Origin: Microbacterium schleiferi
Lineage (GTDB): Bacteria; Actinomycetota; Actinomycetes; Actinomycetales; Microbacteriaceae
DNA length: 64,000 bases
Assembly (NCBI RefSeq): GCF_015565955.1
Contig: NZ_CP064760.1
Location: 1,612,001 to 1,676,000 of the forward strand
Direction: 5' to 3'
Below the pieces are notes generated by a model, which was not told the DNA's origin, searched no databases, and saw nothing but the letters and a program-made list of their open reading frames with translations. The translations under genes and the position numbers were made by a program. Below, piece by piece: positions 1-64,000 of this stretch; positions within the stretch are counted from its first letter, which is position 1; each line of letters starts with the position of its first letter.

Positions 1-1742
1 ATCTCGTCGAGGTAGTCGCCGTACTCCCCCGCGACGGGGATCGCGACGACCTGCGTCGGCGAAAGCCACACCGGGAAGGCCCCCGCGTAGTGCTCGAGGA
101 GGATCGCGAAGAAACGCTCGATCGAGCCGAACAGCGCACGATGGATCATGACCGGGCGGTGCTTCGCGCCGTCGGGACCCGTGTACTCGAGCTCGAACCG
201 CTCAGGCTGGTTGAAATCGAGCTGGATCGTCGACATCTGCCACGTGCGACCGATCGCATCACGTGCCTGCACCGAGATCTTCGGGCCGTAGAACGCCGCC
301 CCGCCCGGGTCGGGGACGAGCTCGAGCCCGGATGCCTCAGCGACCTCGCGCAGTGTTTCGGTCGCCTCTGCCCAGAGCGCATCGTCGCCGATGAACTTGG
401 GGTTGCCCTCTTCCTTCGTCGACAGCTCGAGGTAGAAGTCCTGCAGACCGTAGTCGCGCAGGACCGAGAGCACGAAGTCGAGGTTGCGGGTCAGCTCGTC
501 ACGCACCTGGTCGGCGGTGACGTAGATGTGCGCGTCATCCTGCGTCATCCCTCGCACCCGGGTCAGACCCGCGAGGGTGCCGCTCTTTTCGTACCGGTAC
601 ACGGTCCCGAACTCCGCCAGGCGCAGCGGCAGCTCGCGATAGCTGCGGCCGCGCGAACGGAAGATGAGGTTGTGGAACGGGCAGTTCATGGGCTTGAGGT
701 AGTACTCCTGCCCCTGCCGGGTTACGTGTCCCTCAGCATCCACGATCTCGTCGAGCTCCATCGGCGGATACATGCCATCGGCGTACCACTGCAGGTGGCC
801 GCTGGTCATGAAGAGATCGCTCTTGGTGATGTGCGGCGAATTGACCATCTCGTAGTCGGCGGCGAGCAGGCGCTGACGCATGTACTGCTCGATCTCGTAG
901 CGGATGATGCCGCCCTTGGGGTGGAAGACCGCGAGCCCCGGCCCGATCTCATCGGGGAACGAGAACAGATCGAGTTCGGCGCCGAGCTTGCGGTGATCGC
1001 GGCGTGCGGCCTCTTCGAGGCGGTGCTGATACGCGCGTAGCTCGTCCTTGGTCGGCCACGCGGTGCCGTAGATGCGCTGGAGCTGCGGGTTCTTCTCACT
1101 CCCCCGCCAGTAGGCGCCGGCGACCCGGGTGAGATCCCAGCCGTTGCCGATCATGCGGGTGCCGGGCACGTGCGGGCCGCGGCAGAGGTCCTTCCAGGCC
1201 GTCTCGCCGTCGCGGGTCACGTTGTCGTAGATCGTCAGTTCAGCACCGCCGACTTCGACGGATGCCCCTTCTGCCGCATCCGCGCCGCCCTTGAGGCCGA
1301 TGAGCTCGAGCTTGAACGGCTCGTGAGCCAGCTCTACGCGCGCCTCATCCTCGGTGACGACGCGGCGCATGAAGCGCTGGCCCTCGCGGACGATGCGCTC
1401 CATCTCCTTCTTGATGGCCTTGAGATCCTCGGGAGTGAAGGGCTCGTCGACGCCGAAGTCGTAGTAGAAGCCGTCGGCGATCGGCGGACCGATCCCGAGG
1501 TTGGCCTGCGGACGGATGCGCTGCACGGCCTGCGCCAGCACGTGAGCTGTCGAGTGCCGAAGGATGTCGAGACCATCGGGGCTGTCGATCGTCACCGGTT
1601 CGACGGTGTCATCGGCCGTGACAACCGTCGCGAGATCCCGCAGCGTGCCGTTGACCCGCAGGGCCACCACGGAGCGATCGGAGAAGAGGGCGAAGCCGTC
1701 GGCGGGGTAGACCACGTCGGACGGGACGAGCGGTTGTGTCAC
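1..1742 (-). CDS. thrS: Threonyl-tRNA synthetase, 3' end cut by window edge
   Basis: Charges tRNA-Thr with threonine in the cytoplasm. About 580 codons are present and the family is usually about 640-680, so the C-terminal part of the anticodon-binding domain lies outside the window. From the GTG at 1742 the product has a short TGS-like N-terminus, then an editing-domain HSTAH motif near residue 63, and the class II catalytic core with MNCPFH near residue 352, whose Cys is a zinc ligand. An [10 protein letters not shown] segment follows. The GTG start is chosen because CAGGAG lies 6 nt upstream. The gene lies 66 nt downstream of a restriction-type gene on the same strand. Identification is firm; the reading frame was followed by eye on the reverse complement. 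Confidence 0.95.
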
Positions 1743-1770
1743 AGCGAACTCCTGGGCGATGTCAGCTTCC

Positions 1771-1776
1771 AGGCTA
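1771..1776 (-). promoter_or_regulatory. Possible -10 element for thrS
   Basis: On the minus strand TAGCCT lies 28 nt before the thrS start, in the 66-nt gap after the restriction gene. No convincing -35 is visible. The gap is too short for a T-box leader. Confidence 0.3.
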
Positions 1777-1808
1777 CCGAGCCTGACGGGGGCATCTGAC
1801 CAGGTGGT

Positions 1809-3830
1809 TCACATGATCTGCCCGATGTAGGAGTACTTGACGAAGACCTCGGGCGCGAGCCCGGCCTCGTCAAGAACTCCTTGCACCGCTGCCATCATGT
1901 AGCGCGAGTCCCACCCCATGTACAGGTGGTGGTCATTGTCCAGGCTGTCCCAGTCACCGTTCCAGGCGCGGTCGTCATAGACAGGTCCGCCGCGCTTCGA
2001 GCAGTACGCGATCACCGCGTCACGCTGATCCGCCCAGAGCCGGTGGAAGATCCGGTTGAACAGGTACTTGATGTCGGGCACTTCCCAGTGCTCGCCGACG
2101 TACTCCACATACGAGAACTCGCGCTCCCACCCGCGCGGCCAACCGCGACGGGACATGGCATCGAGGATGGGCGTCAGGCCGTCGTCGTCGATCACGAGCG
2201 GCCCTCGGCGTCGCCACAGCGCCATGACCTGCCGAGCGAGCTCTGCCGAACGGGCGCTGATCGCCGCCGTTCCCCAGGAATCGACGGTCGCCAGCTGTCG
2301 ACTGACGCTGAGCGCGCTCCGCGAGTACACGGCACGCTTGTCGGGGAAGTCTGCGTCGAAGACCTGAGCAGCGAGGTGCTCTTCGAGAAGCGTGAGGTTG
2401 CCGAGGGTCGCGGCAAGGGCTCGGTGGCTGTTCTGTTCGTCTTCCGTGTAGTCCTTCCACCGCCGCCCATCGCCGCCGGTCCACTCGTCCGAGGGCGCGG
2501 GAGGGAAGATGTGGTCGACAATGAGCTCATCATCGCTCGCATCAGCCTGGGCCAGCCGCGACAGGACGTACTCCGGGTGCGGCAGCGGGCTGTGCTTCAG
2601 CGCAACGCGTACCCGATCATCGGACGGCGTGAGGCGCGAGATCGCCGTCGCCAGCGCGTCGATGCCGTCCGATGATGCCCGGACAAGGCGCGCGACCAGG
2701 CGCTCCGATGAGGTGCCGACCACGTCGCGACGCAGCAGCAGCGACTGGAGGTCGTCGAGTACCTCCAGCAGTTGGTCGCGCCCGATCTCTCCTTCGCCAT
2801 AGCGCGCACGGAGTGTCATCACGAGCGGATACATCCCGCGCCCGAACGTGTTTAGGTGATGCAGGCGCGCCCGGATGTCGGCATCCGGCTCTCTCGCGGG
2901 GTCAAGCAGGGTCGCATAGAGCTCAGCGAATGAGCGCCACTGCTGCGCCATGCTCCGAAGCATCGCGGGCTCGAGCCGTGGGAAGCGGGCGCGGAAGACG
3001 TCGTAAATGCCACGCCCCGACGCGGTCGTCGCGACCTCGCGCCCGCCGACCATCACCAGATAGTGGGCCCAGAACGAGGCGATGTGCTCGCCGGTGCTCT
3101 GCTCGATCGCGGCCCAGTACTCGTCTTCGATGATCAGCTGCTCGGCGTGTGACAGCCCCATGAGCACGTAGTTGTGGATCAGCTCATGATCGCGCAACGG
3201 TTCGCCCGTGGAGTTGAGGCTCTCGAAGATCTGTTGGGCGTTGGCGCCGGCACCGAGCGAGATCGCGACGTGCTCGAGACGCTGAAGTCCGCGCCAGATC
3301 CGGGCGACATCATCTGCAGGAATCTGGCTACGGAAGAACGCGTAGTTGTCAGCGAACCGCGACGGAGCCGGGGTAGTATCCGTGGTTCCGATGATCACGT
3401 CTCGGAAAGGAGCTGCCCACTCCCGATGCGGACGCAGCTTCGTTTCGCCGGTCCCCGGGTGAAGCAACACGCGCTCGAGCTCGGCGGCGAGAACCGGGTC
3501 TTCGTCACGGACGGTGTGAAACAGTGCACCGATGAGCAGCATCAGCGTTGTGATGCGTTGCTGCCCGTCGATCAGTACCCACTCCTCCGCTCCCCCGTCC
3601 TCCCCGCCTGCCCGAGACGCGTCGGCCGCGCTGAGGATCGATCCGATGAAGTGCATCTGATCATCGTCGCGATCGGCCACCGCACGGATGTCGCTGAGCA
3701 ACTGCTCGCACCCACCGATATCCCAGCGGTACTGCCGCTGATACACCGGCACAACGATGGTCGCCTGCGCCGACGCGAGCCACGCGACAGTGTTGACAGC
3801 GTGAGCGCGGATGTTCGTCGCGGTGATCAT
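1809..3830 (-). CDS. GmrSD-like DUF262/DUF1524 protein, probable type IV restriction enzyme
   Basis: 673 residues in one chain. The N-terminal DUF262 domain shows QRQYRW (31-36) and IDGQQR (87-92), the ParB/sulfiredoxin-like nucleotide-binding signature, followed by an NSTGEPL segment. The C-terminal DUF1524 nuclease domain shows VDHIFPP at about 438-444 and a LGNLTLL segment near 475, the pattern of a His-Me finger nuclease. Fused GmrSD proteins cut glucosylated or otherwise modified phage DNA using NTP; substrate and activity here are inferred from family. The start has GGAGGAG 7 nt upstream, and an AT-rich -10-like stretch lies near 3868-3879. It stands alone between thrS and a divergent unknown gene, so it is probably a single-gene defence cassette. 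Confidence 0.8.
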   Translation of the reverse strand: MITATNIRAHAVNTVAWLASAQATIVVPVYQRQYRWDIGGCEQLLSDIRAVADRDDDQMHFIGSILSAADASRAGGEDGGAEEWVLIDGQQRITTLMLLIGALFHTVRDEDPVLAAELERVLLHPGTGETKLRPHREWAAPFRDVIIGTTDTTPAPSRFADNYAFFRSQIPADDVARIWRGLQRLEHVAISLGAGANAQQIFESLNSTGEPLRDHELIHNYVLMGLSHAEQLIIEDEYWAAIEQSTGEHIASFWAHYLVMVGGREVATTASGRGIYDVFRARFPRLEPAMLRSMAQQWRSFAELYATLLDPAREPDADIRARLHHLNTFGRGMYPLVMTLRARYGEGEIGRDQLLEVLDDLQSLLLRRDVVGTSSERLVARLVRASSDGIDALATAISRLTPSDDRVRVALKHSPLPHPEYVLSRLAQADASDDELIVDHIFPPAPSDEWTGGDGRRWKDYTEDEQNSHRALAATLGNLTLLEEHLAAQVFDADFPDKRAVYSRSALSVSRQLATVDSWGTAAISARSAELARQVMALWRRRGPLVIDDDGLTPILDAMSRRGWPRGWEREFSYVEYVGEHWEVPDIKYLFNRIFHRLWADQRDAVIAYCSKRGGPVYDDRAWNGDWDSLDNDHHLYMGWDSRYMMAAVQGVLDEAGLAPEVFVKYSYIGQIM

Positions 3831-3916
3831 CGAGTGTCTCCTCCGGCTTCGTGGACGACCCCGACGAGTCTAATAATCACGGCGGAAACGCCCAGGTCGC
3901 CGCGACATGCCGGAGG

Positions 3917-3934
3917 TAGGGTTGCCTAAGTTGG
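3917..3934. promoter_or_regulatory. Weak DtxR/IdeR-like iron box
   Basis: The sequence TAGGGTTGCCTAAGTTGG matches the core AGGTNAGCCTNACCT at about 11 of 15 positions. It lies 45 nt before the start of the oxygenase-like gene at 3979. The match is modest and could be chance. Confidence 0.28.
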
Positions 3935-3978
3935 GCCTGTAAAAACGCGCTGGCCCACCGACCGAAAGGCACAACCCT

Positions 3979-4752
3979 ATGGGTTACATCAAGAGCGCCG
4001 CTCTCGACGAGACCGGCTTCGTCGTTCTGGACAGCTACAACGAGCCTGTGGATCCGAAGGAATGGCTCGACATCGAGTATGTGGACTGGAAGTCCTCGGG
4101 CGACACGCGGTTTGCACCGTTGGCCTCGGCCAAGGGCGAGATCGAATGCAACGGCTTCTGGAACCACCAGCCGCCCCGCACCGACAAGGACGGCGTCTGG
4201 ATCGACGCGCAGACCGAGCTTGCACCGACCCTCACCGCGCGGGCGAAGGAGCCGGGTGCGAACGTCGGACGGTGCCGCATCATCGAACTGCAGCCGAACT
4301 CGTACGCCGATTGCCTGTACAACCTGCACCAGGACGACAACAACCGTCTGAACCCTGACGGCACCGGATGGGTCGTGCGTGGGTTCTTCAACCTCACCGA
4401 CGACAAGGACAGCTACTTCGTCCTGCGCGAGAACCGCACCGATCCGAGCATCGAGTACCGCATCGCCCTGCCGGCTGGCGCGCAGCTCATCGTCGACACG
4501 CAGCGCCTCTGGCACGCCGTCCACCACCAGGGCGACGAACCGCGCTACTGCCTGATCACCTCGTGGACCTCGGGCCCCGAACTGGATGCCTACATCGAGA
4601 AGTACAACGGCAAGCCGACGACCGAGTATTACCCGGTCTCCGAAGAGATCCGCGAAGCCGGCCAGGCCGAGCAGGCGCGTCGGGATGCCGCCCGCGCCGC
4701 GTACTACGCCGCGAAGGGACAGAAGGAGAAGCTCGCCATGAGCGAGGCCTGA
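3979..4752 (+). CDS. Unknown protein with 2-oxoglutarate/Fe(II) oxygenase-like metal triad
   Basis: 257 residues with no family I can name. The middle reads LHQDD with H117 and D119, then LWHAVHHQ with H179/H182, then R189 on a beta-strand-like YCLITSW segment. The HxD...H spacing, with an Arg about 10 residues after the distal His, is the facial triad and 2-oxoglutarate anchor of cupin-fold Fe(II) oxygenases such as the aspartyl/asparaginyl hydroxylase group. The C-terminus (about 215-257) is a charged, Ala-rich helix. There is no signal peptide or membrane segment. A weak iron-box-like site lies upstream and a strong terminator follows. Enzymatic function is inference; substrate unknown. 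The start is the ATG after the GAAAGGCAC stretch, a weak ribosome site. Confidence 0.6.
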   Translation: MGYIKSAALDETGFVVLDSYNEPVDPKEWLDIEYVDWKSSGDTRFAPLASAKGEIECNGFWNHQPPRTDKDGVWIDAQTELAPTLTARAKEPGANVGRCRIIELQPNSYADCLYNLHQDDNNRLNPDGTGWVVRGFFNLTDDKDSYFVLRENRTDPSIEYRIALPAGAQLIVDTQRLWHAVHHQGDEPRYCLITSWTSGPELDAYIEKYNGKPTTEYYPVSEEIREAGQAEQARRDAARAAYYAAKGQKEKLAMSEA

Positions 4753-4768
4753 TTCTCGGCACAGACGC

Positions 4769-4802
4769 GAAGGCCCCCATCCGACGAAGGGTGGGGGCCT
4801 TC
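4769..4802. terminator. Bidirectional intrinsic terminator
   Basis: GAAGGCCCCCATCC and GGGTGGGGGCCTTC form a 14-bp stem with one G-T pair and a 6-nt loop. It sits between the convergent genes ending at 4752 and 4804 and probably serves both. Confidence 0.85.
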
Positions 4803-4803
4803 G

Positions 4804-5037
4804 TCATCGCCGCGGATCGTCGACCGCGCCAGCTCGCCGAAGTTCGATGAGGTACTCCTGGTCTGCATCCGCGAGGTAGTGGTCACCCGTCTGCGGATTC
4901 CGGATGGGGGCTCCGCCTGCACCGACGACGGCATCGAACGCCTCGGTGCTCAGCGCCGAACGAGGGTTGTCCAGCAACCACTCCTTCGTGGCATGCAGGC
5001 AACGGTGGATCCAGTGGTCGGACGAGTTCTCGCTCAT
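4804..5037 (-). CDS. Small acidic hypothetical protein
   Basis: 77 residues with no recognised domain. The sequence has a GGAPIRNPQTGDHYL segment and an N-terminal WIHRCLHATKEWLLDNP helix. No membrane segment or cysteine motif suggests a role. It is convergent with the oxygenase-like gene and shares its terminator. The frame is supported mainly by GC-rich codon use and by the terminator lying right after its stop. Moderate confidence that it is expressed. Confidence 0.5.
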   Translation of the reverse strand: MSENSSDHWIHRCLHATKEWLLDNPRSALSTEAFDAVVGAGGAPIRNPQTGDHYLADADQEYLIELRRAGAVDDPRR

Positions 5038-5103
5038 GACGCCAGTATCTCGAGCCGGAGATCCGGCTGCTACCTCGCTGGCGTCACTGGTCGAAGAAAT
5101 GCA

Positions 5104-5127
5104 AAACCCCCGGAACTCCGGGGGTTT
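5104..5127 (-). terminator. Terminator of the Gly-Cys-Val tRNA operon
   Basis: AAACCCCCGG and CCGGGGGTTT form a 10-bp stem around AACT. Read on the minus strand it starts 5 nt after the 3' end of tRNA-Val and ends in a run of T. Confidence 0.85.
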
Positions 5128-5131
5128 CGGG

Positions 5132-5206
5132 TGGTGCGCGATACTGGGATCGAACCAGTGACCTCTTCCGTGTCAGGGAAGCGCGCTACCGCTGCGCCAA
5201 TCGCGC
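5132..5206 (-). tRNA. tRNA-Val (GAC)
   Basis: 75 nt including an encoded CCA. Acceptor arms GCGCGAT and ATCGCGC pair, the anticodon stem CTTCC/GGAAG holds the loop CTGACAC (anticodon GAC), and the T arm ACTGG/CCAGT holds TTCGATC. It is the last gene of the minus-strand Gly-Cys-Val cluster. Confidence 0.95.
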
Positions 5207-5234
5207 CTAAAAGGCTTTTCAGTTGTGTCATGCG

Positions 5235-5305
5235 AGGTGGCGACGGGATTCGAACCCGTGTAAACGGCTTTGCAGGCCGGTGCCTAGCCGCTCGGCCACG
5301 CCACC
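5235..5305 (-). tRNA. tRNA-Cys (GCA)
   Basis: 71 nt. Acceptor arms GGTGGCG/CGCCACC, anticodon loop CTGCAAA (GCA) and discriminator U73, as expected for tRNA-Cys. CCA is not encoded, so it needs the CCA-adding enzyme. Confidence 0.95.
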
Positions 5306-5354
5306 GTGTGTGGTTCGACCCACGTGTCGTGTCTCCGAAGAGACCCCGCACTCG

Positions 5355-5427
5355 AGCGGATGACGAGACTCGAACTCGCGACCCTCACCTTGGCAAGGTG
5401 ATGCGCTACCAACTGCGCTACATCCGC
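5355..5427 (-). tRNA. tRNA-Gly (GCC)
   Basis: 73 nt. Acceptor arms GCGGATG/CATCCGC, anticodon stem TCACC/GGTGA with loop TTGCCAA (GCC), discriminator U73. CCA is not encoded. It is the first gene of the minus-strand tRNA operon. Confidence 0.95.
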
Positions 5428-5454
5428 ATTGCACCACCGTGTGGCGCTTGATCG

Positions 5455-5482
5455 ACTTTAGTCGAGAATCGTCGCCGCGCAA
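5455..5482 (-). promoter_or_regulatory. Promoter of the Gly-Cys-Val tRNA operon
   Basis: On the minus strand TTGCGC (5482-5477) and TAAAGT (5460-5455) are 16 nt apart, with the -10 about 27 nt before tRNA-Gly. The -10 lies inside a TCGACT-TT-AGTCGA dyad. Confidence 0.5.
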
Positions 5483-5541
5483 AACCGAAACGGCTCCGCG
5501 CGTGTCGTGCAGCGAGGTCGTGTGCCAGGCCCCGAATCCGG

Positions 5542-5547
5542 TAAGAT
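5542..5547 (+). promoter_or_regulatory. -10 element for tRNA-Val (CAC)
   Basis: TAAGAT lies 24 nt before the tRNA, a usual distance for a short 5' leader. The -35 is not clear. Confidence 0.45.
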
Positions 5548-5571
5548 CGAGACTCGGCCCGCACGGGTCTT

Positions 5572-5647
5572 GGGCGATTGGCGCAGTTGGTAGCGCGCTT
5601 CCTTCACACGGAAGAGGTCATCAGTTCGAGTCTGGTATCGCCCACCA
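5572..5647 (+). tRNA. tRNA-Val (CAC)
   Basis: 76 nt with CCA encoded. Acceptor arms GGGCGAT/ATCGCCC, anticodon stem CTTCC/GGAAG with loop TTCACAC (CAC), T loop TTCGAGT. It is a second valine isoacceptor, on the opposite strand from the Val(GAC) gene. Confidence 0.95.
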
Positions 5648-5657
5648 CATCTCCCCC

Positions 5658-6179
5658 TCACTCCCGCGGCGCTGCATCCCAGCCATAGCGGCGACGCAGA
5701 GCGTTGGCGACGACCACGAAGCGATCGAGATCGAGCGCTGCAGCTTCACGACGCATCCCCCGGTGGTGCACGCTGTAGAGCTGTTCGACATCGACCCAGG
5801 ATGGCCTCCCCTTCGCATCCCACGGCCCGGAGCCGATCGCGATGTAGTCGCGGTCTCCGTCATGCGATTGGCTGGTCAACCGTACGGCATACACGTGATC
5901 AGCGTCCTGCTGCCCGATCACGAGCACCGGGCGGTCTTTGCCCCGGCCATCGCCTTCCGCGTAGGGCACCCATGTCCACACGATTTCGCCAGCGTCAGCC
6001 TGCCCGTCGGGCTCGGGTGCGTAGCTGATCTTCAGGTCATCGGCACGGGGTGGTGCGATGAGCCGGGTGCGTGTGCCGTCGCGCGTGCTGCTCGGCGCAG
6101 CATCCACGTGCGATCTCTTGCGCCGCGGCGGAGCCAGCGCGGTGGCGACTCTGCGGACGAACGTCGACAGCCGGTTCAC
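5658..6179 (-). CDS. MazF/PemK-family ribonuclease toxin, no antitoxin beside it
   Basis: 173 residues. The MazF/PemK fold starts near residue 64 with GEIVWTWVPY, followed by KDRPVLVIG, the conserved KxRPxLVI strand, and later a WVDVEQLYSVH stretch. Family members are mRNA- or tRNA-cleaving endoribonucleases inhibited by a small antitoxin. Residues 1-60 are a basic, low-complexity extension (RRVATALAPPRRKR) not typical of short MazF toxins. The GTG start at 6179 follows AAGGTGA. No antitoxin ORF lies on either side: the 3' neighbour is tRNA-Val, ending 10 nt away, and the 5' neighbour is the amt terminator. It may therefore be a housekeeping PemK-like protein rather than a two-gene module. 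Confidence 0.75.
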   Translation of the reverse strand: MNRLSTFVRRVATALAPPRRKRSHVDAAPSSTRDGTRTRLIAPPRADDLKISYAPEPDGQADAGEIVWTWVPYAEGDGRGKDRPVLVIGQQDADHVYAVRLTSQSHDGDRDYIAIGSGPWDAKGRPSWVDVEQLYSVHHRGMRREAAALDLDRFVVVANALRRRYGWDAAPRE

Positions 6180-6214
6180 GTGGTCACCTTAGCCGCCGAC
6201 GGTGCCGAGAAACG

Positions 6215-6253
6215 CCTCAGGGGCGCCGCGAACCAGTCGCGACGCCCCTGAGG
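6215..6253 (-). terminator. Terminator downstream of amt
   Basis: CCTCAGGGGCG and CGCCCCTGAGG flank further pairing of CGCG/CGCG around a short loop, giving a long GC-rich hairpin 25 nt after the amt stop. Confidence 0.8.
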
Positions 6254-6277
6254 ACAAGGGAGATGAACTCCGAACGA

Positions 6278-7537
6278 TCAGACCTGCTCGGCGAGCGAGT
6301 AGCCCTCTTCGCCGTGCACGCTGGTGTCGACGCCAGCGAGCTCGTCCTCGTTCTTGATGCGGAAGCCGATCGTCTTCTCGATCGCGAAGCCCAGGATCCA
6401 GGCGATCACGAAGGAGTAGATCAGCACACCGAAGGCGGCAATCGCCTGAACCGTGAGCTGCTCGATGCCACCGCCGAGGAACAGGCCGGTCTCGGTTGCG
6501 AAGAAGCCGAGGTACAGGGTTCCGACGACACCACCGACCAGGTGGATGCCGACCACGTCGAGCGAGTCGTCGTAGCCGAGCTTCCACTTGAGCTCGATAG
6601 CGAAGGCGCAGATCACACCGGTGACAAGACCGAGCAGGAGCGCCCAGCCGGGGGTGAGGAACGCACAGGCCGGGGTGATCGCGACCAGACCGGCGACAGC
6701 ACCCGAAGCGGCGCCCACCGAGGTGGCCTTGCCGTCCTTGAACTTCTCGACGATCAGCCAGCCGATGATGGCTGCAGCGGTCGCACCGAGGGTGTTGATG
6801 ACGATGATGCCAGCGAGGCTGTCGGGGCCCATGGCACCGTACGAGCCGTCACCGTTGAGCCAGTTGGCCTCGGCACCCGCGTTGAAGCCGAACCAGCCGA
6901 ACCACAGGATCGACGCGCCGAGCATGACCAGGGGCACGTTGTGCGGCTTCTGGATGCCCTTCTGGAATCCGATGCGCTTGCCGAGAACAAGTGCGAGCGC
7001 GAGGGCCGCAGCACCTGCGTTGATGTGAACGGCAGTACCACCCGCGTAGTCCATCACGAAGATCCCGGACTCCTCGCCGAACAGCGTGGTACCGAGGTTC
7101 ATGATCCAGCCGCCGCCCCAGACCCATGCGGCCACGGGGAAGTAGACGACCGTCGCCCACACACCGGCGAAGATCATCCACGATCCGAACCGCGCGCGGT
7201 CGGCGATGGCGCCCGAGATCAGGGCCACCGTGATGATCGCGAAGGTGGAGCCGAACAGTGCGAGCACGAAGTCGGAGCTCGAGAGCTCAGGCGACGAGAG
7301 CGCGAAGTTGGCGAAGGGGTTACCGCTGAAGTCCCAGGGGTTGGCGACGGCAGCCATGTTGAATCCGTACAGGATCCAGAGCACGGCGATCAGAGCCATC
7401 GCGCCGAAGCTCATCATCATCATGCTGATGACGCTCTTCGCCTTGACGAGACCACCGTAGAAGAAGGCGACGCCGGGCGTCATGAACAGGACTAGCGCCG
7501 ACGAGGTAATACCCCAGGCGAGAGTTCCAGCATCCAT
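6278..7537 (-). CDS. amt: Ammonium transporter
   Basis: 419-residue Amt/MEP/Rh channel for ammonium uptake across the cytoplasmic membrane; length is normal. It has about eleven hydrophobic segments and no cleaved signal. The first pore histidine lies in DYAGGTAVHINAG (H171), equivalent to the E. coli AmtB twin-His site, and the second in GIHLVGGVVG near residue 327. The C-terminal tail has the conserved GFRIKNEDELAGVD segment that links transport to PII binding. The usual glnK and glnD partners are not next to it; zapE lies upstream and a terminator downstream. A GlnR-type box lies about 110-125 nt upstream, which predicts induction under nitrogen limitation. Confidence 0.97.
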   Translation of the reverse strand: MDAGTLAWGITSSALVLFMTPGVAFFYGGLVKAKSVISMMMMSFGAMALIAVLWILYGFNMAAVANPWDFSGNPFANFALSSPELSSSDFVLALFGSTFAIITVALISGAIADRARFGSWMIFAGVWATVVYFPVAAWVWGGGWIMNLGTTLFGEESGIFVMDYAGGTAVHINAGAAALALALVLGKRIGFQKGIQKPHNVPLVMLGASILWFGWFGFNAGAEANWLNGDGSYGAMGPDSLAGIIVINTLGATAAAIIGWLIVEKFKDGKATSVGAASGAVAGLVAITPACAFLTPGWALLLGLVTGVICAFAIELKWKLGYDDSLDVVGIHLVGGVVGTLYLGFFATETGLFLGGGIEQLTVQAIAAFGVLIYSFVIAWILGFAIEKTIGFRIKNEDELAGVDTSVHGEEGYSLAEQV

Positions 7538-7645
7538 TGAGAGTCCTCAATTCGTGTCGTGTGTCGAAAGTTGCACCGACGCGGGTAGTCGGGCACTTGC
7601 GGAGCCAGTCTCGCGGCGACCGGTTTCGCCCAGAGGGTGCCCCGT

Positions 7646-7661
7646 GTTTCGCGTCTGTTAC
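7646..7661 (-). promoter_or_regulatory. GlnR-type box upstream of amt
   Basis: On the minus strand the site reads GTAAC-AGACGC-GAAAC, an exact match to the GTNAC-N6-GAAAC half-site pair known from Streptomyces and Mycobacterium GlnR targets. It lies 109 nt before the amt start. The same pattern occurs before glnA at 43139. Confidence 0.7.
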
Positions 7662-7718
7662 ACGACCCGCTCTCAGGTAAACATCAGGTTTCGGGCCACC
7701 CCGAGGTCGCCACGAAAT

Positions 7719-8750
7719 TCACGCAAGCGTCGACGCGACGAGGCGTGAGATCGCTCGCAGGTACTTCTTTCGATAGCCGCCGGCCAACATCTCCTCGGGA
7801 AATACCCGGTCCAAGGTGGTGCCGGTCGCGCGGATCGGGATCTGCGCGTCATAGATGCGGTCGACCAGGGCAACGAACCGCAGCGCCGCAGACTGATCGG
7901 TGAAGACTGCCACGTCACGCAGACCCACGAGGGACACACCGTCGATGAGACGTATGTAGCGGGACGGATGCACGCGCGCCAGCTGAGCGACCACGTCATC
8001 GAATGCGTCATCGCTCACAAGCCCATCACCGGATGCCGACTCGATTGCCGCCGCGTACTCGGCCGCATCCAACGCCACCGCATGACCGTCGACGTTGCGG
8101 TGACGGAAGTCGGTGCCATCGATCCGAATGGTCTGGAAGCTCTCGGCCATAGCGTGGATCTCACGCAGGAAGTCCTGGGCGGCGAACCGCCCTTCGCCGA
8201 GTGCGTTGGGCGGCGTGTTGGATGTCGCGGCCAAGCGGGTACCCGAAGCCACCAGTTCGCCCAGCAACCGGGTCATCACCATCGTGTCGCCCGGGTCATC
8301 GAGCTCGAACTCATCGATGCAGAGTAGATCGGCACCGGTGAACAGCCGCACGACGTTCTGGTAGCCCAGGGCTCCGACGAGAGCCGTGTACTCGATGAAG
8401 GACCCGAAGTACTTCCGTCGCACCGGCATGGCGTGATAGATCGCTGCGAGCAGGTGCGTCTTACCGACACCGAACCCGCCGTCCAGATACACGCCGGGTT
8501 TCAGCTCGGGCTGCTTGGGGCGGCGTCGGAAAAGACCTCCGCGCGCCGCTTCGGTCCGCCCGCCGGCAAAGGCGATGAGCAGTTCCTTCGCTTCCTGCTG
8601 AGAGGGGAAGGCAGGATCAGCGCGATACGACTCGAACGACGCGTGAGCGAACTGCGGCGGCGGTGTGAGGGCCGCGACCATCTGGTCGCCGGAGAGTTCG
8701 GGGGAGCGCGTCGCGAGGTGCACGACGCCGGTGGGGCCGGATGCTGGCAT
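7719..8750 (-). CDS. zapE: ZapE/AFG1-like AAA+ ATPase
   Basis: 343 residues, normal for the AFG1/ZapE family, which in E. coli binds the Z-ring. Walker A is GGFGVGKTHL (91-100), Walker B is LLCIDEFEL (142-150), and sensor-1 is TSNTPPNAL. The protein has no membrane segment. The annotated ATG lacks a clear ribosome site, so a nearby alternative start is possible. A TACAGT -10-like element on the minus strand at 8833-8828 could serve it, in the gap shared with the divergent reductase gene. The actinobacterial role is inferred from family. Confidence 0.9.
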   Translation of the reverse strand: MPASGPTGVVHLATRSPELSGDQMVAALTPPPQFAHASFESYRADPAFPSQQEAKELLIAFAGGRTEAARGGLFRRRPKQPELKPGVYLDGGFGVGKTHLLAAIYHAMPVRRKYFGSFIEYTALVGALGYQNVVRLFTGADLLCIDEFELDDPGDTMVMTRLLGELVASGTRLAATSNTPPNALGEGRFAAQDFLREIHAMAESFQTIRIDGTDFRHRNVDGHAVALDAAEYAAAIESASGDGLVSDDAFDDVVAQLARVHPSRYIRLIDGVSLVGLRDVAVFTDQSAALRFVALVDRIYDAQIPIRATGTTLDRVFPEEMLAGGYRKKYLRAISRLVASTLA

Positions 8751-8930
8751 GGGTGGCTTCCGCGGGAGGAGACGGATGCGGGCTGGCCGCGTGCCGCCTA
8801 GAGTCAGGGGGGCGGGACGACCCTCCTACTGTACGCGGGCGAGCGCGGCCTCCGGTGCCAGTCGCGAGCTGGGCGCGACCGCGGAACACCGAGCGGATGC
8901 CGCTGCGCCGCACTGAGAGAGGACTGAGCA

Positions 8931-9638
8931 GTGATCGTCACCGACCTGTCGCCGCGAACGCTGGGCACCGTCGACATCGACGCTGACCGGGATGCCGCGC
9001 GAGAGTGGATCGGCCAGCGTTACGCGACCGTCGCGCCGGACTGCGTGCGCTTGAACATGATCACCTCGCTCACGGGGTCCGCCGTCGGGGCCGATGGCAC
9101 GAGCGAGACCCTCACCGGCGGTGCGGATCGGTTGATCCTCAGCGCCATACGAGCGGCAGCTGACGCGGTCATCGTTGGCGCGCAGACAGTGCGCGCAGAG
9201 GGGTACCTCCTCCCCCGGTCTGCGACGCTCGCGGTCGTGACGCACTCCGGCTCCCTGGAGGGGCTGCGCGTCCCGCCAGATCACCAGCGACCGCTCGTGG
9301 TCCTGTGTCCCGAGTCTCGAACGGGCCAGGTCGAGGCATCCGTCGCGCATCTTCCCGCTGAAGTCGTCGGCCTGGCCGGAGACGAACCGACGCCGGCACA
9401 GATCGTCGATGCACTCCAGGCTCGCGGTCTGCGCCGCCTGGTGTGCGAGGGCGGGCCGTCGTTGGCGCGACAATTCGCGGCGGCGAAGATCATCGACGAA
9501 TACTGCATCACGGTCGCCCCGAGGCTGACGCCGGCCGACCACCCGTTCCTCGGGATCACCACAGATATCGAGACCGAGGTCGTGGGTCACCTCGTCGATG
9601 AAGCGGGATTCACCTATCTGCGGCTGCGTTCTCTGTGA
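8931..9638 (+). CDS. RibD C-terminal/dihydrofolate-reductase-like pyrimidine reductase
   Basis: 235 residues. The fold is that of the RibD reductase domain: SLTGSAVG near residue 45, then ADAVIVGAQTVRAEGY, and the nucleotide-binding segment RRLVCEGGPSLARQF near residue 165. Such proteins reduce a ribosylamino-pyrimidine with NADPH in riboflavin synthesis or act as stand-alone reductases. There is no deaminase domain and no rib gene nearby, so substrate is unknown. The GTG start has AGAGAGGA 7 nt upstream. It is divergent from zapE, and its last 29 nt overlap the convergent hydrolase gene. Confidence 0.85.
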   Translation: MIVTDLSPRTLGTVDIDADRDAAREWIGQRYATVAPDCVRLNMITSLTGSAVGADGTSETLTGGADRLILSAIRAAADAVIVGAQTVRAEGYLLPRSATLAVVTHSGSLEGLRVPPDHQRPLVVLCPESRTGQVEASVAHLPAEVVGLAGDEPTPAQIVDALQARGLRRLVCEGGPSLARQFAAAKIIDEYCITVAPRLTPADHPFLGITTDIETEVVGHLVDEAGFTYLRLRSL

Positions 9639-10818
9639 CAAGTCCGTGCTGGGTCAGCCAGCGCGTGATGCGTCCGGTCCAGCGCTCTTGGTCGTAGTTC
9701 CACAGCTTGGTGTGACGGGCCACGCTGAACACGTCGAGTTCGACCAGGTCGGGACGCGCAACCACGAGGTCGTGGGAGGCATCCGAGGGAACGAACCCAT
9801 CATCGTCGCTGTGCAGGACGAGGATCGGATGCCGCAACTCCGCGGCGCGGGCGAGAACGTCCAGTCTGCGGAAGGGAATCGCCGCGCCCGAACCCGTGAG
9901 CGCCGTCGCCCAATCGGCACCGAGCACGGTGATTGCCAGTCGTGTGATCGGCGCGGGCAGCTTCAGTTCCCGAGCCTGGTAGTCGAGAATGTTGCGCCAG
10001 TCGATGGCAGGCGAGTCCAGGATGAGGCCGACAATGAGGTCGCGGTGGGCAGAGTTCAGGGCGAGCTGCAGTGAAATCGCTCCGCCCATGGACCAGCCCA
10101 TCACGATGACCTTCTTCGCTCCGCGACGCCGTGCGAACCCGACCGCGGCATCGACATCCCGCCACTCCGTCGCTCCGAGCATGTAGGTGCCGGATCGACT
10201 GCGTGGGGCCTCGCCGTCGTTGCGGTACGAGACCACGAGCGAGGTGATGCCTAGCCCGTGGAAGACGGGGACTGCCCGCAGACACTCGGCCCGGGTCGCA
10301 CCGCGGCCGTGTACCTGGATCACCCACGTATCGCCGTCGCCGGCAGGAAACAACCACGCGGGGCACGGCCCGAGCGCCGAGCCGACGAGCTCAGGGCTGA
10401 AGGCGAGGTGCAGTTCTTCGGGCCGCTCGTAGTACCAGCCGCTGAAGGCGGCGTCGCGGGCGATCCGGGACTGCGGACCGACGTGAGTCAGCAGCTTGCG
10501 CTTGACGGTCTCGGGCGTCTCGGTCAGGACGGAGCCGACCTTCAGATATCGCTCCGTGCCCGACGTGAACAGGCCGTAGCGGCCGGGGAGTTCGGTGTCG
10601 GGGGTTCGCGTGAGAGTGATGGTCTGCGCCGACGTGTCCAGTTCCAGGATGCGGCAATCGGGGATCCGCGCAGCTGGCGTCACCACCTTGCGTGCCATGC
10701 GGACGGCGATCCCGCCCCAGAGCGCGAGGACCGCACCCAGGGCCATCGATATCACCGCGAGAGCCGTTCTGACGACGACGGCGTACGGGGTGGAGGCGGC
10801 GCGCCTGGACTCGACCAT
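9610..10818 (-). CDS. Membrane-anchored alpha/beta hydrolase
   Basis: 402 residues. One hydrophobic segment (about 14-38) follows a short basic N-terminus, so the protein is probably anchored with the hydrolase domain outside. The nucleophile elbow is GWSMGG with S243. VIQVHGRG (166-173) supplies the oxyanion region, LHSDDDGFVP (about 334-343) the acid, and the ARHTKLW region the likely histidine. The family includes lipases, esterases and peptidases; substrate cannot be told. Its stop lies inside the convergent reductase gene. Confidence 0.8.
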   Translation of the reverse strand: MVESRRAASTPYAVVVRTALAVISMALGAVLALWGGIAVRMARKVVTPAARIPDCRILELDTSAQTITLTRTPDTELPGRYGLFTSGTERYLKVGSVLTETPETVKRKLLTHVGPQSRIARDAAFSGWYYERPEELHLAFSPELVGSALGPCPAWLFPAGDGDTWVIQVHGRGATRAECLRAVPVFHGLGITSLVVSYRNDGEAPRSRSGTYMLGATEWRDVDAAVGFARRRGAKKVIVMGWSMGGAISLQLALNSAHRDLIVGLILDSPAIDWRNILDYQARELKLPAPITRLAITVLGADWATALTGSGAAIPFRRLDVLARAAELRHPILVLHSDDDGFVPSDASHDLVVARPDLVELDVFSVARHTKLWNYDQERWTGRITRWLTQHGLVTENAAADR

Positions 10819-10831
10819 GGGGTCCTCACTC

Positions 10832-10837
10832 TAGTCT
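10832..10837 (+). promoter_or_regulatory. -10 element of a predicted leaderless transcript (DUF3000)
   Basis: TAGTCT is followed by exactly 6 nt and then the GTG start at 10844. No Shine-Dalgarno sequence fits, so transcription probably begins at the start codon. Confidence 0.6.
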
Positions 10838-10843
10838 GTCGGG

Positions 10844-11428
10844 GTGACCGGAGACCTTCTGTCGGGGGTGGCGTTCGACGACGTGGCCGCGGCGATTCGC
10901 GAGACCACCTTTCGCGACGACCTCACGGTCCGCGAGATTTCAGCCCCCTCGGGGCTCGCTCCTCACGCGCTGGCGTTGGCAGCGGATGTGAGACCCGAAG
11001 CATCAGGCGAGGACTCAGCCTACGGAACTGGTCGCTTCATCCTGTTGCATGACCCGGACGAGCCCGCCCAGTGGAACGGCTCCTGGCGGATCGTCTGCTT
11101 TGCGCAGGCGCCGCTTGAGCCCGAGATCGGCATGGACGCCCTGCTGGCCGAGGTCACCTGGTCGTGGCTCACCGATGCTTTGCAGGCACATTCCGCGACC
11201 TATCACTCCCCCTCGGGCACCGCGACAAAGACCCTCTCGAAGGGATTCGGCACTCTCGCCGAGGAAGGCGACGGCGCTCAGATCGAATTGCGGGCGTCGT
11301 GGACACCGACCGCGAACCTCGGTGCACATGTTGAGGCCTGGGCGGAGCTGGTGTGCATGCTTGCCGGGCTTCCGCCGGGTTCCGAGCAGATCGCGACAGT
11401 GACATCTCGCAGGGTGAGCCGTGGCTGA
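10844..11428 (+). CDS. DUF3000 family protein
   Basis: 194 residues of the actinobacterial DUF3000 family, function unknown. The chain is soluble, with VAFDDVAAAIRET near the start and a WNGSWRIVCFAQAPLEPEIG core. It sits directly before the HRDC ribonuclease D gene with an 8-nt overlap, an arrangement I associate with Micrococcales, so the two are probably co-transcribed. The GTG start is supported by the leaderless -10 spacing upstream. Confidence 0.85.
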   Translation: MTGDLLSGVAFDDVAAAIRETTFRDDLTVREISAPSGLAPHALALAADVRPEASGEDSAYGTGRFILLHDPDEPAQWNGSWRIVCFAQAPLEPEIGMDALLAEVTWSWLTDALQAHSATYHSPSGTATKTLSKGFGTLAEEGDGAQIELRASWTPTANLGAHVEAWAELVCMLAGLPPGSEQIATVTSRRVSRG

Positions 11429-12623
11429 GTACACCGTCATCACCGATGCCGAGGCGCTGACCGCCGCCGCCGCCCGACTCGCCGACGGAGAGGGCCCGGT
11501 CGCCGTCGATGTCGAGCGCGCCTCCGGGTTTCGTTATTCACAGCGCGCGTATCTCGTGCAGCTCTTCCGTCGGGGTGCTGGCGTCATCCTGATCGACCCT
11601 CCGGCCATCGGTGGGGACTTCTCGGCTCTCCAACAGGCGATCGGCGACACCGAGTGGATCTTCCACGCGGCGAGCCAGGATCTGCCGTCGCTGCGTGAGA
11701 TCGGCCTGGAACCGCCGACGCTCTTCGATACCGAGCTGGCGTCGCGACTGCTGGGCCGCGATCGCGTCGGCCTCGGCGCCGTCGTGGAAGAGACACTGGG
11801 CATCACTCTCGCAAAGGCCCACTCGGCATCCGACTGGTCGACCCGTCCGCTTCCGCAGTCGTGGCTCGAGTACGCCGCACACGATGTCGAGTATCTGATC
11901 GACGTGCGCGACATCCTCGTTCGGCAGCTCGCGGATTCCGGCAAGACAGAGTTCGCGGCACAGGAGTTCACCGCAGTCCTCACCCGGGAACCGAAGGCCC
12001 CGCGAGAGGACCCGTGGCGCCGACTCAGCGGTCTGCACACGGTGCGAGGACGGCGCGGCCTGGCTATCGCACGGGCGCTCTGGCTCGCTCGCGAAGACCT
12101 TGCGATCACGCAGGATGTCGCACCGGGCCGGCTTGTCCCCGACCGCGCCCTTGTCGCGGCGATCCTGGCGGACCCGAAGACCAAGCAGCAGTTGGCAGCG
12201 ATCAAGGAGTTCACCGGGCGTGCGAGCCGTTCTGAACTCGACCGCTGGTGGGCCGCGTTCGAAGCAGGCAGAGCCGATCCGGAGCTCCCGCCCGAGCGGC
12301 TGCGCGGCACAGACACCATGCCGCCGGTCAGAGCATGGGCCGATCGCGCGCCCGCCGCCGACGCTCGACTGAAGGCAGCGAAGCCGGCCGTCGATGAGCG
12401 GGCGCAGTCGCTGCAGATGCCGGTCGAGAACCTCCTCACCCCTGAACTGCTTCGACGCGTCGCGTGGGCGCCCCCCTCCGTCATCGACGCCGACACGATC
12501 GGCCAGTCGCTGGCGGCGCTCGGCGCGCGGCCCTGGCAGATTGAGCAGACTGCACAGGTGATCGCCGAAGCCTTTGTGGAATCCGCTCAACCGCCGGCAG
12601 AGGCCTCGGAGACCGCTTCGTAG
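11421..12623 (+). CDS. rnd: Ribonuclease D-like 3'-5' exonuclease with HRDC domain
   Basis: 400 residues. The DEDD exonuclease domain begins with VAVDVERASGF (about 27-37), continues with WIFHAASQDLPSL (second Asp) and DTELASRLLG, and closes with YAAHDVEYL (about 151-159), giving the DEDDy tyrosine motif. An HRDC domain lies near residues 205-280 (RGRRGLAIARALW...RLVPDRALVAAI). The enzyme probably trims 3' ends of structured RNAs. It overlaps the DUF3000 gene by 8 nt and the GTG start follows CAGGGTGAG. Confidence 0.9.
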   Translation: MAEYTVITDAEALTAAAARLADGEGPVAVDVERASGFRYSQRAYLVQLFRRGAGVILIDPPAIGGDFSALQQAIGDTEWIFHAASQDLPSLREIGLEPPTLFDTELASRLLGRDRVGLGAVVEETLGITLAKAHSASDWSTRPLPQSWLEYAAHDVEYLIDVRDILVRQLADSGKTEFAAQEFTAVLTREPKAPREDPWRRLSGLHTVRGRRGLAIARALWLAREDLAITQDVAPGRLVPDRALVAAILADPKTKQQLAAIKEFTGRASRSELDRWWAAFEAGRADPELPPERLRGTDTMPPVRAWADRAPAADARLKAAKPAVDERAQSLQMPVENLLTPELLRRVAWAPPSVIDADTIGQSLAALGARPWQIEQTAQVIAEAFVESAQPPAEASETAS

Positions 12624-12662
12624 GTTCGACCCAACCGATTCCAGCCGATTTGGACCCCTTCC

Positions 12663-12668
12663 TAGGCT
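12663..12668 (+). promoter_or_regulatory. -10 element for the thiolase operon
   Basis: TAGGCT lies 30 nt before the GTG at 12698, leaving a leader that carries the GGAGG ribosome site. Confidence 0.4.
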
Positions 12669-12697
12669 GGCGTCATTCCCAATTCTTTGGAGGCAGA

Positions 12698-13903
12698 GTG
12701 GCCGAGATGTCGGACGTCTTCTTCGTCGACGGTATGCGTACCCCCTTCGGGCGCGCGGGCGAGAAGGGCATGTACTGGAACACCCGCGCTGATGACCTGG
12801 CGGTCAAGGCGATCATCGGGCTGATGGAGCGCAATCCTGAGGTTCCGAAGGACCGCATCGACGACGTTGCGATCGCCGCGACCTCGCAGACGGGCGATCA
12901 GGGTCTGACGCTCGGGAGGTCGGCAGCAATCCTGGCCGGGTTGCCGATGACCGTTCCGGGCTTTGCCATCGACCGCATGTGTGCGGGAGCGATGACGAGC
13001 GTCACCACGATGGCTGGGTCGATCGGCTTCGGCATGTACGACCTCGCGATCGCCGGCGGCGTCGAGCACATGGGGCGCCACCCGATCGGATCCAACGCTG
13101 ACCCCAACCCCCGCTTCGTCGCGGAGAAGATGGTCGACCCTGGTGCGCTCAACATGGGCGTCACCGCCGAGCGCTTGCACGATCGCTTCCCGCAGCTGAC
13201 AAAGGAACGCGCAGACCGCTTCGGCATGCTGAGTCAGCAGAAAGCGCAGGCGGCCTACGACGCCGGGAAGATCCAGCCCGATCTGGTAACCGTCGCCATC
13301 AAGAACGCTGACGGCGCCTGGGGGCTTGCGACCGAAGACGAGGGGCGCCGCCCCGAGACGACGATGGAGGGGCTGGCATCGCTGAAGACCCCGTTCCGTC
13401 CGCATGGTCGTGTCACCGCGGGCACGTCGTCACCGCTCACCGACGGCGCCACGATGGGGCTGCTGGCCAGTGGTGACGCCGTCAAGCAACTGGGGCTTGC
13501 GCCGAAGATGCGACTGGTGTCGTTCGCGTTCGCGGGGGTCGAGCCCGAGATCATGGGAATCGGTCCGATTCCCTCGACCGAAAAGGCTCTGCAGAAGGCA
13601 GGCTTGACGATCGATGACATCGGACTGTTCGAACTCAACGAGGCCTTCGCGGTGCAGGTGATCTCACTCCTCGACCACTTCGGCGTCGCGGATGACGACC
13701 CTCGCGTGAACCAGTGGGGCGGTGCGATCGCCCTTGGCCACCCCCTGGCGGCATCCGGCGTGCGTCTCATGATCCAACTTGCTGCGCAGTTCGCCGAGCG
13801 TCCCGACGTTCGGTACGGCCTGACCGCCATGTGCGTGGGACTTGGGCAGGGCGGATCGGTCGTCTGGGAGAACCCGCACTACACCGGCAAGAAGAAGAAG
13901 TAG
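12698..13903 (+). CDS. Acetyl-CoA C-acyltransferase (thiolase)
   Basis: 401 residues, normal for thiolase II. It cleaves 3-ketoacyl-CoA with CoA in beta-oxidation. The acyl-binding Cys is C95 in DRMCAGAM; the second-site residues are in GGAIALGHPLAASG and in MCVGLGQGGS. I place the start at GTG 12698 because GGAGG lies 4 nt upstream; ATG 12707 (MSDVFFVDG) is the alternative. The gene is followed 12 nt later by the FadJ-like gene, so together they cover hydration, dehydrogenation and thiolysis of fatty acyl-CoA. Confidence 0.93.
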   Translation: MAEMSDVFFVDGMRTPFGRAGEKGMYWNTRADDLAVKAIIGLMERNPEVPKDRIDDVAIAATSQTGDQGLTLGRSAAILAGLPMTVPGFAIDRMCAGAMTSVTTMAGSIGFGMYDLAIAGGVEHMGRHPIGSNADPNPRFVAEKMVDPGALNMGVTAERLHDRFPQLTKERADRFGMLSQQKAQAAYDAGKIQPDLVTVAIKNADGAWGLATEDEGRRPETTMEGLASLKTPFRPHGRVTAGTSSPLTDGATMGLLASGDAVKQLGLAPKMRLVSFAFAGVEPEIMGIGPIPSTEKALQKAGLTIDDIGLFELNEAFAVQVISLLDHFGVADDDPRVNQWGGAIALGHPLAASGVRLMIQLAAQFAERPDVRYGLTAMCVGLGQGGSVVWENPHYTGKKKK

Positions 13904-13915
13904 GAGTTCGCCGCC

Positions 13916-16063
13916 ATGACCAACTACGACGAGATCGACTTCTCGCCGCTGGATGCCCTCGCCGATGGCGAGGTCATCACGCGCTCGATGGTGACCGACG
14001 TGCGCCTTGCTTCCGGCGCCGTGCTGGCCCTCATCACGCTGGACAACGGGCGGGACCACACCCGCCCGAACACCCTCGGGCCGGCGACACTCAAAGAACT
14101 CGGCGAAACCCTCGACGCTCTGAGCGCCCGCGCCGCTGCCGGTGAGATCCAGGCTGTCGCCATTACCGGCAAGCAGTACATTCTCGCGGCTGGTGCCGAC
14201 CTCAGCGATGTTTCGCGGGTTCCCTCCGCAGAGATCGCCAAGCTCATCGCCCAGCGGGGGCATCAGGTGCTCGGCAAGCTTTCGAGTCTCGGCGTGCCCT
14301 CATTCGCCTTCGTGAACGGGCTTGCACTCGGTGGCGGCCTTGAGATCGCGCTGAACTCCACGTACCGCACGGTGGATGCCTCGGCCGCCGCGATCGCCCT
14401 CCCGGAGGTCTTCCTGGGCATCATCCCGGGCTGGGGCGGGGCTTACTTGCTCCCGAACCTCATCGGTATCGAGAATGCGCTTGAGGTCGTCATCTCGAAC
14501 CCGCTCAAGCAGAACCGGGTACTCAAGCCGCAGCAGGCGTTCGACCTCGGCATCATGGATGCCATCTTCCCGGCGGCCAACTACCTCGAGGACTCGCTGC
14601 GCTGGGCAGACGGTGTTCTCACGGGCGCCGTCAAGGTCGAGCGCAAGAACGAACCGGGCAAGATCGAGCGCCTGACCAAGTGGCCGATTGCGATCAAGAT
14701 GGCCCGCGGGATGCTCGAGAGCCGTATCGGCACGGTGCCCCGCTCCCCCTACGCCGCTCTGGACCTGCTCGACAAGGCCAAGGGCGGAACGAAGGCGGAG
14801 GGCTTTGCCCGTGAGGATGACGCGCTGACCGACCTCATCACGGGTGATCAGTTCGCGGCATCCATGTACGCGTTCGACCTGGTGCAGAAGCGCGCGAAAC
14901 GGCCCGTCGGCGCGCCCGACAAGGCGCTTGCCAAGAAGGTCCAGAAGGTCGGCATCATCGGTGCCGGGCTCATGGCCAGCCAGTTCGCGCTGTTGTTCGT
15001 GCGCAAGCTCCAGGTGCCGGTGCTGATCACCGATCTCGATCAGGCACGTGTCGACAAGGGACTCGCCTACATCCACGAGGAGATCGGAAAGCTCGAGCAG
15101 AAGGGCCGTCTCGACGGGGACGGAGCGAATCGGCTCCGTGCCCTCATCCACGGCACCACCGACAAGAGCGAGTACGCCGACTGCGACTTCGTGATCGAGG
15201 CCGTCTTCGAAGAGGTCGGTGTCAAGCAGCAGGTCTTCGGTGAAATCGAGAAGATCGTCCCCGCGGACGCGATCCTCGCCACCAACACCTCATCGCTGTC
15301 GGTCGAGGAGATCGGAGAGAAGCTCGAGCACCCCGAGCGGCTCGTCGGCTTCCACTTCTTCAACCCGGTCGCGGTCATGCCGCTGATCGAGATCGTGAAG
15401 ACTCCCACGACCAACGAGGCTGCTCTGTCCACCGCGTTCGTCGTTGCCAAGGGGCTCGGCAAGAACGCCGTCCTCACGGCTGACGCGCCCGGCTTTGTCG
15501 TCAACCGGCTGCTCGCGAAGGTCATGGGAGAGGCAGCTCGCGCCGTGTACGAGGGAACGCCCCTGCTCACGGTTGAGAAGGCCTTCGGCCCCCTGGGCCT
15601 GCCGATGACGCCGTTCCAGCTCATCGACCTTGTCGGCTGGAAGGTCGCCGCGCACGTTCAGGACACCATGGCTACCGCGTTCCCGGAGCGTTTCTACGCG
15701 AACGCGAACTTCCACGAACTCGCCGAACTACCGCAGGTCGTCGAGAAGGACAAGAACGGCAAGGTCACCGGCTGGACCAAGGCTGCCGAGAAGGTCCTCA
15801 AGCCGGCGATCGGAACCGCTCCCGCGGGGGAAGACGAGATCCTCCGCCGCGTTCAGGACGGGTTGGCACAGGAGATCCACGTCATGCTCGATGACGGCGT
15901 GGTCCCCGAGGTGGAAGACATCGATCTGTGTCTCATCCTCGGCGCCGGCTGGCCCTTCATCGACGGCGGCGCGTCGCCCTACCTCGACCGCGAGGGTGCA
16001 TCGCAGCGCGTGTTCGGTGGCACATTCCACGAACCCCCGATCCGAGGAATCGCCGCGACCTGA
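13916..16063 (+). CDS. FadJ/FadB-like enoyl-CoA hydratase/3-hydroxyacyl-CoA dehydrogenase
   Basis: 715-residue bifunctional beta-oxidation enzyme. The N-terminal crotonase domain (about 30-300) shows ILAAGADLSDVS and GLALGGGLEIAL for the oxyanion hole, with LPEVFLGIIPGWGG after it. The dehydrogenase half starts with the Rossmann motif VGIIGAGLMASQFALL near residue 345 and continues with VGFHFFNPVAVMPLIEIV, the catalytic His region. The C-terminal dimer domain runs to the end. It forms an operon with the thiolase and ends at a strong terminator. Confidence 0.93.
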   Translation: MTNYDEIDFSPLDALADGEVITRSMVTDVRLASGAVLALITLDNGRDHTRPNTLGPATLKELGETLDALSARAAAGEIQAVAITGKQYILAAGADLSDVSRVPSAEIAKLIAQRGHQVLGKLSSLGVPSFAFVNGLALGGGLEIALNSTYRTVDASAAAIALPEVFLGIIPGWGGAYLLPNLIGIENALEVVISNPLKQNRVLKPQQAFDLGIMDAIFPAANYLEDSLRWADGVLTGAVKVERKNEPGKIERLTKWPIAIKMARGMLESRIGTVPRSPYAALDLLDKAKGGTKAEGFAREDDALTDLITGDQFAASMYAFDLVQKRAKRPVGAPDKALAKKVQKVGIIGAGLMASQFALLFVRKLQVPVLITDLDQARVDKGLAYIHEEIGKLEQKGRLDGDGANRLRALIHGTTDKSEYADCDFVIEAVFEEVGVKQQVFGEIEKIVPADAILATNTSSLSVEEIGEKLEHPERLVGFHFFNPVAVMPLIEIVKTPTTNEAALSTAFVVAKGLGKNAVLTADAPGFVVNRLLAKVMGEAARAVYEGTPLLTVEKAFGPLGLPMTPFQLIDLVGWKVAAHVQDTMATAFPERFYANANFHELAELPQVVEKDKNGKVTGWTKAAEKVLKPAIGTAPAGEDEILRRVQDGLAQEIHVMLDDGVVPEVEDIDLCLILGAGWPFIDGGASPYLDREGASQRVFGGTFHEPPIRGIAAT

Positions 16064-16073
16064 CTCGGTCGAA

Positions 16074-16119
16074 AGCAACGATGTGGGGCCCGGATTCGTC
16101 CGGGCCCCACATCGTTGCT
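16074..16119. terminator. Strong intrinsic terminator between the fad operon and dxs
   Basis: AGCAACGATGTGGGGCCCGG pairs fully with its complement around a TTCG tetraloop, giving a stem of about 21 bp. It lies 10 nt after the fadJ-like stop and 11 nt before the convergent dxs stop. Confidence 0.93.
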
Positions 16120-16130
16120 GGGGTGGTGTC

Positions 16131-18076
16131 TCAGTCGCGGCGCTCTGCGAACTCCGCGATCAAATCGGCACCGTTCTCGGCGCGACGCGCGATCGGGATC
16201 CGGGTGCCGAGAACTTGAGCGACGACATCCTGAGCGATCTTGCTGGCGACGAGGCCGGCATCCTCGAGGATCTGTTCACGGCTCGCGTGCGCGATGAACT
16301 CGTCGGGAAGCCCGAGCTCATCGACGGCGGTATCGACGCCAGCTTCCCGCAGGACCTGACGAACTCGCGTTCCGATCCCGCCGACACGGATGCCGTCCTC
16401 GATCGTAATGACGAGTCGGTGCGCGGCGGCAAGATCGATGACAGAGGGCTGGACAGGGATCACCCAGCGCGGGTCGATGACCGTGGCACCTATCCCCTGG
16501 TCCCGCAGGCGGGCGGCGACATCCATGGCGATATGCGCCATCGGCCCGATCCCGATCAACAGGACATCTTCCGCGCCTCCGCGCGCCAGCACGTCGACCC
16601 CGTCTTCGAGCCGTTCCACGGCGGGAAGATCGGGGAGCACTGACCCCTTCGGGAACCGCACCACCGTTGGCGCATCAGAAACGGTCACGGCCTCGCGGAA
16701 CTCTTCGCGCAAACGCTCTGCATCGCGCGGCGCGGCGATACGGATGTTCGGCACGAGCTGCAGCATCGCGAGATCCCACACGCCGTGGTGACTGGGACCA
16801 TCCGGCCCGGTGACTCCAGCACGATCGAGCACGAAGGTGACGCCCGCGCGGTGCAGCGCGACATCCATCATGACCTGGTCGAACGCTCGGTTCATGAACG
16901 TCGCATAGATCGCCACAACGGGGTGCAGGCCCCCGAAAGCGAGACCCGCAGCAGATGCGACAGCGTGCTGCTCCGCAATACCCACGTCGTAGACCCGCTG
17001 CGGGAAGCGCTCCGCGAACGGTTGCAGGCCCGTCGGGCGCAGCATCGCGGCGGTGATCGCGATGACGTCCTCGCGTTCGGTACCGACCTCGACGAGCTCC
17101 TGCGCAAAGACATCCGTCCACGCTGACGCGCCGGAGCCACCTACGGGCTCCCCCGAGACCGGGTCTATGCGGCCAACGGCGTGGAACTGGTCAGCCACAT
17201 CCCGAAGGGCTGGCTCGTAGCCCCGGCCCTTCTCGGTGATCGCGTGCACGATCACCGGCGCTCCGTGTTCCTTCGCCAGCTCGAGCGTCTCGATCAGCAT
17301 CGGGAGGTCATGGCCGTCGATCGGGCCGAGGTATTTGATATCGAGGTTCGAGTACAGCGCCTCGTTATTCGTGAAGCGGGAGAGGAAACCCCGGGTTCCC
17401 CGCGGACACCGCGGTAGAAGGCGCGGGCCGCGGGACCGAGCCGACTCGAGATCCGGTCGGAGCGCTTCCGAAGTGTCTCGTAGCTGGATGCCGTGCGCAC
17501 GCGATTCAGGTATCGCGCCATGCCGCCGATGGTTGGTGCATAGGAGCGCCCGTTGTCATTGACGACGATGACCAGGTTTCGATCGTTGTCGTCGGAAATG
17601 TTGTTGAGGGCCTCCCACGTCATCCCTCCGGTGAGGGATCCATCGCCGACAACGGCGACCACGTGCCGGTCGCGGCGCCCCGTTCTGGCAAAGGCGCGGG
17701 AGATCCCGTCTGCCCAGCTGAGAGAGCTCGACGCGTGCGAAGACTCGACGACGTCGTGTTCACTCTCGGAGCGCTGCGGATACCCGGCGAGACCCTCGCG
17801 GCTGCGCAACTGCGAGAAGTCCTGCCGGCCCGTGAGGAGCTTGTGGACGTACGACTGATGGCCGGTGTCGAAGATGATCGGGTCGTCAGGCGAGGAGAAG
17901 ACGCGGTGAAGAGCGATGGTCAGCTCGACAACACCGAGGTTCGGCCCCAGATGACCACCGGTGCGCGCGACGTTCTCGATCAGGAACGAGCGCACCTCTT
18001 CCGCGAGTTCGCAGAGCTGGTCCGTCGTGAGAGCGTCCAGATCCCGTGGTGAGCGGATCGTGGGCAAAAGAGCCAT
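16131..18076 (-). CDS. dxs: 1-deoxy-D-xylulose-5-phosphate synthase, broken by one-base deletion
   Basis: Makes DXP from pyruvate and glyceraldehyde-3-phosphate, the first step of the MEP isoprenoid pathway, with thiamine diphosphate. The frame breaks at the C run 17398-17401: the N-terminal part reads ...YRGVRG then shifts, and the C-terminal part resumes at GFLSRF. One extra base gives [15 protein letters not shown] and a span of exactly 649 codons, normal for Dxs. Visible motifs are [13 protein letters not shown], the ThDP motif [20 protein letters not shown] and the transketolase C-domain. The ATG at 18076 has GGGAGGAG upstream. As an essential gene in most MEP-pathway bacteria, it is more likely mis-sequenced than dead. 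Confidence 0.9.
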
Positions 18077-18139
18077 CTCACTCCTCCCGTCGGATGCCGC
18101 CCCGTCTGGGATGACATCTGGCAAGTCTATCGAGGAGCC

Positions 18140-18182
18140 GCTGGGCGGGATCTGGCACTGCCGTGTTTCGATCCCGCCCAGC
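18140..18182 (-). terminator. Terminator downstream of acnA
   Basis: GCTGGGCGGGATC and GATCCCGCCCAGC form a perfect 13-bp stem with a 17-nt loop, 30 nt after the acnA stop and before the dxs start on the same strand. Confidence 0.8.
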
Positions 18183-18211
18183 TGTCATCTCGAGCAGCGC
18201 GGCCGCGACGC

Positions 18212-21046
<2,835 letters not shown>

Positions 21047-21121
21047 GTGTGCTCCTTCGTCGGCGGAGGCGGGAAGCCATTCGCTCCCCATCTTGTTCGT
21101 CCGCTTCAGACCCTGCCAGCA

Positions 21122-21136
21122 AGGTGAGCCTTACCC
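21122..21136. promoter_or_regulatory. DtxR/IdeR-type iron box in the acnA promoter
   Basis: AGGTGAGCCTTACCC matches the actinobacterial iron-box core AGGTNAGCCTNACCT at all but the last position. It lies 76-90 nt before the acnA start. No other gene starts here, because the neighbouring DUF3159 gene ends at 21179 on the same strand. Confidence 0.65.
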
Positions 21137-21153
21137 GACCGGAAGCGGAAAAA

Positions 21154-21171
21154 TATCTTGACGTCAAGATA
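21154..21171. promoter_or_regulatory. 18-bp perfect palindrome upstream of acnA
   Basis: TATCTTGACGTCAAGATA is its own reverse complement. It lies 108-125 nt before the acnA start, just upstream of the iron box, and contains a TTGACG that could act as a -35 on the minus strand. The symmetry suits a TetR- or MarR-type dimer; which regulator binds is unknown. Confidence 0.7.
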
Positions 21172-21178
21172 AATCTTA

Positions 21179-21940
21179 TCACTCGGTGCGGCGCGGATAC
21201 AGCGCCCGAACCACGAGCCACGTGACAGCGATGAGGGGTGCGAACAGCGGAATGCCCATCAGGAGCTTGGTCGTTCCCAGCCCGGTGACATCGCCGGCGA
21301 AGTAGAACGGCAGCTGAACGATGAGTCGAGCTGCGAACAGCCCGGCCCAGGCTATCGAGAGCCAGAAGAACACCCGACGCTTGCGCGGGTCCCGCCGCCA
21401 CGCGGTCCCCTCACCCATGAGGAATCCCACGGCAAGTCCGATGAGAGACCAGCCCACCAGCGCCGACACGAGAAACGCCGAACCATAGATGGCGTTGGTC
21501 ACGAAGCCGAGAACGAAGTTGTCTTCGGCTCGGCCGGTCCACAGCGCGAGCGCGGCGGCGACGGCTGCCGCAATCAGTCCACCCAGCGCGGCGTTTACCG
21601 ACGAGCGCGAAAGGAGGCGAACCACGGTGAACACCAGCGCAAGCCCCACCGACGCGCCCAGCGAAAGCAGGAGCTCGGTCGTGAGCGTGTAGAGCACCAG
21701 GAACGCGAGACTCGGCAGAACCGATTCGAGGATGCCGCGCCACCCGCCGATGGCAGCCCAGACCGCTCGCCCGGTCGTGACATCCTGTGCGGGATCCAGG
21801 CCCGCGCGCCGCGCCGCTTCACCGAGAGCCGCGCTCACGGCATCCGAGACCCGCGGCTGCTCGGTTCCCGCCGAGGCCGCGCTGGCGTCGGATTCCTCGG
21901 GCTGCGATGCGTTCTCGCCGCCGGTGTGGGGAGTGCTCAC
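21179..21940 (-). CDS. DUF3159 multi-pass membrane protein
   Basis: 253 residues. After a polar N-terminus (about 1-50) there are roughly six hydrophobic segments, including LPSLAFLVLYTLTTELLLSL, a GLIAAAVAAALALW stretch and LFAPLIAVTWLVVRALYP. The DUF3159 family is actinobacterial and of unknown function, resembling intracellular septation or permease-like proteins. The GTG start at 21940 overlaps the DUF3710 stop by 4 nt (GTGA), so translation is probably coupled within the dut-DUF3710-DUF3159 operon. Confidence 0.85.
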   Translation of the reverse strand: MSTPHTGGENASQPEESDASAASAGTEQPRVSDAVSAALGEAARRAGLDPAQDVTTGRAVWAAIGGWRGILESVLPSLAFLVLYTLTTELLLSLGASVGLALVFTVVRLLSRSSVNAALGGLIAAAVAAALALWTGRAEDNFVLGFVTNAIYGSAFLVSALVGWSLIGLAVGFLMGEGTAWRRDPRKRRVFFWLSIAWAGLFAARLIVQLPFYFAGDVTGLGTTKLLMGIPLFAPLIAVTWLVVRALYPRRTE

Positions 21941-22566
21941 GGGCTGCCCGGGGTTGCCGGCATCCGGAGCGGAATCAAATCGCGCGGCGGCATCGGCGTC
22001 GTGCCGCGCACGACGACGATCGAGCGGAAGAGATCCTCGACCTGCGCTGCAGCATCGACGTCGGTTGCCGCGGCACCGCCGACAACGCCACGCAGGAACC
22101 ACCGCGGTCCGTCGACGCCGATGAAGCGAGCAATGCGCTTGCCCGCCGACGGATCGGTACCGGCCACGACGGGCACTTCCGCCAGGAGTTCGGGTCCGAG
22201 TGGGCCCTGGCGCTCCTCGACGCGACCGCCCTGCTGGCGGATCTGCGCGCGGATCTGGTCGCGTGTCTCGTTCCACAGCCCGGTAGACCTCGGGGCTGCG
22301 AATGCCTGGACCTGCAGCGTGGAGCCGGCGTAGTCCAGGCCCACGGCGACGATGCGCTTGGTCTGCTCCTCGACTTCGAGGCGCAGGTTCAAGCCCTCGC
22401 GGGGCAGGATCTTGATGGCACCGAGGTCGATGTAGGGACGTACCGCCCGGGCTTCTGCCTCATCGAACGGGCCCGACTGTTCTCGGTCCGCCGGCGCGGA
22501 CTTGGCGTCCTTGTCGATCCCGTCAGCTGTCCCATCCGGTGAACTGCCGTCGATCTGCTCCGTCAT
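21937..22566 (-). CDS. DUF3710 family protein
   Basis: 209 residues. The N-terminal 30 residues are acidic and disordered-looking. The DUF3710 core begins with YIDLGAIKILPREGLNLRLEVEEQT and contains VQAFAAPRSTGLWNETRDQI and GPRWFLRGVVGG. Function is unknown. The gene overlaps dut by 4 nt (ATGA) and DUF3159 by 4 nt, forming a tight three-gene operon common in actinobacteria. Confidence 0.88.
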   Translation of the reverse strand: MTEQIDGSSPDGTADGIDKDAKSAPADREQSGPFDEAEARAVRPYIDLGAIKILPREGLNLRLEVEEQTKRIVAVGLDYAGSTLQVQAFAAPRSTGLWNETRDQIRAQIRQQGGRVEERQGPLGPELLAEVPVVAGTDPSAGKRIARFIGVDGPRWFLRGVVGGAAATDVDAAAQVEDLFRSIVVVRGTTPMPPRDLIPLRMPATPGSP

Positions 22567-23036
22567 CGCGCTGCGCTCCGTCCCATGCCCTCAACGCTAC
22601 CGCCGACGTAGCCGGTCGATCCGAAACCACCCTCACCGCGAACACTGTCGGGCAGCTCCTCGACGGGCAGGAACTGGGCGATGGTCACGGGCATGATGAT
22701 CAGTTGAGCGATGCGATCGCCAACGGCAATCTCGTACGCTTCGCGCGCATCGGTGTTGAGAAGGCAGACCTTGATTTCGCCTCGGTACCCCGCATCCACG
22801 GTGCCGGGCGCGTTCACAACCGTGATTCCGTGCTTGGCGGCCAGACCGCTGCGGGGAACGACGAAGGCGGCATATCCCTCCGGCAGCGCGATGCGAACGC
22901 CCGTACCGACCAGCGCCCGCTCCCCCGGTTCGAGGCGCACCGCCTCGGCGGCGACCAGATCAGCACCCGCGTCACCGGGGTGGCTGTACGTCGGCGGGTG
23001 GGCGGCGATAATGGGGATGTCCACGGATGGGGTCAC
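22563..23036 (-). CDS. dut: dUTP diphosphatase
   Basis: 157 residues, normal for a homotrimeric dUTPase, which hydrolyses dUTP to dUMP and keeps uracil out of DNA. The five motifs are visible: HPGDAGADL (1), PRSGLAAKHGI (2), NAPGTVDAGYRGEIKV (3, with the catalytic Asp), GDRIAQLII (4) and the C-terminal GEGGFGSTGY (5). The GTG at 23036 is chosen because TACCCT lies exactly 6 nt upstream, predicting a leaderless transcript. The 15-residue longer frame from 23081 has no support. Confidence 0.95.
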   Translation of the reverse strand: MTPSVDIPIIAAHPPTYSHPGDAGADLVAAEAVRLEPGERALVGTGVRIALPEGYAAFVVPRSGLAAKHGITVVNAPGTVDAGYRGEIKVCLLNTDAREAYEIAVGDRIAQLIIMPVTIAQFLPVEELPDSVRGEGGFGSTGYVGGSVEGMGRSAAR

Positions 23037-23042
23037 GCAACG

Positions 23043-23048
23043 AGGGTA
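23043..23048 (-). promoter_or_regulatory. -10 element of a predicted leaderless dut transcript
   Basis: On the minus strand TACCCT is followed by 6 nt and then the GTG start of dut. No Shine-Dalgarno sequence is present between them. Confidence 0.6.
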
Positions 23049-23060
23049 GTGCAGAACACA

Positions 23061-23531
23061 ATGGCGACGACGAGAGTCCACTCCGCGGCTGACTACCGCG
23101 AACGGCTAGGGCCGTCGCTCTGGGTGATCGTGTCGGCGGCGGTGGTCGCACCGATGGCCGCCCTCGTCCTCGCCCCGATCGACACAACGGTCGCGCTGAC
23201 CGTCGGAGCTGCGATCGGTGTGATCGCGATCGCGCTCCTGGTGTGGGTAAGCCCCGTCGTGCGCGTCTCTGACGGTCGCGTCATGGCGGGTCGCGCCTGG
23301 ATCGCTACGGGCTACCTGGGCGAGCCCGTGGCTCTGACGGGCGAGGACGCGCGCTTCGCACGAGGCCCGGGGCTCGACGCGACGGCGTGGCACGTGATCC
23401 GCGGTGGGATCGACGGTGTCGTGGTCGTTCCCGTCATCGACCCTGATGACCCCGCGCGAGCGTGGGTCATTTCAAGCCGAACGCCAGACCGGCTGGCTGC
23501 CGCGATCAGCCGCGCCCAAGCAGGTCGCTAG
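23061..23531 (+). CDS. DUF3093 membrane protein
   Basis: 156 residues. Two hydrophobic segments near the N-terminus (about 18-37 and 43-65) are followed by a soluble domain ending in AWVISSRTPDRLAAAI. The DUF3093 family is actinobacterial and of unknown function. It is divergent from dut with only 24 nt between starts. The ATG at 23061 lacks a clear ribosome site; a GTG 12 nt upstream is an alternative. Confidence 0.8.
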   Translation: MATTRVHSAADYRERLGPSLWVIVSAAVVAPMAALVLAPIDTTVALTVGAAIGVIAIALLVWVSPVVRVSDGRVMAGRAWIATGYLGEPVALTGEDARFARGPGLDATAWHVIRGGIDGVVVVPVIDPDDPARAWVISSRTPDRLAAAISRAQAGR

Positions 23532-23559
23532 ACCGACGCTGCTCCGGCGCGGCGAGCGT

Positions 23560-23853
23560 TCAGGCGGCGCATTCCTTGCAGATGATGCCGGCCGCCTCTT
23601 CGTGGTCGACCTGCGAGCGGTGCTTCACGAGGAAGCAGCTCGCGCACGTGAACTCGTCCTGCTGGGGAGGAAGCACCACGACGTCGAGTTCGAGGTCAGA
23701 GAGGTCCGCGCCGGGCAGCTCGAAGCCAGAAGGGTTGTCAGAGTCGTCGACGTCGACAGAACCCGACATCTTGTCGGGGACCCGCTCCTTGAGCGCCTCG
23801 ATGGACTCGCTGTCGTCGTCGCTCTTGCGGGGTGCGTCGTAGTCGGTGGCCAT
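23560..23853 (-). CDS. DUF4193 zinc-finger-like protein
   Basis: 97 residues. The N-terminal two-thirds is acidic. The C-terminus carries two CxxC pairs, CASC and CKEC, separated by KHRSQVDHEEAAGI, which suggests a small zinc ribbon. DUF4193 proteins are widespread in actinobacteria and of unknown function. The start follows GGAAGTAGAGA. It is convergent with DUF3093 and divergent from sepH. Confidence 0.88.
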   Translation of the reverse strand: MATDYDAPRKSDDDSESIEALKERVPDKMSGSVDVDDSDNPSGFELPGADLSDLELDVVVLPPQQDEFTCASCFLVKHRSQVDHEEAAGIICKECAA

Positions 23854-24063
23854 TCTCTACTTCCGTTGCGTGATGCTGTGGTGCGGTGCTGCGGGGCCGC
23901 GGTGGGCGGCGATAGTTTGCACGACGGATCAGGATTTAGCAAATGCTCGCTCCGTGTGCCGACGTGGACGAAACGGACGGCGCGCGATGGATATTCCCTG
24001 GGGCGCCCGTCCGGTGTGCCACCATGGGGCCGACACGCCGAAGAGGCACGGGAGGAGCGTGGG

Positions 24064-25110
24064 ATGGAACAGCTCAAAGTCATCGCAACGGAAGACGATC
24101 AGCTCATCCTCGCGACGGAGTCGGGTGACAGATTCACGCTCGCCCTCGACGACGCGCTGGCCTTTGAGGTACGTCGGGCCAGGCGCGCGCGCGAGTCCGA
24201 CATCTCGGCAGCTCGGCCGAGTCCCCGCGACATCCAGACGCAGATTCGCGCTGGACTCAGCGCGGAAGAAGTCGCGGAGCTTCTGGGCGCTCGCGTCGAA
24301 GACGTTCGCCGGTTCGAGGGACCTGTGCTCGCCGAGCGGGAGCACGTGCTCAACCAGGCCTTGGCAGTCCCCGTCCTCGTTTCTGCCGAACTCGAACCCG
24401 ACGGGGAGTCCACCTTCGGGGCTGCCGTGCGCGCGAAGCTCATCGAGGCCAGCGCCGTCGCCGAGCGATGGACCAGTTGGAAGGATGCGACCGGCTGGGT
24501 GATCAAGCTCGAGTTCCGCACCGGGGACGTCGACCGCGACGCCCGGTGGGGATTCGACCCTCGGCGCACGACACTCTCACCACTGAACGCCGACGCGACG
24601 CAGCTCTCACGGCAGGGGGCGCTGCCCGACGGTCTCATCCCCCGGCTTCGCGCGCTTGACCCCTCGCCGTCCAAGGACGACTCGCGTTTCGATTCGGGGG
24701 CGTTCGGCCCGCGTCGGGATGACGAACCGGCACGGGAGGCAGAGCGACCCGCTGACCGCACTCCGGAGCGCGCAAGCGCAGCAGTTCGTGAGGCAGCGAC
24801 CAAGCGCGCCGCCGATCCCGTGGTGACCACATCTCCCGAAACGGCAGATCTTCTCGAAGCGCTGCGTCGGCGCCGCGGTCAGCGCGAATCCGCTCCGGAC
24901 GCGTCAGCCGAGGAGGCAGAACGCGCACCCGTGGCGTTGTTCGATGCGCTGGAGCCCGGCTACGACGAGACCACTGCTCCTCCCCCAGCGCCGGCCGACG
25001 AGGAACCGGCCGACCTCGAGGCAACTCAGCTGTCGGCATCCCGTCGGCGTGGCCGGTCTTCACTTCCGACGTGGGACGAGATCGTCTTCGGCGCCCGCTC
25101 CGACGAATAA
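24064..25110 (+). CDS. sepH: Septation protein SepH (DUF3071)
   Basis: 348 residues. The N-terminal DUF3071 domain (about 1-165) begins MEQLKVIATEDDQLIL and contains a helix-turn-helix-like AEEVAELLGARVEDVRRFE near residues 75-93. The rest is charged and disordered, as in Streptomyces SepH, which binds FtsZ and promotes Z-ring assembly. Function here is by family. The ATG is fixed by GGAGGAG 6 nt upstream; the open frame extends back to 23404 without support. Confidence 0.9.
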   Translation: MEQLKVIATEDDQLILATESGDRFTLALDDALAFEVRRARRARESDISAARPSPRDIQTQIRAGLSAEEVAELLGARVEDVRRFEGPVLAEREHVLNQALAVPVLVSAELEPDGESTFGAAVRAKLIEASAVAERWTSWKDATGWVIKLEFRTGDVDRDARWGFDPRRTTLSPLNADATQLSRQGALPDGLIPRLRALDPSPSKDDSRFDSGAFGPRRDDEPAREAERPADRTPERASAAVREAATKRAADPVVTTSPETADLLEALRRRRGQRESAPDASAEEAERAPVALFDALEPGYDETTAPPPAPADEEPADLEATQLSASRRRGRSSLPTWDEIVFGARSDE

Positions 25111-25137
25111 CTCGGAACCCGGGAAACCGGCGGCTGC

Positions 25138-26259
25138 TCAGTCCGCGTACGCACCGGCGCGAAGCAGCGGTACCACCGACTCTTCCAGGGTGAGCGAACC
25201 GTGTTGCCCGACCATGCGCTGCGGTGACCGGTCGTCGACACGGTTGTCGTAGTACGCGACGCGAGCTCGCGCGGCCACGAGGACGTCACCGATCCGCGCC
25301 GCAACAGCGGGGCTCACGCTCCCGAACACGCCAGCGGTAACGGCTTCGTCACGGGTCATGACCCACGCCCGATCGGCATCGGCCGCTCGCCATACGCCTG
25401 CCACCGCGTCAGCCGCCTGCGGCTGGGTGTACAGGTGCAGCATCCGCGGTTCGCCGGCGATGTCGGCAACACCCTCGAGCCGTGGGTCACCGTCGTCCAG
25501 GAGCACGTGGCGACCGGCGGGCACATCGATCATCCCGTGATCGGCGGTGATCACCACGCCAGCCTGCGGGGCGGCGCGGGCGAGGTCGCGAAGGGCAGCA
25601 TCCACGCGTTCGAGTTGATCTGTCCACGCCCCCGATTCCCAGCCGGATCGGTGACCAATGCCATCGAGTTCCGGAACGTAGAGATAGGTGAAGCTTCCGG
25701 GGTGCTGCGCCGCGACGGCGCCGGCGCGGGCGATCCGCTCGTCCAGGTCAGAGACGCCGATGAACTCGGCGCCGTCCGTTGTCGCACGCGTGAAGCCGGT
25801 GGTTGCGAAGTCCGGCTTCGAGAGCACGAACACCGGCGCCCGCTGTGATTGTGCGCGCGTGAGTGGGCTCGACCTCTGCCAGTCCTCCGGCAGTTCGCCG
25901 TCCTCCCAGCCGTGCAGCAGGTTGGCGACCCGACCGGTGTCGGGGACGCGGATGCGATAGCCGAGCATCCCGTGCTCCCCGGGATCGGTCGCTGTCAGCA
26001 GGCTGGTGAGCGCGCTGGCGGTCGTCGACGGAAACGTGGTTCGCGCGATGTCGCGTGCGCCGGCGAGACTCGCCAGAAATCGCGCATGCCCCGAGCGGGC
26101 TCGGACCTGAGCGGCACCCACGCCGTCGAGCATCACGAGCACAACGCTGCGGGCCGGGCGCAACCACGTGCCCTCCCCCTGCAGTGAGCGGAACATCTCC
26201 GGCACGACCTCGGTGAGGCTCCGGGTTCTCGGCGAGTGCGCGGGTAGTGTGATCGGCAT
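25138..26259 (-). CDS. Alkaline-phosphatase-superfamily phosphodiesterase
   Basis: 373 residues of the nucleotide pyrophosphatase/phosphodiesterase type. Metal-site motifs are [11 protein letters not shown] near residue 42, [15 protein letters not shown] with the probable Thr nucleophile near residue 78, [13 protein letters not shown] (Asp and His) and [13 protein letters not shown] (DHG). There is no signal peptide, so it may be cytoplasmic. Substrate is unknown. It is convergent with sepH (27-nt gap) and divergent from parC. Confidence 0.85.
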
Positions 26260-26330
26260 CCACGCCAGTCTCCCACGCGCCCCTTTCGCGGGGGCCGAGG
26301 TGCGTCCGTCCGAGCACTCGAGGTTTTGTC

Positions 26331-28790
26331 ATGCCGTCATCCCGTCCCCCCCAGCCCGCTGAGGTCGCCGAGCGGATCGAGGACGTTGACGTCGCAACCG
26401 AGATGCAGGGCTCGTTCCTCGAGTACGCCTACTCGGTGATCTACTCGCGAGCTCTCCCCGACGCTCGCGACGGACTGAAGCCGGTGCAGCGCCGGATCCT
26501 CTTCCAGATGGCAGACATGGGGCTTCGTCCCGACCGCGGACACGTGAAGAGCTCGCGTGTCGTCGGCGAAGTCATGGGAAAGCTCCACCCCCACGGCGAT
26601 GCGGCGATCTACGACGCGCTGGTGCGTCTGGCACAACCCTTCTCGCTGCGCGTGCCCCTCGTCGATGGACACGGCAACTTCGGGTCGCTGGATGACGGAC
26701 CGGCTGCACCGCGATACACCGAGGCTCGACTGGCAGCCGCGGCGCTGGCGCTGACTGAGAACCTCGACGAAGACGTCGTGGACTTCATCCCGAACTACGA
26801 CGGGCAGTTCCAACAGCCGGCAGTGCTGCCGGCAGCCTTCCCGAACCTCCTCGTCAACGGCGCGTCGGGGATCGCGGTCGGCATGGCCACGAACATGGCC
26901 CCGCACAACCTCATCGAGGTCGTGGCGGCGGCCGTCCACCTGCTCGACCATCCCGAGGCGACCGTCGAGGAACTGATGGAGTTCGTCCCCGGCCCCGACT
27001 TCCCATCGGGCGGGATCATCGTCGGCCTGGACGGAGTCAAGGATGCCTACGCGAAGGGACGCGGCTCTGTCCGCACCCGCGCAAAAGTGTCGGTCGAGTC
27101 GCTGGGACCGCGTCGCACCGGCTTGGTCGTCACCGAGCTCCCGTATCTTGTCGGACCGGAACGGGTCATCGAGAAGATCAAGGACGCCGTCACCTCCAAG
27201 AAGCTGCAGGGCATCGCCGACGTCACCGACCTCACCGACCGCCACCGCGGCTTGCAGCTGGTCATCGGCATCAAGACCGGCTTCGACCCCAATGCCGTGC
27301 TGGAGCAGTTGTACCGTCTGACCCCGCTCGAAGACTCGTTCGGCATCAACAACGTCGCGTTGGTGGAGGGGCAGCCGCAGACCCTCGGCCTCAAAGAGAT
27401 GCTCGAGGTCTACGTCGACCACCGCATCGAGGTGGTGACGCGACGAAGCCGCCACCGCCTCGGCAAGCGGCGCGAGCGACTGCATCTGGTTGAGGGTCTG
27501 CTGATCGCCATCGTCGACATCGACGAAGTCATCCAGGTGATCCGCACCTCGGATGACGGCGAACAGGCACGCACCCGCCTCATGGACGTGTTCGATCTCT
27601 CGCAGCCGCAGGCCGAGTACATCCTCGAGCTTCGGCTGCGTCGACTCACCCGCTTCTCGCGCCTCGAGTTGGAGCAGGAGCGTGACGCTCTGAAGGCCGA
27701 GATCGCCGAGCTGGAGGCTCTGCTCGCGAGCGACAAGCTGATCCGTGCGCAGGTCGCTACCGAACTGGATGCCGCCGCCGAAGCCTTCGGAACACCCCGA
27801 CGGACGCTGCTGCTCAACGGCGGACCGGTTGCGCCGCGATCCTCCTCCAAGAAGCCCGTCGACCTGCAGATCGCCGACACACCGTGCCGCGTGTTCCTGT
27901 CGGTAACCGGGCGCATGGTTCGCGCTGATATCGACCCCGAGGCACCGAACGCGGGGATCGTCACCCCGACCCGCCGCTCCAAGCACGACGCGATCCGCAG
28001 CACCGCCGACGCCACCACGCGCGGCCATCTCGGCGCCCTGACGACCCAGGGCAGGCTCGTCCGGTTCACCCCGGTCGATCTCCCCTCGGTGCCCGGCAAC
28101 TCGGTTCAGCTGGCAGCAGGAACGCGAGCAGACCAGTATCTCGGCCTCACCAGCGGCGAGCATGTCGTCGCGATTGTCTCCCTGGAGGGGACGACGCCCC
28201 TCGCGCTGGGAACGGCTCAGGGCGTCGTCAAGCGCGTCTTGCCCAGCGAGATCGCAGCCCGTGACGAGATCGAGGTCATCGCTGTGAAGCCGGGCGATGC
28301 GGTTGTCGGCGGCGCGCTGGCTCCGGATGACGCTGAGCTCCTCTTCATCACCGATGATGCGCAGCTGCTGCGTTTCGAGGCAAGCGCCGTGCGAGCTCAG
28401 GGCCGCGCGGCTGGCGGCATGGCCGGCATCCGGCTCGGATCAGGCGCATCTGTCATCGGGTTCGCGGTCATCCCCGGGGCAGACGCGGCCGAGGCGGTTG
28501 TCGTGACGGCTGCGGGGAGTGCCGGCGCGCTCGCGGGAACGGATGTGAGTTCTGGCAAGGTCTCGTCGCTCGACGAGTTCCCGCCGAAGGGCCGCGCCAC
28601 GGGTGGCGTCCGCGCGCATCGCCTGTTGAAGGGCGAGGATCGGCTGGTACTCGCGTGGGCCGGCACGGAACCGCGAGCTGTCGCGCAGGACGGCGCGTCG
28701 CGCGCTCTGCCACCCGCGGGCGCGAAGCGCGACGCCTCCGGCGTGGCACTCGAGGCCGGCGTTGCGGCGATCGGCACCGTGGTCCGCTAG
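26331..28790 (+). CDS. parC: DNA topoisomerase IV subunit A (type IIA, GyrA/ParC)
   Basis: 819 residues. The breakage-reunion domain has the catalytic tyrosine in PRYTEARLA (Y129) and the [14 protein letters not shown] region (86-99). A coiled-coil and a C-terminal beta-pinwheel follow. It decatenates chromosomes together with the ParE subunit encoded convergently next to it. I call it ParC rather than GyrA because it pairs with an unlinked-type parE; phylogeny would decide. At the position equal to GyrA Ser83 it has Ala91, while Asp95 matches Asp87. Confidence 0.9.
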
Positions 28791-28848
28791 CTGAGTCGGG
28801 GGGCCCGCGTCGGGCTCCTCCGACCCGATCGGGGCGCCGCGGACTGCG

Positions 28849-30920
28849 CTAGGCGTCGATGCGCTCGCGAGCAAGCCGGTCTGACGACTCGATCAAGAAC
28901 TCGCGGCGCGGGGCAACGTCGTTGCCCATGAGCAGTTCGAAGACGGAGGCCGCTGATTCGGCATCCTGCACCCGGACGCGCCGCAGCGTACGTCCCGCTC
29001 GATCCATCGTGGTGGTTGCCAGCTGTTCGGCATCCATCTCGCCGAGGCCCTTGTAGCGCTGGATGGGCTCCTGCCAGGTGCGCCCCGCCTTCGTGAGGCG
29101 GTTCAGCAGTGCGTGGAGCTCCGCCTCGCTGTACGTGTAGATCGTCTCGTTGGGCTTGGACCCCGGGTGCTTCACGACCACGCGGTGCAGCGGCGGGACG
29201 GCGGCGAAGACGCGCCCCTCCTCGATCAGCGGGCGCATATAGCGGAAGAAGAGGGTGAGAAGAAGGGTGCGGATGTGGGCGCCGTCGACGTCGGCGTCGC
29301 TCATGAGGATGACCTTGCCGTAGCGAGCCGTGCTGATGTCGAAGGAGCGGCCCGAACCGGAGCCGATGACCTGGATGATCGATGCGCACTCCGCGTTGGA
29401 GAGCATGTCGCTGATCGAGGCCTTCTGGACGTTCAGAATCTTCCCGCGGATCGGCAGCAGCGCCTGGTACTCGCTGTTGCGCGCGAGCTTGGCGGTACCC
29501 AGGGCCGAATCGCCCTCGACGATGAACAGCTCCGAATCGGCGACGTCGTTCGAGCGGCAGTCCACGAGTTTTGCCGGAAGCGATGAGGATTCCAGCGCGT
29601 TCTTGCGTCGCTGTGTCTCCTTGTGGGCGCGTGCCGAGATGCGAGCCTTCATCTCGGCGACGACCTTTTCGAGCAGCTGGGATGTCTGCGCCTTGTCGTC
29701 GCGCTTGGTCGAAGCGAACCGGGCCGACAGTTCGCGCGCAACGACAGTCGAAACGATCTGGCGCACCGCCGGGGTCCCGAGCACTTCTTTGGTCTGGCCC
29801 TCGAACTGAGGTTCGGGAAGCCGCACCGTGAGCACCACGGTCAGACCGGCCATGATGTCATCCTTGTCGAGCTTGTCGTTGCCCACCTTCAGACGGCGGG
29901 CGTTCTGCTCGACCTGGGCACGGATGACCTTCATGAGGCCCGCTTCGAAGCCCTGCTGGTGGGTGCCACCCTTGGGCGTCGCGATGATGTTCACGAACGA
30001 TCGCAGGGTGGTCTCGTAGCCGGTCCCCCAGCGCACCGCGACATCGACCTCGCATGATCTCTCGAGCTCGGTCGGAACCATGGTGCCGGATGCCTGCAAG
30101 ACCGGCACAGTCTCCGTGAAGGTCCCGGTTCCCTGAAGCCGCCAGGTGTCGGTGACGGCGGCGTCCGGCGCGAGGAACTCCGCGAACTCGGAGATCCCGC
30201 CGTCGAAGCGGTACTCGGTCGTGACCGGTGTCGCGGGATCGCGCTCATCGGAGATCGTGATCGTGAGGCCCGGCACCAGAAACGCGGTCTGCCGGGCGCG
30301 CTGCTGCAGCTCATCGAGCGAGAACGCGGCGTCGCGCGTGAAAATCTGACGGTCGGCCCAGTAGCGGATCCGCGTCCCGGTGACGCCCTTGGCTACTTTC
30401 CCCGCGACGCGCAGGCTCGAGCTCTTCTCGAACGGGGTGAATGTGGCATCGGGCGTGGGCCCCGCGAACTCCCCCGGCTCGCCCCGGTGGAAGGACATGG
30501 CCCAGGTCTTGCCGCCGCGGTCGACCTCGACATCCAGTCTCTCGGAGAGGGCGTTGACGACGGATGCGCCGACACCGTGAAGACCGCCGGACGAACTGTA
30601 TGAGCCCGAGCCGAACTTTCCGCCGGCGTGCAGCTTCGTGAACACGACCTCGACGCCCGACAGCCCGGTGCGCGGTTCGATGTCGACCGGGATGCCGCGA
30701 GCCCGGTCACGCACCTCGACGCTGCCGTCGGCGTACAGCACGATCTCGATGGTCGATCCGTGGCCCCCAGAGCCTCATCGACGGAGTTGTCGATGATCTC
30801 CCAGAGGCAGTGCATCAGACCGCGCGAATCCGTGGACCCGATGTACATCCCGGGACGCTTGCGGACGGCTTCGAGGCCCTCCAGCACCTGGAGATGATGG
30901 GCGGAGTACTCGGAGGTCAC
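28849..30920 (-). CDS. parE: DNA topoisomerase IV subunit B, broken by one-base deletion
   Basis: ATPase subunit partner of ParC. The N-terminal 48 codons ([24 protein letters not shown]) and the remaining 630 residues are in different frames, with the break at the C run 30764-30768. One extra base gives [20 protein letters not shown] and exactly 691 codons, a normal ParE length. Later motifs are [15 protein letters not shown], the QTKE-like [12 protein letters not shown], and the TOPRIM block [15 protein letters not shown] with [12 protein letters not shown]. The gene is normally essential, so a sequencing error is the likely cause. The start is a GTG with no ribosome site, preceded by TAGTCT. 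Confidence 0.9.
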
Positions 30921-30928
30921 AATCGTTC

Positions 30929-30934
30929 AGACTA
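30929..30934 (-). promoter_or_regulatory. -10 element before parE, possibly leaderless
   Basis: On the minus strand TAGTCT is followed by 8 nt and the GTG start of parE. Confidence 0.45.
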
Positions 30935-31086
30935 CGCGGCGCCCTCATGATCGCCCCGGAGCCACGCGGCATTGCACATGGCCGTACGCGCTCAGCGAAA
31001 TGTCACCTCAGAGCGGCATACCTGAAACATCCCCGTGGTTGTATGTCATGACACCGCCAGGAGTGACGTACCGAGGAGGCATGACC

Positions 31087-31302
31087 ATGGCTACCCTTTC
31101 CCCCGCAGAGATCGACGTCATCGAGAGCCGTCTTTCCGCCGCCGACCGCTGCGACTCGTGCGGCGCTCAGGCTTATATTGCCGCTGAGGTCAACGGGAGT
31201 GAGCTGTTGTTCTGCGCTCACCACGGCCGCCGCTACGAAGAGAAGCTGCGCGAGGTCGCCACGAGCTGGCACGACGAGACCCACCGCCTCACCGCTGAGT
31301 GA
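31087..31302 (+). CDS. Small DUF7455-like zinc-binding protein
   Basis: 71 residues. The core CDSCGAQAYIAAEV...LLFCAHHGRRY gives Cys-x2-Cys and Cys-x-His-His, a likely one-zinc ribbon. The family is common in actinobacteria and its role is unknown. I choose ATG 31087 because GGAGG lies 7 nt upstream; ATG 31081 would sit 1 nt from it. The frame runs back to 31000 without support. Confidence 0.8.
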   Translation: MATLSPAEIDVIESRLSAADRCDSCGAQAYIAAEVNGSELLFCAHHGRRYEEKLREVATSWHDETHRLTAE

Positions 31303-31334
31303 ACGCGGCATCGACTGACCTCAGCACCACCTGA

Positions 31335-32351
31335 ATGGCTTCGCTTGATCCGCGGACGCGGATGCACTACCGCGCCGCGCGCGCACGACGGATCGATGTT
31401 GGGTCGCTGTGGCAGCGGGCTCGCGAGACGTCCCGGGAACATAGCCGCTGGACTCCCGTCGTGCTCGCCGACATGCTCTGGTCCGCCGGCGTACGTCAGG
31501 TCGGCTTCCAGGACTACGTCGACTACGATTTCGCCATCCTGAATCGCGACGAGCGCGCGACCTATATGACGCATCCGGTGTCGAACGAGCTGTCACAGCG
31601 CTACGACGACCCCCGCCATCGCGGCCTGTTTCACGACAAGCTCGCTTTCAACCGGACGTTCGAGAAATTCCTGCGTCGCGAGTGGATGACGATAACTCCC
31701 GAGAACGCAGATGAGCTCCGGAGCTTCGTCGAGCGGCACGGCACGATCATTGTGAAAGAGCCGATCGGGCAGGCGGGCTCGGGCGTGCACCGATACCGGG
31801 CGGACGCCGTGACCGACTGGAGTGCATTCCACGGCGGACTTCTTGACCGCGGCGAACTTCTCGCCGAGGAGGTCATCGTCCAGCATCCGGATCTGGCTGC
31901 GTACTGCCCCGGAACCGTCAACACGACGCGTGTGACAACGTTCTTCGACGGTGACCGAACCCACATCCTCGCTGTCGCGCAGAAGTTCGGGCGCGGAGCC
32001 GTCAGCGATCAGATGAGCTTCGGCGGTTTCTATTCGATGCTCGACGACGACGGGCGCGCTGTCGGCCCGGGGTACGACTCCCACGGCAACGTGCACGAGG
32101 TCCACCCCGACACGGGCGAGCGCATCTCCGATTTCACGCTGCCGATGCTCGATGAGGTGAAGGCCTTCATTGACGAGGTCGCGCGTGTCGTTCCAACGGT
32201 GCGCTATGTCGGGTGGGATGTCGTCGTGACTCCCACCGGTCCCGTCCTCGTGGAGGGGAACTGGGCTGCCGGCGTCTATGAGAACAAACCGAGCGTGACC
32301 GGCATCCGTACCGGGCACAAACCCCGGTACCGCGCCGCGATCGGCTTCTGA
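31335..32351 (+). CDS. Sugar-transfer-associated ATP-grasp family protein
   Basis: 338 residues. The ATP-grasp pattern is visible: FHDKLAFNRTF near residue 97, IIVKEPIGQAGSGVHRY (about 138-154, phosphate-binding loop), LLAEEVIVQHPDLAAYCPGTVNTTRV and the metal-binding GWDVVVTPTGPVLVEGNW near residue 297. This family ligates or activates a carboxylate in cell-surface or sugar-linked biosynthesis. No glycosyltransferase lies next to it, so substrate is unknown. It ends 7 nt from the convergent cofE-like gene. Confidence 0.82.
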   Translation: MASLDPRTRMHYRAARARRIDVGSLWQRARETSREHSRWTPVVLADMLWSAGVRQVGFQDYVDYDFAILNRDERATYMTHPVSNELSQRYDDPRHRGLFHDKLAFNRTFEKFLRREWMTITPENADELRSFVERHGTIIVKEPIGQAGSGVHRYRADAVTDWSAFHGGLLDRGELLAEEVIVQHPDLAAYCPGTVNTTRVTTFFDGDRTHILAVAQKFGRGAVSDQMSFGGFYSMLDDDGRAVGPGYDSHGNVHEVHPDTGERISDFTLPMLDEVKAFIDEVARVVPTVRYVGWDVVVTPTGPVLVEGNWAAGVYENKPSVTGIRTGHKPRYRAAIGF

Positions 32352-32358
32352 CACCCTC

Positions 32359-33056
32359 CTAGACCGCGCGAACGATCCCCAGCGGCGTGGACTGGTGTCC
32401 CTGGCCCAGCGGGTTATCGCGCAGCACGGCGAGCAGGGTCTTCTCGTCGGCCTTCGACAGCGTCGATCCCAGGATGTTGCCGCCGAGGTCGTTGATGTCG
32501 ACGACGGCCACTTCCACGCCCGTCGGCAGCAACGTCTTCAGGTGGGCAGCTACCTCGCGTGGACGCTCGGGGCCAAGCACGACAGCGCTGTTGTAGGGCG
32601 GGATCGTGCCACTGGTCGGTCCGTCGATCGCTCGCGCACGGTCACCGGCGATCCGGTAGAAGTCCCCGAGCGGCCGAATGCCTTCGTCACTGCCGAGACT
32701 GCTGCAGCGAAAAGGATGCGCGGCGTTCCGCATTCGCGAAGCGCCATCTCCATCGTCTCGGGCATGCCGAGACCGATCCCGTAGGGGGTGCGGGTGACGT
32801 AGCGCGACAGGAACCGGGCGAGCCTTCTCGGTGTGATGTCGGCGACGGCGTAGGAGCGCCCTTGCGTGATCGCAACGATCTTCTCGGTGACGAAGAGGGT
32901 GTCGCCGGCGACCGTGTGCTCGAGGGCGTACTCACGGATGACGTCATCCAGGTCATCGCCGGGCATCACGACCCGCGTGCGGATCGGGATCCGACGATAG
33001 CGCGCGCCGTCGATGTCGACGTCGAGCGCTTTTCCCTCGTTGGCGACGCCGGTCAT
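32359..33056 (-). CDS. CofE-like F420-0:glutamate ligase family protein, broken by one-base deletion
   Basis: 232 residues when repaired. The N-terminal part carries [30 protein letters not shown] and [11 protein letters not shown], typical of the CofE/FbiB N-terminal fold; the C-terminal part carries [20 protein letters not shown]. The two are in different frames, with the break at the C run 32664-32667, and one added base gives exactly 233 codons. CofE adds glutamate to coenzyme F420-0. No other F420 genes are in the window, so a different ligase role is possible. Its ATG overlaps the sigA stop by 4 nt, so it is translated with sigA. Confidence 0.75.
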
Positions 33057-34420
33057 TCCAGATAGTCCCGCAGCGACTGCGACCGCGACGGGTGGCGGAG
33101 CTTGGCCATCGTCTTGGACTCGATCTGGCGGATCCGCTCGCGGGTCACGCCGAACGTGTCGCCGATCTGGTCGAGCGTCTTGGGCTGACCGTCGCCGAGG
33201 CCGAACCGCATGCGAATGACGCCCGCTTCACGCTCCGACAGGGAGTCGAGCAGCGACTCGAGCTGACGCTGCAGCATCGTGAAGCCGACAGCATCGGCCG
33301 GAACGACAGCCTCGGTGTCTTCGATGAGATCACCGAACTCGCTGTCACCGTCTTCACCGAGCGGCGTGTGCAGCGAGATGGGCTCGCGACCGTACTTCTG
33401 CACCTCGATGACCTTCTCGGGGGTCATGTCCAGTTCGCGGCTGAGTTCTTCGGGCGTGGGCTCGCGACCGAGGTCCTGCAGCATCTGTCGCTGCACGCGG
33501 GCGAGCTTGTTGATGACCTCGACCATGTGCACCGGGATACGGATGGTGCGCGCCTGGTCGGCCATCGCGCGGGTGATCGCCTGACGGATCCACCACGTCG
33601 CATAGGTCGAGAACTTGAAGCCCTTCGTGTAGTCGAACTTCTCGACGGCACGGATGAGGCCGAGGTTCCCCTCCTGAATCAGATCGAGGAACTGCATCCC
33701 GCGACCCGTATAGCGCTTTGCCAGCGAAACGACCAGGCGTAGGTTCGCGCCGAGCAGGTGACTCTTGGCACGCTGACCATCGCGCGCGATCCACTGCAGA
33801 TCCAGCCCGAGCTGGCTTGTCTTCTCCGCGGGCGTCATGTTCGCGAGCTTCTCTTCGGCGAACAGACCCGCCTCGATCCGCATCGCGAGCTCGACCTCTT
33901 CGGCCGCGTTCAGCAGCGGGACCTTACCGATCTGCTTCAGGTAGTCCTTGACCGGGTCAGCTGTCGCCCCCGTGATCTGCGTGGAGTAGATCGGGACGTC
34001 GTCCTCGTCGTTGGACGTGATGACGATGGCGCCACTGGGAAGCGGCTCGCTGAAGACGGGCTTGTCGGGCTTGTCGTCATCGTCCGCGTCGTCGTCACCG
34101 TCGGATGAGTCCTTGGCAGCCGGCGCGTCGGACGAGTCATCCGAGGATGCCGAACCAGCCGACTCGTCATCCGTGCTGTCGTCGTCGGCCTCGTCGAGCT
34201 CGACGTCATCATCGATGTCGGCCGACTCGTCGTCCGAGCCCTTCTTGGCCGCCTTCTTCGGGCTAGCCTTACCCGCCGCTGCACCGCTACGCTTCTTGGC
34301 GGCGGGACGCTTGCTGGCCGGAGTCGTCGCGACGTCGTCGTCACGCTCGATCTCGGGGGCCACGTCGTCCGCGGCTGCCTTCTTGGCGCGCGTGCGGGTG
34401 GATGTCGTGCTTGCGGTCAC
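33053..34420 (-). CDS. sigA: Primary RNA polymerase sigma factor (sigma-70, HrdB/SigA type)
   Basis: 455 residues. The first 175 or so are a Lys/Ala then Asp/Ser-rich low-complexity region, as in actinobacterial primary sigma factors. Region 1.2 begins at [16 protein letters not shown], region 2 holds [25 protein letters not shown] and [14 protein letters not shown], region 3 has [16 protein letters not shown], and region 4 ends with [21 protein letters not shown]. The GTG at 34420 has GAGAGG 6 nt upstream. It overlaps the cofE-like gene by 4 nt. Confidence 0.95.
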
Positions 34421-34763
34421 GTTTCGCCTCTCAGCGCACGGCGATCTTGTTGCCGCGCTGTTGGTTTCGGACGCTAGTAAGACCCTTGTCAAGTCCCGCG
34501 GCGTGTGACGGCTGCGGTTGACAATGGGTCGAACCACCATTGTCTCATACTCCGTCCGCGATTCCTGGCCCACTCCCCCGGCCGACGCGAACGTCGTACT
34601 CATGAGAACGAGCGAGAGCCGTCGTGTATTCCGCGAGGCAGCCGCGGTCGGCTCGCGGACCGCGCCCTTCAGACGCGCGCCGACACAGGTATCGACGCGC
34701 AGGTCAACGCGACCGAAGCCCACGAACGGGCCGAGAAAACTGCGTGCACAGCCGCCGCGGCGC
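34421..34763. other. Intergenic region between sigA and the PAC2 gene
   Basis: 343 nt without a supported gene. It must hold the sigA promoter: TTGACA is present on the minus strand at 34492-34487, but a -10 at normal spacing is not clear (TAGCGT at 34476-34471 is too close). It also holds the dyad at 34520-34544. Nothing else is recognisable. Confidence 0.6.
34520..34544. promoter_or_regulatory. 8-bp inverted repeat with 9-nt spacer upstream of sigA
   Basis: GACAATGG and CCATTGTC flank GTCGAACCA. The arms are perfect. Arm length and 9-nt spacer suit a dimeric operator or a hairpin, and it lies about 100-125 nt before the sigA start. It is not the CIRCE sequence. Confidence 0.5.
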
Positions 34764-35681
34764 TCAGCCCTTGTCGTCGTCCCCGGCGGGGCGGGTGGCG
34801 AGGTAGCGCTCCAGCTCGGCAGCGATCTCGTCGGCGGTCGGAAGGTCGCCCGTGTGAATGATCGGCGTCGCGTTTGTGGCGCCAGCCATGTAAGCGTCGT
34901 AGCGCTCCTCGAGAGTTTCGATCATGCGCTGCAGTTCGTCGCTACCGCCGACTTGTTCCTGGACTTTCTCGAGGTACTCGCGGTTCTCTTCCCGAAGCTC
35001 ATCGCCCGCGAAGACAAGACCCGTCGCGACCGTGACGCTGTCGAGGGCGGCAAGCGCCGCGGCCGGGTACTGCGTGTCGGCGAGATAGTGCGGCACGAGA
35101 AGCACGAAGCCCGCGACATCCGCAGCGGTCTCGGCGAACCGGTACTCCAGCAGGTGGCCGACCGTTGCCGGAACCTGCGTCTCGGGCTGCCACACCGAGT
35201 GAGCAGTCGTCAGCTCCGTCCGCGTGCCGCTCACGGTCGTGCCCAGGGGGCGCGTGTGCGGCACCGGCATCGGGATGGCGTGCACCCACGTCACACTCGA
35301 TGCCTCGAGATCGGCAGCGAGCTCGAGCACCGCAGCCGTAAAGGTGTCCCACGCGAAGTCCGGTTCGTAGCCGGTGAGCGTGAGAAACGGCTGACCCAGT
35401 GCGTCGTGCACGAGGGAGAGCTCGAGTCGCGGCGGGCGATAGTCGGTGAGGTGATCGTGTTCGAACGAGATCACCGGACGACGCGCGCGGTAATCGAGCA
35501 GAATGTCGTTCTCGAAGACGGCGATCGGCGTCGGCTCGAGGTCCTCCCGGACATACGAGACAACTCTGCTCACCGCGGAACCGGCGTCTGTGAATCCGGT
35601 GAGCGCGATGACGAGCGGCAATCCCGCGGGCACCGGCGGGGCGCTCGCGACGCGGTGATAGACGGGTACCGACAGGGTCAT
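34764..35681 (-). CDS. PAC2 family protein
   Basis: 305 residues of the PAC2 (proteasome assembly chaperone 2-like) family, found in proteasome-bearing and other actinobacteria. Visible blocks are [20 protein letters not shown] near residue 20, [16 protein letters not shown] (about 135-150) and [23 protein letters not shown]. The C-terminus has an acidic, coiled stretch. The role is not established. TAGCAT lies exactly 6 nt before the ATG, so the transcript is probably leaderless. It is divergent from pepA. Confidence 0.85.
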
Positions 35682-35687
35682 GCCTCC

Positions 35688-35693
35688 ATGCTA
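35688..35693 (-). promoter_or_regulatory. -10 element of a predicted leaderless PAC2 transcript
   Basis: On the minus strand TAGCAT, then GGAGGC, then ATG. The GGAGG touches the start codon too closely to act as a ribosome site. Confidence 0.55.
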
Positions 35694-35752
35694 GGTGCGT
35701 GGTCGACGCCACCGCCCTGTCGCGTGCCGCTCAGAGCGAACAAGCCCCGACC

Positions 35753-35758
35753 TAGGAT
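35753..35758 (+). promoter_or_regulatory. -10 element of a predicted leaderless pepA transcript
   Basis: TAGGAT is followed by 6 nt and the ATG of pepA at 35765, with no ribosome site between. Confidence 0.6.
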
Positions 35759-35764
35759 GAGTGC

Positions 35765-37248
35765 ATGGCCTGTCCTGTCGTCGAATTCAGCGAAACCCCG
35801 GTTACCGAGCACGACGCAGAGGCGGTGGTGATCGTCATCCCCTCGTCTCCACAACCACCGACGACGACTGGACGTCCCTCCCCGGCCTGCGCGAGACTCT
35901 CGAGTCGATCGGCTTCACCGGAGCTCCAGGGACCTATGCGCGCGTCGCTGCTCCGCAGCTTTTCGCCACGCCCGTCGCGGTGGTGGGCAGCGGAGCCGGC
36001 CGCGACGCGGCATCCGTTCGCCACGCCGTCGGAGTCGGATGCCGCACACTGACCGGATTCGGATCCGTCGCGATCGCGACGCCCTTCCACGCCACCGGCG
36101 ACGCTGCCCTCGCCGCCGCTGAGGGTGCCGGGCTCGGCGGCTACAGCTTCGCGACCTTCAAGAAGGAACGCCCCAAGCCGCGGGCCACGCGCGTCATCGT
36201 CCACGCCGCCGCACCCGTTTCCGCCGATGAGCAGGCACGCGTTCGTGCCACCATCGAGGCCGTCGCGCTCGTGAAAGATCTCGTGACGGCACCGGCTGAC
36301 CCACTCGGCCCGGACGACATGGCGCAGACCGCAAGCGAGCTGCTGCGGGACCTACCGTCGACGGTGCGTGTCTGGGACGAGAACGACCTGGCCACGGACG
36401 GCTTCGGCGGCATTCTCGGGGTCGGGCGAGGTTCGGCGCGGCCCCCGCGGCTCGTGCGGGCCGAGTACGCTCCCGACGGCGCAACCCGCCACGTGGCGCT
36501 CGTCGGCAAGGGCATCACCTTCGACTCCGGTGGGCTTTCCTTGAAGCCCGCTGCCGGGATGGTCGACATGAAGTACGACATGTGCGGTGCCGCCACGGTT
36601 TTGGCTGTGCTGCGGGCGGTGGCCGAGCTCGGCGCGCCGGTGCGAGTGTCGGCGTGGCTCTGTCTTGCCGAGAACATGCCGTCGGGCACAGCGACGCGCC
36701 CCGGCGATGTGCTCCGCATCGCTGATGGCACGACTGTCGAAGTCCTGAACACGGATGCCGAGGGTCGATTGGTTCTCGCCGACGGGCTCGTCGCCGCCAG
36801 TCGCGAGCACCCCGACCTCATCGTCGACGTCGCAACCCTCACGGGCGCCATCACGACGGCACTCGGAACCCGCCACGCGGGCGTGATGGGTGAGGATGAC
36901 GCCGTGTCCCGATATCTTGCCGCCGCCGATCGCGTCGGCGAGCTCGCGTGGCAGATGCCACTGCCCGACCACATGATCGACGACTTGGATTCGCCCATCG
37001 CCGATCTGCGTAACGCGAAGGTCGGCGACCCGGCCGGCGGATCACTCTTTGCCGGTCTGTTCCTCCGCCACTTCGTCGGAACGCGGGGCGACGAGGACGG
37101 CGCCAGCGCACGCATCCCGTGGGTTCACCTCGATATCGCCGGCGTGGGCATGAACAAGGGGGCACCGTTCGGGTTCACCGACAAGGGGCCCACCGCTGCG
37201 ACGACCCGGAGCCTCATCGAGTTCGTGCTCAGTGAGGCCGATCGATGA
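35765..37248 (+). CDS. pepA: Leucyl aminopeptidase (M17), broken by one-base deletion
   Basis: 494 residues when repaired. Cytosolic M17 peptidases remove N-terminal residues using two metal ions. The first 25 codons (MACPVVEFSETPVTEHDAEA) are in one frame and the rest in another, with the break at the C run 35839-35842; one added base gives VVIVIPLVSTTTDDDW and exactly 495 codons. Catalytic blocks are VGKGITFDSGGLSLKP (Lys and Asp ligands), MKYDMCGAA and NTDAEGRLVLADG. The start fits a leaderless promoter. It overlaps lpdA by 4 nt (ATGA). Confidence 0.92.
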
Positions 37249-38618
37249 GCAACGATGCCTTCGACATCGTGATCCTCGGTGGCGGCTCCGGCGGCTACGC
37301 GGCAGCGCTGCGTGCCCGGGAACTCGGCCGGACTGTTGCTCTCGTCGAACGCGACCAGGTCGGCGGGACGTGCCTGCACCGCGGGTGCGTCCCGACGAAG
37401 GCGCTGCTGCATTCCGGTGAAGTCGCGGATGTCGTCCGCAGTGCCGCGAAGCACGGGGTCACGGCGAGTCTTGAGGCGATCGACATGGCCGCCGTTCACG
37501 ACTACCGGCGCCGAATCGTCACCAAGAAGCACGCGGGCCTCACGGGTCTTCTCGCCTCACGCGGGGTCGTGACGGTTACCGGCGATGGCTACCTCGAGCC
37601 CGATCGCCGGGTCCGCGTCGGCGATCGCATTCTATCGGCGTCCGACATCGTCCTCGCCACCGGCGGACGGACCCGCGAGCTTCCCAGCGTGCCCCTCGGC
37701 GGACGTGTCCTGAGCAGCGACACCGCGCTGGAACTCGACGAGGTGCCGTCGTCGGTCGTCATTCTCGGTGGCGGCGTGATCGGTGTCGAGTTCGCCAGCA
37801 TCTGGCGATCGTTCGGCGCGGAGGTCACGATCGTCGAACCACTGGCGCGTCTCCTTCCCGCCGAAGACGAGGCCAGCAGCGCGGCTCTTCTTCGTGCGTT
37901 CCGCAAGCGCGGAATCACGGCGACGTTCGGGATCTCCTGCACCGGTGTCGAGGCCGGCGCAGACGGCGTCGCGGTGAGCCTGTCGGATGGCTCGACGATC
38001 AGCGCCGACTATGTTCTGGTTGCGGCAGGTCGGGTGCCGGCCACCGACGGGCTCGGATGTGAGGACGCCGGCGTGGAGCTGCATGACGGCTTCGTCGCCA
38101 CGGACGCTGACCTGCGCACGAGCGCGCCACACGTGTGGGCAGTCGGTGACATCGTCCGAGGACCACAGCTGGCCCATCGCGGGTTCGCCCACGGCATCGC
38201 GGTGGCAGAACGGATCAGCGGCCTCTCCGTGGCCCCACTCGATGACGCCACCGTGCCGCGGGTGGCCTACTCCAGTCCCGAAGTCGCCTCCGTCGGGCTC
38301 ACGACGGCGGCAGCGATCGAGCGATTCGGTGAGTATGCCGTCCAGACGGCTGAGATCCCGCTGGCGGCAAACGCCAAGAGCGAGATCCTCGGGACATCGG
38401 GGTTCGCACGGGTCGTGCGCCGTCGCGACGGTCCCGTACTCGGCGTCCACCTCGTCGGGGACCGCGTCGGGGAGCTCATCACCGAGGGGCAGCTGCTCGT
38501 GGGATGGGACGCACATCCCGAGGATGTCGCGCCCCTGATCCACGCTCATCCGACACAGAGTGAGGCGCTCGGTGAAGCGCTCCTGCTGCTCTCGGGCAAA
38601 CCCCTGCACGCGGTCTGA
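37245..38618 (+). CDS. lpdA: Dihydrolipoyl dehydrogenase
   Basis: 457-residue E3 flavoenzyme that reoxidises the lipoyl groups of 2-oxoacid dehydrogenases with NAD+. The FAD motif [15 protein letters not shown] (about 9-23) is followed by the redox disulfide [16 protein letters not shown] near residues 41-56. NAD binding is at [15 protein letters not shown] (about 172-186), and the C-terminal [15 protein letters not shown] carries the His-Glu pair. It is translationally coupled to pepA and followed by sucB, with which it works. Confidence 0.95.
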
Positions 38619-38680
38619 CGACCGCCGCTTCAGAATCACTAAGCTGGAAACGACATCGGCATGCTGAAGGAGACAAACAC

Positions 38681-40417
38681 ATGAGCACTTCCGTGGTCCT
38701 CCCCGCACTCGGCGAGAGTGTGACTGAGGGGACGGTGACCCGCTGGCTCAAGAAGGTCGGCGACACGGTTCAGGCCGATGAAGGTCTTCTCGAGATCTCG
38801 ACCGACAAGGTCGACACCGAGATTCCTTCCCCCGTGTCGGGCGTGATCGAGGAGATCCTCGTTGACGAGGACGAGACCGTTGAGGTCGGCGCCATCCTCG
38901 CCAAGATCGGTGACGGCTCGTCCGCACCGTCCTCGGATGCCCCCGCCCAGGAGGCTCCCGCCGAGCAAGCCCCGCAGGAGCAGGCTCCGGAGCCGGAGCC
39001 CGCCGAAGAGCCCGCAGCCGAAGCGCCCGCGCAGGCGCCCGCGGCCGCGCCCTCGGGCGAGGGTAAGGATGTCGTCCTGCCCGAGCTCGGCGAGAGCGTG
39101 ACGGAGGGCACGGTGACCCGCTGGCTCAAGGCCGTGGGTGACACCGTCGAGGTCGACGAACCGCTGCTGGAGATTTCCACCGACAAGGTCGACACCGAGA
39201 TCCCCTCCCCTGTCGCCGGCACAGTGCAGGAGATCCTCGTCCAGGAGGACGAGACCGTCTCAGTCGGCGCGACCCTTGCCCGGATCGGCGACGGGGCTGC
39301 GCCGCAGCCGGCTCCCGAGGCAGCTCCCGAGCCCGAGAAGGCAGAACCGGAGCCCGCACCGCAGCAGAGCGCGCCCGAGCCCGAGAAGCCCGCAGCAGAG
39401 CCCGAGAAGCCCGCGGCACAGCCCGAGCCGAGCCAGACGGCGCAGACGCCCGCGACCTCATCCGAGGTGACCGAAGCGGCGGCGACAGAGTCCGCGTCCG
39501 ACGCGGACGGCGACGGCAAGACCTACGTGACCCCTCTTGTTCGAAAGCTCGCACAGGAGAAGGGCGTCGATCTCTCGACCGTCACGGGAACCGGCGTGGG
39601 GGGACGCATCCGCAAGGAGGACGTCGTGGCCGCTGCCGAGTCGGCCACCGAGCCGGCACCGACGAGCGAAGCGCCCGCGCGCGCAGCTCGGGAGGTCTCC
39701 GACCTGCGCGGCACGACGAAGCCGATGTCGCGTCTGCGCAAGGTTCTCTCCGAGCGGGCCGTCGCGTCGATGCAGTCCACCGCGCAGCTGACCACCGTGG
39801 TGGAGGTCGACATCACCAAGGTCGCGGCCTTCCGCGACGCGGTGAAGGGCGACTTCCAGAAGAAGACGGGCGACAAGCTGTCGTTCCTCCCGTTCTTCGC
39901 GCTGGCGGCTGCCGAGGCTCTGCAGACCTACCCCGTGATCAACGCGACCGTCGACGACGGCTCGATCGTCTACCCGGCCACCGAGAACCTGTCGATCGCC
40001 GTCGACACCGAGCGCGGGCTGCTGACCCCTGTGCTGCGGGATGCGGCGAGCAAGAACCTCGCGCAGATCGCTCACGAGATCGCTGACCTCGCGGCACGCA
40101 CGCGGGACAACAAGCTCAAGCCCGACGAGCTCGCCGGCGGCACCTTCACCCTCACGAACACCGGCTCGCGTGGCGCCCTGTTCGACACGCCGGTCGTCTT
40201 CCTGCCGCAGTCGGCCATCCTCGGCACCGGCACGGTCGTCAAGCGGCCTGGCGTGGTGCAGGTCGATGGGAAGGATGCGATCTCCGTTCGCTCCTACGTC
40301 TACCTGGCGCTGTCGTACGACCACCGGATCATCGACGGTGCGGATGCCGCTCGCTTCCTGGGGGCCGTGAAGTCCCGTCTGGAAGAGGCGGACTTCGGCG
40401 GCGACCTGGGCATCTGA
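38681..40417 (+). CDS. sucB: Dihydrolipoamide acyltransferase E2 (2-oxoglutarate dehydrogenase type) with two lipoyl domains
   Basis: 578 residues. Two near-identical lipoyl domains (about 1-77 and 126-203) each carry [12 protein letters not shown] with the lipoylated Lys. Each is followed by a Pro/Ala/Glu-rich linker. An E3-binding domain ([18 protein letters not shown], about 285-320) and the acyltransferase core follow, ending in [16 protein letters not shown] with the catalytic His. The enzyme passes succinyl groups to CoA. GAAGGAG lies 8 nt before the ATG, and TAAGCT near 38640 could be its own -10. Confidence 0.93.
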
Positions 40418-40447
40418 GCGGCTTCAGTCCCGGAGAAGCACCCAGAA

Positions 40448-41793
40448 CTACGACGATGGCTGTTGCGTGAGGTCGAGAACCTCCCGCAACAGCCATTTGT
40501 CGTCATGACGGGCGATCACGACGAGCTGCTGTGGGTAGCCGTCTGCCTCGGCACGAATGACTGCCACGTCGCCGTAGTCGTCCACGAGGTGCAGAGTCCG
40601 CACCGCGGCGGGCGCCGTTGCAGCTCCCGCTGCGGGCGCCAGGTCCGGTCGCTCGGCGATTGTCTGCACGCAGGCAGCGTCACCGGCACAGGTCGATACG
40701 GCGTCCATGATCACACCTGCCGCGCGCGGCAGGTCCAGCACATCGTCGCCGGCGAGGGTGCCTGGTGACGTCATCGGCGTGGCGCCCGCAGGCAGTGCCG
40801 GTGTCGCAGTGGCAGTGGGCTCGCTGTCCACGGGCCGACTCTCTGCATCGGGAGCGAAGAGAGTGACAGCGATAGCCAACGCAGCGCCGACGCCGACAGC
40901 GGCGAGCACAAGCCGGCCGCGTCGAACGGGGCGATCCGCTCCGGACGAGCGCCGCACCGAACGCCACGCCCCGCGCGCTGAGGCTGCCACGTCGGCGAGC
41001 GTCTCCTGCCATCCTCCATCCCCGCCGCGGACGAGTCGATCGAAAACCCCGGGCTCGTCCGGCACCGAGACGACGGGTTCCGCACGGCGCAGCATGTCGG
41101 CGGGCGCGGGAGCCGCAGGGGGCCGCACGAGGGGCGGCGCCTCTGATGACGGACGCAGCGGTCCGGGCTCGGCCCACTCGAACACGGCGCGTTCGCACGC
41201 GTCGATGCCCCCGCCCGCAGATCGTCGGCCCGCAGCACGGCACTGATGGCATCGCGCACGGCGCCCGCTCGGGGATCTTCCAGCGGGAGGCGGTCCAGAA
41301 TGCGGCACGCGCTCTCCCGCGCCGGTTCCGCATCCGCCAGGAGAGCGAAGACGGGCCTGGCTGTCGCCGATAGCCACCACACGCCTCCGACATCCTTGCG
41401 TGCTGCGGCGCGGAGTTCGTTCGCCCCGCGCAGGAGGCTGATCATGATGGTGGCGCACTCGGAGGCGGTGACCGGCGCCCGCAGGCCGTCCCGGATATCG
41501 AGGTACGTTTCGAGCGGCTCGCGGCACGCCTCTACCAGCGCTCCGGTCGCGGCATCAGCCCGGGCATTCCCCATGTGAACGACGTCGATCGCTCGGAGTA
41601 CATGGGTATCGTCCTGCGGCGTCCAGAACAGCTCGCCAGAGGGCACCTGCTCCGGATCGATCAGCAGGTGAACGCCCGCCGGACTGCGAACGAGCGTGCC
41701 GGCATACGGCGACTCTCGCGCCGTCACGCGGCGCAGGGGTGTGAAGGCGATCATGAACGGATCATCCGTCCACCCGGCCATGGCATCGCTCAT
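40448..41793 (-). CDS. Hypothetical single-pass membrane protein, broken by one-base deletion
   Basis: 448 residues when repaired. The N-terminal part (DDPFMIAFTPLRRVTARESPYAG...) and the C-terminal part are in different frames, split at the C run 41208-41212; one added base gives exactly 449 codons. The middle is Pro/Ala-rich. One hydrophobic segment (GRLVLAAVGVGAALAIAVTLF) precedes a Thr/Ala/Pro linker and an outside domain ending DKWLLREVLDLTQQPSS. The layout resembles actinobacterial membrane sensors or kinase-like proteins, but I see no catalytic motif and do not assign a function. The start ATG 41793 is uncertain; 41833 is an alternative. Confidence 0.6.
40456..40496 (+). terminator. 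Hairpin inside the 3' end of the hypothetical gene, probable sucB terminator
   Basis: ATGGCTGTTGCGTGAGG and CCTCCCGCAACAGCCAT form a 17-bp stem with one mismatch around a 7-nt loop, followed by TTTGT on the plus strand. It starts 39 nt after the sucB stop and lies within the last codons of the convergent gene. Confidence 0.55.
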
Positions 41794-41934
41794 GCCCTCA
41801 GCCTGGACACGCGCTTGCACTCCGAACGCCATGCCCCACCGATCCGGGGATGCGCGCGCCCACGATTCTGTTGGGGAGGAGACTCGGCAGCCCGCCAGCG
41901 GATGCGGGGACGCATACAGCGCGCCGCGCCCAGG

Positions 41935-41940
41935 TACGCT
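41935..41940 (+). promoter_or_regulatory. -10 element of a predicted leaderless DUF4191 transcript
   Basis: TACGCT, then GGAGGG, then ATG at 41947. The purine run is too close to the start to be a ribosome site. Confidence 0.55.
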
Positions 41941-41946
41941 GGAGGG

Positions 41947-42657
41947 ATGGCAGCACGCGCGTCCTCGCCGGAGAAGCGGCCCGGCTTCTTCTCCCAGCTT
42001 CGTACCCTCTACACGTTCACTCAGCAGACCTACCGCGGCCTCCCGTGGCTGCTCGTGGGTATCGTGCTCGCGGGCACCGCGCTGGGCGTCGGTCTCGGAT
42101 TCCTCATCCCGCCGGTCGCTGTCTGGAGTGTCATCCTGTGGGGCGTTACGGGGCTCCTCTTCGGCATTCTGATAGGACTCACCGTCACGACCCGGTTGTC
42201 GACACGCGCGATGTACAAGCGCATCGACGGTGTGCCCGGGGCGACCGGCCACGTCATCTCCACCTCTCTCGGACGCTCGTGGCAGGCCAACGAGAACCCC
42301 GTCGGGGTCAACCCCAAGACGCAGGAAGCCGTCTACCGGGTGATCGGCCGCGGCGGCGTCGTGATCATCGGCGAGGGCTCACGCGGACGTCTGACCCGGC
42401 TGGTCAACGACGAACGTCAGAAGGTGCAGCGCGTCGCATCCGGCGTCCCGCTCACGGTGCTCTATGTCGGGCACGGTGACGAGGATGTGCCGATCTCCCA
42501 GCTGTCAGCCACGATCAAGAAGATCCCGAAGAAGATCGACCGAGCCACAATGGCCGCCGTCATCAAGCGTGTCGACTCGGTGTCGCAGTCGCTGACGTCC
42601 CTTCCCATCCCGAAGGGCATCGACCCGACGAAGGTGCGCGCTCCCCGCCCGCGTTAG
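41947..42657 (+). CDS. DUF4191 membrane protein
   Basis: 236 residues. Two adjacent hydrophobic segments (about 31-54 and 57-79, GLPWLLVGIVLAGTALGVGLG and a following WSVILWGVTGLLFGILIGL) lead to a soluble cytoplasmic domain with QEAVYRVIGRGGVVIIGEG and a basic C-terminus. DUF4191 is a conserved actinobacterial family of unknown function, often found near glnA and RDD genes, as here. Confidence 0.85.
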   Translation: MAARASSPEKRPGFFSQLRTLYTFTQQTYRGLPWLLVGIVLAGTALGVGLGFLIPPVAVWSVILWGVTGLLFGILIGLTVTTRLSTRAMYKRIDGVPGATGHVISTSLGRSWQANENPVGVNPKTQEAVYRVIGRGGVVIIGEGSRGRLTRLVNDERQKVQRVASGVPLTVLYVGHGDEDVPISQLSATIKKIPKKIDRATMAAVIKRVDSVSQSLTSLPIPKGIDPTKVRAPRPR

Positions 42658-42704
42658 CTCTCGGCCTCCCGCAGTTCATCGTCTGCGTGGGGCGGCGCTC
42701 CGTC

Positions 42705-43100
42705 TCAGCGGCTGCGAAGCAGAACCGTCCCCGCGGCCTTGTCGTGCAGCCCCCGTTGGTCGGGATCCCAAATGACGGCAGGAATCACGACGATCAGCAA
42801 GAGCGTGCGCAGCACGGGCCGCCACAGTCCCACCCAGCCACCGTCGACGCGCTGCAGCGTCAAACCGAAGATCCGGTGCCCGGGACTGCCCTGCAGCGTC
42901 GGCAGGAACGCGATTTGGATGAGGGCGAAGATGCCGAGAATGGCAAGCGGGTCCCACCCGAAGAACCCCGAGATCAGGTACGCGGCGCCGTAGTCGACGA
43001 ACAGCGCACCCACGCGGCGGCCGAGCCGCCCGATCGATCCGGGACCAGACTCCGGCAATCCGAGGCGTTCACCGGGGTACTCCTGGGCAGTTGAGGTCAC
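42705..43100 (-). CDS. RDD family membrane protein
   Basis: 131 residues. The RDD-like motif appears as RRVGALFVDYGAAYL (Arg and Asp), followed by three hydrophobic segments and GHRIFGLTLQRVDGG. Family function is unclear. The GTG start has TAGGCT exactly 6 nt upstream, predicting a leaderless transcript. It is divergent from glnA. Confidence 0.85.
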   Translation of the reverse strand: MTSTAQEYPGERLGLPESGPGSIGRLGRRVGALFVDYGAAYLISGFFGWDPLAILGIFALIQIAFLPTLQGSPGHRIFGLTLQRVDGGWVGLWRPVLRTLLLIVVIPAVIWDPDQRGLHDKAAGTVLLRSR

Positions 43101-43106
43101 TGAAAA

Positions 43107-43112
43107 AGCCTA
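43107..43112 (-). promoter_or_regulatory. -10 element of a predicted leaderless RDD transcript
   Basis: On the minus strand TAGGCT, then TTTTCA, then GTG at 43100, with no ribosome site. Confidence 0.6.
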
Positions 43113-43138
43113 TCTGGGCGTGCCGGTTTGGCAGCCTC

Positions 43139-43154
43139 GTAACATGCCCGAAAC
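43139..43154 (+). promoter_or_regulatory. GlnR-type box upstream of glnA
   Basis: GTAAC-ATGCCC-GAAAC matches GTNAC-N6-GAAAC exactly and is followed after 6 nt by GACAC, a partial second site. It lies 88-103 nt before glnA and matches the box before amt. Confidence 0.72.
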
Positions 43155-43241
43155 AATAGGGACACGGCAGGGCAATCCCTGCGGACTAGCGTTTTGGGAA
43201 ACCCGACACGGGTATCACCACGCCCTACCTCTGGAGTCTTC

Positions 43242-44665
43242 ATGTTCAAAGATTCATCCGAGGTGCTGAAGTTCATCAAGGACGAGGACGTCAAGTTCCT
43301 CGACATCCGTTTCACGGACCTCCCCGGTGTGCAGCAGCACTTCAACATTCCGGCATCCACCGTCGACGAGGACTTCTTCACCGTCGGCCAGTTGTTCGAC
43401 GGATCCTCGATCCGCGGCTTCGCGAACATCCACGAGTCGGACATGCAGCTCATCCCGGATGTCACCACGGCGTACCTCGACCCGTTCCGCGACGCCAAGA
43501 CGCTGATCATGGTGTTCGACATCTACAACCCGCGTACCGGCGAGATTTACCACAAGGACCCGCGCCAGGTCGCGAAGAAGGCCGAGAAGTTCCTCGCGTC
43601 CACCGGCATCGCCGACACGGCGTTCTTCGCCCCCGAAGCAGAGTTCTACATCTTCGACGACGTGCGTTACGAGGTGAAGCAGAACTCGAGCTTCTACTCC
43701 GTGGACTCCTCCGAGGGCGCGTGGAACTCCGGCCGCGAAGAAGAGGGCGGCAACCTCGGCAACAAGACCCCGTACAAGGGCGGATACTTCCCCGTCTCCC
43801 CCGTCGACAAGACGGCTGACCTCCGTGACGACATCTCGCTCCGACTCATCGAGTCGGGACTGGAGCTCGAGCGCGCTCACCACGAGGTGGGTACCGGCGG
43901 TCAGCAGGAGATCAACTACAAGTTCGACACGATGGTTCACGCCGCCGACGACATCTTGAAGTTCAAGTACATCGTCAAGAACGTGGCCGAGCAGTGGGGC
44001 AAGGTTGCGACCTTCATGCCGAAGCCGCTCTTCGGCGACAACGGATCGGGTATGCACACCCACCAGTCGCTGTGGCTCGAGGGCAAGCCCCTCTTCTACG
44101 ACGAGGCCGGCTACGCCCAGCTCTCCGACACGGCCCGGTGGTACATCGGTGGCCTGCTCGCTCACGCCCCCGCGGTGCTCGCGTTCACCAACCCGACGCT
44201 GAACTCCTACAAGCGTCTGGTCAAGGGCTACGAGGCCCCGGTCAACCTGGTGTACTCGGCCGGTAACCGTTCGGCAGCCGTCCGCATCCCGATCACGGGG
44301 TCGAACCCGAAGGCCAAGCGCCTCGAGTTCCGCGCTCCCGACTCGTCGGGTAACCCCTACCTCGCTTTCGCGGCACAGCTTATGGCTGGCATCGACGGCA
44401 TCCTCAACCGCATCGAGCCGCACGAGCCCGTCGACAAGGACCTGTACGAGCTGCCCCCGAGGAGGCCAAGCTCATCCCGCAGGTCCCGAACTCGCTGCTG
44501 GACTCGCTCGACGCCCTGCGCGCCGACCACGAGTTCCTGCTGCGCGGCAACGTGTTCACGCCTGAGCTCATCGAGACCTGGATCGACTACAAGTTCGAGA
44601 ACGAGATCCAGCCGATGAACGCACGTCCTCACCCCTTCGAGTACGAGCTGTACTTCGGGGTCTGA
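43242..44665 (+). CDS. glnA: Glutamine synthetase type I, broken by one-base deletion
   Basis: 474 residues when repaired, the usual GSI length. It makes glutamine from glutamate, ammonia and ATP in the cytoplasm. Motifs are FDGSSIRGF, the metal site [26 protein letters not shown], the ATP-binding [18 protein letters not shown] and NRSAAVRIP. The frame breaks at the C run 44454-44458 after LYELP; one added base gives [14 protein letters not shown] and 475 codons ending YELYFGV, with the adenylylation-site region in between. ATG 43242 has GGAG 5 nt upstream. The GlnR-type box suggests nitrogen control. Confidence 0.95.
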
Positions 44666-44715
44666 TTCCGGGAGGCCCTCAGAGCCACACTTCCGGTCTC
44701 TGAGCCCAGCAATTC

Positions 44716-44753
44716 ACTGAGCCCCAGGCGGCAGTTGCCGTCTGGGGCTCAGT
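44716..44753 (+). terminator. glnA terminator
   Basis: ACTGAGCCCCAGGCGGCA and TGCCGTCTGGGGCTCAGT form an 18-bp stem with one wobble or mismatch and a 2-nt turn, 50 nt after the glnA stop. Confidence 0.85.
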
Positions 44754-45089
44754 GTACCTCTGGACGTTTACGGACGGCTACGGGGAGTAAAACGGACAGG
44801 TTTTCGGACAGCGCGGATGCCCGCTTCGACACTGGTTCCTCGCTATACATTGACGCCATAGAGTGACTCGATGCCTACGCCGCGAAGGCACATACGACGC
44901 GCGCGGGCAAGCAGAGCAGCTCACCCGGCCCCGGACGCGAGGACTTCAGCGCACTTCGATGAGCAGTAACATGAGCAGCATCAGCCATCCCGGTCTCTCC
45001 TCTTCGGTTGTCCAGGCGCTCGCTCGCCGCACGCCGAGCAGGCATGGCACCGCGTGGAGCATCGCTGAAGGAAGTGTGCGCTGAGCTGA
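44754..45089. other. Junction region between glnA and the defence island
   Basis: About 336 nt without a supported gene. It has two direct CGGACAG repeats 12 bp apart (44793-44799, 44805-44811), with a further CGGAC at 44771, and an AT-rich stretch near 44850-44870. An open frame at 44863-45084 (73 codons) has no recognisable product. This is the likely left border of the acquired segment, but no integrase or clear attachment repeat is visible. Confidence 0.5.
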
Positions 45090-47015
45090 CTACTCGGCAG
45101 GCAGCGCCCTCACGAGCGCCTCGATAACCTGCTCGAATCGTTCGAGCGTCGCCACGGAGAGTCCCTGGATTGACCGGTCGAGGTTGCGCAGGAACACCGC
45201 GGCGACGTGGCCGTGGTTGAACTCCTTGCCGATCTTGCGCGTGATCCGCGCGACGATCCGGTCCTTGCCGGACAGGTCGGAGAGCTTGAGGCTAACGCCG
45301 TATGCCTCGTTATAGAACGCGAGGTACTCGCCGGGCTCAAAAAGATCCTCGATGTCAGGCGTCGGCGGGGTCGCATAGTTGTCGAGGCTGATGACCCTCG
45401 CCGCATCGAGCCGCCCGCGCTTGATCGTGTTCTCGATCTTCTGCTTGTCGGAGCTGCCGTCCAAGAGCACGACCACATCGAGCTGCCCTCCGAGCAACGC
45501 AAGGAAGGTGGGGATGTTGGTTGCACCGCCAGCGGGGAGCAGACGAGCGGACTCGGGAATGGAAGCGCGACCGAGAGACGAGAGGTGATCCGAGATGGTG
45601 CTGAGGTAGATGAAGTCGGACACGCCCTCGATGAGGATGTTCCGGTTGCCGATGAATAGGTTGTGCGCGATGTCGTAGCCAAGCGCGGCCTGGAGCGGGA
45701 ACAGCGTGTCCGGGTCCTTGACGACTCCGGCATCGGGAATGACCGCTGAGCCGAGATCGGGCCCCTGATCCTCCACGATGCGGACCTGATTGAGGCGCGG
45801 CGTCTGGACGAGGAACGGCGAGTGCGTCGAATAGAGCACCTGACGGTCGGTGGCGAGCCGGGACTCGATCGTGTTCAGAAGGTCGATCTGCGCGCGTGCA
45901 TGCAACGAGAGACCCGGCTCGTCCAGCAACAGGATGAGATTCTTGTCCTTCTCGAACTCGAGGAACGACGCGAGGAACGACACAAACCACTGGAAGCCAG
46001 TGGAGCGGCGGTCCAGGCGGCTGCTGAAGTCGTGCCGCGAGTCCTCGACTCGAAACTGGAGATACCGCTTAATGACCGGCGCTGCCGTCCGTGGGTCGGT
46101 TTCGACCTGATCCTCGATGCGGACCGCAAGTTTAAGGTGATCGTTCTGCTTCCAGTGCTCCTTGACACGGCGGGTCAGCAGACTGGACGCGGCCTCCAAC
46201 TCGGCGTTCGACTTCTCGAAGTCCCAATCCTGCAAGGTCTCTGGCACTGCACGCGCCAGCCGGAGGAAGTCGGCCGCGGCGGCCAGTTCCTCTTCGGCGT
46301 CGGGATCATTCAGTGCGCTGAAGACCTCATCGAGGTTGTAGCGGCCCCGCAGCGACGAGTAGGAGCTGAAGTAGAAAGTGCGGGGAATGCGCTCGCGGAC
46401 AAAGGCCTGGACTGCGGTCGTCAGATTCGCCGCTCCGCCCAGCTTTTCGGACAGCGTCTCTTTCGCCGCGGCCGCGTCCTTCGCTACGGCGGTCGGCTCG
46501 CCGTCTGTATTGGTGCCGGCGGCAACCTTGTCGAGCGCCGTGGAGACTTCGGTCGTGGTGGTCGGGCTGCCAATGGCCTTTCCCAGCCGTTCGGAGAGCC
46601 CGGCGATGAACGGGGCGACGAATGCGGCCTGCTCGATGTGGGCTTCGATGGTGAGGGTCTTTGGCTTGGCGTAGCTACGCGACACGGTCACGTGGCGGTC
46701 GGACAGCACCCCGGCGCCGAAGCCGGCTTCGAGTTCAGCGACCTCGTCGTGGGAAAGCTCGAATGTGGCCGTGACCGGGACGGCGCTGTTGATCTCGCCG
46801 GTGATCTCGTGCTCCTTCTTCAGCCACCGCGGGTACTCGTCGAGCAGATCGAGCGCGAACGACGGCTTGGCGGGGTTGAGGTGATGGAGCGCCTGAAGGA
46901 TCGCAGACTTACCCGACTCGTTCTTGCCGACCAGGGCTGTCACCGAATCCACCGGGATCTCCCCCGAGTCGATGATGTTGCGGAACAACCTGACGTGGAA
47001 TGACTTCAGCTTCAT
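45090..47015 (-). CDS. OLD-family ATP-dependent endonuclease (AAA ATPase plus TOPRIM)
   Basis: 641 residues. The N-terminal ABC-type ATPase has Walker A GKNESGKS (30-37) in TALVGKNESGKSAILQAL, and Walker B with D-loop in NLILLLDEPGLSLHARAQ near residue 360. STHSPFLV gives the switch His. The C-terminal TOPRIM nuclease shows ILIEGVSDFIYL (Glu) and VVVLLDGSSDKQK (Asp pair). OLD proteins cut DNA and act in phage defence, alone or with a partner helicase. No UvrD-like gene adjoins it, so it is not a complete Gabija pair. The ATG at 47015 is the first that gives MKLKSFHVRLFRNI, the normal family start. Confidence 0.88.
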   Translation of the reverse strand: MKLKSFHVRLFRNIIDSGEIPVDSVTALVGKNESGKSAILQALHHLNPAKPSFALDLLDEYPRWLKKEHEITGEINSAVPVTATFELSHDEVAELEAGFGAGVLSDRHVTVSRSYAKPKTLTIEAHIEQAAFVAPFIAGLSERLGKAIGSPTTTTEVSTALDKVAAGTNTDGEPTAVAKDAAAAKETLSEKLGGAANLTTAVQAFVRERIPRTFYFSSYSSLRGRYNLDEVFSALNDPDAEEELAAAADFLRLARAVPETLQDWDFEKSNAELEAASSLLTRRVKEHWKQNDHLKLAVRIEDQVETDPRTAAPVIKRYLQFRVEDSRHDFSSRLDRRSTGFQWFVSFLASFLEFEKDKNLILLLDEPGLSLHARAQIDLLNTIESRLATDRQVLYSTHSPFLVQTPRLNQVRIVEDQGPDLGSAVIPDAGVVKDPDTLFPLQAALGYDIAHNLFIGNRNILIEGVSDFIYLSTISDHLSSLGRASIPESARLLPAGGATNIPTFLALLGGQLDVVVLLDGSSDKQKIENTIKRGRLDAARVISLDNYATPPTPDIEDLFEPGEYLAFYNEAYGVSLKLSDLSGKDRIVARITRKIGKEFNHGHVAAVFLRNLDRSIQGLSVATLERFEQVIEALVRALPAE

Positions 47016-47129
47016 CGCACCCGCCTTTCTGCGTGTCTGAAGACTAGCGGGCACCTCAGACACAGCCAGCCGCATGCGACGTCGAACGGCACGCAAAGAT
47101 GCTGCGCTGGTTCCGGTACCGCGAGCGTG

Positions 47130-47513
47130 TCAGGCGCGCGACGAGATGAGCAGCGGGGCGTCCTCGCTGATTGCGTAACCCGTCGACTCACGCTCGGCGA
47201 GTCGACGGTCACGCCGCTCGGCGACGCGCGCCCGGATCAGGACGATCATCGTGATCGGCCCGTTGACGAGGAACTTCAGTGCGTTCCAGATGAAGAGCAG
47301 CACGAGCAGGTTCAGCCAGCCCGGCCCGCCGTCGGCGATCCAGACGGTCAGGAGCCACGCGCCGAGCAGGTACGGCGCGGCGATGAGCATGGCGGGCACG
47401 CCCCACTTCAATCCGCGCCGCGTCCGCAGCGCGTTGAGCAGGATGTTCGTCGGCATGTACGTCCGCAGGAACAGCCGAACCCGGATGCTGAGATTCCAGA
47501 GCAGTCGGAGCAT
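47130..47513 (-). CDS. Small membrane protein associated with the relaxase gene
   Basis: 127 residues. A basic N-terminus (LRLLWNLSIRVRLFLRTYMPTN) leads to hydrophobic segments near 40-60 and 66-92, and a charged C-terminus. I recall similar short proteins beside actinobacterial MobF relaxases that are sometimes labelled sulfate permease; at this size that label is not credible. A role in conjugative transfer or relaxase anchoring is a guess from position. The ATG at 47513 has AGGAGG 9 nt upstream, which excludes the longer frame from 47651. Confidence 0.7.
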   Translation of the reverse strand: MLRLLWNLSIRVRLFLRTYMPTNILLNALRTRRGLKWGVPAMLIAAPYLLGAWLLTVWIADGGPGWLNLLVLLFIWNALKFLVNGPITMIVLIRARVAERRDRRLAERESTGYAISEDAPLLISSRA

Positions 47514-47663
47514 GATGTCCGCCTCCTGAGAGGGTGCGTAGCTCCGCCGAGGAGGTAGATCATGTGGTGAGCGTCCCGAGGGGACCGTCGCAAGCGACCT
47601 AGAAATCGTGGCTACTACCCCGTCAACCAGGGTACGCCTGACCTCGGACACACGGAAGAGCAG

Positions 47664-50600
47664 CTACAGGCGCGGCGCGGATACCGCGACTGCGCTGACC
47701 GTGGACGCCGGTTCTGCTGCGCGTGCCGCGAGCTGTTGTGCGCGTAGGATCGCGGCGCATGCTCGCGCGGCGTCTGTGCGCTGCCGCACGTCGTCGCCGA
47801 TGACTCCGACCGCGCTGGTCTCGGTGATGCCGTAGGTGTCTCGGTAGGCCGCGACGGTGCGCGCCTCGCGTCGCCAGATCGCGGCAAGCTGCGGATCGGC
47901 GGGCTCTGGGCCGAGTTCCGCGGCCCATGCGTCGGACGCCCCAACCGCTTCGGAGACAAGTGCAGCGGCGCGCTGCTCGATGAGTACGGCGCGTTCGCGG
48001 AGCGCGGCGCGCATGTCGTCGTCCATCGTGCCGAGAGCCGGGGTGATGAGTCCGGCGATAGGTACGGCGGCCTGGCGCACGCGCCCGGCACCGTCCGCTC
48101 GGCCGAGGGCACGGATCACCCGTTCGTGGAGCACCGCGGCCACGTCGCCCGCGTCGTCGAGCGGGCGCGAAGCGACGAGCGCGCGCAGCAGGCGCTCCGT
48201 GTCGTACCCGTCCGCCTCGGCGCGACGCAGCTCGGCACCGAGCACACCGAACGCGGTCGATCCAATGGCGGCGTCGGCTTCGGCCTCGGTGAGTCGGGTC
48301 GCGCGCACGAGGGCTTCCCAACGTGGTTGCTGTGCGGCGGCGGCAATGGTCTCGTACTCGGCGGCGAGCTGGCCGACCGAGCACCAGGCGTCCTGCTCGG
48401 CGGCGATCATCTGGCGGGCGGAGAGTTCCGCTCCAACGTGCTGGAGCACCCCAGCGAGCACCTTGCGGGCCGCGACCGCCTTGGTGTCCTGGGTCGGCGG
48501 ATGGATGTGGTCGTCGTCGGGACGGTTGATCGAGACGTAGGCGGTGTTCCCGAGCCTTCCGCGGGTCATGGCTACGTAGAAGTTCTCGCGCGTTGCGCCG
48601 GGCTCGATGAGCGTGTGCCCGGTGTCGACGGTGACCCCTTGCGCCCGGTACGCGGTGACGGCGTAGCCGAGTTCGACATGCTCGGCGACGTACCCCGCGG
48701 GGAGTCGCAGCGTCGCGCCCCAGCGCCGCCTGGCGGGCCGCACCCGCAGCGACCCGTCGCCGCCGATGGCGGTGACCGTCCACCGGCTGCCGTTGCGCAC
48801 CCATCCGCGCCCGGCGCGCAGCGCGCGGTCGTTGCGGCGGGTGATGATCGCGTCCCCAATGGATGCCTCGGTGCCGTCGTGCAGCCGTACCTCGGCGCGT
48901 GCGTCGACCACCTTGGCCAGTATGAGGTCGGCGCGGGCGCGCTGGTTCAGGGTGGTGACCATCGTGCTCGACTCGGCGATGAGGATGCTCGCCAGCCCTG
49001 CTCCCCGGTCGCGCTGCCATGCGGCGTAGGCGGCGTCGGCCATGCGCTCGGCTTCGCCCGCGCGGATGCGGCCGTGCGCTTGGTAGGTGTCGATGGCCTC
49101 GACACGACCGTTGCGCAGGTCGAGCGTGGCATCCTTCTCCCATGCCGCGGCGATGCGGCGCACGTCGGTCAGCTCGGGCACGTCCTCACGGTCAGCGACG
49201 AGCATCCCGAACGCTCCCCCGGCATCGACGGACTGGAGCTGGGCGGGGTCGCCCACGAGCAGCACCTTCGCCCCGGCGTCGGCCGCGACGCGCACGAGCC
49301 GGTCGAGGGCAAGCGTCCCGCCGAGCGATGCCTCGTCCACGATCACGAGCTGCCCGGCGGCGAATCCCATGCCGTGGTCGCGGTAGGTCTGCCACCACTT
49401 CGCGGTGTTCTCCGTCGGGATGCCCAGGTCACCGGCCAGCACCTCGGCCGCGACCGCGGACGGTGCCAGGCCGACGACCGAGCCGTGCCCGTGCTCGGCC
49501 TCCCATGCGCGACGCAACGCGCGCAGCGCGGTGGTCTTGCCCGCCCCCGCGGGGCCGACGAGCAGGTCGAGCATCCGGCCTGACGACGCAATCGCTGCGA
49601 GTGCGGCGCGCTGGTCGTCGCCGAGCGCGCGGCCCCGCTGGGGTTGCAGCGCGTGCGCGATGGTTGCATCCGCCAGGAACGGCGCAACCTGCTCGCGGGA
49701 GCGTGCAAGTAGCCGGTCCTCGGCAGCGAGCACCGCGGCACCGCTGTAGCGGGCGGCGTTGCGCGGGCGGAACACGCTCGTCCCGTCCGTGCGCTGGAAC
49801 GCAACGGGACTGGAGGCCAGCTCGGGCGGGGTGAGCCGGATGGACGCCTGCTCCGCGGCATCGACGATCATGCCAGTGATCGCCTCGCGATCCTCCGTGG
49901 CGGCGAACCGCCAGCCCATCGTCTGCCGCGCGGCTTCGGCGTAGAGGTTCCAGTGGCTCCACGTCGTGCGCTTCTCCGCGACCGCTGCGACCACCGCCGC
50001 GCCGAGCCGAGCAATCCGCTCCACCGGCACGTCCTCCGCCCGCAGCAGCTCCACGGGCTCGACTGCCACGGCTCCCCGTGCCCATTCGGTCGCGTCCCGG
50101 CCGAGCACGCGGCTCGCGCGAGTGCGCCACTCCTGGGTGAGGTCGGCGAGCGGGCGGACTTCCTTGTCGGGCCGGGTCGCCAGCGTCGCCTGCTGCCGCA
50201 GCCGGATGATCGTCTCCCGCGAGGGCGCGTGCCCGTGCGTGGCCTCGTACTCGGCGATCAGGCTGTCCTTCTCAACGTCGATGTGCCGCGACCGGGACGA
50301 GAACTCTGCGACCAGTCCCTCCGGCACCGTGACGACCGACCACACCGGGTTGCGATCGGCCCCGCGGTCCCGCCTCTCCCAGCCGACGCCGAGCGCACGG
50401 GTGAGATGGTCGGCGAAGACCGCGTTGTGCAGCTCGCTCAGCGCCACGGTCGCCGCGTGCAGTGGCCGGCCATCCAGCGACCGCCACTTGCCGTCGAACA
50501 GGGTGCGCACCTTGTTGCTCACCACGACATGCGTGTGCAACTGCGGATCCCCCGCCCGCGAGTCGAAATGATCGAACGCGGTTGCGATCAGCCCCATCAC

Positions 50601-51209
50601 CTCGGCCTGTGCAACCGCGCCGTCGCGCGAGGTTGCGCCCGAGCGCGTGGCCGCAAGCTCCCACTCCATGAACGCAACCACCTCTGCAACCGCAGCGTGG
50701 TGCGCCTCGGCGATGCGCGCTTGGGTCGCCGCGTCCGCAACACCCCACAGCACGGAAGCGGACTTCGGCAGCGAGAACGTGAAGTCATATCCCGCGACCG
50801 CCCGCCGCGATGTGCGGGCCGCTTCCTCCGCTTCGATCACGATGACCGCCTCGGCGCGCTTTGCCGCGCCCAGCGTCGGGTCGAGCCGGGCGAGCCGCGC
50901 TGCGATCCGATCCTCGACGCTCGGGAACACCGGGTATGACTTACCCAGCGGATCGCCCGTCACTGGGTCGAGGCCCAAGCCGAGCAAGAGCTGAAGCTGC
51001 GCCTCGGAAACCTGCGCGCCCTCGTGGATCTCGCCGTTCCCGATCGCCGTCAGACCGCTGCCTATCCAGCGACCGGGCGGGGTGCCCTGCTCGGCGTAGT
51101 AGCGGGTTAGCGACGTCGACAGCGACCGCTCGCCGTCGGCGGACGCCACGGTGCGCAGCAGGTACTTGTAGCCATCCCCCGCGCCCATGACCCGCATCGA
51201 AACCGACAT
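47664..51209 (-). CDS. MobF-family relaxase fused to a helicase (TrwC/TraA type)
   Basis: 1181 residues. The relaxase domain (about 1-370) has the catalytic tyrosine pair in LTRYYAEQG (Y37/Y38) and the three-histidine metal site in LHTHVVVSN near residues 222-230. A RecD/TraI-like helicase follows with Walker A VGPAGAGKTTALRAL near 551-565, LVIVDEASLGG (Walker B), and a C-terminal VELGYAVTAYRAQGVTVDTGHTL segment. A relaxase of this type nicks oriT, stays bound to the 5' end and unwinds DNA for conjugal transfer. It marks the region as conjugative or mobilizable; no coupling protein or type IV secretion gene is in the window. GAGAGAGG lies 9 nt before the ATG. Confidence 0.93.
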   Translation of the reverse strand: MSVSMRVMGAGDGYKYLLRTVASADGERSLSTSLTRYYAEQGTPPGRWIGSGLTAIGNGEIHEGAQVSEAQLQLLLGLGLDPVTGDPLGKSYPVFPSVEDRIAARLARLDPTLGAAKRAEAVIVIEAEEAARTSRRAVAGYDFTFSLPKSASVLWGVADAATQARIAEAHHAAVAEVVAFMEWELAATRSGATSRDGAVAQAEVMGLIATAFDHFDSRAGDPQLHTHVVVSNKVRTLFDGKWRSLDGRPLHAATVALSELHNAVFADHLTRALGVGWERRDRGADRNPVWSVVTVPEGLVAEFSSRSRHIDVEKDSLIAEYEATHGHAPSRETIIRLRQQATLATRPDKEVRPLADLTQEWRTRASRVLGRDATEWARGAVAVEPVELLRAEDVPVERIARLGAAVVAAVAEKRTTWSHWNLYAEAARQTMGWRFAATEDREAITGMIVDAAEQASIRLTPPELASSPVAFQRTDGTSVFRPRNAARYSGAAVLAAEDRLLARSREQVAPFLADATIAHALQPQRGRALGDDQRAALAAIASSGRMLDLLVGPAGAGKTTALRALRRAWEAEHGHGSVVGLAPSAVAAEVLAGDLGIPTENTAKWWQTYRDHGMGFAAGQLVIVDEASLGGTLALDRLVRVAADAGAKVLLVGDPAQLQSVDAGGAFGMLVADREDVPELTDVRRIAAAWEKDATLDLRNGRVEAIDTYQAHGRIRAGEAERMADAAYAAWQRDRGAGLASILIAESSTMVTTLNQRARADLILAKVVDARAEVRLHDGTEASIGDAIITRRNDRALRAGRGWVRNGSRWTVTAIGGDGSLRVRPARRRWGATLRLPAGYVAEHVELGYAVTAYRAQGVTVDTGHTLIEPGATRENFYVAMTRGRLGNTAYVSINRPDDDHIHPPTQDTKAVAARKVLAGVLQHVGAELSARQMIAAEQDAWCSVGQLAAEYETIAAAAQQPRWEALVRATRLTEAEADAAIGSTAFGVLGAELRRAEADGYDTERLLRALVASRPLDDAGDVAAVLHERVIRALGRADGAGRVRQAAVPIAGLITPALGTMDDDMRAALRERAVLIEQRAAALVSEAVGASDAWAAELGPEPADPQLAAIWRREARTVAAYRDTYGITETSAVGVIGDDVRQRTDAARACAAILRAQQLAARAAEPASTVSAVAVSAPRL

Positions 51210-51218
51210 CCGGCACCG

Positions 51219-51267
51219 CCTCTCTCCTCAGAGAGGTGGGCCACTGACCCCGCTCCCGCGCGGGGTC
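51219..51267. other. Paired hairpins upstream of the relaxase, candidate oriT
   Basis: CCTCTC-TCCTCA-GAGAGG (51219-51236) and GACCCCGC-TCCCGC-GCGGGGTC (51246-51267) are two perfect inverted repeats in tandem, directly before the relaxase start. oriT sites are often placed this way. The first hairpin also covers the relaxase ribosome site, so it may instead control translation, and the second may be a terminator-like stem. No known nic consensus was recognised. Confidence 0.35.
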
Positions 51268-51340
51268 GGCCTGGATGTGCAAGACGTGTACACGGCCGAG
51301 TGAGCAATTCGTACTGATCGCCTCTGCTAGACAGGACGAC

Positions 51341-52420
51341 GTGCATGAATGGATCGAGGGCTCGACAGGGCGAACCGTTGTCCTGCTGGGCGCTGGCGCA
51401 TCCCAGCCATTCGTTCCCATGTCGAGAGCCCTGACACCCCTTGTCATCGAGTACCTCGACGAGACCTACACCGCCGACCTACCCTCGCATCAACTCTGGC
51501 GCGCGATCAGCCCCGAGGCGAGGTTACTCGGCGATGACATTGAGTATCTGTACCAAGCAGTCGAGACCCTGGGCTACCAGGAGAGCGACCCAACCCGACA
51601 CTGGATCGAAGGGTTCCGCCGTCTCGGCCCGTATGACGAATCCGAAGTTGGCCGAAGAGAGTTTGCACGAGACGCTCGATTCATCACGAGCACGATCGCG
51701 TCGGCTGCGTACGGCATTATCCGGGAGCGATCCGCGTCTGCCAGCACCGATCACTTCTCCTCCCTTCTACGTGCGGGGGTGGCCGGGATCGTCACGCTCA
51801 ACTACGACACCATCCTCGAAACTTCCGCTCGGGTGCACGGCATCCCGCTCAGCACAGGTGCCGAACAATGGGATGCGGGATCGCGGTGGTCGTTCCCCGC
51901 AGGCCACCTCCCGCTGCTCAAGCTCCACGGTTCAGTCAATTGGCGAGCGTCCCGCGTCGTTACGCCTACCTGGCAGATTCCGCGCGTCGGCCTCTATGAG
52001 GTTGACGATCCCGCAGCCGCCGCACCGAACGGACGGATCGACGCGAATCTCGTGTTCGGCGGTGGCAACAAGTTGCGCCCGGATGGACCCTGGCCGGCTC
52101 TATTCGCAGCATTCGAAGACATCCTCGCCGCAGCTGACGTTCTCGTCGTCGTGGGCTATTCGTTCCGCGACCCCCATGTCGACCTAGCGATGCGACGGTG
52201 GGTCGCAGGCGGCGGCGAGCGAAAGCTCATCGTCATCGATCCTTATCCGAATGACAGCGCACCGATGCAGTCAAGCTTCGGAAGCTTCCGCTACGCGCTC
52301 GATCCCGACTACGTCGCAGCGGACGGAACGGAAGGCCTGCTTCGGGGGCGCGACGGTCGCCGCATGGCACTAGTTCGCGAAGGCGTCACGAGCGGCCTCC
52401 CCCAGGTATTTGGGGATTGA
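51341..52420 (+). CDS. SIR2-like domain protein, probable NAD+-dependent defence effector
   Basis: 359 residues. The Rossmann-type SIR2 signature begins with VVLLGAGAS (14-22), followed by IVTLNYDTILE near residue 160, LLKLHGSVNW near 200 and VLVVVGYSFRDPH near 275. Such SIR2 domains in phage-defence proteins deplete NAD+ after infection. There is no C-terminal TPR, HerA or Argonaute partner next to it, so its trigger is unknown. I choose GTG 51341 with AGGA 4 nt upstream; the open frame extends to 51275. It is the only plus-strand gene of the island and ends 5 nt from the BREX operon. Confidence 0.8.
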   Translation: MHEWIEGSTGRTVVLLGAGASQPFVPMSRALTPLVIEYLDETYTADLPSHQLWRAISPEARLLGDDIEYLYQAVETLGYQESDPTRHWIEGFRRLGPYDESEVGRREFARDARFITSTIASAAYGIIRERSASASTDHFSSLLRAGVAGIVTLNYDTILETSARVHGIPLSTGAEQWDAGSRWSFPAGHLPLLKLHGSVNWRASRVVTPTWQIPRVGLYEVDDPAAAAPNGRIDANLVFGGGNKLRPDGPWPALFAAFEDILAAADVLVVVGYSFRDPHVDLAMRRWVAGGGERKLIVIDPYPNDSAPMQSSFGSFRYALDPDYVAADGTEGLLRGRDGRRMALVREGVTSGLPQVFGD

Positions 52421-52425
52421 CCAGC

Positions 52426-54510
52426 TCATGAAGCTGAGTCCGGGACGTTGGCGAAAGCTATCGGCCCACCAACTACCTCCGACGCGTTGGCCCTGTCAAC
52501 GAACCGTTCCGCGAGAGTCGCTCGGGCGAGGTCGGCCGGGAGAGCCGCCGAGAATTTCAGCCCCGACACCGCGTCCGGTGCGATGAACGGCAGGGCCTCA
52601 CCTAGCGCGGATCCCCGAAATTCCGCAAGATCAAAGGCTGGAGCGAAGCGCATCGACTCGTTCGTCGACCTCGCCTCGAACTCATTGGGCAGCGCGGCTG
52701 CAAGGGTCTCGTGCGCACGCAAGCCCGCCATGCTCCACAGCACGACATCCTTTTCGCCGCGAGCAAGCACAAGACCCGCCGGATCGACGCGCTCGCTCCA
52801 GACCCCGCGAATGGTGCCGAGCGCATCGACCGCGCGCTGCGACATCGACGCCGGCGGATCTTCACCGAGAAGCACTTCTCGTCGCGCGCGCACCATCTCG
52901 AACGACTCCGGCAGGGGCTCGGATGACCACCGCACCTTGCCCCGATCAGCCTCGGGCTCGACGTCGACGCGGTGCCGTTGCCAGTCGACGGCGACAACCT
53001 TCCAGGCGTGGCCGGCGAGCAGCAGCGGCTTCTCGCCACGGATGACAGCGGCGTTGAGCGAGATGGGTGAAACGCCGCCAATCTCCTTTCTGCCGTGGAG
53101 CACGGTCAACTCCAAGTCAGCAATGAAGGTACTCAGCAACTCCAGGAAGTTCCGTCCACCGAAATCGCGCTCGGCGGAAGGGCCGATGAAGAGCCATCCC
53201 CCGTCCTCAGCGAGGTACCCAGAGGAGGCCAGGTATTCCAGCACCTCGGCCCCGTCTGCCATGACGGGGCTTCCAGCCCACCATTCCTGCCAGCGTGCCC
53301 GCGCGAATCGCCCTTCCTGAAGAGCGAGCGCGAGGAACTGTTGAGCGGCGATGTGCCTGGGCGCTGGCGGCGGCGTGACAGGCTCGACGAAGCCCTGCCC
53401 CCAGAGGTGAAGCAATCCTGCGGCACGAAGGAACGTCTCATGCTCCGTCGCCAAGAAGAGAGCATTCCTGGAGGCCCCTGCCCGCCGCCCTGTGCGGCCG
53501 AGTCGCTGCAGGAACGACCCGACCGAGCGCGGCGAGTCGAGTTGAATCATGCGATCGAGGTCGCCGATGTCGATGCCAAGTTCGAGGGTCGAGGTCGACA
53601 CGATGACGCAGTCGCGAGCTTCGGCGAACGCCGTCTCGCTCTGCCGCCGTTCGTCCAGTGATAGTGACGAGTGCGAGATGAACGTTGTGACGCCTTGATC
53701 GCGCAGCCCGAAGGTGAGTTGCTCCGCCTGCGCACGGGACTCGCAGAACACGAGCCGCTTCTCTCCCGCGTGCAAGGCTGCAATGACGACGGCAGCATTC
53801 TCCACCGAACCGACATAGTCGAGCGCGAGGTCGGGAGCAGCAGGCGGATCGCCTGCTGAGATGACACGCCCTCCCACCCCCGCCGCAACGTTTGATCCCT
53901 GGTACCAGGTGAGCACATCCTCGGGGTTGCCGAGAGTCGCCGACAGCCCGATGCGCTGGATACGGTGCTCGGCGAGTCGCTGGATGCGTTCGAGTACGGC
54001 GACGAGGTGCCAGCCGCGATCCCCCGCAGCGAAGGAGTGGATCTCGTCGGCGATGACGACGTGCAGGTCTCTGAAGAGCAGGCGGTGGTCGACTCGACGG
54101 GACACGAGCACCGCTTCGAGCGACTCCGGCGTGGTGAGCAGAATGTCCGGCGGTTCACTCAGGATCGCACGCCGTGCACTGTCTCCGATGTCGCCGTGCC
54201 AGAGCGCGACTCGACGGCCAAGCCAGGCGGTGTACTGGTCAAGGCGCGGCAGCAGGTTGTTCAGGAGTGCCTTCAGCGGAGCAACGTAGATGACGCTCAG
54301 GCCATGCCAGCCTTCGTCGATCATGCGAGACAGCACCGGGAACGATGCCGCTTCGGTCTTCCCTCCTGCGGTCGGGGCGATGAGGAGGCAGTCAGCGCCA
54401 GAGCGCACCGGTTCGATCGAGGCGCGCTGAAGCGGGCGCAGATCCTGCCAGCCGAGGGAGTTCGCGACGTGATATTCGAGCGCGCCAGCAAGCTCGGTGC
54501 TGCTAGACAT
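52426..54510 (-). CDS. brxHI: DEAD/DEAH-box helicase of the BREX-2 system
   Basis: 694 residues of the Lhr-like helicase group. Motif I is LLIAPTAGGKTEA near residue 38, motif II is VIADEIHSFA (about 151-160), motif III is GLSATLGNPED, and motif VI is QRLGRTGRRAG near 338. Motif IV-V includes VIVSTSTLELGIDIGD. In type 2 BREX loci this is the last gene, as here. It overlaps brxD by 8 nt. Its exact part in exclusion of phage DNA is not known. Gene name is by position and domain. Confidence 0.88.
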   Translation of the reverse strand: MSSSTELAGALEYHVANSLGWQDLRPLQRASIEPVRSGADCLLIAPTAGGKTEAASFPVLSRMIDEGWHGLSVIYVAPLKALLNNLLPRLDQYTAWLGRRVALWHGDIGDSARRAILSEPPDILLTTPESLEAVLVSRRVDHRLLFRDLHVVIADEIHSFAAGDRGWHLVAVLERIQRLAEHRIQRIGLSATLGNPEDVLTWYQGSNVAAGVGGRVISAGDPPAAPDLALDYVGSVENAAVVIAALHAGEKRLVFCESRAQAEQLTFGLRDQGVTTFISHSSLSLDERRQSETAFAEARDCVIVSTSTLELGIDIGDLDRMIQLDSPRSVGSFLQRLGRTGRRAGASRNALFLATEHETFLRAAGLLHLWGQGFVEPVTPPPAPRHIAAQQFLALALQEGRFARARWQEWWAGSPVMADGAEVLEYLASSGYLAEDGGWLFIGPSAERDFGGRNFLELLSTFIADLELTVLHGRKEIGGVSPISLNAAVIRGEKPLLLAGHAWKVVAVDWQRHRVDVEPEADRGKVRWSSEPLPESFEMVRARREVLLGEDPPASMSQRAVDALGTIRGVWSERVDPAGLVLARGEKDVVLWSMAGLRAHETLAAALPNEFEARSTNESMRFAPAFDLAEFRGSALGEALPFIAPDAVSGLKFSAALPADLARATLAERFVDRANASEVVGGPIAFANVPDSAS

Positions 54511-55813
54511 CTATCTGGATCGCGTCGAGACCGCCGATCGCCGCGCGCTCGTCGGCGTTGAGTTCTGCCTCTGCGACCACGATGGCGGATGTCTCGGCGG
54601 GCATGTACTCGGGGAACTGCTCGATCTTGTCGAGGATGTCGACGAGCTTCCGGAGATACAGGCGTGGTGCGATGCCGACCTTCCCGCCGAGTCTGCCTGC
54701 GACTGTGTCGGCGAGTCCTCCGAGATACCCGTCGGTGACGAGTGCGGCAATACGGTCTGCCTGCGGGCTCCCGGCGGCGTAGATGTCGCGAACACGCTGC
54801 CCGAGTTCTTGCAGGCTGTCCCGCTGGAATCCCAGGAGTCTGACCTGCGGTGCTCTCGGGTTGTCCCAGCGCGGATCACCGCTGAAGTCGACGCCGATGC
54901 GGGCGGCGAGCGGCGGGAGTCGCTGCACTCCCTGGGTGCCGTCGTAGAACGCAGGTGTGCCAGTGATGAGCACGTAGAGCCCGGGGAATCGTCCGGCGTC
55001 GATCTCATCGAGGAGTTGCCGCAACGCATTGAGCGACTTCTCTCGTACATCGCTGCGGACGCGCTGGAGCGTTTCGACCTCGTCGAGGACGAGCACCAGC
55101 CCGCGGTAGTCGGAGTCACGGAGCACCGCAAGGAGTCCTTGGAGGAACCCGAGTGCTCCGAAGTGGTCAAGGTCGCCGCGAACCCCGGCGACCCGGCGCA
55201 CGGATGCCGCGACGTGCGGCTGCCCTCCGAGCCAGGCGGCGAGTCCGTCGGCCGTCTCGATGTTTCCGGTGGTGGTCGCCTCGTGGTAGCCGCGAAGGGC
55301 GGCGGCGAAGGCGGGGGCGGTGCGTGACACCGTTGCGAGTCGCTGCTCGAGCAGGGTCTCGGCGCGACGAGCCACCTCGCCGCGATCCGCGGCGTCAGCA
55401 CCGGCGGCGATGGCGTCCTCTTCGAGGACACGCAACCAGCCATCGATGACTTCGCGGAAGGCGCTCGGGCCTGTTGCCTCGGTGGCGAGATTCTCGGTGA
55501 TCCGCCGGTAGATGGTCTCCAGCCGATGCAGTGGGGTCTCGGTCTCCGAGATTTGCACCTCGGCGGTGGCGAAGCCGCGCTGCTTCGCCGTCTCGGTAAG
55601 CCAGCGGGCGAAGAAGGTCTTGCCAGCGCCGTACTCGCCGCGCACTGCTTTGAAGACGGCTCCGCCATCGGCGGCGACGTCAAGTTCGTCGTTCAGCGCG
55701 AGCTGGAAGCGGTCGAGCCCGACGGCCATGACGTCGAGGCCGCGCTGCGGGACGGTTCCGCGCCGGAGCGCGTCAATGATCTCTCGACGTCTGCGTGGGC
55801 TGATGACTGTCAC
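54503..55813 (-). CDS. brxD: BREX system ATP-binding protein BrxD
   Basis: 436 residues. Walker A is GEYGAGKTFFARW near residues 59-71 and Walker B is LVLVLDEVETLQR near 246-258. The start ISPRRRREIIDALRRGTVPQRGLDVMAVG is typical of BrxD. The C-terminal part is helical. The ATG overlaps the pglZ stop by 4 nt and the gene overlaps brxHI by 8 nt. In BREX-2 it works with PglW/X/Y/Z; the mechanism is unknown. Confidence 0.9.
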   Translation of the reverse strand: MTVISPRRRREIIDALRRGTVPQRGLDVMAVGLDRFQLALNDELDVAADGGAVFKAVRGEYGAGKTFFARWLTETAKQRGFATAEVQISETETPLHRLETIYRRITENLATEATGPSAFREVIDGWLRVLEEDAIAAGADAADRGEVARRAETLLEQRLATVSRTAPAFAAALRGYHEATTTGNIETADGLAAWLGGQPHVAASVRRVAGVRGDLDHFGALGFLQGLLAVLRDSDYRGLVLVLDEVETLQRVRSDVREKSLNALRQLLDEIDAGRFPGLYVLITGTPAFYDGTQGVQRLPPLAARIGVDFSGDPRWDNPRAPQVRLLGFQRDSLQELGQRVRDIYAAGSPQADRIAALVTDGYLGGLADTVAGRLGGKVGIAPRLYLRKLVDILDKIEQFPEYMPAETSAIVVAEAELNADERAAIGGLDAIQIDV

Positions 55814-58473
55814 GAACCGCTCCCCAGCTCAAACTGCTCGCGGAGCAGCACAACGTCGAGGATCACAGTGACGCCGTCCGCATCGATGTCGATGACCGGG
55901 TACCCGTCGATATTGAGCACTCGTCGGAGCGCGGCAAGAAGGCCCGACATTGTCGCGGACGGAATCCCCGCGTTGACAGCGAGGGTGTCACGGTGGGCAC
56001 GTCCGCCACCGCCGACAAGTGTTGCCACGATGGTCGTCGCGAGGGCATCATCGACGGGGTGGCGGCCAGCGATGCCTCGTCGCGCCTTGTATGTCGCGCT
56101 GTCGATCAGTCGCTCGGCGAGACTCCCATCTTGCGGCACGGGGGTCGCGGCAGCTTCGGGCTCGAAGTCGAACAAAGTGGAGCCCGCGGGAACCTTCGGC
56201 GCCCTCGGCTTCACCACCTTGGGTGGAGAGGAGGCTGCCTCCGCCACGGGTCTGGCGGGTTCGTTCCACCATGTTGGCTCCTGCGGTGGCGCTTCGACCC
56301 ATCCCAATGGGTCATGCGCGCCGCGCGGCTTGAGCACAACGATCGGGATCGTGAGTTCGGCGAGCGATGCGCCGCCGTGGTATCCGGCCTTCTTCGAGGC
56401 GTAGCGGAGGCCATCGGATACCGCAAGCACAGCACTCCCGCCGGGTGCGAGCACCCTGGGGCCGGTGACGAGGATCTCATCGGCAGATGCCGGGCCGGTC
56501 GAGGGGTCGCGCCATCGTGCCGACGATTGAGGCACGCTGCGCAGATCGCTTCCGCGTTCGACGATGTGCCCGTGGTCGGAGGTGAGGATAACGATTCGCC
56601 CCGCATCGTGTGCGGCCGCGAGGATCGCTTCGAGGTGGGCGACCGAGTGCAGCGTCCAGCGGAGCGCGTCGACGTCGGCACTGGCAAGGGCGTCGTCGAT
56701 CGTGTTCAAGACGACACCGACAAGTTTCCGCCCGGCGTCAGCGATCGCATCGGTGACTGCAGGCGGGAGCGCATGCCCAGCTTGGGCGCGAAGGTCATCC
56801 TTATGAAAGACGATCCCCCCGGCCGCCGCGGCGAACCGCGCCTTCTCGGTCTGCTGGTTGCCCGCAAGCAGCTCACCAGCGAAGAGCGATGTACGCGAGT
56901 ACTCGGTGATGGTGGGGAGGACAGCGAATGCTGTACTCCGCCGGAGCGTCGACTCACGGACGAGTTCGATCCAGCCCCGCGCGGGAACCTCGACGGCGAG
57001 TTCCACGGCCGTCGGTGCGCTCATCCCGTCGAGCACGATGATGAGGACGCGGTCGCGCACGACAAGCGGCACGACGAGCTGCGACAGAAGCGACTCGACG
57101 GGCAGCACCGCGCCGTCCGCCGCAAGCGCCCCTGTGAGCACCTGGGCGGCGGCAGCATCTTGCTCGCGGCGCACATGCTGCACTGCGTGCGCAAGCGCTC
57201 GGTACGCGTGCGCGAGGCCACGATCAGTGTCGCCGTCCCAGATGTCACCAAGGGCGCGCTCCGCCCACGCGCCATCCGCCGCATAGGCGAGGATCGCCGC
57301 GTTCAGCCCGGCTGTGGGCGTGGTGACCTCACCAAGCCAGCGCACGAGCCGCGCGGCCATCCGCGCGGTGTCATGTGAACGCGCGAATGTGGCGCGAGCC
57401 CCGTGCGCTTCGATGGCGGCAAGCGCTGCGTCCACGGCAAGGGAGGCTCGCGCGCCGGGCGCAGCCGCTGCCGCCTCGATCGCCGTGGCGAACTCGGCCA
57501 CTCGCGCACGAAGGCCCGCAGGCAGGAAGTCGGACGACGCGGCGCCCTCCCCCCAGCCGAGGTCGCCGCAGAGCGCTTCGGCCTGTTCGAGCACCTCGCG
57601 GGCGTGCGGATCACCATCCGCAAGCCAGCGCTGTGTGATGAGCTTCGCCGACGCGCCATAGCGCTGCGCGGCCGCGGCGCTCGGCGCGGTGCCGACGTGC
57701 TGCTCCGCGCGCACCCGCGCAGCAGCGACCGTCGCATCGGGGGCAACCGAACCGGCAGCCCACAGCTCCCCTACCACGAGCCCAACGGCGATCGCCGAGA
57801 TTCGTCCCGGCGCACTGGCGGCGCGGAGCGCCATCGCGAGGTGCGGATCGACATGCGCCGCAACAGCCCGGATCAAACCGGCGCGGGCGTCCTCGTCGAG
57901 GTCTGTCAGCCGTACTCGTACGCCCAGGTCATCGAGTGGCGCGAGCGCGGTCGAAGATTCGAGAGCGTCGAGCCGGTCGAGCCCGAGCAGCGCGACGAGG
58001 ATCGATCGCACAACGTGGTCGGCGGAGAGCACCCCGCCCGGAGCCGGGGCGTACCCACGGTCGCGCCGCAGGGAGGTCAAGAGGCGCGGAACCCACGGGC
58101 CAAGGTCGCGCACGGGACGAGCTGCGGCATCCCGCACTCCGAAGAGGGCGGGCACGATGTTCCACTCATCGAGGTCGGTGACCTTCTGCTTCTCGGCGTC
58201 GAGCACGACGGCTGTTCCCAGCTCAGCCTCCGTGAGGGCGGTGAGCACCGCGACGAACTCCCCCTCGCCTGCCGAACGCATCGCGTCGAGTGCCGCGAGC
58301 CCCGAAATGCCCTCCACGACCCGCACTCTTGCGTCCCCGAACTCCAGTACCGGGGCGCCCGACCAGGTGGGCTGGGCGCGCACGAGGATCGTGCGCGAGC
58401 GTCGGCGCGTGCCCCCGAGCCACGCGGCAAGGTGCTCGCGCAGGGCGGTCTCGGTGGCGATCGGGGCGGTCAT
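55810..58473 (-). CDS. pglZ: BREX-2 PglZ, alkaline-phosphatase-superfamily protein
   Basis: 887 residues. The PglZ domain lies in the middle: VLIIVLDGMSAPTAVELA near residue 480 (metal-binding Asp), a TEYSRTSLFAGELLAGNQQ segment with the probable Thr/Ser nucleophile region, VVLNTIDDALA, and VILTSDHGHIVERG (DHGH). The N-terminal 450 residues are helical. PglZ is the hallmark gene of all BREX types. ATG 58473 lies 2 nt after the pglY stop; a GTG at 58491 would overlap pglY and is less likely. Confidence 0.92.
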   Translation of the reverse strand: MTAPIATETALREHLAAWLGGTRRRSRTILVRAQPTWSGAPVLEFGDARVRVVEGISGLAALDAMRSAGEGEFVAVLTALTEAELGTAVVLDAEKQKVTDLDEWNIVPALFGVRDAAARPVRDLGPWVPRLLTSLRRDRGYAPAPGGVLSADHVVRSILVALLGLDRLDALESSTALAPLDDLGVRVRLTDLDEDARAGLIRAVAAHVDPHLAMALRAASAPGRISAIAVGLVVGELWAAGSVAPDATVAAARVRAEQHVGTAPSAAAAQRYGASAKLITQRWLADGDPHAREVLEQAEALCGDLGWGEGAASSDFLPAGLRARVAEFATAIEAAAAAPGARASLAVDAALAAIEAHGARATFARSHDTARMAARLVRWLGEVTTPTAGLNAAILAYAADGAWAERALGDIWDGDTDRGLAHAYRALAHAVQHVRREQDAAAAQVLTGALAADGAVLPVESLLSQLVVPLVVRDRVLIIVLDGMSAPTAVELAVEVPARGWIELVRESTLRRSTAFAVLPTITEYSRTSLFAGELLAGNQQTEKARFAAAAGGIVFHKDDLRAQAGHALPPAVTDAIADAGRKLVGVVLNTIDDALASADVDALRWTLHSVAHLEAILAAAHDAGRIVILTSDHGHIVERGSDLRSVPQSSARWRDPSTGPASADEILVTGPRVLAPGGSAVLAVSDGLRYASKKAGYHGGASLAELTIPIVVLKPRGAHDPLGWVEAPPQEPTWWNEPARPVAEAASSPPKVVKPRAPKVPAGSTLFDFEPEAAATPVPQDGSLAERLIDSATYKARRGIAGRHPVDDALATTIVATLVGGGGRAHRDTLAVNAGIPSATMSGLLAALRRVLNIDGYPVIDIDADGVTVILDVVLLREQFELGSGS

Positions 58474-58475
58474 GA

Positions 58476-61400
58476 TCACTCGACCTGCCACGTGATTGTG
58501 ACACTGCCGTCCGAGCCGGCTTCCTGTTCGATCTCAGCACGCAGTTCCTCGAGCACGCCGCCGAGTTCCGCGACGGAGGCGGTGCGTCGGTGCTGCTGAC
58601 CCCCGGGTGGAGTCGGTGTCGGTCGCGGAACGGGTGCTTGAACCACGAGCGCGCGCGCCTTCGCCGCGACATCACGGAGGCGGGGCTCAAGCGGCACGAC
58701 CGACTCGTCGACGTTGGCGGCCTCACGCAACAATCCGAGTGCCGCCTCGAACCCAGCATCGCCGCGCGACTGCGCCGCCCGATGATCCCCCAGTCGAGGC
58801 CGGCCAGCTCACGGGAGAGTCGCTCGGCTGACCCGTGCGCACTCCCGAAGGCGGTGAGTTCGGCGGGAAGGTCGAAGGTGGCGAGTGTCTCGATCAGTGA
58901 CTTGTCGCCACTCGCAGATGACAGTGATTTGACGAGTTCCACGACACGACGGGAGGTGGCGAGACGGCCGGTCGCGCCGGTCTTGTCGATGCCGAGCATG
59001 TCGGCATGCGCCTCAAGCTGGCCGACCAGAGCGCCGATCTGGCTCCCCGCGAGCTGCGTGCGGATGACCCCAGCGAACCGCGAGACGGCGCGCGGAGTGA
59101 GGTTCACCTCACGCGCGACGCCGAAGACCGACCCGGCCCGCTCCGCAGCGAGGCTCCAGTCCGCCTCACTCGGCAGGTTCGCCTTCCGTGGAGTCGACCC
59201 GTCCGGCAGCGTGCCGATCGCGGGCGTGCCCGCGCCCGTGAACTCGTAGTTGCCGAGCAGCGCCCAAGTGATGAGGATCGCGTCTTGCATCCCCCTCGTC
59301 AGGCCCCAGGGGGCGAGCTTTGCACGCAGCCCCCCGACGGTGATCGCCGTGCCGAGCTCGCCCTCCCAACGAGCGAGGTTGGCGCCCCATCTGAAGTTCG
59401 CGGCGTCGACGACGAGCACGTTCTCGTTTCGTGCTCCGAGCCCGAGGGGCACGATGATGTCTTGCGCGAGTCGCTGCTCCACGGCGGCGAGTCCCTGCCG
59501 GCGGCCACCCGCCTCAACCGTCGAGGTGACGAGCGCGAGCGCCTCGCCGAGTCGGCGATCCGTGACCTCATCACTGCCGAGGTCGGGGTGCTCCGGGAAC
59601 TCATGCTTCCACGCCGTCTCCAGCGCATGCCGCAGACCGGTGAGCAGGGTGCCGGTCGGGGGCGGCGCGATCGTGAGCCCAGGTATCAGCGCGGAGTAGA
59701 TCTCGTTCCCGCCAAGATCGCTGCCGACATTCGCCTCGTCGGGAGCGTTGACGCCGTAGGCCTGCCGGAGCGCCACGGCCAGCACCTCTCGCAGCGTGCG
59801 CCGCTGGGATTCAAGTGTCTGGCGAGCGGGCCCACGATCAGCCTGGGCTAGGTGGTCGGCGTTCTGGTCGAAGCGACTGCCGGTGAGCAGATACTCGAGC
59901 AGCACAAGCTTGCCGAGGTCGCCTTGGCGCGCGTCGGAGAGGAAGTTCGGAATCCACGCGATGGTGTTCGCCGAGCGTCCGCCTTCGCGGAGCTTCCGGA
60001 GCCGTGCGACATCGTCGGCCGGTGAGTGGGTCCCGCTGTCGTAAGGGAAGTCGATGACGGCGTGCCACTCGCTGTCACCGTGGATGAGGTCGCTTTCGAG
60101 CACTTCGGCCTCATCGCGGACGTTGCCGAACTTCACCGTGACCGTGCGCTTGTGGCCACGCCAGACGTGCGGCAGTTGGCGTCCGACGAGATTGTCGGGC
60201 GGAAGCTGGAGCTCTTCGGCGATGAGCTTGCGGATGAGTTCCCGACGGGTCTGCTGGTTGTCTTCGGTGCGGACTCGGTCGAGGATCGAGTCGTAGTCGA
60301 CGCCGCTGAGGGTTGCGGTGATGATCGGGTCGGCCCCGTCGCCGATATGGATTTCGCCGAACTCGCCCGCCCAACCCCGCACGAGGCTAAGCACCTGCTC
60401 CGCCTCGGTGCCGGGGATAAAGGCGTCGATGGTGCCCCAATTCAGGGCCGCGAGCTTCGCTGCGGTGAGGTTTTCCAATGACTTCGCCTCGGGCGCGAGC
60501 GCGGCGATCAGCACGGTCTTCGCCAGCCGGTCTTCGGTGACGAACGCGTGGCCGCGAGGAAGCCCGGCGATGTCGCTCTCGGCGAGCCCGTGCTTGCGGA
60601 GCAGGTAGAGCAACATCTTCGTCCGGTAGAAGCGGGCGGAGATCGCGAAGTGCTGCTTCATCTCTTCGGTGAGCGGCTGCGAGCCGCCGAGCACCACAGG
60701 AGCGTAGAGGTCGCCGACGGGGATGACGTCCCGCACGAGCAAGCTGTCGCGGCCACGGCTGAGCAACTCGGCCATGAGCTTGAGCGCGGTGCGCTCGCGC
60801 TGCATCAGGCTGGAGAGGGCGACCATCGTGTCGACGAGTGCAGGGCTGAAAGGGTAGACATCAGCGAAGGCCCGCTCGTCGGAGTTCGCGTCATCGCTGA
60901 GCAGGTAACCCCACGCCGCATAGTCGCGCTTGACCTCGGTGAGCGCCTGGCTGAGCGTCGCAGCGGCGGCGGGTGAAACCGGCTGGAGGAGTCGTTGTTT
61001 GACGATCTTCGGCAGGTCGGCGGCCTGAAGTCGGATCTTCGAGAAGCGATCCTCCCAGTACTGGAAGAGCTGCCCCTGGGCGACCCGCTGCGCGCCCGCG
61101 ACATGCGAGCCGAGGAAGTCGCGCAGGTCGCGCTGCCGGGCGAGGAACGAGGCGATCGGGATCGGGAGGTTCGCGGCCGCATTCTCGGCGAGCTGCACGA
61201 CCTTCTCGATCTCACCCTGCACCCATGCCTGGTCGGCGAGGTGCTGGCCGAGCCAGAGTACGATCTCATCGATGAGGAAGACAAGCCCCTGATAGCCGAT
61301 CGACTTCGCGTGCGCAGTCAGCGACTGCAAGCCTTCCTTCATGGGCAGCCACTCACCGGAGCGTCCGTAGCCGCCAAAATAGGCGGCCACGAGGTCGCCG

Positions 61401-62056
61401 ACGAGCCGATCCCGATCCGCATGTCCGGGTGCTTCCGACGCGGCGGCGTCGAAGCTCGCCGCATCCCATGCTCCGCCGAGGTCGCCCCAGCCGGAGTCAC
61501 CGCTGCCGAGGCCCTCGAAGAAGGGCTCATCGCCCATGCGTGAGCGCAACCCTCGCGCGTCGGCGATCAGCGAGTCACTCGCGTGGAGCACCGGCGGAGG
61601 GGCGTCAGGGTGCCTGCGGGCCACGGTGTCGAGGTATCCGCCGAAGATCGCGTCCTCGAAGGAGCGCGCCCCGAGCAGGTTGTAGTCGAGCACGAGGAGA
61701 TTCCGCTCCAGCGTGTCCTGCCGGGCGGCGACGATAGGCGCGAGGCCAGGGATTTGCCGGGCGGGGATGCTGCCCGAGAGCAGCAGGTGGAGCACCGCCA
61801 TGTAGTGCGACTTGCCGGAACCGAACGAGCCATCGAGGAATGCGCCGCGGGAGGACTGCCCGCGCAGCGCGCTCGCGACGAGGTCGAGCCCATCGCCGAT
61901 CGCGCCCGCGATCGCGTCGGTGACGACGTAGTCCTTGATGGTCTGCTCGTGCCGGGCGACACCTTCGTCGAGCTTGATGACGAAGTCGGCGGCCTCGACC
62001 CGCTCGGGCAGGTGGATGAGGTCGCGCAGGGGCGAGTTCAGGGTGTACTCGGTCAT
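58476..62056 (-). CDS. pglY: BREX-2 PglY ATPase, broken by one-base deletion
   Basis: 1193 residues when repaired. Walker A is DGSFGSGKSHYMAVLH near residues 74-89, and LVFLIDEIVLWLGQH near 260 is the Walker B block. The rest is long and helical. The frame breaks near the C run 58787-58791, after LAGLDWG; one added base leads into DHRAAQSRGDAGFEAALGLLREAANVDE and gives exactly 1194 codons, ending VTITWQVE just before pglZ. Without repair it would run on inside pglZ to 58223 with nonsense sequence. The ATG overlaps the pglX stop by 4 nt. PglY is required with PglW, X and Z in Streptomyces Pgl. Confidence 0.9.
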
Positions 62057-64000
62057 GATGCGCTCCTCCTCCCGCGCGCGGGAGCCGCTGGCCGCCAGGC
62101 GGCGACGGCATCTCTGCCGAGGGCGAGTCGGCCGAGCAGCGTGGTGGTGATACCCGCGACTGCTGTGGCGGGGCTGACGCCGGTGCGGGCGTCCAACTCA
62201 TCGTGCCACTGCTTCAGCCACGGCTCGATCTCGATGAGCGCACCGACGAGCGGGATGACCTGCTCGTCGGGTGCCCCGGCACGCGACAGGTCGTTCGCAA
62301 GTCGGGCGATCGCCTGCCCGCGCTCGCCGTGATCCCACCCGGCCCACCCATACAGCTCGGTTGCGTCGTCGACGAGCTTGCTGCCGGGGAATGAGATGAA
62401 CCGCTCCTTCGGGACGTCCAGCTTGCCGCGCGCCGACCAGTACGACGTCCTGAGAAAATCTGCGGGCGCGTACTTGGGCGGCACCGGCACGTCGACACGT
62501 TCGCCGCGGTCCTCGGCTCGCTGCAACTCCCACGTGCGCTCCCATATCCGGAACTTCTCGATGCCGGATGGCTTGTACCTGAGCGCCGCGAGCCCCGGAA
62601 CGGCCTCACCCGCGAGGAGCTTGCCGACCTCAGCGGTGAGGTCGTAGTCCTGCGAACCGGTGTGGATGACCATCAGCTCACGGAACCGCTCGTCGCGCCG
62701 CAGCTCATCCGCAACCTGCGCGCCGGAGCGCACCACCGGGCGACCAGAGCCGTCATGCCACAGTTCGGGTGCTTCGAGACGGTCGAGAAGTGCGATCCTT
62801 ACGGCATCGGCGACAAGTTGATCCCAGCCTTGGGTCTCCCACTTCCGCTTGAAGTCCGGTGTTTCGAGCAGGCGGACGGATGAGTTCGCGTCGATTTCAG
62901 CGAGACGACGCTCTACAAGTTTCGCGTAGTCAACGTCCGCGAACTCAGGCACGGCATCCGTGGTCACGCTGGCAAACTCATCGAACCAGCGAGTTACGAG
63001 CTCACCGGCAGCCACTCGTCTGGCGAGCCCGATCTCTACGGGTCGTTCGCCGACCAACAACACCTGCTGAACCTGATCGGCAGATAGTGCCTCAAGCTCA
63101 GTAAGCCCGTACGCGTGGTAAGCCGCCCAATCGAGTTCTTCCTGAAGCGCGATCATCAGCGCGCGTATGTTCCACCAGCGCTCACCTGCACTTCTCAAGG
63201 CACCTGCGAGGCGCTCTGACGCTTCGAACGCGCTCGGCAACAAGCTCGCACTTTCCTGAGCCAGTTCGTCAAGTCGAGCTGCGTACTTCTTCAACGAGGT
63301 GGGTGTAAGAGGAAACTCATGGAGTTTCGTGGCTGTGAACTCATAGAAGTCGCGCCACTTCTCGTCCTTGCTACTGCCTCCGCCGGGGCCGCCCTTGTTG
63401 TGGCTGACCTGCTTGAGCCAGAAGCAGGCGACAGAGGAGTTGAGCACACCGAGCAGGTCGTAGTGGTCGTCCTCGGTCGCTCCCCCGGCAGCTTGATCAC
63501 GGGCGCGGACTTATTGAAGACTCCTGGCTCCCGTGTGAGAACGAAATGATTGTGCGTTGCAACGAAGGCGAACGTGATGAGACGATCCGAGTTGAGCCGC
63601 GGGTGATGAACAAAGGCATACTCACCCCACCACTGTCCCCGCTCGGTCGGAGTCTGCCCAAAATAGATCACCGCGTCAAGCGAGCTACGATACGGCCAAT
63701 AGCTTGCCGAGTTCCGCTTTGAATCCGGAACGAGGTAAGGGTTCAGCACCAGTCGAGAATCCTGCACACCCCAGTCGCGAACCCCCTGCCCTTCTACATA
63801 TGGACGCGCCGGGATGGACTCCCAGCGCATTGATCCGGTCGGAGAATCACGGACGTGAAAATCGTCCAACCCCGTTATCGCTACGAAGCCGATGTTCTCG
63901 GCGACGTGCCCGAGTGTCACGCTGCTACGGCGCTCAATGGACTCCTTCAGACCTGCCGCCCCGCCGCCCGAGAGCGACCACGGGAACACGGCGTAGGTCA
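62053..64000 (-). CDS. pglX: BREX-2 PglX adenine methyltransferase, C-terminal part; one-base deletion
   Basis: About the last 650 residues; the N-terminal methyltransferase core lies beyond 64000. The upstream part reads LKESIERRSSVTLGHVAENIGFVAITGLDDF and the downstream part LNSSVACFWLKQVSHNKGG, WFDEFASVTTDAVPEF and RLLETPDFKRKW, matching the target-recognition and C-terminal regions of PglX. The frames differ, with the break at the C run 63482-63486 (a G5 tract on the coding strand). One added G gives KLPGGATEDDHYDLLGVLNSSVACF. In Streptomyces coelicolor pglX is known to phase-vary by a G tract, so this may be real rather than error. It overlaps pglY by 4 nt. Confidence 0.88.

Follow-up and report, generated by a model that had tools for sequence, protein, structure and literature searches.

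A type 2 BREX (Pgl) locus in Microbacterium schleiferi, carried by a putative ICE and probably inactivated by an insertion sequence in pglW

The window, by which we mean the whole stretch of 64,000 nucleotides that was analysed, ends in a run of minus-strand genes (52426-64000) that a sequence-only reading had attributed to a type 2 BREX (Pgl) operon. Profile searches (PADLOC, Pfam, NCBIfam) place all six genes of the extended locus in BREX/Pgl families and uphold this gene content and order, with BrxHI, BrxD, PglZ, PglY and most of PglX at the positions first given; PglW, PglX, PglY, PglZ, BrxD and BrxHI were all matched, and neither PglZ nor PglY was put in an unrelated family. A domain search of the extended contig found the N-terminal methyltransferase domain of PglX past 64000, and the kinase gene pglW, which had been predicted from the window, lies directly upstream of pglX (PADLOC, Pfam, NCBIfam). 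The genes and adjoining features are the following, positions with the prefix L003 lying beyond the window.

51275..52420, plus strand: SIR2-like gene, convergent with brxHI and adjoining the operon; not a BREX gene, in the same cargo region (Pfam SIR2_2, E 6.8e-13)
52426..54510, minus strand: brxHI, Lhr-like helicase (694 aa) at the downstream end of the operon (PADLOC PDLC02503, E 2e-274, 910 bits; Pfam DEAD and Helicase_C)
54503..55813, minus strand: brxD, ATPase of 436 aa (NCBIfam NF033438, 637.7 bits, cut-off 350; Pfam BrxC_BrxD; PADLOC E 3.5e-195)
55810..58473, minus strand: pglZ, 887 aa in one open frame (NCBIfam NF033446 BREX-2 PglZ, 704.6 bits, cut-off 200; DHGH; PADLOC E 2.6e-222)
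58476..62056, minus strand: pglY, BrxC-like ATPase with a frame change near 58779 that is probably an assembly error (PADLOC PDLC02488, 1157 bits, E 0; Walker A)
62053..64000, minus strand: pglX, C-terminal and middle parts, running past the window to L003:1614, there with the methyltransferase domain (NCBIfam NF033451)
63483..63998, minus strand: stretch of pglX least conserved against Cryobacterium (68% identity, against 80-91% in the remaining PglX)
L003:1611-5546: pglW, main part (profile and frame reading)
L003:5454-7119: IS of 1666 bp with a DDE_Tnp_1_4 transposase gene and 16-nt terminal repeats
L003:7059-7328: pglW, first part (PglW profile match)

The family assignments vary in score. 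PglY reaches 831.8 bits with NCBIfam NF047891, below the cut-off of 1700, and PglW 955.6 bits, under its cut-off of 990, while PglX scores 516.8, 132.7 and 624.9 bits with NF033451 over three pieces, the cut-off of 400 applying to the whole protein (PADLOC E 5.4e-190, 4.7e-44 and 4.1e-154 for the same pieces). The motifs read from the window are present, namely DHGH at residue 633 of PglZ, GEYGAGKT in BrxD and GSFGSGKS in PglY, and to these can be added DPACGSG and NPPY in the part of PglX beyond the window and HRDIK in PglW. Likewise, the junctions are as had been described (an 8-nt overlap of brxHI and brxD, a 4-nt overlap of brxD and pglZ, a 2-nt gap between pglZ and pglY and a 4-nt overlap of pglY and pglX), and the pglX/pglW junction outside the window is again a 4-nt overlap. 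Judging by its low conservation, the stretch 63483..63998 of pglX is a possible target-recognition part. While the BREX identity thus stands, the earlier reading overlooked the mobile-element context, the IS in pglW and the frame breaks, and the intact, coupled operon that it implied is not supported, since pglW is interrupted and pglX and pglY are discontinuous in the assembly, by breaks that are probably sequencing artefacts.

A published survey (PMC12839542) puts the share of type 2 taxa that have PglW at about 80%. Here the gene is present in the operon but not intact, being split inside its NERD part, after about codon 68, by an IS1380-type element; its pieces match the PglW profile at positions 3-68 and from 67 onwards, with the transposase gene between them. 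A 5-bp target duplication flanks this IS, and the genome contains six further copies, nearly identical to it, every one with a duplication of its own (perfect 5-bp duplications in 7/7 copies). Both parts of pglW are contiguous in Microbacterium mitrae (G118), in G052 and in Cryobacterium sp. BB307. The IS cuts off the start of NERD from the kinase part and sits between the operon start and everything downstream. Because the IS interrupts pglW, this copy of BREX is probably switched off and would give no phage protection, and partial PglW function is conceivable since what is left of pglW is open over 1311 codons and its kinase domain match is intact. It could even be that the IS removed the NERD part only, leaving a shortened PglW, with its start inside the IS and still with kinase and sensor, in a NERD-less Pgl system. 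The 1311-codon frame does start within the IS and contains the kinase domain; in Pseudonocardia oceani KRD185 the NERD part is likewise interrupted by a Transposase_mut gene, beyond which the frame is open for 1283 codons (counted from stop to stop); and NERD has been proposed as a backup, suicidal nuclease in a section of the published analysis PMC12839542. However, a search of the IS region that covered sigma-70-like promoters only found none (0), the cases of an IS in the NERD part are just two, and an operon is also most simply silenced by an insertion close to its 5′ end, so that we regard a working NERD-less system as quite improbable.

The frame breaks are a separate matter. PglX is read in three frames, with breaks near window position 63480 and near L003:1300, and a continuous pglX reading frame is absent in this assembly; together with the change in pglY, all three breaks are at short G runs, one of them in a run of five G. 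The base-calling record of the assembly as a whole points to homopolymer errors as a likelier cause than decay or Pgl phase variation, because the same kind of break is frequent genome-wide (27 in 380 kb of this genome, 22 of them at G4+/C4+ runs, versus 4 over an equal 380 kb taken from six relatives) and because glnA is broken in the same way. By the same filter, which omits the third break (pglX near L003:1300), the operon has 2 breaks where 1.2 are expected (P 0.34) and is not significantly enriched; counting that break as well gives 3 versus 1.2 (P 0.12). Genuine decay, in which true frameshifts broke pglX and pglY besides the IS and left pglZ (the antitoxin-like partner), brxD and brxHI intact, would fit the fact that the three breaks fall in two adjacent genes with pglZ, brxD and brxHI open. 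In Streptomyces coelicolor PglX is toxic without PglZ, as described in part of PMC4365076, and therefore it would be understandable if pglX were lost first and pglZ later. Nevertheless, this assembly has about seven times as many such breaks as its relatives, glnA is among the genes hit, and with the operon not significantly enriched real decay is retained as a rival that we consider unlikely rather than favoured. Phase variation has a precedent, in that the phase variation of S. coelicolor Pgl was ascribed to a G tract in pglX, with 8 G in the resistant strain (PMC4365076, in part), and one of the operon breaks does lie in a run of five G, but this run is short, comparable breaks occur genome-wide, and G or C runs of seven or more were found in 3 of 39 pglX frames from 80 related loci, at differing places; a phase-variable pglX caught OFF is accordingly rejected as hardly credible. 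In the scan of the 80 loci, whose queries miss divergent copies so that many cells are empty, hits were also spread over two frames for PglX (L075, L128), PglY (L091) and PglZ (L084, L112).

A putative conjugative element of 55.3 kb, situated at the 3′ end of glnA, carries the operon as cargo; glnA itself serves as a phylogenetic marker in PMC6071183. The following parts of the element were located.

44644..44658, plus strand: left att copy in the last glnA codons (15-nt exact direct repeat; 21/22 nt over the extended repeat)
47664..51209, minus strand: MobF/TrwC-type relaxase of the carrier element (NCBIfam NF041492 MobF, 229.7 bits, cut-off 100; Pfam TrwC)
L006:14231-15553: integrase beside the right att copy (Pfam)
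L006:15966-15980: right att copy, 55,322 bp from the left copy, adjoining the integrase

A coupling protein (T4SS-DNA_transf/TraG) was also found by Pfam, which gave no match for the VirB4- and VirB6-like genes of the element, the transfer genes thus being only partly identified. The integrase lies beside the att repeat, and relatives show an empty site, the end of glnA being no more than 1 kb away from glnE in 4 of their 11 loci (the remaining 7 were unresolved). The element may be able to transfer and is best described as a putative ICE.

In a sister element from another genus (G322), inserted at the same glnA site, the equivalent slot is taken by type 1 BREX genes. Its integrase is 97% identical, it has the glnA 3′ site at both ends, it is about 54.6 kb long and its slot likewise lies between relaxase and primase, whereas its cargo consists of BrxA, BrxC, PglX, PglZ and BrxL (BrxB was outside the search) and its MobF match is 64% identical, partial and with a stop codon. 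The slots fetched were the one described here, those of G322 and G260 and 15 further primase-MobF slots (two of which, G376 and G325, are a little short); neither the BREX-2 pieces nor the type 1 BREX proteins of G322 gave a tblastn hit at 1e-10 in these 15. A PADLOC scan of ten proteins from 5 of the 15 matched 8 of 10 at 1e-20, specifically Hma (G376), a type III MTase (G391), type IIG (G590), type I (G612) and a weak type IIG (G325). Among the remaining 10 slots, judged by eye only, some contain metal-transport, cytochrome or metabolic genes. Across the slots covered, a general dedication to defence is not demonstrated. On a bolder view, the carrier family swaps whole BREX cassettes (types 1 and 2) in one slot beside the relaxase, and IS insertions into the NERD-coding start of pglW put type 2 loci out of action again and again with the kinase/sensor frame left open, the outcome being either a NERD-less variant that shed a suicidal nuclease or a silenced costly operon; we would give this a small chance, much as we do real decay.

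Among known systems, Pgl of S. coelicolor is the natural reference: PglX is a DNA methyltransferase, the kinase PglW and the ATPase PglY are needed for phage resistance, and PglZ checks PglX toxicity (PMC4365076, in part). The two share the pglW, pglX, pglY and pglZ families, with NERD and kinase in PglW, NPPY in PglX and Walker A in PglY, and differ in that PMC4365076 describes, in the part concerned, two operons versus one run of six genes here, and in that pglW is here IS-interrupted and no long G tract lies at the pglX break. The BREX-2 locus of Cryobacterium sp. BB307 (L060/G418) has these six genes in identical order, with DNA identity of 77% across 16 kb, and 81% and 89% for PglZ and BrxD, although its pglW, pglX and pglY are continuous; the integrase and TraG of the present element had no match in 35 kb of that genome. 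The BREX-2 locus of Pseudonocardia oceani KRD185 (L075, L173) resembles this one in its IS in the NERD part of pglW, but that IS belongs to the Transposase_mut family and lies about 40 codons further on. A search for BREX-2 on plasmids gave 6 records with a PglW match at 1e-40, each at < 60% identity and none covering 80% of the query. Among openly licensed PMC papers, no literature was found on an IS in pglW, on BREX in an actinobacterial or Microbacterium ICE, or on an ICE at glnA.

Taken together, the locus is very likely a type 2 BREX (Pgl) system in which no gene of the set pglW-pglX-pglY-pglZ-brxD-brxHI is missing and which travels as cargo on the putative ICE, in a copy probably inactivated by the IS in pglW. 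The system type is known, and the copy in this Microbacterium is a further example, probably an inactivated one. More generally, a BREX call that is gene-complete by domain reading may hide an IS-broken pglW, and the quality of the assembly has to be considered before frame breaks in pglX are taken for phase variation. The leads judged best are the exchangeable BREX slot and the case of Pseudonocardia oceani, where another IS interrupts pglW in its NERD part; two separate hits on the NERD-coding part of this gene make the role of NERD directly testable.

The locus is a real and correctly named type 2 BREX (Pgl) operon, of a known kind and novel in its details. The sequence-only reading had named five minus-strand genes, and their positions hold, as do the protein motifs claimed for them, the overlaps (8 nt at brxHI/brxD, 4 nt at brxD/pglZ and at pglX/pglY) and the 2-nt gap separating the pglY stop from the pglZ ATG at 58473. 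HMM scans, suggested there as a check, place the genes in BREX families:

BrxHI: PDLC02503, E 2e-274
BrxD: NF033438, 637.7 bits (cut-off 350)
PglZ: NF033446, 704.6 bits (cut-off 200)
PglY: PDLC02488, 1157 bits
PglX: NF033451, matched in three pieces

PglY against NF047891 (831.8 bits, curated cut-off 1700) and PglW against NF033442 (955.6 bits, curated cut-off 990) score under the cut-offs in what are still their best NCBIfam matches, each of the two genes being broken in the assembly, a single contig of 3.30 Mb (window at G000:C1:1612001-1676000). In L003, a stretch of the same genome beyond the window, PglX continues past 64000 into an Eco57I-type methyltransferase domain with DPACGSG and NPPY, and the predicted pglW is the next gene upstream, overlapping pglX by 4 nt. 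Neither a missing methyltransferase domain nor unrelated families for PglZ or PglY, either of which would have told against the operon, was seen.

The pglW gene is split by an insertion sequence (IS), presumably of the IS1380 family, with a DDE_Tnp_1_4 transposase gene (Pfam) between the two parts:

L003:1611-5546, main part of pglW, whose match to the PglW profile starts at position 67
L003:5454-7119, IS of 1666 bp with 16-nt terminal repeats
L003:7059-7328, first part of pglW, a separate 89-codon frame matching PglW profile positions 3-68 and some of the NERD domain

The genome holds seven IS copies at 100% identity, including that in pglW, and five at 83%; each of the seven identical copies sits between perfect 5-bp duplications of the form CTWAR, which shows that the insertion is genuine and that the IS was active recently. 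The pglW parts are contiguous in Microbacterium mitrae (G118), G052 and Cryobacterium sp. BB307 (G418). Since Pgl resistance in S. coelicolor needs PglW kinase activity, and the NERD domain there comprises residues 12-130, as one study states (PMC4365076), the insertion most likely inactivates this BREX copy. The alternative of a PglW remainder with altered function draws on a remaining frame of 1311 codons, which opens within the IS and still includes the kinase domain.

Besides this probable inactivation by the IS, pglX and pglY contain changes of frame:

near 63480, pglX
near L003:1300, pglX
near 58779, pglY

The four pglX pieces lie in one common frame in four relatives' loci (L060, L061, L063, L064), and in a fifth (L091) pglX is continuous and pglY is split, but elsewhere than here. 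A codon-usage Viterbi scan, counting frame breaks that have no gene boundary close by, gave 27 in 380 kb of this genome (19 control stretches; 22 at G4+/C4+ runs) against 4 in 380 kb of six relatives (2 at such runs), with a codon model trained on each set, so that power may differ between them. The 17.1-kb operon has two filtered breaks (58781, 63489) versus 1.2 expected (P 0.34); the L003:1300 break fails the filter, having a possible start near the stop, and counting it too gives P 0.12. The glnA gene is likewise frame-broken, at 44454. Homopolymer under-calling is the likeliest cause of the pglX and pglY breaks, while phase variation, for which S. coelicolor pglX is the obvious precedent with its 8-G tract (PMC4365076), fits poorly, as the G run at one break here is only five long. 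The assembly as a whole averages some 7 frame breaks per 100 kb, mostly at short G/C runs, where the six relatives have about a seventh of that rate, and pseudogene calls in this genome therefore need care.

The best 80 of 222 related loci found were followed up. PglW was surveyed in all but one of these, in two genome sets sharing one genome, and matches were found in 37/37 and 40/42 genomes, the best ones mostly in one long frame; several fragmented assemblies with short frames (such as G481, G487, G488 and G517) were left unscored, and pglW of Georgenia subflava reads in two frames. The other clear insertion is in Pseudonocardia oceani, where the PglW match falls into two parts (query residues 1-43, and from 37 on) that are ~1.5 kb apart and flank a Transposase_mut gene within the NERD part:

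L173:4312-5787 (P. oceani KRD185), second, unrelated IS within the NERD region of pglW

If insertion were uniform, the chance that both fall among the first ~130 of ~1400 codons would be about 0.9%, by after-the-fact arithmetic, and a concentration in the NERD-coding part is thus suggested, no more. As for PglX, the Cryobacterium protein is 80-91% identical to this one except over 63483-63998 (68%), a part again lowest in L061 and L091 (39 and 42%), whereas in L063 it reaches 61% and the C-terminal part is no higher. This stretch is a candidate target-recognition region, and because its low identity fits such a role in part, the methylated motif may differ between relatives.

The operon is carried by a 55.3-kb putative conjugative element at the glnA 3′ end, spanning window 44644 to L006:15980 (L006 being another stretch of this genome). 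A 15-nt exact repeat lies at the glnA 3′ end (window 44644) and 55,322 bp away at L006:15966, where it adjoins a tyrosine recombinase and a small HTH gene, with glnE the next gene beyond. The element encodes a MobF relaxase, a TraG-type coupling protein, an M23 peptidase and a primase; a ParB-like gene scores under its Pfam cut-off, and the VirB4- and VirB6-like genes, named from position only, have no Pfam match. Some integrase match occurs in 100 of 299 family genomes searched. Seven further genomes, from five other genera, have full-length copies (88-99% identity), and an eighth relative, G214, has a partial copy with a stop (95%). By eye, a glnA-3′-end-like att lies at the same distance from the integrase in 8/8 full-length copies, including this one. 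At the other end of the element glnA is present in G322, G245 and G226, in a comparison leaving out G217 (contig ends), G260 (shorter stretch), G457 and G392; in four of the 11 relatives' loci the glnA tail is ≤1 kb from glnE, and the search by exact motif gave no answer for the other seven. G226 and G245 have short elements at glnA, 13 and 16 kb long, in which the TraG of this element has no match. Further defence- or anti-restriction-like genes of the element are:

window 45090-47015, AAA_15/OLD-like ATPase
window 51275-52420, SIR2-like protein
L006:8215-13149, 1644-aa SNF2-helicase protein

The cargo slot between MobF and primase holds the SIR2-like gene, BREX-2, the IS and an AraC-type regulator. 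In the sister element of G322 the same slot (L176:5240-18278) holds BrxA, BrxC, PglX, PglZ and BrxL (BrxB was not among the genes sought), the genes of a type 1 BREX, as against type 2 here. The slot of G260, whose TraG is 99.8% identical to that of this element, carries type III R-M genes and an SNF2/HKD helicase (29 of ~36 kb read), and no BREX was found in 15 more slots with related primase and MobF genes at their borders. A pair of genes recurs in 7 of 18 slots and is absent from the element described here:

L176:2931-5083 (G322; similar places in G260, G376, G391, G590 and G612, part in G325), DUF6545 protein and alpha/beta-hydrolase

All seven of these slots have a PADLOC R-M, BREX or Hma match (weak in G325), in a scan that covered one of the other 11. 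A second related primase-MobF element in this genome (G000:C1:1161444-1191614; L191, L192) has, by look, cytochrome-biogenesis-like genes in its slot.

Type 2 BREX is rare in the genus and family, with PglZ matches in 3/149 genus genomes (100, 58 and 36% identity) and BrxD matches in 7/299 family genomes, four of these, counting this genome, at ≥65%. The nearest BREX-2 relative found belongs to a different genus, Cryobacterium, and neither the integrase nor the TraG of the present element occurs in the 35 kb read there. All this suggests a cassette that moves between elements. What makes the locus interesting is chiefly the element that carries it, together with the two insertions in the NERD-coding part of pglW.
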